Shown here piece after piece: positions 1-37,477 of a DNA stretch of 37,477 bases. The notes beneath the pieces were generated by a model, which had not been told where the DNA came from, did no database searches, and saw nothing but the letters and a program-made list of their open reading frames with translations. Both the position numbers and the translations under genes were made by a program. Every line of letters begins with the position of its first letter. The stretch's first letter is position 1. Source of the DNA: a virus; the IMG/VR virus record IMGVR_UViG_3300023178_000120, positions 1 to 37,477 of that record, one strand, 5' to 3'.

Positions 1-1225
1 ATTTAACATATGCTGCACTTTCTAAAGAGGCCATCAGTGGACCTTGTGCTTTGAAAACAGATCCCGCATCACAAGCAATACTTTTAGCTGCTGTCAATGT
101 AATAGTTTTATTTCCAGATGATATGTTCATTTGTCCGCCAGATGTAAATTGTCCTCTACCCTGCGCGGTAAAACTTATGTCGTTTGCTGTACTAACAATG
201 AAGTGACCTTGACCATCAGCGTTACCTATATTGTAGCCCACGTTTGAATGACATTCAAATACATCAGTTCCCATGACCTTAGTATGACGATTTTTTTCAA
301 CAATAGTAAATTGATTGCCTTTAATCTCCTCATACTTATCACCCTCAACAAGCATTTTACAATCACCTTTAATTGTAACATTACACCCGCCTGTTATATA
401 AACATCTTTGCCTTGCATAACAATCTCAACATCTCTAGATACTATTTTAGTAACCCTAGTTCCGTCTGACTGTATTTCTCTATATGTCCCTGAATTATGA
501 TACTCATGTATTCTGCCATTAAAAGGAGTATCGTCTACTTCAAATATGTGTCCTGATTCAGTTTCTTTAACGTGATTGTAAGGATAAACTGAGGTTGTTC
601 CATTTTCAAAAGTCGGAACAGTCCCAGGTTCACTGTAGGTTCCTTCTCCTGTAGTCCCCCAGCGAGCATGAGGTTCAGACCAAGATCCGTTCTCATATGA
701 AGCTCCTGAAATATTCGGGGAAGTGTTACTAACATCAGGCGCTCTCGCAGTAGGAACTTCTTCCACTCTAACACTTCTTTTCTTAATTAAGCTAGCGTGT
801 TTCTCTGCTTCTCCGCCTCGGGCTAATCTTGACAAGTCGGATTCTTTGAGTCCGTTTCTACCTTCTTTAGTAGTGAAAGGATAAATGTGTTTTGGATCGT
901 TAAAACCTACTTTGTCATCTTCTACTTTTTCTGTAGGAAGGCCTGGCATCGAGCCAAGTATAACTGGTTGTTGTTCGTCATCACCATCAACAAAGAATCC
1001 TATAACAGTAGACCCGTTAGTGAGATTTGGTGTTTCGCCCACACCAGAAATACTTGTTCCTGTGACCGGCATGACAGGAACAGCCCAAGGAAGTTTGTCT
1101 GTAGGTAAAGATTCTCTGTTTGCAGTATGATAACCAAGAATACGTACTCGGTATCTACCTAATTGTTCAGGGTCGATTCTATCTTCAACAACCCCTATCC
1201 ACATTTTAAACTGAGGTACTAACAT
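1..1225 (-). CDS. 5: Baseplate hub / tail spike gp5-like, 3' end beyond window
   Basis: Open from an ATG at 1225 to the left edge (408 codons visible), so the C-terminus is missing. Residues 1-100 look like the gp5 OB-fold (start MLVPQFKMWIGVVEDR, then RYRVRILGYH and QPVILGSMPG). From about residue 240 short beta-strand-like repeats follow (VEIVMQGKDVYITGG, NVTIKGDCKMLVEGD), which fit the trimeric beta-helix needle of gp5/VgrG. I see no lysozyme-like sequence between the two parts, unlike T4 gp5, so the protein may pierce without hydrolysing. The start overlaps the stop of the upstream hub gene by one base (TAATG), and a GAGG lies about 11 bases upstream. In T4, gp5 sits on gp27 at the tip of the tail tube. 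The gp5 call is fairly firm; the lack of lysozyme applies only to the visible part. Confidence 0.8.
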   Translation of the reverse strand, partial: MLVPQFKMWIGVVEDRIDPEQLGRYRVRILGYHTANRESLPTDKLPWAVPVMPVTGTSISGVGETPNLTNGSTVIGFFVDGDDEQQPVILGSMPGLPTEKVEDDKVGFNDPKHIYPFTTKEGRNGLKESDLSRLARGGEAEKHASLIKKRSVRVEEVPTARAPDVSNTSPNISGASYENGSWSEPHARWGTTGEGTYSEPGTVPTFENGTTSVYPYNHVKETESGHIFEVDDTPFNGRIHEYHNSGTYREIQSDGTRVTKIVSRDVEIVMQGKDVYITGGCNVTIKGDCKMLVEGDKYEEIKGNQFTIVEKNRHTKVMGTDVFECHSNVGYNIGNADGQGHFIVSTANDISFTAQGRGQFTSGGQMNISSGNKTITLTAAKSIACDAGSVFKAQGPLMASLESAAYVK

Positions 1226-2568
1226 TAATTTATTGCCTCGTTAAATCCATTTTTAACTATTTCAACCTGCATAGTATGTTTGTCGTTTGTAATAAAATGT
1301 CTAATTGCGGTAATTAAAAACACTCCTGACAAATATTTATCAACCGCATCAGCGGCAGTAGCGTCTACTAGTTTTGTCCCTGTAGAAGGATATAAAAAGT
1401 TTATACACATTCCTACTGCCATATCAGTTCTACCATGGATTTGAATAGAGAATTTAGTAGCAAGCAAAGAGTTTAAATAAGAGTGTCTATAATGTGTTTT
1501 GTCTATAATATAGTCTGCAGGATGACCTTCTGGTAAATCAGTATTGTTTGTTATTCCGTAATCTGTGTATAGGGAAGAATTGACCGGAACAAAAGAAGTG
1601 TAATTATAAGGATTTAAATTTACATTTTGAGGAATTGCAGTTCCATCTGCTGTTTTAAAGAATCCTTGAGCATCTTTTGACATATCAAATGTAGTTTCTG
1701 TAATTTTTTTAGTAGTCAGATCATAGCTTCTAACAGCATTAGCATAATACCCATTCATTAAATTACCGACACTATCAATAACACGAGGCACCTTTATGGA
1801 AATAACCCTAGTCATCTCATCACTAACCGGAGTGCCGTAATAGGAATTTCCGTCTCTTTTTCTTTTATAAGTTCCCGGCACTAGTTCATAAACATACTCA
1901 TCAAAAAGACCTTCTATTCTTTGTTTCTTTATTAACGATTCAGGACTGGCCAACATAAAAGCATTCTTAGTTTCAAAAAATAAAAAGTCAGAGGCTATAC
2001 CACTATAACTTTGACATCTCTTAGAGATATAAGCAAGATTTTTAAAGGGTGACCAAAAATTAGAAGTATATTTTATTTTTGTGCTATGTGGGGGATCGTT
2101 TATTAAAAAATAACTGTAATCACTTACTGTTAAATAATCTTCAAATATTTTTGCAGCTACTTCATCGGTAGTCCCAGAAAAAGACCCAGTTACCGTTGTT
2201 TGTAAATCTATATATCCTTCTTGTGAGATTAACTCCAAGAGATAGCTTACTTGAGTGTCGCCCTTAACTGTTCTATTTTTTATACCGGAAACATAGAAAG
2301 TTTTTTCAAATACTGTAGGGGGAGTATCTTCAAAGGTCGGGGTTCTAAATTTTATAACAACAAGCTCACCACCCACAATAGGAAATGTAGAAATTAAATT
2401 AATGTTATCAGTGATAAGTATTTCCGCAAATAAACAAGGAGAATACATATCCTCAAATATATTAATTTCTGTAAAAAATTCTTTTAGTCCCGTTCCTCTG
2501 TCATATTGATTTACTATAATAACATCTTCAACTATGACTGAACCGGTTTGTAAAAGTTCATCTTGCAT
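1225..2568 (-). CDS. Baseplate hub protein, gp27-like (tentative)
   Basis: A 447-aa protein between gp53 and gp5, the position expected of the hub subunit that carries gp5. The first 110 residues read like a hub or late-control-D beta domain (FTEINIFEDMY, CLFAEILITDN, a FYVSGI strand). The C-terminal part contains FSIQIHGRTDMAVGMCINFL and a GVFLITAIRHFI segment, similar in style to hub domains of other contractile tails. T4 gp27 is 391 aa, so the size is compatible. No signal peptide or membrane segment is seen. It starts 11 bases inside the end of gp53, so the two are probably translationally coupled. The identification rests mostly on gene order and beta-rich character; a profile comparison with gp27 would decide it. 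Confidence 0.55.
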   Translation of the reverse strand: MQDELLQTGSVIVEDVIIVNQYDRGTGLKEFFTEINIFEDMYSPCLFAEILITDNINLISTFPIVGGELVVIKFRTPTFEDTPPTVFEKTFYVSGIKNRTVKGDTQVSYLLELISQEGYIDLQTTVTGSFSGTTDEVAAKIFEDYLTVSDYSYFLINDPPHSTKIKYTSNFWSPFKNLAYISKRCQSYSGIASDFLFFETKNAFMLASPESLIKKQRIEGLFDEYVYELVPGTYKRKRDGNSYYGTPVSDEMTRVISIKVPRVIDSVGNLMNGYYANAVRSYDLTTKKITETTFDMSKDAQGFFKTADGTAIPQNVNLNPYNYTSFVPVNSSLYTDYGITNNTDLPEGHPADYIIDKTHYRHSYLNSLLATKFSIQIHGRTDMAVGMCINFLYPSTGTKLVDATAADAVDKYLSGVFLITAIRHFITNDKHTMQVEIVKNGFNEAIN

Positions 2569-3070
2569 TAGCCATCAGCCTTTTATACTGATTAACAAAA
2601 TCACCTACAAATTCACTAGGAACAAGTGCAATTTGTCTTTTTTCATCATTCAATTCAATTTCATAATCATAATTTGATACCTCTGAATATTCACCGCTCG
2701 TAACTTTGGCTGCGTCATAATCAACTACTGTATCTGTGCCTGCAATAACATAATGATGCACAGCATTTTCGTTGCCGTTGCCATACTTATTTTTAACATA
2801 CTCGTCTAATTGTATATTATTCTTAGGCCATTCTTCATAAGGGTTTGTAATATCATTGACAAAAAATATCAACCAATGGTATAAATGATTACCATAAAAT
2901 CTATGCGAAACAATATCAGGAGTATCTCCTTCTTCAATATAGTAAGATTCTAATGCTAATCTACCTTTAGGAGTGCTTCTAAAACCTATTCTATTAAAAA
3001 TATCCTTAGCTGATGTAAAAGAACCATCAGGCAAAGGATAAATTATTTTTGGCATAGCTCTAAAATACAT
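2558..3070 (-). CDS. 53: Baseplate wedge subunit gp53
   Basis: A 170-aa protein matching the gp53 pattern: an N-terminal FNRIGF segment, then LESYYIEEGDTPDIVSHRFY with a LysM-like 'YYI..GD.P..I....YG' stretch, and the typical LYHWLIFFVNDITNPYEEWP, comparable to 'YWVLLMCNDNYDPYYGW' in T4 gp53. gp53 joins neighbouring wedges to each other and to the hub, so it belongs to the inner baseplate. The ATG at 3070 overlaps the stop of the gp48-like gene (TAATG) and has GGAGGAA about nine bases upstream, so I prefer it to the internal Met five residues later. Transcription probably comes from the late promoter in front of the gp48-like gene. Confidence 0.85.
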   Translation of the reverse strand: MYFRAMPKIIYPLPDGSFTSAKDIFNRIGFRSTPKGRLALESYYIEEGDTPDIVSHRFYGNHLYHWLIFFVNDITNPYEEWPKNNIQLDEYVKNKYGNGNENAVHHYVIAGTDTVVDYDAAKVTSGEYSEVSNYDYEIELNDEKRQIALVPSEFVGDFVNQYKRLMANAR

Positions 3071-4338
3071 TAGAATGTGTTCCTCCAGTTAGTTTCAGAA
3101 ACTCCTGTACCATCACGATCACCAAGTCCTTGTCTAGTGAGCATTTCTAGTTCTGCAAACGACAACTGCATATTAATTTCTACAGGTTTACCATCTGTGC
3201 CTTTGAAAGACGTAAATGAATCTTGACCGCCGAATGACACTTTAACATCAGTCAATGCACACGGAGCAATTTTGCTTAAATTCTCATTTCTTTTATCCTT
3301 ATAACGATATTCTATTTCAAATTCAGAAGGATATATAAGTGTATAATTGTTGTCATTTCTTTCTGGGTGCATATGATATTTAAATAACTGAATAATACTC
3401 ATAACATTGTTAAATTCCCTATCGTTTCTAGGAATAAACTTATAACCAAATCCAAATTTTCTAAATCCCATACTCTGAAATAATTGTTCTTTATAAGGGT
3501 TTAGAGTATTGCCTGAAATTAAATCAAATGCAGCCCCTAAATCTCCCGCAATACCTATTTTACCTGGCAAGTCAGCAGCCCCTTGTATTAGTGATCTTGC
3601 ACCCGCACTTCCTACATTAATAAACTGACTTAAATTGACACTTTTATCAGTGAAGGGTATATCAAAATCACCTTCACCGTCTGTGATAATATCACCTAAA
3701 GAAACTCCGTTTTGAGTGAGCGCCCCACCTACAATTCCTAAATCTTTATTTTCCCAATTAGCAGAATATTCAGCAGTGGGTGGTCCTGATACAAAAAGTT
3801 GTATTGCCTGTTTTACACTAACTTTTGAAAAATTAGCTCCTAATGAATCAGGCAGATCAACGCCAGTTACAAGTGCCCCACCTGCAGCTCCAAGAGCTCC
3901 TACATCTTGTACTATACCAGGTGCACCAACATAATTAAGGCCTTTTTTTACTACACCAAATGCTCCTAAAGAAAGAAGGCCCAGAGCAAATCCCCCGTCC
4001 CTATTTTCCCCTATCATATTGTTTAATCCATCCTCACTGGGTCTACCTAGACCAGTATTAGAAATACTACCAGGTGTACGGGTGCCTGCGCTATTTCTTG
4101 CAGCTCTAGTATTTTCCCTAGTGTTAATATAAAATATTACACTGTGTAATAAATCTGAGTTATCATTGCCTACATCCGAGGGGAATTTATATACCTCTTG
4201 TCTGGCAAGCCTGGCCCCACCAGGAAGAGCAGGACTCAAACTTTCTGGTTCTCCATTTTTTCTAGCTATAGATGCTTCTAAAGCGCTAGTATCAGTAAAG
4301 TCGATTGGCTTGTCTGGATTTAAAAAGTCGATTGCCAT
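3070..4338 (-). CDS. 48: Baseplate tail-tube cap, gp48-like
   Basis: A 422-aa first gene of the leftward baseplate operon. Residues 1-190 are Gly/Ala/Ser/Pro-rich and poorly structured in appearance. The last ~130 residues carry the segment I associate with gp48/gp54 tube-initiator proteins: FKYHMHPERN, IYPSEFEIEYRYK, ALTDVKVSFG and INMQLSFAELEMLTR, which is also the general tail-tube fold pattern. In T4, gp48 and gp54 sit on the hub and start polymerisation of the gp19 tube. The start at 4338 has only a weak CGGA upstream, but a T4-type late -10 motif lies 29 bases ahead (4367-4374). gp54 is the alternative, since both families share the fold. Confidence 0.65.
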   Translation of the reverse strand: MAIDFLNPDKPIDFTDTSALEASIARKNGEPESLSPALPGGARLARQEVYKFPSDVGNDNSDLLHSVIFYINTRENTRAARNSAGTRTPGSISNTGLGRPSEDGLNNMIGENRDGGFALGLLSLGAFGVVKKGLNYVGAPGIVQDVGALGAAGGALVTGVDLPDSLGANFSKVSVKQAIQLFVSGPPTAEYSANWENKDLGIVGGALTQNGVSLGDIITDGEGDFDIPFTDKSVNLSQFINVGSAGARSLIQGAADLPGKIGIAGDLGAAFDLISGNTLNPYKEQLFQSMGFRKFGFGYKFIPRNDREFNNVMSIIQLFKYHMHPERNDNNYTLIYPSEFEIEYRYKDKRNENLSKIAPCALTDVKVSFGGQDSFTSFKGTDGKPVEINMQLSFAELEMLTRQGLGDRDGTGVSETNWRNTF

Positions 4339-4345
4339 ATAAATA
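4338..4345 (+). promoter_or_regulatory. T4-type late promoter (TATAAATA) for gp4 operon
   Basis: An exact TATAAATA on the plus strand, 37 bases upstream of the gp4 start at 4382. In T4 this octamer is the late -10 element read by the gp55 sigma factor with gp33. It overlaps the start codon of the divergently oriented gp48-like gene and faces the minus-strand late box at 4367-4374. Confidence 0.6.
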
Positions 4346-4366
4346 ATCCGAAAGATTGTTTTTCTT

Positions 4367-4374
4367 TATTTATA
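4367..4374 (-). promoter_or_regulatory. T4-type late promoter (TATAAATA) for gp48-gp53-hub-gp5 operon
   Basis: An exact TATAAATA on the minus strand (plus-strand tatttata), 29 bases upstream of the gp48-like start at 4338. Its position in the only gap between two divergent structural operons supports it. Transcription from here would pass through the opposing plus-strand box at 4338-4345. Confidence 0.65.
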
Positions 4375-4381
4375 ACGGCAA

Positions 4382-4828
4382 ATGACATACACTAAACAAT
4401 TATATCAAGGAAAGTTCAGGCCAAGAAACCCGGCCAAATATAAAGGTGACATATCAAACATAGTGTATCGTTCCGGATACGAATTGAAGTTTATGAATTG
4501 GTGTGATCTCAATGATTCAGTGCAAGAATGGGGAAGTGAAGAAATAATTATACCATATCGTTCACCTATAGACAACAGATACCATAGATACTTTGTGGAT
4601 TTCTACGTCAAAGTAGTCAACAATAATATCACTGAAATGTATCTTGTAGAAGTCAAGCCCTATCGTTTTACACAAGAACCTAAGGTTCCTAAGAGAAGAA
4701 CAAAAAGGTTCATACAAGAAGTAAAACAATGGGGTGTGAATTTAGCCAAGTGGGAAGCAGCTGAAGAATTCTGTAAAGACCGTAATTGGAAATTCAAAAT
4801 TATTACAGAAAAAGAGTTGAACCTATAA
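4382..4828 (+). CDS. 4: Head completion protein gp4
   Basis: A 148-aa protein; T4 gp4 (gp50/65) has 150 aa. It shows the nuclease-like core seen in gp4 and TnsA-type proteins: YRSGYELKFMNWCD with an early Glu, EWGSEEIIIPYRSPID, RYFVDFYV, and YLVEVKPY as the E-x-K strand, followed by ITEKEL at the end. In T4, gp4 is needed to finish DNA-filled heads so that tails can join. It is the first gene of the rightward late operon, with no clear Shine-Dalgarno, and it lies next to a probable gp2, as in T4. The D...E-x-K arrangement suggests the PD-(D/E)XK fold; whether it cuts DNA is not shown. Confidence 0.85.
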   Translation: MTYTKQLYQGKFRPRNPAKYKGDISNIVYRSGYELKFMNWCDLNDSVQEWGSEEIIIPYRSPIDNRYHRYFVDFYVKVVNNNITEMYLVEVKPYRFTQEPKVPKRRTKRFIQEVKQWGVNLAKWEAAEEFCKDRNWKFKIITEKELNL

Positions 4829-4830
4829 AA

Positions 4831-4846
4831 CCATTATAAATAATGG
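4831..4846 (+). promoter_or_regulatory. Palindromic TATAAATA element abutting a start codon
   Basis: CCATTATAAATAATGG has inverted 7-base arms around AA and contains the late octamer TATAAATA (4835-4842). The start codon of the next gene is at 4848, five bases after the octamer. If used as a late promoter, it would give an almost leaderless message. It may instead be only an AT-rich gap. Confidence 0.35.
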
Positions 4847-4847
4847 T

Positions 4848-5423
4848 ATGGCTAATCCATTCCAAAACATAAGAGCCGCGGCAGGCGAACAGGACCGTTC
4901 ATTCAGATGGTACCAAGATGCTGTTCGTAAAATGGCTAACGGTATCAATACTTTTGCTGAAGTGTCTCGTACTGACATAGGCGAGTTTACTAGTAGGTTA
5001 GAACCTGGTAATATGTATATGTTTCAGTATGATCCTAAGTTCAAAGACAGCTTGCCATATTATGATAGGTTCCCCTTATGTTTGCCGTTTGATGATATAT
5101 CAAACGGGTTTGTCGGAATAAACTTTCACTATCTACCTTATATGATGAGGGCTCAGTTATTGGGAAACCTAATGAATTTTACTGACAAAGCGTTGACTGA
5201 TAAAAGTAAAATAGAAGTCAGTTGGGGCCTATTAAAAAACTTTGGCCGATTCCCACAAGTAAAACCCTCAGTGAAAAAGTATTTGTATAGTCAAGTCCAG
5301 ACTAGGTTCGTAAAGATAAATCCTGAACACTGGAGAGCTTCTATATTTTTACCGACACATGATTTTGCAGGGGCAACACAGAATCAAGTATATAGACAAA
5401 GCAGAGAAATAATAAATGGCTAA
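4848..5423 (+). CDS. Probable DNA end protector gp2 (head/tail completion)
   Basis: A 191-aa protein with the blocks NMYMFQYDPK, LPYYDRFPLCLPF, GFVGINFHYLPYMMRAQL and a C-terminal WRASIFLPTHDF. I associate this pattern with the T4-like marine phage protein labelled 'DNA end protector gp2'. T4 gp2 is longer (274 aa) and sits beside gene 4, as here. gp2 caps packaged DNA ends and lets them enter the host without RecBCD attack. No enzymatic motif is visible. The gene has no ordinary Shine-Dalgarno, because the palindrome at 4831-4846 fills the gap. It overlaps the next gene by eight bases. A gp3-like tail completion role is the main alternative. Confidence 0.5.
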   Translation: MANPFQNIRAAAGEQDRSFRWYQDAVRKMANGINTFAEVSRTDIGEFTSRLEPGNMYMFQYDPKFKDSLPYYDRFPLCLPFDDISNGFVGINFHYLPYMMRAQLLGNLMNFTDKALTDKSKIEVSWGLLKNFGRFPQVKPSVKKYLYSQVQTRFVKINPEHWRASIFLPTHDFAGATQNQVYRQSREIING

Positions 5424-6066
5424 CTCACAATCAACTTTTGAAAACTTTTTAAGTCAAGTAAGAAATGATTATACTCCTCGTTCGGATAAGTTTGAAGTTA
5501 CCTTTACGTTACCTGATTCAGATGAAGTAGTACCTCCTTTACGTCTACGTGATAATTTTATATTTACAGTAATGTGTGAAGAAGCTCAGTTACCAGGATT
5601 GTCAGCTACAAATGTTCCTTATAAGAAAGGGTCATGGACTGAATATAGAAATCAAAATGTAGAGTTTCTTACACAAGATGTAGTTTTCACTTTTATTAGT
5701 GACGGCAATTTTGAAATACGTGATAGATTTGAAGATTGGATATTGAGAACTGTAGATCCATACACAAAAGAGTCTGCTTATATACAGGAGGTTGCCAGAA
5801 ATATACAAGTAGCTGTATTGGATAATCAAAACAATATAAGAACAAAATATGAATTACAAGAAGCAATACCTAAACTAATTAACGTGACTCCTCTTTCTTG
5901 GTCTAACACGGGTCACATTAGAATATCAGTGTCATTTACAGCTAAGCGTTGGGTGAGAAAGGATAATGAAAGAGAGCGTAATCCCAGAGATGCAGTAAGA
6001 GATAGACTGAGAAATAGGAGAGTATTAGGACAGATAGGTGGGATCCTTCAAAGGATCTTTGATTAA
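5416..6066 (+). CDS. Tail-tube-fold protein (gp19/gp54 family)
   Basis: A 216-aa protein of the tail tube or tube-initiator type. Residues 20-60 hold KFEVTFTLPDSD and a CEEAQLPGLSATNVPYK loop, the 'LPG' turn common to gp19-like tubes. These are followed by VEFLTQDVVFTFISDGNFEIRD-type strands (short pieces given here) and IRISVSFTAKRWVR. The C-terminus is strongly basic (RERNPRDAVRDRLRNRR). The main tube gp19 normally lies beside the sheath gp18, and none is seen here, so a baseplate-tube junction role (gp54 or gp3-like) is more likely. It starts eight bases inside the previous gene. The tube fold is reasonably supported; the exact T4 equivalent is not. Confidence 0.55.
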   Translation: MANSQSTFENFLSQVRNDYTPRSDKFEVTFTLPDSDEVVPPLRLRDNFIFTVMCEEAQLPGLSATNVPYKKGSWTEYRNQNVEFLTQDVVFTFISDGNFEIRDRFEDWILRTVDPYTKESAYIQEVARNIQVAVLDNQNNIRTKYELQEAIPKLINVTPLSWSNTGHIRISVSFTAKRWVRKDNERERNPRDAVRDRLRNRRVLGQIGGILQRIFD

Positions 6067-6082
6067 ATTATAGGAGAATATA

Positions 6083-6772
6083 ATGGCACTACCTAATTTG
6101 GATGTACCTAGGTTCAACATAAAAGTTCCTGGTATAGAAGAAGAAATATTAGCAAGACCTTTTTTAGTTAAAGAAGGGAACATATTGACACAAGCTGCGG
6201 CTTCTGATATATCAAGTCAATTTTTAGCAGTACAGCAGGTCATTGAAAATTGTACTTTTGGTGAAGTAGCAGTAAAAAAATTAGAGATGTATCAATTACA
6301 ATACATCTTTTTAAAGTTAAAAGGAAGATCGACAGGACCTGAACAAGAGTTTGTTTTGACTTGTGGTAAATGTGAAACTAAAATAAACTATACTATGGAT
6401 ATGGATTCTTTTGAAACTGTAGGTAATATAGAAGAAAATAGAAAAGATATTAGGATTAATGATAAAGGCGGTATTATATTTAAAAGACCTGCAGCAGAGG
6501 TTATGATTCAAATTGATAAATTATCTGATTTGGAGGTTATACTTAACTGTGTGGAAGCAGTATATGATACTGAAGAAACAACGGTACCGGAAGATCTTGA
6601 TCCTGAAGAATTTAAAGAGTTTGTTGAGAATTTACCACTGGCAGTTTTAGAAGAAGCAAGAGAATTTTTGTCAGAAACACCTGTATTAGGAAAGGCCATA
6701 CAGTTTAAATGTTCCTCTTGTGGAACAACAAATGAGGCCATTATAAATGGAGTAGAGCATTTTTTCGTATAA
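6083..6772 (+). CDS. 26: Baseplate hub assembly protein gp26 (T4_baseplate family)
   Basis: A 229-aa protein of the T4 gp26 type (208 aa in T4). The N-terminus has LPNLDVPRFNIKVPG and ARPFLVKEG, followed by an all-helical middle. Two CxxC pairs (C94/C97 and C210/C213) look like a split zinc ribbon. The start has AGGAG upstream (ATAGGAGAATATAATG). It is followed by a short gp51 gene and the gp29 tape measure, the place where tail assembly chaperones lie in many phages. The last codons read CAT TTT TTC GTA TAA and contain a perfect -1 slippery heptamer T TTT TTC (6760-6766). This would allow a 289-aa gp26-gp51 fusion as a minor product, so both the normal and the shifted product are plausible. 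Confidence 0.8.
   Translation: MALPNLDVPRFNIKVPGIEEEILARPFLVKEGNILTQAAASDISSQFLAVQQVIENCTFGEVAVKKLEMYQLQYIFLKLKGRSTGPEQEFVLTCGKCETKINYTMDMDSFETVGNIEENRKDIRINDKGGIIFKRPAAEVMIQIDKLSDLEVILNCVEAVYDTEETTVPEDLDPEEFKEFVENLPLAVLEEAREFLSETPVLGKAIQFKCSSCGTTNEAIINGVEHFFV
6760..6766 (+). promoter_or_regulatory. -1 programmed frameshift site T TTT TTC
   Basis: The heptamer T TTT TTC fits X XXY YYZ exactly in the gp26 frame (caT TTT TTC), just before the gp26 stop at 6770. Slipping by -1 opens the gp51 frame (R-I-T-L-S-Q-D-S...). Possible stimulators are a Shine-Dalgarno-like GGAG at 6749-6752 and a 7-bp stem downstream (6785-6791 with 6807-6813). Confidence 0.7.
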
Positions 6773-6822
6773 CTCTTTCTCAGGATTCGTTAGACAATTA
6801 TTATAAAACGAATTTCCTATTG

Positions 6823-6951
6823 ATGCAGGAACACAATTGGAGTTTGACAGAATTAGAAAATATGGTGCCCTGGGAAAGAGAAGTTTACGTAGCAATGTTA
6901 ATTCAACATTTAAAGAAAAAAGCAGAAGATAGAAAAAATAAGAGAAAGTAA
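6823..6951 (+). CDS. 51: Baseplate hub assembly protein gp51-like (C-terminal part of frameshift product)
   Basis: From the only in-frame ATG this encodes 42 aa (MQEHNWSLTELENMVPWERE..., ending in a Lys-rich tail). The same frame is open well upstream, back through 6766, and reads RITLSQDSLDNYYKTNFLL before the Met. This has the look of the conserved helical domain of short gp51 and tail-chaperone 'T' segments (NYYKTNFLLM..H..SLTELE.M.PWER). A start at 6823 would cut that domain in half, and the stretch between contains no ATG or GTG. I therefore think the domain is made mainly by -1 frameshifting from gp26 at 6760-6766, adding 61 residues. The gene ends three bases before the tape measure gene starts. 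Confidence 0.65.
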   Translation: MQEHNWSLTELENMVPWEREVYVAMLIQHLKKKAEDRKNKRK

Positions 6952-6953
6952 AT

Positions 6954-8690
6954 ATGCTTAGAGTAGATGGTAGAAACATATTAGATGCTGGTTTTAGCGG
7001 TTCCAATGTGAGAAATGTGGAATCTGGACGCTTTGACAAAGAAGGAGCGGCTAATCTAGTGAGTGGTATTCGTATGGGAATGGGACAAGGCATTGATTTG
7101 CCCGGCAACGACTCGAATCTAATAGGTAAAACATCTGCAATTATAGCTGAAAGCATTGGAAAAAATACACAAGAGCTACAAAAACTATTATTAGACCAGG
7201 ACGATGGTACTAAAGAAAAAATAAATGACATTGTAAAAGCTCTTTCAGATAGCCAAGAAAAAAACGGCAAAGAGCTGTTAAGGGCAGTTGAAAGTATAAC
7301 AGAAAAAATAGAAGAACTGCGACTCGAATCAGGTGAAGATGGAGACAAGATGATTGAGTTGCTTGGATTAGATAAAGCAAAAGACTCTTTAAATAATTTC
7401 ACCCCCTCCTCTCACCCACTAGCAGACAGATTCAATCGTTACATTGGTGCATCATCTGGGCAATCGGCAATGAGCGGTTTGGCTCAAATAGCCAGGCAAC
7501 CTTCATTGTTACTAGGATTTAGGCCAAGAGCAGGAACATCAGTAGAGGATAGAGTAAGGGCAAATTTTATTAGAAGGCGACAAAACCAAAGCATAAATGA
7601 TACATTGGGTGCATTGTCACCAACAGAGGCAGGTGAATTGGGCGGTACTCCTGCTATGACACCTGGTTCAACATTTACAACAGGTATTGACAGAGATCCT
7701 TCTAAAATAGAAAAAACTCTAGTTGAAATGAAAAAATTACTACAACAAATTGCAGACTGCGGATGTCCTGACAATAGTGGCATATTAGATTCACTAAAAA
7801 TGTTGACAACTATAGTCGGTGCTATAGGAGTAGGAGTAGGCGCGTTTGCTTTAAAATCACTACAGACTAGCATGGGTGATGCTTATGATTCAATAAAGGA
7901 TCGAATCAGCATATTAATACCTGAAGATGTTAAGGAAAAACAACCGGAAGATGTTGAGGAAAAACAACCGTTTGTTGGCCCATTACAACTGCCGCAAACG
8001 GAAGAGGAACAAACGCAAAACCCGGTGGATGAACCTGTTAGGTTACCTGACCCTGTTGACGTTCCTACAAATGTTCCAGATCCAATACCTGTAGCAGCTC
8101 GTGCATTGGGAGAACAATTTGACACTGCTAATCCTCGGCCAAGAAGTGGTCATCAGTTGCGTAACTGGCGGATAAAGAGAGAACGATTTATAAATGAAGG
8201 ACTTGTTGCACAAGGACTTGTAGAACCTGCACCTCAGCAAGCCCCCTTGCCAAACCGAATAGCTGATTTTGCTTTTGGAACCCCTGAGGATCCTAGTATG
8301 TTTACAAAGGGCATGGAAAGTGGAGCAATACCTGCTGCTGTTGTTGCTGGTGCCATCGTCCTGCTCGCCAGCTCTGGAGTAGGCCTGCCTACAATACCTG
8401 CTTTGCTTGCCACGCTAGGTTTAGGATCATTATCCATGGCCGCAGGGGCAGAAGAAATAGATTCTATGCCTCTTAATACAAGTGATGCTATTCAAAACAT
8501 GACACCAACAGATAGACAGGCACTCCAACAAGTTATTCAGAATATTGATAATAGTCAGCAAATATTACAAAACGCCGGTGGTGGGGGCGGAAGACCTACT
8601 CCGTTAAGGCAACGACCGGACAGGAACAGCCAAGAGAGATACCAAGATAGTAGAACAAGTAGGGCGTACGGACAGGGAGGAAGGGATTAA
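6954..8690 (+). CDS. 29: Tape measure / baseplate hub protein gp29-like
   Basis: A 578-aa protein; T4 gp29 has 590 aa. It lies directly after gp26 and gp51, the usual place of a tape measure. Residues 50-150 are amphipathic helices rich in Glu/Lys (KNTQELQKLLLDQDDG, SQEKNGKELLRAVESI). A hydrophobic Gly/Ala/Val segment lies at about 280-300 (MLTTIVGAIGVGVGAFAL) and a second at about 460-500 (AAVVAGAIVLLASSGVGLPT), the membrane-like stretches typical of tape measures. A repeated PEDV.EKQP and a Pro/Val-rich linker lie between them, and the C-terminus is disordered and basic. In T4, gp29 sets tail length. It ends at the hairpin shared with gp32. The sequence itself is weakly conserved, so the call depends on context and architecture. 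Confidence 0.65.
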   Translation: MLRVDGRNILDAGFSGSNVRNVESGRFDKEGAANLVSGIRMGMGQGIDLPGNDSNLIGKTSAIIAESIGKNTQELQKLLLDQDDGTKEKINDIVKALSDSQEKNGKELLRAVESITEKIEELRLESGEDGDKMIELLGLDKAKDSLNNFTPSSHPLADRFNRYIGASSGQSAMSGLAQIARQPSLLLGFRPRAGTSVEDRVRANFIRRRQNQSINDTLGALSPTEAGELGGTPAMTPGSTFTTGIDRDPSKIEKTLVEMKKLLQQIADCGCPDNSGILDSLKMLTTIVGAIGVGVGAFALKSLQTSMGDAYDSIKDRISILIPEDVKEKQPEDVEEKQPFVGPLQLPQTEEEQTQNPVDEPVRLPDPVDVPTNVPDPIPVAARALGEQFDTANPRPRSGHQLRNWRIKRERFINEGLVAQGLVEPAPQQAPLPNRIADFAFGTPEDPSMFTKGMESGAIPAAVVAGAIVLLASSGVGLPTIPALLATLGLGSLSMAAGAEEIDSMPLNTSDAIQNMTPTDRQALQQVIQNIDNSQQILQNAGGGGGRPTPLRQRPDRNSQERYQDSRTSRAYGQGGRD

Positions 8691-8692
8691 AA

Positions 8693-8712
8693 AAGGGGGC
8701 CTAAGCCCCCTT
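8693..8712. terminator. Bidirectional hairpin between gp29 and gp32
   Basis: AAGGGGGC-CTAA-GCCCCCTT is an 8-bp stem with a four-base loop, lying between two convergent genes. On the minus strand it is followed by TTTTTAA, a good rho-independent terminator for gp32. On the plus strand it is followed by the weaker TTCCTGTT. Confidence 0.85.
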
Positions 8713-8716
8713 CCTG

Positions 8717-9625
8717 TTAGTCATCATTTGCAAGTTTAGCAAAGTAGGACAGGGTATCATCCTCGTCATCCTCTGAAACTGTAGTCTCAGCCTTTGACAT
8801 CTGTGTTACCTTCTCCATGTAGTTATCATCAGCAGCGTCTCCAGTCTGACTAGAAATGCTTTCTGCTGTGCCTACCTTGGCACTGCTACCCAATACAAAG
8901 TCCAACTTCTTTTTGAGTTCGTCATAAGACTTGAAGTTGCTAGGATCTACAATAGCAGCTAACGAATGTTGCTGTCCCCAAATAGCCTCAATAGCTGAAT
9001 CATCATCTGCTACTGCTGAAGGAGCTGCAAACTCAGACTTGTCATAGTTACGATAACCTTCTACCTGACGAATCTTAAGTTTGAAGTTAGCACCATCCCA
9101 GAAGTCAAATGGATTCATTGGAGCCTCATCCTGAAACTCTGGCTGCATTGCGTCTTTGATCTTGTCAAAGATCTTCTTACCAAACTTGTATAAGAATACT
9201 TTACCGTTGTTAGAAGGATTGCCTGAATCCTCAACAACAAGAATGTTTGCGTAATAAGAAAGCCTACGCTTCTGCTTGCGAGCAATCTCCTTGTTCGCTT
9301 CTACGCCACTGTTCCACAGTTCAGAGTTTAGTTCTGAAACAGGGTCAGTTTGCTTGAGAGTAGTAAGTGAGTTTTCGATATACCACTTACCTGTAGGACC
9401 TTGAAAGCCGTGATTCCAAAGCTGAACCCAAGGCATATCTTCACCCTGAGGTGCTGGAAGAAAACGAATAACAGCGTATCCGTTGCCTGCTTGATCTACT
9501 GTGGGTTTCCACTCGTTTGAATCATCCTGACGCTGTTGTGGTGCATCAAGTTTTTCGACTTCCTTCATCAGTTGGTCGAAATTGCCACGAGCTTTGCGAA
9601 GGTCTGAAAGTGAATTGAACGACAT
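8717..9625 (-). CDS. 32: Single-stranded DNA-binding protein gp32
   Basis: A 302-aa protein from the ATG at 9625; T4 gp32 has 301 aa. The N-terminus MSFNSLSDLRKARGNFDQLM corresponds to the basic cooperativity domain. The core has YAVIRFLPAPQGEDMPWVQLW, GKWYIENSLTTL and VFLYKFGKKIFDKI, and the C-terminus is the acidic tail (SEDDEDDTLSYFAKLANDD) used to contact replication partners. There is no cysteine anywhere, so the Zn-binding His-Cys3 site of T4 gp32 is absent. The reading frame stays open 27 codons further upstream, but AAGGAG lies eight bases before the ATG at 9625 and fixes the start. gp32 coats ssDNA during replication and recombination and works with gp59, encoded just upstream. Confidence 0.92.
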   Translation of the reverse strand: MSFNSLSDLRKARGNFDQLMKEVEKLDAPQQRQDDSNEWKPTVDQAGNGYAVIRFLPAPQGEDMPWVQLWNHGFQGPTGKWYIENSLTTLKQTDPVSELNSELWNSGVEANKEIARKQKRRLSYYANILVVEDSGNPSNNGKVFLYKFGKKIFDKIKDAMQPEFQDEAPMNPFDFWDGANFKLKIRQVEGYRNYDKSEFAAPSAVADDDSAIEAIWGQQHSLAAIVDPSNFKSYDELKKKLDFVLGSSAKVGTAESISSQTGDAADDNYMEKVTQMSKAETTVSEDDEDDTLSYFAKLANDD

Positions 9626-9659
9626 ATGTTTCTCCTTATGTGCGATATATAGCGTTGTA

Positions 9660-9839
9660 TTAATGTGTTTGCGTTGTATTTGTTGTATATGTTTCGAGGA
9701 CTTCATCCAGCTCTAAATCATCTAGATCCTCAATACTATTTATACGTCTTAGTTCCTGATCGAGTTGCCTCTCAGGATGTTCTTTTCCAACCCTATGAAT
9801 TTTCTTTTCTTCAGGTTTTCTTTTTACTGATTTAGACAT
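9660..9839 (-). CDS. Small charged protein between gp59 and gp32
   Basis: A 59-aa ORF, MSKSVKRKPEEKKIHRVGKE at the start and acidic in the middle (IEDLDDLELDEVLET). It begins 16 bases inside the end of gp59 (caATGt) and ends 34 bases before gp32. The overlap, the same direction and the lack of any other explanation for a 200-base gap support it as real. A basic N-terminus with an acidic C-terminus might fit a nucleic-acid or gp32/gp59 partner, but I do not recognise a family. A TATAAATA motif on the minus strand (9737-9744) lies inside it and might serve gp32. Confidence 0.5.
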   Translation of the reverse strand: MSKSVKRKPEEKKIHRVGKEHPERQLDQELRRINSIEDLDDLELDEVLETYTTNTTQTH

Positions 9840-10408
9840 TGTGAAATTTTACCTTCAAATCTCTGTTTTACTTCATCTTTGTTTATTATAACAAAGGGGT
9901 TATACTTTTTTACTAGTAAACAAATGTGTTCCAATACAAAGTCACTAGCATAATCTTCAACAAAAGGATATAGTTTTTCCATAATAACAAGTGTTTCAAG
10001 TTGTATATCCCCACCCATGTACATCCTGAAGATTAGTGGGTGTTGCCCTTCCATACAAGACTTAATTTCATCCTTTTCCATCCTGAATAAGATATTATCT
10101 AAGTCTGTATCTAAAGTATACAACATTCTTTTACGTCTTGTCAAGTAGTTTTTGTAATTATCTACAAAATTACCTGTATAGATGTTGGCCGTATTATCGC
10201 CTGTGATAAAGTTGGCCACAAGAATGTTTATAACTTCTGTGCGTGTATAAGTGTTTGCTAACTTATACATATGTTGCGTGTCTTTTCGTTTCTCAAAAGA
10301 AGCTCTTAGGTTACCTATACGACCCTTAGTAACAGTAATATCATACTTAGGATCAGTAAAGTGCAACCGTAAAGCCGCATATAATTTGTAGACTTCAAAA
10401 GCAGTCAT
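9824..10408 (-). CDS. 59: Helicase loader gp59
   Basis: A 194-aa protein of the gp59 type (217 aa in T4): N-terminal MTAFEVYKLYAALRLHFTDPKYDI and a YDITVTKGRIG motif, a helical first domain, and a C-terminal domain with MEGQHPLIFRMYMGGDIQLET and FVLEHICLLVKKYNPFV. gp59 places the gp41 helicase on gp32-coated forks. The gene begins at the stop of gp33 (TAATG overlap) and runs towards gp32, so the order gp33-gp59-gp32 of T4 is kept. No start ambiguity is seen. Confidence 0.9.
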   Translation of the reverse strand: MTAFEVYKLYAALRLHFTDPKYDITVTKGRIGNLRASFEKRKDTQHMYKLANTYTRTEVINILVANFITGDNTANIYTGNFVDNYKNYLTRRKRMLYTLDTDLDNILFRMEKDEIKSCMEGQHPLIFRMYMGGDIQLETLVIMEKLYPFVEDYASDFVLEHICLLVKKYNPFVIINKDEVKQRFEGKISQCLNQ

Positions 10409-10701
10409 TAGAAAGGTAATTTGTTACTCTTAACCTTAAGTAAATTCAAGTCTTGTGCTTCTGCTTCTAACTTAGACCTTAAACTATTATTGATAATTTT
10501 AGAAAGACTCTCTGCTTCAATTTCATGTTTTATACAATAGTCTATCAAAATATCCATACAAGAAGATTGAGTCCTTACTGCTGTTTGTTCTATGTGTTGA
10601 GAAAATTCAGCAGGTGTTCTAAATTGTTTTGTGATTAAAAATGTGTCAGTTGGTTTTTGTTTTTCTGCCATAAAATCGTTTGTAATAACTTCTAAGTTCA
10701 C
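10408..10701 (-). CDS. 33: Late-transcription coactivator gp33
   Basis: A 97-aa protein starting with GTG at 10701. T4 gp33 has 112 aa. The second half matches the gp33 pattern: CMDILIDYCIKHEIEAESLS, an II.N.LRSKLEAEAQDLNLLK helix and the KLPF end. gp33 bridges the sliding clamp gp45 and host RNA polymerase at late promoters, which fits the TATAAATA boxes in this window. The GTG is preferred to the ATG ten codons later because GGAG, contained in the last sense codon of the hydrolase gene upstream, lies about six bases before it. The end overlaps gp59 by one base. Confidence 0.85.
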   Translation of the reverse strand: MNLEVITNDFMAEKQKPTDTFLITKQFRTPAEFSQHIEQTAVRTQSSCMDILIDYCIKHEIEAESLSKIINNSLRSKLEAEAQDLNLLKVKSNKLPF

Positions 10702-10704
10702 TTA

Positions 10705-11268
10705 CTACTCCATATTGTAAAAGGTGTGTTTGTTTATTTTGGCAGTTACCTCCATAGCACCTGCCCAATCAGGATCTACTTCATCATTATGATACCACAA
10801 GGCACCGTTAGTAGGATCCTCATACTTATGATTTATAACACCTGCAGCTACGTCCATAGCACGACCCCATGCCCACATATCTTTTGGTTGGTCGCTACGT
10901 CCATCACACCACCAACTAAATTGGCACTTGTTTCGTATAGGAACTATTCTGTCATGTTCCATCAGAAACCAAGGTGATATAGGACCTTGCTTAATAACAG
11001 TACAAAGTGTATCAGGATACCTATCATCCTTTACTCGGTTGTACGCCACATAAGCAACAGCCACTTGGCCAGTGTGTGGTTCGCCTCTTGCCTCAAAATA
11101 AATATTTTGGGCGAGACATTCTACATCTCTATATAATGGACCAGTATCAAACTTAAACTCTATATTGATAGGCTCCACCTGTACCGCAGATACTTCTTCT
11201 GTCACTAATACTTTTACAGCGAGTAAAACCGCTGCTAACAATGCTGTAGAAATAAGAAACTTATTCAT
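10705..11268 (-). CDS. Secreted SleB-type cell-wall hydrolase
   Basis: A 187-aa protein with a signal peptide or membrane anchor (MNKFLISTALLAAVLLAVKV), then a Hydrolase_2/SleB domain from about residue 48: CLAQNIYFEARGE with the probable catalytic Glu59, QVAVAYVAYNRV, PWFLMEHDR, QFSWWCDG, and ALWYHNDEVDPDWA. SleB-like enzymes act as lytic transglycosylases or amidases on peptidoglycan. Here it is probably the phage endolysin, exported by its own signal. The start at ATG 11268 has CGGAG seven bases upstream, and a TTG seven codons earlier is less likely. The late promoter at 11290-11297 lies 22 bases ahead, fitting late expression. gp33 follows immediately. Confidence 0.85.
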   Translation of the reverse strand: MNKFLISTALLAAVLLAVKVLVTEEVSAVQVEPINIEFKFDTGPLYRDVECLAQNIYFEARGEPHTGQVAVAYVAYNRVKDDRYPDTLCTVIKQGPISPWFLMEHDRIVPIRNKCQFSWWCDGRSDQPKDMWAWGRAMDVAAGVINHKYEDPTNGALWYHNDEVDPDWAGAMEVTAKINKHTFYNME

Positions 11269-11289
11269 ACAATACTCCGTTAGATTCAA

Positions 11290-11297
11290 TATTTATA
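11290..11297 (-). promoter_or_regulatory. T4-type late promoter (TATAAATA) for the hydrolase-gp33-gp59 unit
   Basis: An exact TATAAATA on the minus strand (context ATATAAATATTG), ending 22 bases before the hydrolase ATG at 11268 and directly after the stop of the acyl-CoA synthetase gene (11298-11300). Confidence 0.65.
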
Positions 11298-12641
11298 TTA
11301 TAACAGTTTTAATGCCTGTTTGTCAACCTTCCCAACAGAAGTCAATGGCAACTCATCTACATAGCGATATTGTTTCGGTACTTTAAAATCACCTAAATAT
11401 TTTCGACAATAATTAACATAGTCTGCATTTTTGCCAACAATAAAAGCACAACCCACTTCACCCCACCTTTTATCTGGAATGCCAACGACAGCTGCCTGTT
11501 TGACACTTGGATGGCTCATCAAAACACGTTCAATCTCCAATGGATAAACATTCTCTCCGCCCGATATAAACATATCTTTAACTCGACCACAAAGTATATA
11601 TCTGTCACCTTCTTTTCGCACAGCATCTCCTGTGTGATACCAACTATTCTTTATGACTTTAGATGTTTCCTCTGGTTTCTGCCAATACTCACGCATCATA
11701 TAAGGACTTCTTACTAAAAGTTCTCCTTCTTCAATTTTTACTTGTATTCCTGTAACGGGTTTGCCGTCTAATAAAACAGTACCACCACATTCAGTAATGC
11801 CTACATTATTAAGAACTTTAGCATTTGGGAAAAACTTTCTTAATTTTTCTAATTGTTCTTCAGTAGGAGGTGCACCACCACTTTGATATATTTTAACCGA
11901 GCTTGTATCATAATTTAAAAATTCTTTGTAGTCTAATAACATTTGAGACATGGTAGGAACAACAATAAAAACATTTACTTTATGTTTCTCTATATTTTGT
12001 AGGAACTTTTCTGTTTCAAATTTATGCATTATAACAGAATGTGACTGTAACAAAGTTGAAGCAAAGAATCTATTATGAGAAGCAATATGAAACAATGGCA
12101 ATGATATTAAAGAAGTTTCATCACCATTAAGATTAAAAGTCAAATTAAAAGCCATAGAAGCAATATACATGGCTTTGTGAGTGATGACTGCTCCTTTAGG
12201 AGTTCCTGTTGTTCCTCCTGTATAAATTATACCGTAGATATCTTCGTTTATTCCCGGATGAAATTCAGGAATATCTGAAACAGATTCATAACAACCGTCA
12301 GCAATATCATATAAAACCAAAGCAGGATCGCAATCCTGAATAATATCTTTTATTTCTCTTTCAGCTAATCTAAAATTAACAGGGACAATTATAGCATTAA
12401 TAAAAGAGCAAGCAAACATAAGTTCAATATATTTGTTAGAGTTTTCTCCTATGAAAACAACTCTATCTTTAGGCGAAACACCTCTATCTTTTAGATAGCA
12501 AGAAAGAGAAACTACTCTATCATAGACCTGTTGCCAAGTATATGTAACATCTTCAAATGTTATTGCTGGTTTGTTGGGTGATAAATTTTTAGCTCTTTCT
12601 AAAAGATAAGCTACACTTAAATCACTAGGGGAATCTGACAT
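11298..12641 (-). CDS. AMP-binding acyl-CoA synthetase-like enzyme
   Basis: A 447-aa member of the ANL (acyl/aryl-CoA synthetase) superfamily. The signature P-loop GIIYTGGTTGTPKGAV lies at about residues 137-152, followed by LISLPLFHIASHNR, VLNNVGITECGGTV, and the motif YHTGDAVRKEGDRYILCGRVKDMF with the hinge. Near the end GGENVYPLEIERVL and SVGKVDKQALK are present, with the catalytic Lys of the C-terminal domain. All core motifs are there, so an adenylating enzyme is likely. It is shorter than usual (about 500-550 aa), mainly between the N-terminal motif and the P-loop. The substrate cannot be told. The start is uncertain (12641, 12647 or 12668). It overlaps the upstream nuclease gene. This gene is unusual for a T4-like phage. 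Confidence 0.85.
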   Translation of the reverse strand: MSDSPSDLSVAYLLERAKNLSPNKPAITFEDVTYTWQQVYDRVVSLSCYLKDRGVSPKDRVVFIGENSNKYIELMFACSFINAIIVPVNFRLAEREIKDIIQDCDPALVLYDIADGCYESVSDIPEFHPGINEDIYGIIYTGGTTGTPKGAVITHKAMYIASMAFNLTFNLNGDETSLISLPLFHIASHNRFFASTLLQSHSVIMHKFETEKFLQNIEKHKVNVFIVVPTMSQMLLDYKEFLNYDTSSVKIYQSGGAPPTEEQLEKLRKFFPNAKVLNNVGITECGGTVLLDGKPVTGIQVKIEEGELLVRSPYMMREYWQKPEETSKVIKNSWYHTGDAVRKEGDRYILCGRVKDMFISGGENVYPLEIERVLMSHPSVKQAAVVGIPDKRWGEVGCAFIVGKNADYVNYCRKYLGDFKVPKQYRYVDELPLTSVGKVDKQALKLL

Positions 12642-13305
12642 TAGCATATAATTTTTCAAACCTTTCATACTCTAAACGTAAGTCTAATAATTTCTCTACA
12701 TAATTGTCACGTTTTTCAACAAAGACTTGAGGAAACTCATCCTCTACTGTTATAGCAACGACAATTTGCGGGACAGGGATACCTGTCATTTCTTCAAACA
12801 TAATAGCGTATGAAGTACATTGCATAAAGTAATTATCAATCCATTCTTTCTTTTTACTTTTGCGTGAGGTCTTAAAGTCAATAACTGACAGTTTACCTTC
12901 CCATTCAGCAATACAATCCACACGCCCAGCCATTCTTAAATGGTCACTGTAAAGTGGGTCCTCGATTGCGTGAATGTTGTCTATGTTATTCAACACAGGG
13001 CGAAAGCGATCCCACATCTGTTTATCTAACAAACTGAGATTACTTGTATCAGTGTCTTTGTTCAGCAACACGTTCTCGCACAAGTCATGTATCTTTGTGC
13101 CTCTCGTAGCTGCTTGATTGCTGATTTTGTTAGCTTCTTCTTCACCGACACGTTCACGCCAGGCTTTAATAGCCTCTCTGGTGTGATATGACATAACGGT
13201 GGTAACTGAAGGATATAACTTTCCTTCAGGTGTACGATAATGCCTACCGAATTCGGTAACTTCTGCTTCGGGTATTTTTAAATCTATTTCTATTCTGTTA
13301 AACAT
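12625..13305 (-). CDS. PD-(D/E)XK exonuclease, MGME1/RecB-like
   Basis: A 226-aa nuclease. The residues of the fold are in order: RGTKIHDLCE with His73, MAGRVDCIAEWEGKL with Asp130, VIDFKTSRKSKKK with Asp143 and Lys145, then FMQCTSYAIMFEEMTG as the QxxxY helix. This is the pattern of Cas4/RecB-type and mitochondrial MGME1-type single-strand exonucleases, also frequent in marine phages. It probably processes DNA ends in replication or recombination. The ATG at 13305 overlaps the stop of the upstream SDR gene (TAATG). It is the only clear DNA enzyme in an otherwise metabolic block. Confidence 0.85.
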   Translation of the reverse strand: MFNRIEIDLKIPEAEVTEFGRHYRTPEGKLYPSVTTVMSYHTREAIKAWRERVGEEEANKISNQAATRGTKIHDLCENVLLNKDTDTSNLSLLDKQMWDRFRPVLNNIDNIHAIEDPLYSDHLRMAGRVDCIAEWEGKLSVIDFKTSRKSKKKEWIDNYFMQCTSYAIMFEEMTGIPVPQIVVAITVEDEFPQVFVEKRDNYVEKLLDLRLEYERFEKLYANVRFP

Positions 13306-13967
13306 TAGTCAGTGTAAATAAATTCTCCATTATTTATTCCCGTATTCATAATGGTTTCATAAATGTATTTGGTTACATTTTTAATTTGTTTTTTGTCGTT
13401 ATAATCAAAAATAGGCATCAAAGCTGCAAATTTTGCTTTCTTATCATTACATTTTGCAAAACCAAACATCATTTGATTTAGCGAAGCACACTCTGCTGCA
13501 TATCCGGTAGCGGAAGGATGGTGAGGCCTGGGAACTTCAAAACCCATGCCAGATGAGACATAAACTACGGAGCTAGTTTCATCCATTTTATCTAAAGCGT
13601 ATATTGTCATAAGATGAGGTATTATGACTTTTGTATTGTAGTTATCATAAAATTTTTCTAAGGTTTGGTGTAAAAATTTAAATTCTTTTTTTGCGCTACT
13701 AGTAAAATGATTATCTGTAGAAGGAAAATTATTTCCGCGTTGGTTAAAGAGTATTAGATCAATGTGCGTAATATCCTCAATCAAGGTTTCAAACTGTTTT
13801 ACTGCTTCAACAGGGTCTGACCAATCAATGACTGTGGTATTTGGTTTACCATAATCTTTTTGGGATAAAAGGTGTACAGTATGTTTTTCTTTTATGAGCA
13901 TATCATAAAAGCCTTCCGCCCATGAACCGGGTCTACTGCATCCTACTAAAATTATTGTTTTACTCAT
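13305..13967 (-). CDS. Divergent short-chain dehydrogenase/reductase
   Basis: A 220-aa Rossmann-type protein. The N-terminus has IILVGCSRPGSWAEGFYDML, a variant of the TGxxxGIG nucleotide loop, and YVSSGMGFEVP at 136-146 gives the catalytic Ser. GYAAEC holds Tyr156, but the position four residues on, normally Lys, is Cys160. NAD(P) reduction by the standard mechanism is therefore doubtful. The frame is open upstream through the tRNA 3' end, so the internal ATG at 13967 is the true start, although no strong Shine-Dalgarno is seen. It shares the block with the acyl-CoA synthetase and the nuclease, with TAATG coupling to the nuclease. Confidence 0.65.
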   Translation of the reverse strand: MSKTIILVGCSRPGSWAEGFYDMLIKEKHTVHLLSQKDYGKPNTTVIDWSDPVEAVKQFETLIEDITHIDLILFNQRGNNFPSTDNHFTSSAKKEFKFLHQTLEKFYDNYNTKVIIPHLMTIYALDKMDETSSVVYVSSGMGFEVPRPHHPSATGYAAECASLNQMMFGFAKCNDKKAKFAALMPIFDYNDKKQIKNVTKYIYETIMNTGINNGEFIYTD

Positions 13968-14055
13968 ACAATTACTTATACAAATTAGTGCAACAGTTTT
14001 CCCAACCAATACAGTGTCCGGAATGTACTTGGGTGCGCGTTGCCCGCAGATTTTA

Positions 14056-14132
14056 TGGTACACCCTGCAGGAATCGAACCTGCAACCTACGGCTTAGAAG
14101 GCCGTTGCTCTATCCGATTGAGCTAAGGGTGC
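14056..14132 (-). tRNA. tRNA-Arg (anticodon UCU), CCA encoded
   Basis: The minus strand folds as a complete cloverleaf: acceptor GCACCCT/AGGGTGT (a G-U pair at the first position), D arm GCTC...GAGC, anticodon stem ACGGC/GCCGT around CTTCTAA (anticodon TCT), T arm GCAGG TTCGATT CCTGC, discriminator A, then CCA. It lies between a coding gene (14133) and the SDR gene in the same direction, so it is probably cut from their transcript. AGA looks common in the AT-rich genes here. Confidence 0.95.
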
Positions 14133-14441
14133 TTACCTATTTTTAAGCAACCATTGTGCTTTATTTAATATCCAAGGATCTCGGTTTGGTAAATTAAAAC
14201 CAGAGGAGCTGTCCCATTCTTCAAAAGCATAATCAAACCTATCACTGTAGGCATCAGGGTGATCTTTCATTAACTGCTCAAGTTCTCTTGCCCACCCATC
14301 AAAAATATGGTCAGGTACAATATTGTCATCTAAAGTATAGTAGATGCAGGAGTGTACAAGAACCTGCAACCGACGGCGCTTGATTAGTTCAGCAATCGGA
14401 TTCGTAGGGGTCGGAAACTTGTAGTAACCTTCTTTAGCCAT
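14133..14441 (-). CDS. Small protein resembling LigA domain Ia
   Basis: A 102-aa protein, AELIKRRRLQVLVHSCIYYTLDDNIVPDHIFDGWARELEQLMKDHPD in its centre (given in short pieces: IKRRRLQVLVHS, CIYYTLDDNIVPDH, ARELEQLMKDHPD). The YYxLDDxIxxDxxxDxxxxEL..L...HP pattern resembles domain Ia of bacterial NAD-dependent DNA ligase, which binds NMN, but no adenylation domain follows. Free-standing versions occur in many phages without known function. It ends directly at the tRNA and starts with a TAATG overlap on a 45-aa ORF. A role in NAD(+)/ligase metabolism is only a guess. Confidence 0.6.
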   Translation of the reverse strand: MAKEGYYKFPTPTNPIAELIKRRRLQVLVHSCIYYTLDDNIVPDHIFDGWARELEQLMKDHPDAYSDRFDYAFEEWDSSSGFNLPNRDPWILNKAQWLLKNR

Positions 14442-14578
14442 TAGTGAACATATCTCATTGAAAACTGCGAATGCTCATCATTCATCAGTGCGTCAAAAAT
14501 ATCTTGACCTAACTGATCTATGACCTCTTGGTGACAAGAAAAAATCTGGGATTGATAGCCATCAGTAACGATTAGCAT
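14441..14578 (-). CDS. Small hypothetical protein, 45 aa
   Basis: MLIVTDGYQSQIFSCHQEVI... ending MRYVH. It has TAATG overlaps at both ends, with the LigA-Ia-like gene downstream and a 76-aa gene upstream, so the coding assignment rests on perfect packing of the operon. No domain or membrane segment is recognised. Confidence 0.5.
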   Translation of the reverse strand: MLIVTDGYQSQIFSCHQEVIDQLGQDIFDALMNDEHSQFSMRYVH

Positions 14579-14808
14579 TAGTCACGCACCTCCGTAATAT
14601 ACTTGTGGTCAACAATAACACACTCACCAGCGTTACGACTGATAACAACCTTGCCAGCGGCATTTTTCCACTGGAAGCCTTCGTCCAGTTTGATATGGTG
14701 AGAGACACCACCACCGTAACAAACACGGCTATGGGTTACTTTGCCGCTGACGGGCTGGTCACCGTTAAGATAAAGACCTTTAACACGCATACCTTCTAAG
14801 TTCCACAT
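14578..14808 (-). CDS. Conserved small phage-type hypothetical protein, 76 aa
   Basis: A 76-aa protein rich in short beta-strand-like stretches (MRVKGLYLNGDQPVSGKV, GGGVSHHIKLDEGFQW, GECVIVDHKYITEV), suggesting a small beta-barrel. I do not recognise a family. It is joined by TAATG overlaps to its neighbours on both sides and is transcribed from the sigma-70-like promoter at 15080-15107. No cofactor or catalytic motif is visible. Confidence 0.65.
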   Translation of the reverse strand: MWNLEGMRVKGLYLNGDQPVSGKVTHSRVCYGGGVSHHIKLDEGFQWKNAAGKVVISRNAGECVIVDHKYITEVRD

Positions 14809-15038
14809 TACACAGACTCCTTTGCTAGCTGTTGAAATTCATAATCATCTGCGAGATCGTTGAATATACCATACCACTCCTCAGGTACATCCTGGCCTGC
14901 CTCGCCTGCGTCCATGTGAATATCGGCATCCACAAAGTTCCAGTTGATACGGCCGCGCTCGTCTAAGTTCTCAGGGTTACGGACTGCGTGATGAAAACTC
15001 ACAATAAGTTCACACAATTTTGCTGTATTACTACTCAT
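14808..15038 (-). CDS. Small acidic hypothetical protein, 76 aa
   Basis: First gene of the leftward operon. It is acidic, with WNFVDADIHMDAGEAGQDVPEEWY-type segments (short pieces: NFVDADIHMDAGE, VPEEWYGIFNDLADDYEF). An in-frame ATG at 15044 is too close to the GAGGAG ribosome site, so the ATG at 15038, six bases after it, is preferred. The function is unknown. Small acidic early proteins of T4-like phages often act on host proteins, but nothing in the sequence shows that here. Confidence 0.65.
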   Translation of the reverse strand: MSSNTAKLCELIVSFHHAVRNPENLDERGRINWNFVDADIHMDAGEAGQDVPEEWYGIFNDLADDYEFQQLAKESV

Positions 15039-15079
15039 AAACATCTCCTCACAAGTTGATTTATTAGTTTATGTGTTAC

Positions 15080-15107
15080 ATTATACACGAATCTGAGGAA
15101 AAGTCAA
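15080..15107 (-). promoter_or_regulatory. Sigma-70-like early promoter
   Basis: On the minus strand, TTGACT (15102-15107), a 16-base spacer and a perfect TATAAT (15080-15085), about 42 bases before the ATG at 15038. It is the best host-type promoter in the window and would drive the operon 15038-13305 and possibly on to 11298. Confidence 0.7.
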
Positions 15108-15116
15108 GCCCTTTTT

Positions 15117-15208
15117 GGCCTAAGGAAAACAAGCACTTAGGCCATTTCTGACGTAAGTGCTTGATTTTATTGGTAAAATTAAAAGCGCTTATAAATCAAG
15201 CACTTACG
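15117..15208. repeat. Inverted repeat with three competing arms downstream of phoH
   Basis: The gap between PhoH and the promoter holds a 16-bp perfect inverted repeat (15152-15167 with 15193-15208). Its right arm contains the last PhoH codons. A second hairpin is GGCCTAAG/CTTAGGCC (15117-15124 with 15136-15143). The 10-mer CAAGCACTTA occurs at 15130 and 15197 and its complement at 15154, so the middle arm can pair with either side. No U-run follows on either strand, so it is not a classical terminator. Confidence 0.7.
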
Positions 15209-15939
15209 AGATAATCGTCCTCGTATTTCATTCTGGCCTCAATATACTCCCGGACCAGTGCTGATCTGACTATATCTTCTGAACCAAATTCAATGGAACA
15301 GAAGGATGGCATATTTTCAACGGTTACCATAAACTTTTTAAGTCCTGACAAATCGTTCCTCTTGTAAAGGTCCGTTTGCCGAAAGTCACCACAAAAGATT
15401 ATTTTTGTATTGACTCCTACCCTTGTCATTATGGAATTGATTTCCATGTCATTTAGATTCTGACATTCATCAACGATGACAACAGCATGGTCTAATGTAA
15501 TACCTCTGACAAATGAAGTACACATAAAATCCAAATACTTTTGTTCTATCAACCTCTGATACGGTTGCTGTTTCGTTGGGAAAAGTTCCTGACACATTGA
15601 TTGGTAGGGTGCGCTATACACCTCAGTTTTCTCATCTTGGTCGCCTGGTAAATGGCCAATTTCACGGGACGGCACAGCAGACCTAACAATAATTACTTTG
15701 TCTCTTGTCGAACCCTTGTCCATTACTTCTTCCAGTGCGCGATATAAAGCGATGAAAGTCTTGCCCGTGCCTGCACAACCATGTAGCAAAAAGGCCGGCT
15801 TATACGCATACTGCGACATAAACTGGCCTTGATTTTCTGTTTTAGCGCTGATTGTTCTGAGGTCTTCAATCCTCATTTTAAGACTATTGTTTGGGCCACC
15901 ACTTTCATTCTGTACTAACTGAAGATTTTTCTTTGCCAT
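15196..15939 (-). CDS. phoH: PhoH-like ATPase
   Basis: A 247-aa PhoH family P-loop protein. Walker A GCAGTGKT lies at 54-61 and Walker B VVIVDE at 153-158 followed by CQN. The helicase-like motifs IVRSAVPSREIGHLPGD and TKIIFCGDFRQTDL complete the core, and the usual N-terminal KH/PIN domain is absent. This short form is typical of marine T4-like phages. The biological role is unclear: RNA helicase/ribonuclease functions are suggested for bacterial relatives, and the Pho regulon link does not hold generally in phages. An AGGA lies upstream of the ATG. The stop is inside the 16-bp inverted repeat. Confidence 0.92.
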   Translation of the reverse strand: MAKKNLQLVQNESGGPNNSLKMRIEDLRTISAKTENQGQFMSQYAYKPAFLLHGCAGTGKTFIALYRALEEVMDKGSTRDKVIIVRSAVPSREIGHLPGDQDEKTEVYSAPYQSMCQELFPTKQQPYQRLIEQKYLDFMCTSFVRGITLDHAVVIVDECQNLNDMEINSIMTRVGVNTKIIFCGDFRQTDLYKRNDLSGLKKFMVTVENMPSFCSIEFGSEDIVRSALVREYIEARMKYEDDYLVSA

Positions 15940-15981
15940 ATGTAATTCCTATGGGGTAAGTTTAGTGGGCATTATATAAGT

Positions 15982-16293
15982 TCAATCTCCTCCTAATATA
16001 TTTTGAGTTTGTTTTTGTACAGTCTCCCTAATCTTAACAGACTTATGATCTTTCTTACCATAGTCGTTGGCGAGTGCGCTGTTAGGGTTCGCTTCAGCAA
16101 TTCTGGATAATACGTCTTTGAAACCGGATGGTGGTTTCGTGCGATCTCCCGTACCGCCTACGAGTCCTGGGGCACCGGTGATGATTGATTCGATTTCTGG
16201 GTGTTCGTTTAGATACTCAACCTTAGCATCCCAAGTCATAATCTTATCATATTCTTCACCAGTTTCTTTGTTACGGAAACTATACGTGGGCAT
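15982..16293 (-). CDS. Conserved hypothetical (FmdB-like N-terminus without cysteines)
   Basis: A 103-aa protein beginning MPTYSFRNKETGEEYDKIMT, which resembles the start of FmdB zinc-ribbon proteins (MPxYxYxCxxCGxxFE), but both cysteine pairs are replaced, so zinc binding is not expected. The middle is a Gly/Pro linker (GAPGLVGGTGDRTKPPSGFK), followed by FKDVLSRIAEANPNSALANDYG, a motif I also know from FmdB-like phage proteins. It overlaps the 67-aa gene upstream by 14 bases and is 42 bases from PhoH. Function unknown. Confidence 0.65.
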   Translation of the reverse strand: MPTYSFRNKETGEEYDKIMTWDAKVEYLNEHPEIESIITGAPGLVGGTGDRTKPPSGFKDVLSRIAEANPNSALANDYGKKDHKSVKIRETVQKQTQNILGGD

Positions 16294-16483
16294 CTAATAC
16301 ACCTCGTCTAACGAGTTCTTTTTTGAGTTTGTCTTTGTATTTATTAATACGAGTAGATTCATATGCCGCCACAATATCTTTTGTGGACGTATTACTCATA
16401 TAAAAATGATCCATAACCTTTTTTTGAGTTCCATTGCTTTGCTTCACAAACTTAGCAACACTTTTCTTAAACTTAGTTGGCAT
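16280..16483 (-). CDS. Small basic hypothetical protein, 67 aa
   Basis: A very basic protein (MPTKFKKSVAKFVKQSNGTQ, then KVMDHFYMSNTSTKDIV, INKYKDKLKKELVRRGV). GGAGGAA nine bases before the ATG at 16483 fixes the start over an ATG eight codons earlier. It overlaps both neighbours. A nucleic-acid-binding role would fit the charge, but no fold is recognised. Confidence 0.65.
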   Translation of the reverse strand: MPTKFKKSVAKFVKQSNGTQKKVMDHFYMSNTSTKDIVAAYESTRINKYKDKLKKELVRRGVLDAHV

Positions 16484-16763
16484 CACGTATTTCCTCCATG
16501 TTATCAATAATCATATTTATTACTCTCTTGCCAAGAGAGGATATGAGATCACTGTTTCTTAGTTTTGCTAGACAGGCCCTTATGTACAAGGGATCTAGAG
16601 ATTTCATAGTGTCTACTGTATATCTCAGTTTGTCGAACCCATACATATTGAGAGCTAAAAGTGCTATGTCTATCTCCTCATCTGTGTAGAATGATAATCT
16701 ATGACCTATTACTTTAGCTTCACGTATTTTGGGCTTTCGTTTGAAAGGTATTACTTGTCCCAT
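16473..16763 (-). CDS. Hypothetical protein, 96 aa
   Basis: A helical 96-aa protein (YTDEEIDIALLALNMYGFDK, LDPLYIRACLAKLRNSDLI, VINMIIDNMEEIRD) with a short basic start (MGQVIPFKRKPKIREAKV). It is the first gene after the carbamoyltransferase, with an 18-base gap that contains AATAAATA (one mismatch from the late motif). Function unknown. Confidence 0.6.
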   Translation of the reverse strand: MGQVIPFKRKPKIREAKVIGHRLSFYTDEEIDIALLALNMYGFDKLRYTVDTMKSLDPLYIRACLAKLRNSDLISSLGKRVINMIIDNMEEIRDAN

Positions 16764-16781
16764 AATAAAGATATTTATTCC

Positions 16782-18212
16782 TTAATAAACTTTTACACCG
16801 TAATGTTCAGCAAATTTCTCTGCATCAGCACGAGTATTGACAATAGGCTGTCCCTTTATGTTCAAACTTGTATTCAGTAACATAGGACAACCTGTTTCTT
16901 CATACCAACGTGTTAATAGTATATATAACCCAGGATTAGAATTATACGTTACTGTTTGCACCCTACTTGTATCATCTTTGTGAACGATTGCAGGAAACAA
17001 ATGCTTGTGTTTACACTTTACAACCTGTTGCATATATGGCGAATGAAAAGTCTTACTAACCTCAAAAAAGTCAGCAACGTCATGCTGTCTTATAACAGGA
17101 GCAAACGGTCTAAACTCCTGTCGCTGTTTTATTTTGTTCACAGCATCTTTCATTTCTTCACCACGTGGATCGGCCAACAAACTACGATTGCCTAATGCTC
17201 GTGGGCCAAACTCTGCTCGCCCATTTGCTACACCTACTATACCCGTTTGTAACAGTTCTTGTAGTAGATTGTCAACCGGATATTCCCCTACTATTTCGTG
17301 TCCTAAATAAGGAGTGTGAAAATTTACTTTTTCTTTTAATCCTGCAAGTACAGCACCGAGTGATGAACCGGCATCCCCAGGATTAGGCATTATCCAATGT
17401 TCTTTGAAGTATTGTGGTATCAGTCTGTTAGCAAGACAGTTCAAGGCACACCCGCCCATGTAAACAAGTTTAGTCTGACCTGTCATTTCTTTTGTCTTGT
17501 TCAACAAGCTATGTAAATAGGATTCAAATACTTTTTGTACAGCAGCCGCTATGTCAAACTTATCTTGTTCTGATTTTAGTTCTGGCCGCCACCAACGAAC
17601 ACCTTTGTGTAGATTTTTCCCGTGTGTTAGTTTTTCTATCTCGTCATAGAATCTGTTAGAGTCACCATACGCAGCCATGCCCATGAGGATATATTCATCT
17701 TCGTTTGGCTTGAGTCCTAACCTGTCTGTAAAGGCACTGTAAAAAAGTCCTAAAGATTTTGGGTAACGTGACGACCAAACTTTTTTCTCATTTTTCCAGA
17801 TTGAGGTGGTTGTCCATTCCCCTATTGCGTCAATGACAAGTGTAGCACATTCAGTAAAGTTAGAAGGTCTTGTATAGTAACCTGCCGCCCAATGTGACTT
17901 GTGATGGTTACCCCATTCAATATGACATTTAAAATCATAACCAACATCTTTAAAATACTCTTTTGGATTTTTATACCAGTTCTTTTGACCTGCCCACATT
18001 CTACGGGTTGCTTTGAGTATAGGATTCTCATACCAAAATATTATATCAGGTTCACCGTATTGTAATGCTGCTTTAATGAGCCCAGGACACAGATTTTTAT
18101 CATTTTTAATTTTGCTGTATCTTTCAGCGTGTGAGGCAAAGGCAATATAGCCGTCTCTGATAACTGTCAAAGAAGCATCATGGAACCCTGCACTCACTCC
18201 CCAGCTAATCAT
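16782..18212 (-). CDS. NodU/CmcH-type carbamoyltransferase
   Basis: A 476-aa carbamoyltransferase with both domains. The N-terminal Kae1-like part starts ISWGVSAGFHDASLTVIRDG and carries GNHHKSHWAAGYY with metal-binding His103, His104 and His107. Also present are IDAIGEWTTTSIW, VYMGGCALNCLANRL and PGDAGSSLGAVLAG. The C-terminal part has RAEFGPRALGNRSLLADPR, EFRPFAPVI and LLNTSLNIKGQPIV. Relatives (NodU, TobZ, CmcH) move a carbamoyl group from carbamoyl phosphate onto a sugar or other hydroxyl via carbamoyl-AMP. It is the last gene of the long radical SAM operon and overlaps the unknown 370-aa gene by eight bases. It probably decorates the same product that the radical SAM and glycosyltransferase genes make, but the acceptor is not known. 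Confidence 0.9.
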   Translation of the reverse strand: MISWGVSAGFHDASLTVIRDGYIAFASHAERYSKIKNDKNLCPGLIKAALQYGEPDIIFWYENPILKATRRMWAGQKNWYKNPKEYFKDVGYDFKCHIEWGNHHKSHWAAGYYTRPSNFTECATLVIDAIGEWTTTSIWKNEKKVWSSRYPKSLGLFYSAFTDRLGLKPNEDEYILMGMAAYGDSNRFYDEIEKLTHGKNLHKGVRWWRPELKSEQDKFDIAAAVQKVFESYLHSLLNKTKEMTGQTKLVYMGGCALNCLANRLIPQYFKEHWIMPNPGDAGSSLGAVLAGLKEKVNFHTPYLGHEIVGEYPVDNLLQELLQTGIVGVANGRAEFGPRALGNRSLLADPRGEEMKDAVNKIKQRQEFRPFAPVIRQHDVADFFEVSKTFHSPYMQQVVKCKHKHLFPAIVHKDDTSRVQTVTYNSNPGLYILLTRWYEETGCPMLLNTSLNIKGQPIVNTRADAEKFAEHYGVKVY

Positions 18213-19317
18213 ATATGAAAGGATCCGCTTCTGCCATCATTTTTAGCTTTCTAATTTCTAAAAAATTTATTACTTCATCATCTTCTCTTAAAATTATATT
18301 TCTAAGGCTATCAGGAGGCAGATTTTTATAATGTAAATGTTCTGCTCCCTCTATAATTTTTCCTAAAGGTATCCCAGCTTGTGCTCCAACATATCCATGA
18401 GAGGACATCCAATCTGAAAAGGGTTTCCATTTAGTATACCTTCGATCACCTAAACAAAAAGAACCTGACCATTGACATCCCTCCCAGATATCCCAGTTGG
18501 TAGGATCGTCATGGTCTACATAACAAATAGGATAACTTTTTCCGAGTATTTGATTTTGCACTGCCCAAACGGTAATGTCTGTTTGCTGTGTTAGGAACTT
18601 TTTGTCCATAGGAGATATATTATAAAGTTTTCTAGGTTGAAAATTTACATTAAACTCTCTATAATCTAATTGAGCAAGCATCATATCCTTTCTAGGGTTT
18701 AAATTATATTTTTCTAGTGAGTGAACCAAATCATTTATTTCATTGGTAATTTTTTTTAAAATTACCCTATCTTCTTTTCTAACTCTAAAAATTTTGTTCT
18801 CATCATAACTATCTTTTAAAAAAGGAACTGGTTCTTTATGAGGGGTCTCCATGAAAAATTCTTTCATGTCATATATTGTATAATACCAACTAGCTAAATT
18901 TGCTTTAGGTTCATCTGAAATACAATTAGAAAACACATCTCCTAATGAAAGATGAAATGTAGTAAAACATCTATGTATTTGATTTATTAATTTTTGATTT
19001 TTTAAATGTTGGCCTTCTTCAAAATATATGTCATCTACATCCACAGGAAATTTTATATTTTCTCCTGTAGTAGGATCCACATATTGATTAATTTGCTTAA
19101 CTTTTTCTCTAAGATCTGATACAAGAGAAGTAATTTTTTTTATATCATATTTTGGTATAGTGTCTTCCGGGACAGCATACCAAAAATCCCACCAAGATTC
19201 AGCACTGAGTACCTCATCTTTAAGCATAGAGTAATGTTTTCTTGTTAGTGGATTGTCTATGTATTTCCACTTTATAACACGATCGTCCGTGAAATATAGT
19301 TCTACCGTTACATTCAA
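18205..19317 (-). CDS. Unknown 370-aa protein of the radical SAM operon
   Basis: I do not recognise a family. The N-terminal 100 residues look beta/alpha (VTVELYFTDDRVIKWKYIDN, SWWDFWYAVPED). The middle is helical, and the C-terminal part has aromatic and cysteine-rich segments: YPICYVDHDDPTNWDIWEG, CQWSGSFCLGDRRYTKW, and YVGAQAGIPLGKIIEGAEHL. No signal peptide or membrane segment is present. It overlaps the radical SAM gene upstream by four bases and the carbamoyltransferase by eight, so translation is coupled to both. It may act on or carry the product of the radical SAM enzymes. It could be a binding or scaffold protein rather than an enzyme, since no catalytic motif is seen. Confidence 0.6.
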   Translation of the reverse strand: MNVTVELYFTDDRVIKWKYIDNPLTRKHYSMLKDEVLSAESWWDFWYAVPEDTIPKYDIKKITSLVSDLREKVKQINQYVDPTTGENIKFPVDVDDIYFEEGQHLKNQKLINQIHRCFTTFHLSLGDVFSNCISDEPKANLASWYYTIYDMKEFFMETPHKEPVPFLKDSYDENKIFRVRKEDRVILKKITNEINDLVHSLEKYNLNPRKDMMLAQLDYREFNVNFQPRKLYNISPMDKKFLTQQTDITVWAVQNQILGKSYPICYVDHDDPTNWDIWEGCQWSGSFCLGDRRYTKWKPFSDWMSSHGYVGAQAGIPLGKIIEGAEHLHYKNLPPDSLRNIILREDDEVINFLEIRKLKMMAEADPFIYD

Positions 19318-20519
19318 TCTACAATTTCCTCTAAGTCTATTAGAGCTCTATGATCTTTAGGAGGAGTCTCTCCTTCCTGTTCAAACTTTTTGCCTTGTAA
19401 AAAGCCTTCTATAGAATTTCTAATATTTATAGTTTCTCTTTTCATTTTTCCTTCAGGAAGTCTATGTATATTGGCATCAATGTTTTGTATTGTTTTTTCC
19501 ATTAGACTAGAACTCATACTATGTATAGCCATTGATTCTGGATAGTAAAGATAATTATGATTTATATAATCTGTTTGAATCCAGCCAATTTCCTTTGTCG
19601 CATCATAAAGATCAAAAATATCATTAATATTCCCTTTATGTACGGTCATAACTATAGCTGTATTTGTATATCCATTGTCGGTTTGATGTTTTAGTTTTTT
19701 TCTAACAATATCATTTGTAACATATTTCATATTGTCATAAACTTGATCCCACTTTGCATTGACTCTTAATTTCTCAAATTTATCATAAGCGGCATCAATA
19801 CTAAAAGTAATCCAAACACCTTTAAATTTGGACCAAACTTCTACCTCTTCATCTGTAGGTCTTTGTGTTCCGTTAGTGTTATACAATAACTGTGTTTTTG
19901 CCTTTGAATCTTCTGGTAATTGTTTTAACCACTCAAAGTGTTCTTTGTTCATTAATGGTTCACCACCAGCAATGTCAATTCTAAAATATTCAGAATTCAT
20001 TTTAACAAGTTCATCTAAATTGGTAGCCCAAGCAATTTCAGCTTGTAATCTATCGTAATACTCTCTATCAATATTACCTTTCTTTAGTTGAGTAGCAGCA
20101 ATAGAAGTAGAACAAGAAGGTGTACAAATAGTACACTCTAGGTTACATAGTCTGCCTGTTTTTAATTGTAAATATTCAAGTTTTACATTGTCAAGAGGAG
20201 TAAGTGTGGGAAGTTCACCATCTATAGGATCGACATATGTATGCCATGCTAAGTCTTGTATTCTTTTACTTGCCCTGCCTTCTTTTTCTGCAAACGCACA
20301 TTGGTTACAACCTTTAGGCCATTCACCTTTGGTTAACATATCTCTCCAAGGTTGAAACTCATCTAATAAAACTTTTTCTATTGTTTCACCTTCAGGTATA
20401 TCTTCTATTCTTGTTTTCTTATCCTGTGAATTAATAAACATACAACAGGGTGTGAGGTAACCATCCACATCTACATGAACAGATTTCCACATACTGGGAC
20501 AATATAATTTAGCTTTCAT
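19314..20519 (-). CDS. Radical SAM protein with N-terminal SPASM/twitch-like motif (F)
   Basis: A 401-aa protein from the ATG at 20519 (GAAGG about 11 bases upstream; an ATG six codons earlier lacks a ribosome site). The radical SAM cluster motif GRLCNLECTIC gives C125-X3-C129-X2-C132, and IAGGEPL is the SAM-binding GGE motif. Before the core lies C7, then DGYLTPCC (C25/C26), then C71-X2-C74 in GCNQCAFAEKEGRAS, the same cysteine pattern as a SPASM domain but N-terminal. It should need SAM and two [4Fe-4S] clusters. The substrate is unknown. It overlaps the gene upstream by 11 bases and the 370-aa gene by four. Confidence 0.85.
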   Translation of the reverse strand: MKAKLYCPSMWKSVHVDVDGYLTPCCMFINSQDKKTRIEDIPEGETIEKVLLDEFQPWRDMLTKGEWPKGCNQCAFAEKEGRASKRIQDLAWHTYVDPIDGELPTLTPLDNVKLEYLQLKTGRLCNLECTICTPSCSTSIAATQLKKGNIDREYYDRLQAEIAWATNLDELVKMNSEYFRIDIAGGEPLMNKEHFEWLKQLPEDSKAKTQLLYNTNGTQRPTDEEVEVWSKFKGVWITFSIDAAYDKFEKLRVNAKWDQVYDNMKYVTNDIVRKKLKHQTDNGYTNTAIVMTVHKGNINDIFDLYDATKEIGWIQTDYINHNYLYYPESMAIHSMSSSLMEKTIQNIDANIHRLPEGKMKRETINIRNSIEGFLQGKKFEQEGETPPKDHRALIDLEEIVD

Positions 20520-21720
20520 TTTTTTGTATACCTTCATGTGTGTATAATTGATCTACTGCTGTTTGATGACCGCAATATTCTGTACACCATATTGTTTTGC
20601 CACACTCAGCACTTTTGTTCCAACTGCTCTCAAACAGTTCTTCCATTAGAAGTAAAATGTCATCAAAAGAATTTTCGTTCAAATTTAATTTATCTAAACC
20701 GCCAATTTTTTTGTATTTATTGTATAATTGATACATTGCTATATTTCCAGTATTTTCCTTATAATCTAATTCTTTATTTACCGGAGTTTGTATGTTTAAC
20801 CAACAACAAGGAGTAACAATGCCATTTGCGTCTATGTATAGACTACTATATTCTTTATCCTCATTTTTAGTTTTGCATTTAGGATTTATTGGCTTATCAC
20901 ACTCTTCCCAGGTACTTCTACCATTATAAATTAAGTCACCTTCTCTGGGTTGTTTTTCATTTTTTAAACTCTCCGGATTAAACTCATGGTTCAATTTCAT
21001 TACTTTGTCGGTAGTTATAAATCCATTCCTATTTTCAGAATTTTTAGGAGGATATAAATGATAATCTGTTTTGCCTTCTTTATTAATAGCAGGAATAGTA
21101 ACCCAATGTTCGCTGTTATCTAAGTTCAATGTTTTTTTTGGTATAAAATATCTAAAACCCATTTCTATAGAAAGTTCCTTGGCTTTTTCTATTTGATGTT
21201 CGTTGTGTTCAAATATTAAATACTCCCAGGTAGAAACTGCTCCTGCTATACTGTTATATGCCTTTATGTTTCGTATAACATTATCCCATTTTACATTCCT
21301 ACGATATAAATGATTAGTATCTTCTAATCCATCAATACTAAAAATAACCTTCCAATTATCATGTTTGCTAAATACTTCTCCTACTTGTTTCCAATAAGAT
21401 TCGTTTTTTAAACCGCCGTTGGTGTGTACTTCTAATCTTCCAACATATCCTATTTCATCTAAGTATTCTACAATTTTTATAAAATCTTTACACGACAAAG
21501 GATCTCCGTGATTACCACAAAAATTAATTCTATTTACCGAAATAAAAATTTCTTTAGGCAAATACCTTTTGAAATCATCTATTGTCCAAGAGGTTAATTC
21601 TAATCCAGGTTTCACGTAAGGACTATTTTTAAAATATCTAGGACAAGCAGGACAAATCGCATTACAATTATTTGATATTTCTAAATGTAAATAATCAATT
21701 TCAGTTATTTTGAATGGCAT
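20509..21720 (-). CDS. Radical SAM/SPASM protein, canonical order (E)
   Basis: A 403-aa protein, the only one of the six with the usual arrangement. The core motif NNCNAICPAC (C19-X3-C23-X2-C26) is at the N-terminus and the auxiliary cysteines at the C-terminus: C274, C282, GIVTPCC (C305/C306), C373, C379 and C383 in CTEYCG. The SAM-binding segment is NFCGNHGDPLSC, the GNxGDP form instead of GGEP. SPASM enzymes modify peptides or proteins or sugar-like small molecules (for example anSMEs, AlbA, BtrN). It is coupled by a one-base overlap (TAATG) to the upstream gene. The complete motif set suggests an active enzyme. Confidence 0.9.
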   Translation of the reverse strand: MPFKITEIDYLHLEISNNCNAICPACPRYFKNSPYVKPGLELTSWTIDDFKRYLPKEIFISVNRINFCGNHGDPLSCKDFIKIVEYLDEIGYVGRLEVHTNGGLKNESYWKQVGEVFSKHDNWKVIFSIDGLEDTNHLYRRNVKWDNVIRNIKAYNSIAGAVSTWEYLIFEHNEHQIEKAKELSIEMGFRYFIPKKTLNLDNSEHWVTIPAINKEGKTDYHLYPPKNSENRNGFITTDKVMKLNHEFNPESLKNEKQPREGDLIYNGRSTWEECDKPINPKCKTKNEDKEYSSLYIDANGIVTPCCWLNIQTPVNKELDYKENTGNIAMYQLYNKYKKIGGLDKLNLNENSFDDILLLMEELFESSWNKSAECGKTIWCTEYCGHQTAVDQLYTHEGIQKNES

Positions 21721-23090
21721 TATTTTGTTACTCTCACAGAGTCTATCACACCTGCGTCTAGTAATCTTACAGGCATGATAGGGTTTAAGTAACTGGCCTC
21801 AATGCTTCTTATCCATTCGGCAGCTGCCGGGTTAGTTATATCATACAATTCAGCAAGTCCTCGTTTAGTAACTAAAAACAATTCTCTATATAACTGAGAA
21901 CCTTTTAACTTGCTAAGCTCATCCTTAGTAACAACATCTCCCTTATATTCTTTTTCATACGCTTCTAATACTTGTATCCACTTTTTACTGTTTCTCAATC
22001 CTGAAGCTGACATTTCTTTTTTAACATGATCTATAGTATCAAAGAATATATCTTTTGGATACCATCTAATATCTAGGAATCCGGGATTTTTTGTTACGTC
22101 ATCTAATCTCATGTACATATAATGAGGATGCAGAAAAGGATCAAATTGTCCGTAGAATTCTAAGTATCTATCAATATCAAATAACACAGGAGCTGACAAA
22201 ACAGTAGCGACACCCATTTGCTTACCTTTGTTCAATTTGGCATGATACTCTTTCCAATTTTTTTCAATGACTTCCCAACTACAACCGTCTCTGGTATATT
22301 CGATAGTTTCATAACAACCATCTAAACTTGCCTGAATGCTAGGCTGAAACGGCTCTAACATTGTAGGAATATGTTTGCCCTTCCATTCTAATTTTGTTAG
22401 ATTTGTATTGTAGTGCATTTTTATATTTTTTACATAGTCATGGTAATTAGGATCATCTAAAAGTTCTACCATTCTTTCAATGACATCCCAATGAAGTTTA
22501 GCCATCATTGGTTCACCGCCGGCCCAATACATATTTTTTAAAGTTTTATTATTAAGGCCATCAATCATTTCCTGGGACATACCTGCTTCATACTTGTAGT
22601 CTGGTTTAAACTCAGGTTCTTTGCCCCACATTTCTTTGTTAGTTTGCATCCAAGTAGAGCTATAAACATCACCACAAGAAATACATTGTAGATTACAATG
22701 GATTGTTCTAAAATCAAAATACTCAGGTGGAGTATGGTGTACTCCATTATCAACAGTACATTCACCTATTACTTTGTTTACTGCTGCTTGGGGGTCTGCG
22801 TGTCCTCTGATAATATCAGCATTTGATTCTTCTCTCAAAGATCTGATACCTAACTTTTCGTTTTTATAACAAGCCAGACACGCTTCACTTATTTTTTCGC
22901 CTGCCATCATTCTTTTACGGACTGACTGCATATATTCACAGTTCCAAAACTCTTCGGTTGTCATTTTATCATGTGCAGGAATATCAGAAGAAATACAGCA
23001 TAATTTTCTTTCATATCTACTTCCCTGATATGAATGGTTCCATGGATATGAACACCATGTTTTTGACGGAAATTTAAAATCAGTAGTCAT
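21720..23090 (-). CDS. Radical SAM protein with N-terminal SPASM/twitch-like motif (D)
   Basis: A 456-aa protein. The core motif is TIHCNLQCISC (C132-X3-C136-X2-C139), with WAGGEPM as the SAM site. N-terminal auxiliary cysteines are C13 (TWCSYPWNHS), C31/C32 (KLCCIS) and C71-X2-C74 (ACLACYKNEK). The last 120 residues are helical and lack cysteine clusters. It starts 11 bases inside the upstream gene. It is probably an [4Fe-4S] enzyme with one auxiliary cluster. The substrate is unknown, and it is distinct enough from its neighbours to suggest a different step. Confidence 0.85.
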   Translation of the reverse strand: MTTDFKFPSKTWCSYPWNHSYQGSRYERKLCCISSDIPAHDKMTTEEFWNCEYMQSVRKRMMAGEKISEACLACYKNEKLGIRSLREESNADIIRGHADPQAAVNKVIGECTVDNGVHHTPPEYFDFRTIHCNLQCISCGDVYSSTWMQTNKEMWGKEPEFKPDYKYEAGMSQEMIDGLNNKTLKNMYWAGGEPMMAKLHWDVIERMVELLDDPNYHDYVKNIKMHYNTNLTKLEWKGKHIPTMLEPFQPSIQASLDGCYETIEYTRDGCSWEVIEKNWKEYHAKLNKGKQMGVATVLSAPVLFDIDRYLEFYGQFDPFLHPHYMYMRLDDVTKNPGFLDIRWYPKDIFFDTIDHVKKEMSASGLRNSKKWIQVLEAYEKEYKGDVVTKDELSKLKGSQLYRELFLVTKRGLAELYDITNPAAAEWIRSIEASYLNPIMPVRLLDAGVIDSVRVTK

Positions 23091-24288
23091 ATGTAAATAT
23101 GTCCTTCCAGTGAGTCCCTCTGGTCTTAGAAACTTCTTTCATAAAAGAATGACCTTGTTCCCATAATAAAGGTGATGTTTCTTTTGAATTTAAATACGCC
23201 ATCATGTTAGGAGAGAGTATATAGTTTTTGTATTTAGATTTTTCAAACTGTTTTAATATTTTTTGTTTAAATTCTATAGGTGCACAGTTAATCGACAAAT
23301 AGGAAGGAAAAGTCAAAAAGTTTTGATTTATGCTTGTGTGTTTTTTCATTTGTTTTATAGGCAAAGCCCACTCATAGAATTCCTCTAAATATGGCAAATT
23401 TAACCATTGTATAGTGCAAGTAATATTAACATGACTTAGCGAAGGCGTGCTTATCAACCCCTTTATATTTTCGTTTATACTGTCCCACGAATTGATAGGA
23501 GATCTTATCCATTTGTTTTTATCATCTACAGCATCAACGCTCATACCGAGAGTAACAGTCTTAAACTCTTTCCAAATATCATGGAACTCAGGTTTATAAA
23601 CTGAGCAATTAGTATTGTAGCTAATTTGAATATTTTTCGATACACCTTCTTCAATTAGCCTTTCTAAAAACCTCCAATGTGGTTCCATAATAAAAGGCTC
23701 ACCACCATTAATATACAAATAACGTAAGTCATGTTTATATTCTAACAGTTCTTCTATCTTATCTTCATCAAACCACTGAAACAACTCATACTCGGTTGAG
23801 TTTGCTGGAACAAAGTCTAAAGCATTTTGCCATTGACGATATTCTTTAATTAGAGCAGAGCTTGAATCGGGGTAACACATCATACATTTTGAGTTACATA
23901 AGTTACTCATTCTCAAATCTATAAATTGTAGCTTGGGTTCATGTGGAGTACCCCACCTCCTAGTTTCAATAGTGCGCCTAGAATCTCCGCCATTATCTTC
24001 TATTTTGTAACAACCCTGACAAGCGGCAGGCCTTTTACCATTCAACATATCCTTTCTAACATCTACAACACTGCTTTGTTCCCACAATTTTTTTACTGGT
24101 TTGTTTTTCAGGTTCAACATATTATTCAGTGGATCTCTATAAAATCCATCATTCGGGGGAAACATCTCAGCAACACAGCACAATGACACATGGCCATTAG
24201 GATGCCAATTCATGTGATTGAAAGGTAGAGGACAGTATGTTTCTTCTACACTGTATGTTACGTCTTTTAATTCAATTTTCTCTGTCAT
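23080..24288 (-). CDS. Radical SAM protein with N-terminal SPASM/twitch-like motif (C)
   Basis: A 402-aa protein from the ATG at 24288, which forms an ATGA overlap with the upstream stop; the ATG five codons earlier is not needed. The core motif is SNLCNSKCMMC (C131-X3-C135-X2-C138), with INGGEPF as the SAM site. The N-terminal cysteines are C19 (YCPLPFNHMNWHPNGHVSL), C37/C38 (CC) and C90-X2-C93 (ACQGCYKIED). The N-terminal motif reads almost like a C-terminal SPASM moved to the front. The function is unknown beyond radical SAM chemistry. Confidence 0.85.
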   Translation of the reverse strand: MTEKIELKDVTYSVEETYCPLPFNHMNWHPNGHVSLCCVAEMFPPNDGFYRDPLNNMLNLKNKPVKKLWEQSSVVDVRKDMLNGKRPAACQGCYKIEDNGGDSRRTIETRRWGTPHEPKLQFIDLRMSNLCNSKCMMCYPDSSSALIKEYRQWQNALDFVPANSTEYELFQWFDEDKIEELLEYKHDLRYLYINGGEPFIMEPHWRFLERLIEEGVSKNIQISYNTNCSVYKPEFHDIWKEFKTVTLGMSVDAVDDKNKWIRSPINSWDSINENIKGLISTPSLSHVNITCTIQWLNLPYLEEFYEWALPIKQMKKHTSINQNFLTFPSYLSINCAPIEFKQKILKQFEKSKYKNYILSPNMMAYLNSKETSPLLWEQGHSFMKEVSKTRGTHWKDIFTYDY

Positions 24289-25619
24289 AAGGTATCGTAC
24301 CATTCCAAAAATTCTTTTGGAAAAATTCTAATAGTTTTATCTCGCCTTATATCATATTGTTCATAAAATCTTTTGAAGTCTTTTCTGTTAGCTTCAATGT
24401 CTGTGTCATATAAGTGTGGCTTTTCTATAACTTTGACATAAGATATAAGTCTTTCAATGTCTCCTTTTTCCATAGAATTTAGATAAGGACTATATCTATT
24501 TGTCTCATACCAATCCTCAAGTTCTTTATGTATGCCATGTCTTAACTCGTTGGGCAAAACTGTCACACTCATAAAGGCGGGAAAACGTAAAAAGTTTACA
24601 CTTATGCCTAAACTTTTTTTAGTATACTTCTTTTTCCATTCCATCATTTGGTCTAAAAAATTTGTTACACTAAAAATACACAAAGCATTAATTGTCATCA
24701 TAACAACAATACGTCTTACATTGGACTCTTCCAGTATTCGTTCAATATTGTTTTTCCAATGATTGTAATCTAACTTATCTCTAATATATTCTGCTTGGTC
24801 ACCTACTGCTTCCATACTTGTAAAAATAGTTAGATTTTTCATACCATGTGATTTCTGAATCAACTTATCTATTAAGGCTTTCTTAGCTCCTAAGTTACTG
24901 TTGACCCCTACTTCAAATTCTCTCTCCTCCTCAATTACTCTATCAAAGAGTTTCCATACATCATCTGACATAAGAGGTTCGCCACCAGTAATTCTCAATA
25001 CTCTTAATTCATTAGCAAGTTCGGGCCACCAGTTCCACCACGCTTCAATAAAAGGATTGTTTTCTTTTTCATAACAGTTATTAATTGAACCATCATGTTT
25101 AAAGGCTCCCATACCTCTTGTTTCGCCTTCATAGAAACCATGTTTCTTAATGTCTTTTGCCCATTCAGTGCTGAAGTTGGCATTACAATAACTACAAGCA
25201 AAGTTACAGGTCCTATCAAACATTACTTCAATAGTAGGCGGGACAACTCTCGCATCTGCTGGTAATTCATACCATTTTTGCATTTCTTCAGGTGTAAACT
25301 GTAGCGATTTAAAAACACGATCCGATAAGTAATCAGGACCCATGCTTTCTACTTTCCAACAATAGTCACACTCTGTAGGTTTTTCACCTTTCTGCATTAG
25401 ATCACGCATTTTAATTTTATGATCTGTAGTATGAAGTTTAGCAGGATCTTCTTGTATTTGTACAACATCAATTTTATGTACAGGAGGCAAGTGACAAGAA
25501 GCGGTCTCACCACTGTTCAGCCATAGCGTGCTGTTACCCCACTTAGCGCCACAAAAAGATTGTGACTTAGAGTTCAAAACTTCATTTCTAAATTTAACTA
25601 ATTCTTTTGAATCAGCCAT
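24285..25619 (-). CDS. Radical SAM protein with N-terminal SPASM/twitch-like motif (B)
   Basis: A 444-aa protein. The core motif is DRTCNFACSYC (C138-X3-C142-X2-C145) and the SAM site is ITGGEPL. The N-terminal cysteines are C23 (SFCGAKW), C42 (SGETASCH) and C84-X2-C87 (ECDYCWKVES). It is clearly a paralogue of the next gene upstream, sharing SFCxAKW, SGExxSCHxP, ECDYCW and the EAWWNWWPEL/EAFWKWWPDL segment. The CC of the other proteins is CH here, so one ligand may be His. The start is 25619 or 25631; both overlap the upstream gene. Confidence 0.85.
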   Translation of the reverse strand: MADSKELVKFRNEVLNSKSQSFCGAKWGNSTLWLNSGETASCHLPPVHKIDVVQIQEDPAKLHTTDHKIKMRDLMQKGEKPTECDYCWKVESMGPDYLSDRVFKSLQFTPEEMQKWYELPADARVVPPTIEVMFDRTCNFACSYCNANFSTEWAKDIKKHGFYEGETRGMGAFKHDGSINNCYEKENNPFIEAWWNWWPELANELRVLRITGGEPLMSDDVWKLFDRVIEEEREFEVGVNSNLGAKKALIDKLIQKSHGMKNLTIFTSMEAVGDQAEYIRDKLDYNHWKNNIERILEESNVRRIVVMMTINALCIFSVTNFLDQMMEWKKKYTKKSLGISVNFLRFPAFMSVTVLPNELRHGIHKELEDWYETNRYSPYLNSMEKGDIERLISYVKVIEKPHLYDTDIEANRKDFKRFYEQYDIRRDKTIRIFPKEFLEWYDTL

Positions 25620-27081
25620 AATAATCTTCATCCATTAAGTATGATAACATCGGAAATGTTCTACAAAAGTCTCTGCCACGCCTTTCATCTAATTGCCTAA
25701 TATAAGATCTCATATCATCATAAACAATTTTAGGCTGTTTATCATTTCTCATAAATTCAACTAGACGTTCAACTTGATCTACCTCTTCAAAATAAAATGC
25801 CTCAGAAGGATCTTTTTCTTTTGTCAGTTTCCACTTGTTTATGTATTCTAACCATTCTTCGCCATACTTTTGCTTATCGTTCTCGTTCAGCAATGACAAC
25901 ATCAGAGTTCTAGGAAAACGAAGATATGATAAATGAGTTCTTACTCTAAACTCATGTTTCTTGGTTTGATATTTCCCTCTAAATTCTTTTATTTGTTCAA
26001 GGAAGCCTTTGAAAGAAGGTGCGCTTGTCAAATTAATTGTAGTCATAAAATGTAATCTAGTAGAAGGGGGAGTATTATCTAATACTTTATAACAATTTTC
26101 AATAAACTCCTCGTAATTCATACCTTCACGGGAATATTCTGCGTGTTCACCGATATTTTCTAATGAAGTGTATACATCAAAATATTTTAGGTTATCTGAC
26201 ATTCGGTTAATAGATTCAATCATCTGATCTACTTTATTGTCAGGAGCATTTAAATTTGAGTTTATAGCAAGTATCATATCTTTGTTAGGATTATTTTCAA
26301 CATAATCAAACAGCCGCCAAGTGTGTTTACTTAACAAAGGCTCGCCACCAGTAATTCTAAATGTCTGTAAGTTAGGATATAAGTCAGGCCACCATTTCCA
26401 AAAAGCTTCAATATAAGGATTGTACTCTTTATGATGAATGGGTAATTTGCCTACTGATTTCAACCAATCCAAATTATGTAGATTATATTCTGTTTGTTTT
26501 ATATCACCATGTTTTCTAACTTCTTCCTGCCAGCGTGAGGATGATTCCGGACTACAATAGATACATTTAAAATTACAGGTACTATCGAAAGCAACTTCCA
26601 TATAAGTAGGTGTAATAAATTGACCATGTCCGGACTTAATAATATCTTTAATATAAGGCAACGACCAGGAGTAAGAGGATTTGTAAATTCTATCACTAAT
26701 ATGTTCGGGATTTTGATTTTCAATGCGCCAACAATAATCACATTCTTCAGTCTGTATACCATTAAGCATTTCACGCCTTGCTTTCATTTTATGTGCAGTA
26801 TTGTGAATACCTGAAGGATTGTCTTTAATATCAGAGAGTTTAATGTGATGTCTAGACGGATGGTGACAAGAATGAGTCTCGCCACTATACAATAATATTG
26901 TTGACTGCATCCATTTGGCAGCACAAAAAGAAGGACTTACTTCATTGATAGTGTTCCTTGCTTGTTTTAGAAAATTAAAGTATGCTTCAGGATCATGTAC
27001 GTCTAAATTATGTTGTGCATGAGGGCTGTCTTTGTCATCTCTTGTTTTTTCTGTTATATCTAAAACTTCAATTTTGTCCAT
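25612..27081 (-). CDS. Radical SAM protein with N-terminal SPASM/twitch-like motif (A)
   Basis: A 489-aa protein from the ATG at 27081, which overlaps the methyltransferase end by 14 bases; an ATG ten codons earlier is possible. The core motif is DSTCNFKCIYC (C169-X3-C173-X2-C176), with ITGGEPL (GGEP at 245-248). The N-terminal cysteines are C53 (SFCAAKW), C72 (SGETHSCHHP) and C114-X2-C117 (ECDYCWRIEN). It has an extra ~30 N-terminal residues compared with its paralogue B. The pair probably arose by tandem duplication and then diverged. Confidence 0.85.
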   Translation of the reverse strand: MDKIEVLDITEKTRDDKDSPHAQHNLDVHDPEAYFNFLKQARNTINEVSPSFCAAKWMQSTILLYSGETHSCHHPSRHHIKLSDIKDNPSGIHNTAHKMKARREMLNGIQTEECDYCWRIENQNPEHISDRIYKSSYSWSLPYIKDIIKSGHGQFITPTYMEVAFDSTCNFKCIYCSPESSSRWQEEVRKHGDIKQTEYNLHNLDWLKSVGKLPIHHKEYNPYIEAFWKWWPDLYPNLQTFRITGGEPLLSKHTWRLFDYVENNPNKDMILAINSNLNAPDNKVDQMIESINRMSDNLKYFDVYTSLENIGEHAEYSREGMNYEEFIENCYKVLDNTPPSTRLHFMTTINLTSAPSFKGFLEQIKEFRGKYQTKKHEFRVRTHLSYLRFPRTLMLSLLNENDKQKYGEEWLEYINKWKLTKEKDPSEAFYFEEVDQVERLVEFMRNDKQPKIVYDDMRSYIRQLDERRGRDFCRTFPMLSYLMDEDYYG

Positions 27082-27688
27082 AAGCCATATATCTAATAAA
27101 GGGAGACCCATCTGGTCTCATTCCACAATTTACTTCTTTGTATTCAAAACAATCTAACGCATGGTTGATACGCAAAAATTCATTCATAGAATCAGTGCAT
27201 CTAATATGTTCATCACACTCAAAAAAGTTATTGCCTTGTATAAAGTATTTAGTACCCTTGGGAATCTTGTTCCGCCAAGTATCATATGTTTCTTGTGAAA
27301 CGTGTTCTGTGCTTGTATTGATAACTAGGTATGGATCCTCGGGATACTCATACTCACCCATGTCAGCAGTAACAGGAATTATATTAGGTTCTTCTATGTG
27401 TAAGGTATTTTTACAAACTGCTTTCATACCTTCAATAACTCGTTTACATTTAGGGTCTATATCAATACTGTAATACTTGTTAGGATACTTGTGATACAAC
27501 ATTTGAGCAAACACACCATACCAACCTCCAAAAATGTAAAGAGGAGTGTCTGCAAATTCTAAATCGGTTAGTAATTCTATAGCTGCTTCTTTACTTATTA
27601 TTTGACTAGGCCAAAAACATTCAGCAAACCTGTTCAAATATTCAGGATTGTTTTTAACAAAAAACATCCAAGCACTAATTGGATTCAC
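27068..27688 (-). CDS. Class I SAM-dependent methyltransferase-like protein
   Basis: A 206-aa protein with a Rossmann-type start: LYIFGGWYGVFAQML at 50-64 as a variant of the GxGxG loop, YYSIDIDPKCKRVIEG at 72-87 with the acidic residue after strand 2, then a TADMGEYEYPEDPYLVINTSTEH segment (short form: PYLVINTSTEHVS). The family annotated as methyltransferase in marine phages looks like this. FGGWYG is unusual for the glycine loop, so activity is not certain. Four-base overlap with the glycosyltransferase upstream. Confidence 0.7.
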   Translation of the reverse strand: MNPISAWMFFVKNNPEYLNRFAECFWPSQIISKEAAIELLTDLEFADTPLYIFGGWYGVFAQMLYHKYPNKYYSIDIDPKCKRVIEGMKAVCKNTLHIEEPNIIPVTADMGEYEYPEDPYLVINTSTEHVSQETYDTWRNKIPKGTKYFIQGNNFFECDEHIRCTDSMNEFLRINHALDCFEYKEVNCGMRPDGSPFIRYMAYGQN

Positions 27689-28482
27689 ACAAAGGTTCCT
27701 AGGTAAGTGACCTTACTGTTAGTAAAGTCTAGTTCGTTTACTCTCTCAAAAAAAGGCACCATGTTTTCAGCATTTGCCTCATTGACAAATTGGTGTAAGA
27801 CACCGCCTTCTTCTAGATCATAAAAATAAAATTTTTGATTTTTTAACAAGAAGTACCTTAACTCAGGAGTTTGACTATACAACTCAAAACTAGCCATTAC
27901 ATCATCTGCTGCCTTTAAAGTTTCATTGTAGCGAAAACTTTTTGCTGCGTAGGAGGACAATAAGAGAAACCTATTAAATGGTATTATATTATCCATTGTA
28001 GTTTTTAATTGACGCAACATTCTCAAATTAGGTCTTGCTGAACGATTCGCAAATGTAGAGGAAGTGATAGTAGCAAAAAAATTTTCAAAATTTGTTTCTT
28101 CCCCTTCCCAGGTCATAGGATTGTTTTCTTGTCCAATAACATCAGGGGAATTCTCAGGCTCTAACATTTTTACATATCTTACAAGTTGCTTTACTCCACC
28201 TTTAGTGTAATAGTCATCACCGTCAATAGGCAATAGATATTCATAGTTTTGTTGAATAAAATAATCCAACACGCTATTTTTGCCTTTACCAGGTGTACCG
28301 TTGCATTCTGTTTCAATTACAGTATAGCCAGCACAACTCCCCTCAACCTTTTTCAAATATTCTGGGTCAAGTGAGTTTGAAATAACTACAATATCTACAT
28401 CTTCACAGTCTACTGAGTCTACACATCTTCTTGCCTTTTCTGCGTCTCTTGTAGTCAAAACCCCTACTAAAAACTTAGACAC
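27685..28482 (-). CDS. GT-A type glycosyltransferase (family 2-like)
   Basis: A 265-aa protein with the family 2 pattern: KFLVGVLTTRDAEKARRCVDS at the start, DIVVISNSLDPEYLKKV, then TPGKGKNSVLDYFIQQNYEY-type helix and YLLPIDGDDYY with the DxD metal/nucleotide-sugar site at D87-D90. No membrane segment is seen, so it should act in the cytoplasm. The sugar and acceptor are unknown. It overlaps both neighbours. With the carbamoyltransferase and methyltransferase in the same operon, a decorated glycan or a sugar attached to a nucleobase or lipid is a reasonable inference. Confidence 0.8.
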   Translation of the reverse strand: MSKFLVGVLTTRDAEKARRCVDSVDCEDVDIVVISNSLDPEYLKKVEGSCAGYTVIETECNGTPGKGKNSVLDYFIQQNYEYLLPIDGDDYYTKGGVKQLVRYVKMLEPENSPDVIGQENNPMTWEGEETNFENFFATITSSTFANRSARPNLRMLRQLKTTMDNIIPFNRFLLLSSYAAKSFRYNETLKAADDVMASFELYSQTPELRYFLLKNQKFYFYDLEEGGVLHQFVNEANAENMVPFFERVNELDFTNSKVTYLGTFV

Positions 28483-29347
28483 TATTCCTCCTTAAAATCC
28501 ATTCCGGATCGTCCCTGTTACTTATCGGAAACGTATACCGGTGTAAAACACGTTTTTCTAATATGTCACTATTATAGTATGGCCGCCGGTGTAATGTCAA
28601 TAGTTGATCGCTCAAAACTATGTCACCATAATCCCAAAAGTGTCGGTAAATAAACTTGTCTTGATACAGATACTCCATGAGTTCATCATAAAAGTCTGCT
28701 TCGGTAACAAGGTCATTGTTGTGATACCAATACAATCCTTTGACACCTGCGATATTCTCTTGTAAAATATACATCTCATATTCTTCAACATTGGTTGACA
28801 TATATTTTAACTGATATTCAGGCGGTTTGTCGGCCCACTTACTAGCAGCCGTATATGTATACTTACATTTCACACCCTCAAGTTTCTGCTTGAGTTCAGC
28901 AGGCATTTCAGCCAATGCTCGAGCAGTATTCAACCATTGAGTTTCAGTACCAACAACATCATCAATCCCTTGTAATGCTACACCGTCTGCTCGGGTTGGC
29001 CCGTTTAGGTTGGCGTGCCACTTGAGTTCGCCTGTAGGAAAAATACCTCCATGCAATCCCTTATCCGTTTTCCCCCCGTTGACGCGCTGACAGGGATAAG
29101 CATCTACGTCAGTGGGATCTACAAACTCCTCAGGCAGGCCTATCACATCACCATGCCTATTCCACAACATCTGATTGTAGTTAGCAATGCGACTCATCTT
29201 GTGTATGAGTCTTGATAGGTATATATTGTTGGTTGATTGTTTTGGAATAACAACAATCAGTTTTTCTGATAGTGTCTTAAAAATGCTCTGTGCTAATTCA
29301 TCACTTACATCCTTAATGTCAATATCAAGCTCTACATGATTATCCAC
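28475..29347 (-). CDS. TauD-like 2OG-Fe(II) dioxygenase, H-x-N variant
   Basis: A 290-aa protein of the TauD/TfdA type. The iron site begins ELKWHANLNGPTRADG, but the normal H-x-D is H111-A-N113. The distal part GDIVLSDQLLTLHRRPYY supplies His253, and RVLHRYTF the 2OG-binding Arg. The replaced Asp could reduce or alter iron binding, as in halogenase-like variants where it is lost. It is the second gene of the long operon, with eight-base overlaps on both sides. The substrate is unknown. Confidence 0.75.
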   Translation of the reverse strand: MDNHVELDIDIKDVSDELAQSIFKTLSEKLIVVIPKQSTNNIYLSRLIHKMSRIANYNQMLWNRHGDVIGLPEEFVDPTDVDAYPCQRVNGGKTDKGLHGGIFPTGELKWHANLNGPTRADGVALQGIDDVVGTETQWLNTARALAEMPAELKQKLEGVKCKYTYTAASKWADKPPEYQLKYMSTNVEEYEMYILQENIAGVKGLYWYHNNDLVTEADFYDELMEYLYQDKFIYRHFWDYGDIVLSDQLLTLHRRPYYNSDILEKRVLHRYTFPISNRDDPEWILRRNSV

Positions 29348-29648
29348 GCCTCATCCTCGAAATGTCTTTTGCCTCCTCGTCATTGATAATAGGAACGGCA
29401 TTAGACTTGTGCATTGTTGCAATACCCTTGACAAGTGTACCTGTGTACTCTTTACGTTCGGGCTTCGAGGTATTTATAGCAGTGTTAGATGACACGCTAT
29501 TGTATTTCGGTGTCTCACGGTAATAAGGGTTAGGGGGCGGAGTATATGCCTGGAATTTAGGCGGAGTATACTTTTCATATACTTCACCTTTGACTTTTTT
29601 AGCTTTACGTCTACGTGGTTTGTTATTGGCCGAAAGATCTAAAAACAT
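29340..29648 (-). CDS. Small basic Pro-rich protein, first gene of the operon
   Basis: 102 aa from the ATG at 29648, with GAGGAA eight bases upstream; a longer frame to 29708 would cover the promoter -10 and is rejected. It is basic at the start (MFLDLSANNKPRRRKAKKVK) and then Pro/Tyr-rich (YEKYTPPKFQAYTPPPNPYY), with a C-terminal NDEEAKDISRMRRG. It appears disordered, and no domain is recognised. Being first in the operon, it may regulate or bind nucleic acid, but this is a guess. Confidence 0.65.
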   Translation of the reverse strand: MFLDLSANNKPRRRKAKKVKGEVYEKYTPPKFQAYTPPPNPYYRETPKYNSVSSNTAINTSKPERKEYTGTLVKGIATMHKSNAVPIINDEEAKDISRMRRG

Positions 29649-29676
29649 AATATATTCCTCACATTTTGTCCGACTA

Positions 29677-29704
29677 TTATTACACATATTTCGGCATTTG
29701 TCAA
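29677..29704 (-). promoter_or_regulatory. Sigma-70-like promoter of the radical SAM operon
   Basis: Minus strand: perfect TTGACA (29699-29704), a 16-base spacer and TAATAA (29677-29682), or AATAAT with a 17-base spacer. It lies about 30 bases before the ATG at 29648, with no other gene in between, so it should drive the overlapping genes down to 16782. Confidence 0.6.
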
Positions 29705-29756
29705 GCATTTTTTTGCCAATAAAATCAATAATTTAGGTGTCGTAATAGTGACAATA

Positions 29757-29764
29757 TATAAATA
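29757..29764 (+). promoter_or_regulatory. T4-type late promoter (TATAAATA) before the nitroreductase
   Basis: An exact TATAAATA on the plus strand, 38 bases before the ATG at 29803 and with AGAGGA as the ribosome site in between. It stands back to back with the early minus-strand promoter at 29677-29704, so one 150-base gap separates early and late transcription. Confidence 0.7.
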
Positions 29765-29802
29765 GTAGGGTTAGTCACATATCTGACAATAGAGGACTCC
29801 TA

Positions 29803-30432
29803 ATGGAAAACAAAAAATTTACTAATAAAGACATTAAAAAGGCCATTCACAGAAGCCAACACACTCAACGAAACTGGGATCTGAGTAAAGAAGTTCCTCA
29901 AGAAGATTTAGATCTTATTTTGGAATCTGTAACTCAATGCCCAAGCAAACAAAATCGCCCTTATTATAAAGTTCATGCTATTACTAACCGTGACATGATT
30001 GAAAAAATCCATTCTAAGACTGAAGGATTTGGTCTGCTTTTTACTGAGGACGGTGTCAAATCACAAACTAATCCACAAACACTTGCTAATGTTGTACTTG
30101 TGTTTGAAAGAAATGAAGAAGTTAAAAATCCTTATGATAAGGTACAAGGCAAACTACAGGAAACTGCACAAAGAGATACCGACATGGCAGTGGGTATTGC
30201 TGCAGGATATTGTAATATTGTATCTAGTATGATGGGATATAGAACAGGATGTTGTTTGTGTTTCAATCCTCAAGACATGAAAGAAACCATAGGACTTGAG
30301 GGCGAACCTCTACTAATCATGGGAGTAGGACACGCTAAGGAAGGTGTAAGCCGTAGAGTACATCATATGGATGAAAGCTACACATTTACAACCAATAGAA
30401 AACATAAAATAGCTGTAAAGCACGTAGCTTAA
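29803..30432 (+). CDS. Nitroreductase family FMN protein
   Basis: A 209-aa protein of the nitroreductase fold: SQHTQRNWDLSKEVPQEDLD as the N-terminal RxxR-like start, ESVTQCPSKQNRPYYKVHAI as the FMN contact region, DMAVGIAAGYCNIVSSMMGYRTGCC as the core helix, and EPLLIMGVGHAKEG at the C-terminal FMN site. Such enzymes use NAD(P)H to reduce nitro groups, quinones or flavins. It has its own late promoter and a good ribosome site (GAGGAC), and it precedes virion-type genes. Its purpose in the phage is unclear. Confidence 0.85.
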   Translation: MENKKFTNKDIKKAIHRSQHTQRNWDLSKEVPQEDLDLILESVTQCPSKQNRPYYKVHAITNRDMIEKIHSKTEGFGLLFTEDGVKSQTNPQTLANVVLVFERNEEVKNPYDKVQGKLQETAQRDTDMAVGIAAGYCNIVSSMMGYRTGCCLCFNPQDMKETIGLEGEPLLIMGVGHAKEGVSRRVHHMDESYTFTTNRKHKIAVKHVA

Positions 30433-30459
30433 TAGTTAATTTTAACAAAGGGGCAATAC

Positions 30460-31479
30460 ATGAAACGCTGGACAGCGTTTATCATGCTTTTGATGACCAA
30501 TATAGTTTATGGACAAGTAGCAAACGATGCAGATGGTAACTTTGACTCAACAACATATGTAGAAACGAACAATACTACCGCCACAACAAGCAGTAGTACG
30601 TCAAACTCTACCTCAACAAATACCAACACCAACACAAATAATAATACTAACAATACCACAATCAGTGCTACTAATACCAATAGCAACACAAATAATAACA
30701 CCAATAACACAACAATAAACGCCACCAATACAAATACTAACAATAATATTTTGTCTGGTGGAACCAATAACACTAACAGAAACTATAACAACAATACAAC
30801 TATAAGCAACAACACCAATGTTAGCTCGAGCAACAATGTTAATACAAACAGTAACACAAATGTTAGCACTGCTACGAATACTAACAATAACAATAATGTT
30901 AGCACAAGCACTGTAGATACAACTTCAAATAATACCAACACCAATAACAATAATACAGTATCGGATAACACCAATACTAATATTAATGAAAGCACAAGTA
31001 CGTCTACAAACAACAACAACAATGTAAACGAAAACAAAAACACGAGCGTAAGTGAGTCTACACAGACTCAAAATATCAATCAGAAGATTGAATCACCTCC
31101 ACCTTCTGCTATCGCTCCGAGCATTGGTAGCTCATATTCACAAGACTTGTGTACAACCGGCGTAAGTGGTGCAGTACAAACTCAAATATTTGGGCTTGCT
31201 GGAGGTAAGTCTATTAGAGATGAAAACTGCGAAAGAATCAAACTGAGCAAGACACTTTATGACATGGGTATGCGTGTAGCTGCTGTGTCGCTAATGTGTC
31301 AGGATGAGCGTGTATGGACTGCTATGAAAATGGCAGGAACACCATGCCCATACGAAGGCTTGATAGGTGATGAAGCAGGTGTAGCATGGGAAGAAAACCT
31401 TGCTGATGTCCCAGGTGTCAGTGAAAGAGATGTAGACAGAGGTCGTGTAACACGTTCTCCCAACGGCCCTCGTAGATGA
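30460..31479 (+). CDS. Secreted Asn/Thr-rich low-complexity protein with conserved Cys domain
   Basis: A 339-aa protein. Residues 1-19 are a signal peptide (KRWTAFIMLLMTNIVYGQ). Residues 36-208 consist almost only of Asn, Thr and Ser, with some Val/Ile, and contain an 18-residue tandem repeat. A Pro-rich linker (ESPPPSAIAP) leads to a compact C-terminal domain with four cysteines (LCTTGVSGAVQTQIFGLAGG, ENCERI, LMCQDERVW, TPCPYEG). Such C-terminal domains sit beside other secreted genes in marine T4-like phages. Many N-X-T/S sequons and the repeat suggest a fibrous or adhesin-like surface protein, but it is not proven to be in the virion. The next gene starts with an ATGA overlap. Confidence 0.7.
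   Translation: MKRWTAFIMLLMTNIVYGQVANDADGNFDSTTYVETNNTTATTSSSTSNSTSTNTNTNTNNNTNNTTISATNTNSNTNNNTNNTTINATNTNTNNNILSGGTNNTNRNYNNNTTISNNTNVSSSNNVNTNSNTNVSTATNTNNNNNVSTSTVDTTSNNTNTNNNNTVSDNTNTNINESTSTSTNNNNNVNENKNTSVSESTQTQNINQKIESPPPSAIAPSIGSSYSQDLCTTGVSGAVQTQIFGLAGGKSIRDENCERIKLSKTLYDMGMRVAAVSLMCQDERVWTAMKMAGTPCPYEGLIGDEAGVAWEENLADVPGVSERDVDRGRVTRSPNGPRR
30631..30738 (+). repeat. Two-copy tandem repeat of an 18-codon Asn/Thr unit
   Basis: Two consecutive 54-base units encode NTNNNTNNTTISATNTNS and NTNNNTNNTTINATNTNT (residues 58-93 of the Asn/Thr-rich protein). They sit inside a longer Asn/Thr-rich stretch (30565-31083) of looser repeats. Synonymous changes between the units show that they are not a very recent duplication. 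Confidence 0.75.
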
Positions 31480-33389
31480 AAAAGTTTCTACTGACATTAT
31501 TGTTTTTTAGTAACTTAGCGTTTGGACAGGCTGATTGGTTAAGTTCTGCTGGAATGACCCAAGTGATGAACGGTGTTGATGATGGCACCTACCATGTATC
31601 CTTGGGTCATACCTTTCCTTATTATGGCGGTCTGTTTACTGACGCATGGATGAGTTCAAACGGATTCATTATGTTGTATGACCCTGTAAGTCAGTTCGGC
31701 AATCCTAATTATAATAATTCTATGTGCTGTTCTGGCAGAGACTTTTCTACTGCAAGCGGTACTTTTTCTTTTATGCTTGCTCCATTATGGACTGACCTTA
31801 GACATGATACGAGCGTGTCAGGGTCTGGCTATTTTTACAAAACAAATGAAGGTGTAAGCTCTTTTCTTTGGCGAGATGTAAAAGAGTTTGGCACTAACAA
31901 TCTAAACACCTTCCAAGCAAACTTATGGCCCGATGGATCTTTTGACTTTTTATATGATGATGTAAATATTACTAATCATAATGTAACTATAGGTTTTTCA
32001 GGCAACTTAAATTTTGATGATTATGAACAAATGGAATACGGTTATGGGTTTAATAATCAAGATTTATTATCAGCTACTTGGTGGGACCAACTTGTGAATC
32101 CAGGCGGTGTTATCTGGTATGGCGAAGATGGTGGATATGACCCGTCAGTAGATTGCACAGACGCATTAAATGATACACGTTGCCCAGGCTATGCACAAGC
32201 ATATTTTGACCAACAATGTGATATAGATCCTTTATACGACTCAACCTGTCCTGGATACGACCAAGCATTGTTATTGCAAGACATGGCTAACACAGATTTT
32301 ATATTTGGTGATGATGTTACTGACTTTTATTATGAAGAGGAAGAATTAACGACCTACGTAGAAGAAACATTTTATGAGGAGGAAGAGTATTATGGAGAAG
32401 GAGAAGAAGGAGAGTTCGGATATCCTGGGAGTGATGGACCAGAGAGCTATGGAACAGATGATGGAATGGACGAAGGAAGTGAGGAAGAGATTGGGACCTT
32501 ACCAATCGAGGAATTGGCAGAAGTTTCAGACACACCCCTACTACCAGAAGAAGGAGAAGAAGTTTACTCCGAACCCTTTGATGAACCGGAAGAAATCACA
32601 GTGGGAGCCGATCCAAATAGCGAAGATATTATTGTAGAAGAAGTATTTGAGGAAGAGGTTATATTAGAAGAAGTAGAGGGACCGAGTATCAATCCTATAG
32701 CAATTGCTATGGCCCAGGTAGAAGCAGGTATAGCAGAAACAAAAGAGAATATGAGTAAACTTGCTACTGATTCTACTCCTATGGAAGAAGATGTGAGTAA
32801 TAATGAAGAAAATTTACGCACATTTGCTGACGAGACAGCATTCTTTGAGAAGTCCACAATAAGCCTGATAGTAGACCCAACCGTTACAGTCATAGTAGAA
32901 CAAACAGAAGAAGAATCCGAAACAATAGAGGTAATGAGTGACAATACTGTGGCCTCAAATGACCAAGGGTTCCAAGAACAACAGAATCAATCATTCAGCA
33001 CAGGCCAAAGTATAACTGCTGTGCTGAATAACGTAGCTCCAAACTTTTCACAGTTTGATGTTGCTCCTCCCAGCGCACAAGAACAACAAACAACAGACAA
33101 AGCCTCATCACAGGCAAACAATATGTCTGAAGAACAGCTGGCGAGTAACTTAGACGAGTTTACAGACGAGATGCAAGACTCTGGTGGTTTTAGTGACCAA
33201 AGTCTTACAATATTCTTAATGGGCCGTGTTAACGGTTTTGACAACTACGGTGGGCAGTTACAGGACACTGCTTTTTACAATGATAGGGGATTGCCTATTA
33301 GTAGAGTACAAAATGACAGAAACACTATGTTACAACTAATAGGATCCAGCGGGAAACACGAGGAAATGATTTCTCAGCAGTATAAATAA
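31476..33389 (+). CDS. Secreted NIDO-like protein with CPGY repeats and acidic tail
   Basis: A 637-aa protein with a signal peptide (MKKFLLTLLFFSNLAFGQ). Residues 40-190 resemble the extracellular NIDO domain (PYYGGLFTDAWMSSNGFIM, MLAPLWTDLRHD, FLWRDVKEFG, TFQANLWPDGSFDF, NVTIGFSG). At about 225-265 are two copies of a Cys motif (DTRCPGYAQAYFDQQCD and DSTCPGYDQALL). Then comes a long Glu/Asp-rich, disordered part (about 285-410), and a C-terminal helical part. Such proteins are probably displayed on the virion or in the host envelope and may bind a surface. Adjacent genes also encode secreted or membrane proteins. The NIDO call is by pattern and should be tested. Confidence 0.6.
   Translation: MKKFLLTLLFFSNLAFGQADWLSSAGMTQVMNGVDDGTYHVSLGHTFPYYGGLFTDAWMSSNGFIMLYDPVSQFGNPNYNNSMCCSGRDFSTASGTFSFMLAPLWTDLRHDTSVSGSGYFYKTNEGVSSFLWRDVKEFGTNNLNTFQANLWPDGSFDFLYDDVNITNHNVTIGFSGNLNFDDYEQMEYGYGFNNQDLLSATWWDQLVNPGGVIWYGEDGGYDPSVDCTDALNDTRCPGYAQAYFDQQCDIDPLYDSTCPGYDQALLLQDMANTDFIFGDDVTDFYYEEEELTTYVEETFYEEEEYYGEGEEGEFGYPGSDGPESYGTDDGMDEGSEEEIGTLPIEELAEVSDTPLLPEEGEEVYSEPFDEPEEITVGADPNSEDIIVEEVFEEEVILEEVEGPSINPIAIAMAQVEAGIAETKENMSKLATDSTPMEEDVSNNEENLRTFADETAFFEKSTISLIVDPTVTVIVEQTEEESETIEVMSDNTVASNDQGFQEQQNQSFSTGQSITAVLNNVAPNFSQFDVAPPSAQEQQTTDKASSQANNMSEEQLASNLDEFTDEMQDSGGFSDQSLTIFLMGRVNGFDNYGGQLQDTAFYNDRGLPISRVQNDRNTMLQLIGSSGKHEEMISQQYK
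33381..33388 (+). promoter_or_regulatory. T4-type late promoter (TATAAATA), overlapping a stop codon
   Basis: An exact TATAAATA on the plus strand. It covers the last codons and stop of the NIDO-like gene (TAT AAA TAA) and lies 23 bases before the ATG at 33411, with CAGGAG as the ribosome site between them. Confidence 0.6.
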
Positions 33390-33410
33390 GATAAACTCAG
33401 GAGCGACAAA

Positions 33411-33875
33411 ATGGTAGAATTAGCAGCCGCTTTGAGTATGGCAAGTGCCGCTTTCAATGGAATCAAAAGAGCGGTAGACGCCGGTAGAGAAGTAGAAGAT
33501 GTCGCAGGATATTTTGGTCGTTTCTTTGATGCAAAGGACCAAGTCAACGAAGCAAGACAACTCGCACAAAATCAACCGGTAGTGAACAAGATATTTCAAG
33601 GTAATAGTGTAGAAGCACAAGCACTGGAAGCAACTGCCGCTAAACACAAAATGGAACAGCTTGAAAAAGAGTTAAGAGAATACCTCATATGGAGTGGGCA
33701 AGGTGCCTTCTATGAGGATATGATGCAGGAAAGAAGAAGAATAAAGCAAGCAAGAGCAGCCGAAGCAAGACGTAAAGCAGAAAACAGAAAATTTTGGATT
33801 GATGTGTCTACAATAGGTTTAGCATCAGTGTTTGTTTCAGGTTTAATTATAAGTATGTTAGTAGCTATATTATAG
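33411..33875 (+). CDS. Probable structural protein with coiled coil and C-terminal TM
   Basis: A 154-aa protein. The N-terminus is helical and Ala-rich (ELAAALSMASAAFNGIKRAV), then a charged helical stretch (LEKELREYLIW, then EERRRIKQARAAEARRKAEN-like; exact pieces QERRRIKQARAAEARRK), and residues 129-152 form a hydrophobic segment (TIGLASVFVSGLIISMLVAI), a likely membrane anchor. The late promoter at 33381-33388 and CAGGAG precede it. A role in the virion or in host membranes is inferred; no family is named. Confidence 0.6.
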   Translation: MVELAAALSMASAAFNGIKRAVDAGREVEDVAGYFGRFFDAKDQVNEARQLAQNQPVVNKIFQGNSVEAQALEATAAKHKMEQLEKELREYLIWSGQGAFYEDMMQERRRIKQARAAEARRKAENRKFWIDVSTIGLASVFVSGLIISMLVAIL

Positions 33876-33884
33876 GATAAAATT

Positions 33885-35234
33885 ATGGCATATGAAGTCT
33901 CGATAACTAAAGGATCTGCAGGAACTCCCACAGTAGGTGTGAGTGACAGGGCAGACTATTGTGTTGAAGAAATTGAAAGTAGAATAATAGATTGGGCAGA
34001 CGATATTACAAACAATGATGGTGTCATGGCCTCGTTTGAAGATATTGCAACTGACAAAAATAAATCAGGGCCGACAAAAACTGTAACAAGCGGTGACATT
34101 AGTGCTACAATCCCTGATCTCACTTCTCCTACCCCATTCAAACTACATAAAGAAGGTTGGGAAACTCAATTCGACAATTTTGTTTCTAAAAGAGCTGACG
34201 TAAACACTGCATCCTATTCTATTATGGATGAAATGATTAGAATCAGAGATGTGTTAAAAACATATCGAGATTATTTTTGGGACGAAGAAACAGCAGTAAA
34301 TGCTGAGCTAACAAGATTAGAAGGTATACGTGACGCACACGTAATTAGACGAGATTACTGGTATGGAGTAAGAGACACTAATCAAGCTCTAATAGACGCA
34401 CTAGATCCTCTAGACCCTGATTATCTTACTGATCTCAACACATACACTACAGCTAGAGATACAGCAATCACTAACGCTGCTCACCATGAAGCTGACAGAG
34501 TAACATCAGAGACTTATAGGTCAACTGTTCTGACCGAGTGTAATGCAATATTCGGGGAGTTTAATGGTTCTAGTAGAACTGGACAAACAGCAACTTGTTC
34601 TAATGCAGTAAACGGTGAGTTTGAATCAATACTGGACACAATTCATATCGGATTAGTTAGAGCGTGTAATAGAATAGGCACAAAAGACGTACAGGCCAAA
34701 TATTGGGTAGACACAGTAGACAGATCTGATGCGGCTACATATGTAGGAGCAAAGTATGCGGATACTCCTGTAGATCTTTTAAGCTACATGACTAAGTTTG
34801 TTAAGATGGTACAAAAGAAAGACAGTGTTAGTAAATTAGAGTCCAACACTTTTAATATTTCAGAGTTTGAAACAGTAAGCAATGAAATGGTTGCATTTGA
34901 TTTAACAACAACCACCACATCATTTACTGATAACAGTGGAACAACTCAGTATGCACATTATCCTTCGCTAAATGCAGCACCGGATGCAAAAGAAGCATTA
35001 CTTACACAATATTATAGTAACGGAGTATCACCAAAGTATTATAAGGACAAACAAGAATCATTATCTCATATGGCGGCCCAAGTCAGTACAGCAAAAGCGG
35101 GGGTCGAAGAGACTGAAGATGATTTGCAAGCATTAGCACTGTCATCACAAACAGGTGATTGGGATACAGACCTAGATAACTTAGAAACTTCTAGGACACA
35201 GTATTCATCCTGGGTTTATGTAGAAGCACCGTGA
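33885..35234 (+). CDS. Probable virion protein, 449 aa, coiled coil
   Basis: It starts MAYEVSITKGSAGTPTVGVS. The middle (residues 110-230) is a long predicted helical stretch (IRIRDVLKTYRDYFWDEETA, LDPLDPDYLTDLNTYTTARD), and the end is helical too (LSHMAAQVSTAKAGVEETED). No signal peptide or membrane segment is present. Position behind the late promoter and beside the membrane proteins suggests a structural role. No family is recognised. It overlaps the next gene by four bases, where GTGA serves as both stop and start. Confidence 0.55.
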   Translation: MAYEVSITKGSAGTPTVGVSDRADYCVEEIESRIIDWADDITNNDGVMASFEDIATDKNKSGPTKTVTSGDISATIPDLTSPTPFKLHKEGWETQFDNFVSKRADVNTASYSIMDEMIRIRDVLKTYRDYFWDEETAVNAELTRLEGIRDAHVIRRDYWYGVRDTNQALIDALDPLDPDYLTDLNTYTTARDTAITNAAHHEADRVTSETYRSTVLTECNAIFGEFNGSSRTGQTATCSNAVNGEFESILDTIHIGLVRACNRIGTKDVQAKYWVDTVDRSDAATYVGAKYADTPVDLLSYMTKFVKMVQKKDSVSKLESNTFNISEFETVSNEMVAFDLTTTTTSFTDNSGTTQYAHYPSLNAAPDAKEALLTQYYSNGVSPKYYKDKQESLSHMAAQVSTAKAGVEETEDDLQALALSSQTGDWDTDLDNLETSRTQYSSWVYVEAP

Positions 35235-35833
35235 AAATTATTCCTGTTTCCGGAAACTTTAAAGACCACAGTGAGACTGTGGTAACAGCCATATGGGAAG
35301 TAAGAGATTTTCCCCTGCCTTATAATATAAGAACCGAAGTTATCGGAATGTACAATCAGTCAGGGTATATGAAAAACGCCCAGCGAGATTATGAAAACAG
35401 AAAAGAAATGCATCTAGATAAAATTACTAGTGGATGGATTTCAGAACACGGAAAAGATTTAGGATTGAAGTTAAAGGGTCAAAAAGACTACATACTAGAT
35501 CCTATTTGGCCTAACAATATGGAAGATTTTGACTATGAGTTTGGTACAGGAAAATGCCTATTAGACACTAAAGGACACCAAATGAGTTATCACATAGATA
35601 ATAGAAATGTGGGTGGGGTATTTATTTTAAATTTAAAAAACAATCCAGTATCTACTACCTTCAAATTAAGTAAAGATGGTGATATATTTTATACTGCACC
35701 TAAAGAAAAGGGTACAGGAGTATTTTTTCTAAATACACATATGTCTTATCATGCTATAGAAAATGATTCCGATGAAGAAAGACTTATTTGGTACGAAATA
35801 GTATCAATTAAGGAATTTGCAAAGTGGAGCTGA
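35231..35833 (+). CDS. Prolyl-4-hydroxylase-like 2OG-Fe(II) oxygenase
   Basis: A 200-aa protein starting at GTG 35231 inside a GTGA overlap with the gene before. The double-stranded beta-helix iron site is complete: YHIDNR gives H121-x-D123, and SYHAIENDSDEERLIWYEI gives His174 and the 2OG-binding Arg184. Relatives hydroxylate prolines or other residues using 2-oxoglutarate and O2, and such genes are common in marine T4-like phages beside structural genes. Its target might be one of the neighbouring virion proteins, which is inference only. The contrast with the H-x-N TauD-like protein at 28475 is notable. Confidence 0.75.
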   Translation: MKIIPVSGNFKDHSETVVTAIWEVRDFPLPYNIRTEVIGMYNQSGYMKNAQRDYENRKEMHLDKITSGWISEHGKDLGLKLKGQKDYILDPIWPNNMEDFDYEFGTGKCLLDTKGHQMSYHIDNRNVGGVFILNLKNNPVSTTFKLSKDGDIFYTAPKEKGTGVFFLNTHMSYHAIENDSDEERLIWYEIVSIKEFAKWS

Positions 35834-35837
35834 TATA

Positions 35838-36110
35838 GTGGATGATATATGTCCACCAGAGTTTGAAATCTGTTTTACTGAAGATGAGTGGATAGAGTTT
35901 CATAACTATGTAGAGTTTGAAGATGCAGAGGTATTCATACCCGAGCATCCTGTAGGAGACGGAGAAGCATTGGCAAACTTTACATGGGAAATATTATTTT
36001 TAAGTCCATGGGAGCTGATATACATTGCACTACCTATGAGTGTATTAGCTACCTACGGGCTAACCATTTACTACGCCTACAAATGGATTCAGAGGAGGTT
36101 CAATGGCTGA
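35838..36110 (+). CDS. Small acidic protein with one TM helix
   Basis: A 90-aa protein, starting at the GTG at 35838 (GGAG eight bases upstream); an upstream TTG at 35817 is less likely. The first 50 residues are very acidic (DDICPPEFEICFTEDEWIEF), then WELIYIALPMSVLATYGLTI is a membrane helix, followed by a basic end (YKWIQRRFNG). The positive-inside rule places the acidic part outside. The family is unknown. It lies beside the coiled-coil membrane protein downstream and could work with it. Confidence 0.6.
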   Translation: MDDICPPEFEICFTEDEWIEFHNYVEFEDAEVFIPEHPVGDGEALANFTWEILFLSPWELIYIALPMSVLATYGLTIYYAYKWIQRRFNG

Positions 36111-36600
36111 GGTAGAATTTGGTGATGTTAAAGTAAGTGGCGGAAAGATGTTACTCATTGTACCATTACTTGGTTCTATTATAGGAGCCATGTGGGGCGG
36201 TTTTGAGTTATATCAGCGCTTGCTCAATGCTGAAGAGCAGTTAGGTAACTTACCTGACACATCAGCAATCAATCAACAGTTGGCCGTCCAAGCGGAGACG
36301 CTACAGGGGCTCTCAGATGACGTATCAACTCAATTCAACACGCTCAATATTCTTGTAGACAACTTACAAGAGGATATTGACCGTATCAGAGAAGATGTGG
36401 ATGAAATAGATACTTTCGTGCGTAACATTGACGAAAGCACTAATGAAACACAGCGTGACCTACGCAATGACGTATACGCCATGGAAGAAACACTAAATGA
36501 CCGTATGCGTGAAATAGACGAACAGTTAAGAGAAACACGGGACGATTTAGAGGAGAGCATTGAGCGAATCCTTGACAATCCGCTCAATGACTCTGAATAG
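36103..36600 (+). CDS. Membrane-anchored coiled-coil protein (i-spanin-like layout)
   Basis: 165 aa. A hydrophobic anchor lies at about residues 16-37 (MLLIVPLLGSIIGAMWGGF), then a long charged coiled coil from residue 60 to the end (NILVDNLQEDIDRIREDVDE, LRETRDDLEESIERILDN). The N-terminal anchor plus long periplasmic coiled coil is the layout of an i-spanin such as Rz, but no o-spanin lipoprotein is seen. It starts eight bases inside the upstream gene, and its TAG is immediately followed by the stop of the oppositely oriented PiT-like gene, so no terminator space exists. Confidence 0.5.
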   Translation: MAEVEFGDVKVSGGKMLLIVPLLGSIIGAMWGGFELYQRLLNAEEQLGNLPDTSAINQQLAVQAETLQGLSDDVSTQFNTLNILVDNLQEDIDRIREDVDEIDTFVRNIDESTNETQRDLRNDVYAMEETLNDRMREIDEQLRETRDDLEESIERILDNPLNDSE

Positions 36601-37477
36601 TTAAGCGAAGTATTGTATTCCCATAACTATACCAACTGAAGCTGCTAAGCCGATCATCATTTTCATAAAGTCCTTCGCTACAAGAGGAAAGATTTGATTG
36701 AATGATGATCGCTTAGTAACAGTAGCCAATGCTAACTCTCTACCTGTGAGTAACCCCACAAAAACCCAAGTAGTAGACATTGGTATGTCATTCAGCTCTT
36801 TGAAGAACCATAAGCAAATCCAATAAACAAAGTCAATGATAGTAGCAGAGCGTATAAAACGTGTGTTCTGCTTATTCAAAACAATCTCTTGGATTTTGCC
36901 TCCACGTTCCCGTAACATATATCCAAGGCCTGCAACAAACAGGACTGATATAACGAACATCCATTCAATGGGAACAACACGTGGTAAGAATACTGCAATG
37001 TTAGCCATATCGTGTGACAACCAGGTCCACCACAAGAAACCTGTTGTACACCATTGGGCAACACGCCAATACATCTTATGTGATTCTTCTACTGGTCTGT
37101 GTTCTTCAATAAACTTAGGTACAATAAACCAAATACCGTAAGCAGCTAAAGCAGCAACACCATATCCTACAATACTTTTTGTAAGCATTGATCCTAATAC
37201 AACTGAGGATGCGAATGCTGACAATACGAGGAATGATGTTGATACAGGAACGCCAATCCGTGTTAGTAATAGTAGCACTCCAGGTGCCAGAGCATGATAC
37301 CACTGAGGCTCAACGTACGGTATCTTATTTAATCGACCATACGAGATGTCGCCTCCATACATACTCCATCCATACCAGACTGCCCATAGTAGAACAGCAC
37401 TTGCAGCTGCCCACATTATTTTCCAATCAACTTTTTCGCTGTTGGAAGCAATCCACGTTCCTAATGTTTGTACAGAA
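36601..37477 (-). CDS. PiT (phosphate permease)-like membrane protein, 5' end beyond window
   Basis: Open from the right edge without a stop, so the N-terminus is missing; about 291 codons are visible. Many hydrophobic segments fit the PiT family. LTRIGVPVSTSFLVLSAFAS and NDIPMSTTWVFVGLLTG are the two PxST[TS] repeats, and LSHDMANIAVFLPR resembles the GxNDxANAxGP signature. PiT proteins carry inorganic phosphate or sulfate with H+ or Na+ across the inner membrane. The His after STT and the first part of the GxND motif are altered, so transport activity is uncertain. The Met at 37416 is internal, because coding sense continues upstream of it (VQTLGTWIASN). Confidence 0.6.
   Translation of the reverse strand, partial: SVQTLGTWIASNSEKVDWKIMWAAASAVLLWAVWYGWSMYGGDISYGRLNKIPYVEPQWYHALAPGVLLLLTRIGVPVSTSFLVLSAFASSVVLGSMLTKSIVGYGVAALAAYGIWFIVPKFIEEHRPVEESHKMYWRVAQWCTTGFLWWTWLSHDMANIAVFLPRVVPIEWMFVISVLFVAGLGYMLRERGGKIQEIVLNKQNTRFIRSATIIDFVYWICLWFFKELNDIPMSTTWVFVGLLTGRELALATVTKRSSFNQIFPLVAKDFMKMMIGLAASVGIVMGIQYFA

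Follow-up and report, generated by a model that had tools for sequence, protein, structure and literature searches.

A six-gene radical SAM array in an exchangeable cassette of a marine T4-like phage genome: a possible sugar- or glycan-tailoring pathway

The twelve-gene array described here is best explained, in our opinion, as an exchangeable pathway for the tailoring of a sugar or glycan, lodged in one fixed slot in the genome of a marine T4-like phage, a reading to which we would assign a probability of roughly 0.55. The array lies within the window, by which we mean the whole stretch of 37,477 nucleotides analysed (IMG/VR record IMGVR_UViG_3300023178_000120), and its genes, with the promoter-like site ahead of them and the genes that frame the slot, are as follows.

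29676..29704, minus strand: promoter-like site, TTGACA-17 nt-AATAAT with TG before the second hexamer (-10); a consensus match, not evidence of function
29340..29648, minus strand: small basic protein, left frame gene of the slot (phrog_27048, 1.4e-23)
28475..29347, minus strand: TauD/TfdA-type Fe(II)/2-oxoglutarate dioxygenase (PF02668, 2.6e-17; PDB relatives include carbapenem synthase)
27685..28482, minus strand: family 2-type glycosyltransferase, weak match (PF00535, E 0.0025, below cut-off; phrog_2456 glycosyltransferase, 4.5e-4)
27068..27688, minus strand: predicted class I SAM methyltransferase fold, virus-restricted cassette marker (structure model; no Pfam match)
25612..27111, minus strand: radical SAM A, N-terminal twitch (NF033640, 291 bits; own clade, support 100)
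24285..25631, minus strand: radical SAM B, N-terminal twitch, 33% identical to A (NF033640, 285 bits)
23080..24303, minus strand: radical SAM C, N-terminal twitch (NF033640, 312 bits)
21720..23090, minus strand: radical SAM D, N-terminal twitch (NF033640, 241 bits)
20509..21720, minus strand: radical SAM E, SPASM-like C-terminal cysteines (PF04055 over cut-off; SPASM below cut-off at 290-328; NF033640 not reached)
19314..20537, minus strand: radical SAM F, N-terminal twitch (NF033640, 218 bits)
18205..19317, minus strand: 370-aa protein of a family found beside radical SAM arrays (relatives adjoin radical SAM genes)
16782..18212, minus strand: O-carbamoyltransferase of the NodU/TobZ/NovN family, last gene of the array (PF16861, 2.2e-53; PF02543, 1.7e-34; phrog_1601)
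16473..16763, minus strand: conserved 96-aa protein that opens the right-hand frame (41 clustered ORFs belong to its family; in relatives it directly follows the carbamoyltransferase gene)
15196..16293, minus strand: right-hand frame, phrog_385 regulator (15982-16293) and PhoH (15196-15939), conserved in relatives

From 29648 to 16782 all twelve ORFs overlap their neighbours, a layout that shows the array to be, at the level of gene arrangement, one tight operon. The overlaps of 1-14 bases given in an earlier note on this DNA require that rsA, rsB, rsC and rsF start at internal ATGs; when the longest ORFs are taken, they span 1-44 bases. The single TTGACA-type promoter proposed there could be located between 29704 and 29676, but as a consensus match only, and such matching returned 66 sites in the region versus 58 expected. 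Given the position of this site, the first gene starts with the ATG at 29648, behind GAGGAATATATT, and not at 29708. At the other end, the 96-aa gene begins 18 nt past the carbamoyltransferase gene, the regulator and PhoH come next, and the transcription unit probably continues beyond the array. Two findings, according to the earlier note, would undo the operon: assembly frameshifts behind the overlaps, and a scattered occurrence of the genes in relatives. A frameshift artefact was considered and rejected as unlikely, because other contigs hold, in unchanged order, full-length orthologues of five of the six radical SAM genes, and because dN/dS among the contigs bearing them is 0-0.28 where estimable, consistent with purifying selection. 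Nor are the genes scattered, as genes A-B-C-D-F recur, with their order kept, in seven other viral contigs (eight with the window).

Radical SAM enzymes perform chemistry open to few other enzymes, and the presence of six adjacent genes for them, as first reported, was borne out by ORFs, motifs and PF04055 alike. All six proteins carry the CxxxCxxC motif (CN-x2-C-x2-C) and match PF04055, A, B and D scoring under Pfam's curated cut-off, while the SAM-binding motif is GGEP in five and GDP in rsE. The NCBIfam model N_Twi_rSAM (NF033640, curated cut-off 170 bits) is passed by rsA, B, C, D and F with 218-312 bits and failed by rsE with 60; rsE is, in fact, an extra gene with respect to the conserved block, absent from the seven relatives that bear it. 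A single-sequence scan of viral sequences with rsD returned no match, and its relatives were reached by profile searches only. In prokaryote genomes, relatives of A and B are few (16 loci, mostly in Bdellovibrionota MAGs, with mixed neighbours); by their PHROG matches, contigs L174 and L183 could be either bacterial or phage. Twitch and SPASM domains are common among RiPP maturases, and NCBIfam models of peptide maturases, PapB and YhhB among them, show weak similarity to rsC and rsF, which raises the possibility that the array matures a RiPP or modifies a virion or host protein. These matches, however, fall far below the curated cut-offs, the overlapping genes leave no gap for a precursor gene, and neither a peptidase nor a transporter gene was recognised in the operon. 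The small basic head gene would be a poor candidate precursor as well: although it stands ahead of the array in relatives, and has relatives in phages C48C1, PhiW-14 and ACP17, it is found in C48C1 without an adjoining array, and in other isolates, and is thus not cassette-specific. We regard peptide modification as unlikely.

The genomic context is informative in its own right. Close relatives of the phage, whose PhoH proteins are 74-99% identical, carry different radical SAM sets between the same flanking genes, and more distant phages bear the same A-B-C-D-F block; therefore, judged by comparison of sequences, the cassette is a module that can be exchanged while its slot stays fixed; a methyltransferase gene restricted to viruses lies near its head and the carbamoyltransferase gene at its end. 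The same comparison shows that the interior between the conserved flanking genes is what is replaced, and that A-B-C-D-F are co-inherited, rsE being an extra gene in the window. Phage radical SAM genes are frequently catalogued as auxiliary metabolic genes, and it could be argued that those seen here are independent genes gathered to serve host redox metabolism rather than one pathway. The Fe-S genes that marine T4-like genomes also bear (PMC5332604) would fit such a role, but joint inheritance of five radical SAM genes, in order, in eight contigs including the window, and exchange by whole blocks do not, and an Fe-S carrier (PF01521) is present in only one of eight long relatives, so that its co-occurrence was dropped as support. 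This is the least likely of the explanations we considered. That whole blocks are replaced between closely related phages is suggestive of selection in favour of diversity, of the kind seen at surface-antigen loci.

The methyltransferase gene serves as a marker of such cassettes. Its product has no Pfam match, but its structure model (pLDDT 95) has the Rossmann-like class I fold, in agreement with the methyltransferase-like label given earlier, and by this predicted fold it classifies as a class I SAM methyltransferase. Comparison of the model with solved enzymes gave Z scores of 14-16.5; the likeness to NodS (Z 16.5, tied with others) is, as far as a model can tell, one of shared fold only, and many methyltransferases that act on other substrates score as high. 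The family was seen in at least 553 viral contigs and, by pattern scan, in none of the genome contigs, and radical SAM genes lie alongside it in 72 of the best 80 of these viral contigs. The 370-aa protein matched nothing in Pfam, PHROG or NCBIfam, nor in a single-sequence viral scan; relatives recovered by profile searches adjoin radical SAM genes in L089, L193, L197 and L198, with a remote family (c34) in L033 and L042. Structure prediction, which the earlier note had proposed for this protein, yielded a poor model (pLDDT 59) with no significant fold match.

In the carbamoyltransferase, both PF02543 and PF16861 score over cut-off, and H103, H104, H107, D128 and D280, which make up the conserved HHxxH motif and aspartates typical of the NodU/TobZ/NovN family, are invariant in our alignment (A1). 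With 476 aa the enzyme is shorter than TobZ (576 in PDB), and with 122 bits it does not reach the NCBIfam NodU equivalog cut-off of 1000. Its closest solved relatives are NovN (1.6e-51), TobZ (9e-37) and GdmN; NovN is a novobiocin enzyme, and both NovN and TobZ act on sugar hydroxyls. The window enzyme reads GPRALGNRS at a motif that we take to hold TobZ G421 and R423, residues named in PMC8670742. DNA hypermodification, in which a base such as 5-hydroxymethyl-C is elaborated and finally carbamoylated as a protection against restriction, also has to be weighed. PhiW-14, where the first gene has a relative, has hypermodified DNA, and the operon, behind a sigma70-like site, runs in the same direction as the replication genes gp32 and gp59. 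A phage-borne carbamoyltransferase of the same superfamily is, moreover, proven to turn 5hmC into 5-carbamoyloxymethyl-C (MetaGPA, PMC8670742), but it is only 26% identical to the window enzyme and reads GPRALCNTT at the motif. A ThyA-family gene (thymidylate synthase/dCMP-hydroxymethylase type) is missing from 24 of the 25 related records searched, the 171-kb G001 included, although most of these records are fragments and the window itself spans only 37 kb. ThyX is encoded instead by the four longest records of metagenomic origin (139-172 kb), and no base-modification gene was recognised in the window. Carbamoylation of 5hmC DNA is thus disfavoured, and we hold DNA hypermodification to be quite unlikely.

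Sugar or glycan tailoring is favoured because related cassettes, among them that of the cultured pelagiphage Mosig EXVC030M, carry sugar genes, and because the carbamoyltransferase lies nearest to NovN, GdmN and TobZ. Inside or next to related cassettes are genes for an NAD-dependent sugar epimerase/dehydratase (PF01370, 1.7e-46), a UDP-glucose dehydrogenase and an SDR. One region of Mosig EXVC030M combines radical SAM, carbamoyltransferase and TauD-type genes and a member of the same methyltransferase family (HMM 4.8e-26; found by profile after tblastn against isolated phages gave no match) with a DegT/StrS-type sugar aminotransferase (PF01041, 1.2e-74) and an NAD-sugar epimerase; it has fewer radical SAM genes than the window, and adjoins tail-fibre genes and VrlC rather than PhoH. 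HTVC008M has a near-continuous run of glycosyltransferase, one radical SAM gene, methyltransferase, carbamoyltransferase, UDP-glucose dehydrogenase and 2OG oxygenase. We acknowledge that the sugar reading draws on a minority of interior families, because the majority, including c11, c35, c58, c59 and c102, lack a Pfam match. Counted against it are also the glycosyltransferase score for PF00535 (18.2 bits, curated cut-off 23.3), the methyltransferase fold tied across substrates, and the NF033640 subfamily, for which we know of no reaction.

Under the sugar-tailoring reading, a sugar, sugar nucleotide or glycan acceptor would be supplied or attached by the GT2-like enzyme, and the sugar would be host-supplied, because the window's own operon holds no sugar-nucleotide biosynthesis gene. 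Like other twitch/SPASM enzymes, the radical SAM enzymes might then work on unactivated C-H positions, step by step, through dehydrogenation, epimerisation, deoxygenation or a reaction of that sort; the TauD-type dioxygenase might contribute another oxidation, and the methyltransferase and carbamoyltransferase would cap the product by N- or O-methylation and O-carbamoylation, with the 370-aa protein as a putative cassette enzyme or partner. The same combination of carbamoyl-, methyl- and glycosyltransferases with radical SAM enzymes resembles antibiotic sugar tailoring, and rsE finds its best PDB sequence match (E 0.002) in cytosylglucuronate decarboxylase, which takes part in blasticidin biosynthesis; a diffusible aminoglycoside- or nucleoside-like compound made during infection against competitors or the host could thus be envisaged. 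No exporter, resistance or cyclitol-forming gene was recognised in the operon, however, and a lytic phage would be short of time for product build-up, which makes such a compound very unlikely. A tailored sugar would most likely be shown on the surface glycan of the infected cell, providing superinfection exclusion, or on the virion, and exchange of the interior gene set would alter it, as in bacterial O-antigen and capsule loci. These loci share conserved flanks and an exchanged biosynthetic interior with the slot by analogy only, as no flippase, polymerase or transport gene was seen in the window. The earlier description of a biosynthetic or macromolecule-modification pathway has gained from the co-inherited five-gene block and from the sugar genes of related cassettes. 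Among the products listed there (modified DNA, glycan, peptide or small molecule), between which it held that sequence could not decide, the choice has been narrowed towards sugars or glycans and away from hydroxymethyl-base DNA.

Radical SAM arrays in T4-like phages have already been reported, and the array in the window is another variant, so that the sense of an unprecedented set size conveyed earlier was too strong. Campylobacter T4-like phages CP220 and CPt10 encode 11 and 12 radical SAM proteins, of which five belong to an interchangeable module (PMC2853527), 12 such genes are reported for one marine T4-like genome (PMC5332604), and radical SAM cassettes were noted in a host-recognition cluster of pelagimyophages (PMC7029224). 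The CP220/CPt10 module resembles ours in having several adjacent radical SAM genes, and in CP220 is annotated with two NDP-sugar-transferase-fold genes. A shared slot, however, was not seen, only rsE is similar by BLAST (~25%), and the stretch read holds a glycine amidinotransferase and no carbamoyltransferase match.

It is possible, if on balance doubtful, that ocean T4-like phages keep a large recombining pool of radical SAM assembly lines, framed by a methyltransferase family so far seen only in viruses and making virus-specific sugars, and that whole-set swaps change the decoration of host cell or virion. The viral contigs with the array-associated methyltransferase, and the radical SAM genes beside it, point to a large putative reservoir of such enzymes, and probably also of undescribed sugars. 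Mosig EXVC030M is in culture, with a known host (Pelagibacter ubique HTCC1062), and carries members of the same families, which brings the product within reach of a test.

The window, a virus record of IMG/VR with a length of 37,477 bases, encodes tail and baseplate proteins, a head closure protein, a DNA end protector, a gp32-like SSB, a gp59-like helicase loader, PhoH and an exonuclease, which mark it as a T4-like phage.

Features of the window
10705-11289, minus: cell wall hydrolase (PF07486, 1.7e-24), flanked by the AMP-ligase gene and gp59
11298-12668, minus: AMP-binding, acyl-CoA-ligase-like gene (PF00501, 2.3e-65), amid core replication genes
13305-14063, minus: protein with a relative in locus L014, an ORF that matches SDR; amid core replication genes
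14056-14132, minus: tRNA-Arg (anticodon tct), the window's only tRNA
29648 to 16782, minus: twelve-gene run, no gaps between ORFs
29803-30432, plus: nitroreductase gene, divergent, adjoining the operon
30460-33389, plus: one Asn/Thr-rich and one acidic protein, secreted-looking, no Pfam matches

The AMP-binding gene and the 13305-14063 protein recur patchily in relatives, and two nitroreductase genes are also found in the cassette region of Mosig EXVC030M, a cultured pelagiphage. The zero-gap run described in the earlier note was recovered as gapless ORFs, in the order small basic protein, TauD-type dioxygenase, weak GT2, methyltransferase-like protein, radical SAM (RS) proteins A-F, 370-aa protein and O-carbamoyltransferase. 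The overlaps of 1-14 bases that it listed hold when four of the genes are started at internal ATGs, but not with the longest ORFs, which overlap by 1-44 bases. As consensus matches only, a TTGACA-17-AATAAT site lies upstream of the first operon gene, and a late-type TATAAATA (29757) upstream of the nitroreductase gene at 29803.

All six RS proteins carry the CxxxCxxC motif. A, B, C, D and F score above the curated cut-off that defines membership in NF033640, the N-terminal-twitch RS subfamily; the score of E lies below it, and its SPASM-like cysteines are located C-terminally. The methyltransferase-like gene had no match in Pfam or NCBIfam, but its predicted structure (pLDDT 95) is that of a class I methyltransferase, with NodS as top structural match (Z 16.5), level with others. 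Both family domains are present in the carbamoyltransferase, as are the conserved His/Asp positions, and its closest solved relatives are NovN, GdmN and TobZ.

A profile search of viral contigs with the carbamoyltransferase returned at least 566 relatives, 80 of which were kept. In many loci the basic protein is followed by the methyltransferase, an RS array with other genes, and the carbamoyltransferase, to the right of which lie a 96-aa gene, a regulator or DNA-binding protein, PhoH, exonuclease, gp59 and gp32. The window and 84 fetched loci hold 177 RS ORFs, with a maximum of 8 within about 20 kb. In the RS tree, a clade of support 100 groups each of A, B, C, D and F with single-copy relatives drawn from one and the same set of contigs, and the gene-order comparison that the earlier note had proposed found A-B-C-D-F kept as in the window in seven (L028, L031, L036, L039, L040, L043 and L046). 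Pairwise dN/dS in this block, where estimable, was 0-0.28; E is extra to it, with relatives in L013, L030 and L054. Outside the array L010-L014 are near the window (PhoH 74-99%, carbamoyltransferase 79-93%, gp32 78-95%, where covered), yet their top RS matches reach just 22-48% identity; L028-L046 are distant (PhoH 57-63%, gp59 36-39%, carbamoyltransferase 57-59%), yet their RS block is 45-71% identical. In L010 the basic protein, TauD and GT2 are 97-98% and the carbamoyltransferase 93% identical to those of the window, and the interior differs. These identities show a fixed slot whose interior gene set has been exchanged. Clusters of related RS genes, approximately 5-8 in each and not all oriented the same way, also occur in Bdellovibrionota and unclassified bacterial MAG contigs (L176, L178, L180).

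With the methyltransferase profile, viral contigs yielded at least 553 relatives; the prokaryote genome collection, scanned with two peptide patterns only, yielded none. In 72 of the 80 methyltransferase loci kept, RS genes lie near it, directly after it in 51, and on the strength of these searches, the prokaryote one being limited to two patterns, the family appears to be a virus-restricted marker of the cassette. Members of the 370-aa protein's family sit next to RS genes in further phage contigs (L089, L193, L197, L198), and the family is remotely related to an ORF family, c34, located ahead of the carbamoyltransferase in L033 and L042. On four contigs, L188-L191 (one of them 322 kb long), the 370-aa family occurs with no RS gene nearby.

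RS modules in T4-like phages are already known: an interchangeable module of five in CP220/CPt10 (PMC2853527), 12 RS genes in one marine T4-like genome (PMC5332604), and RS cassettes in pelagimyophages, where a curli-related region is also present (PMC7029224). In the open-access literature searched, whose coverage was partial, we found no description of the framed methyltransferase-RS-carbamoyltransferase cassette, the conserved A-B-C-D-F block or the virus-restricted methyltransferase.

Modification of DNA by the cassette has a precedent in a phage carbamoyltransferase proven to produce 5-carbamoyloxymethyl-C (PMC8670742), but the window enzyme is only 26% identical to it and differs in the GPRAL motif, and a search of 25 distinct records of relatives found a thymidylate-synthase-family gene in just one. 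ThyX is encoded instead by the four metagenomic records of greatest length (139-172 kb), and the 156-kb isolate C48C1 has neither. Because most of these records are fragmentary and the window covers only 37 kb, DNA modification is disfavoured, and no more than that. The genes of recognisable function in related cassettes are sugar genes, encoding an NAD-sugar epimerase, a UDP-glucose dehydrogenase and an SDR, and one region of Mosig EXVC030M (host HTCC1062) combines RS, carbamoyltransferase, DegT/StrS-type aminotransferase, NAD-sugar epimerase and TauD-type genes with the window's methyltransferase family (HMM 4.8e-26). In L005 (Marine virus AG-345-D19), a carbamoyltransferase 45% identical to the window's is directly followed by a twitch-type RS gene, and neighbouring ORFs look by eye sulfotransferase-like and amidinotransferase-like, the latter with no Pfam match. 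The sugar genes and the Mosig region, with which HTVC008M (a phage with a comparable gene run) and CP220 agree, favour tailoring of a sugar or glycan by the window cassette, to which we give slightly better than even odds; the reactions, the order of steps, the product and its place of attachment are what we would infer for such a pathway.
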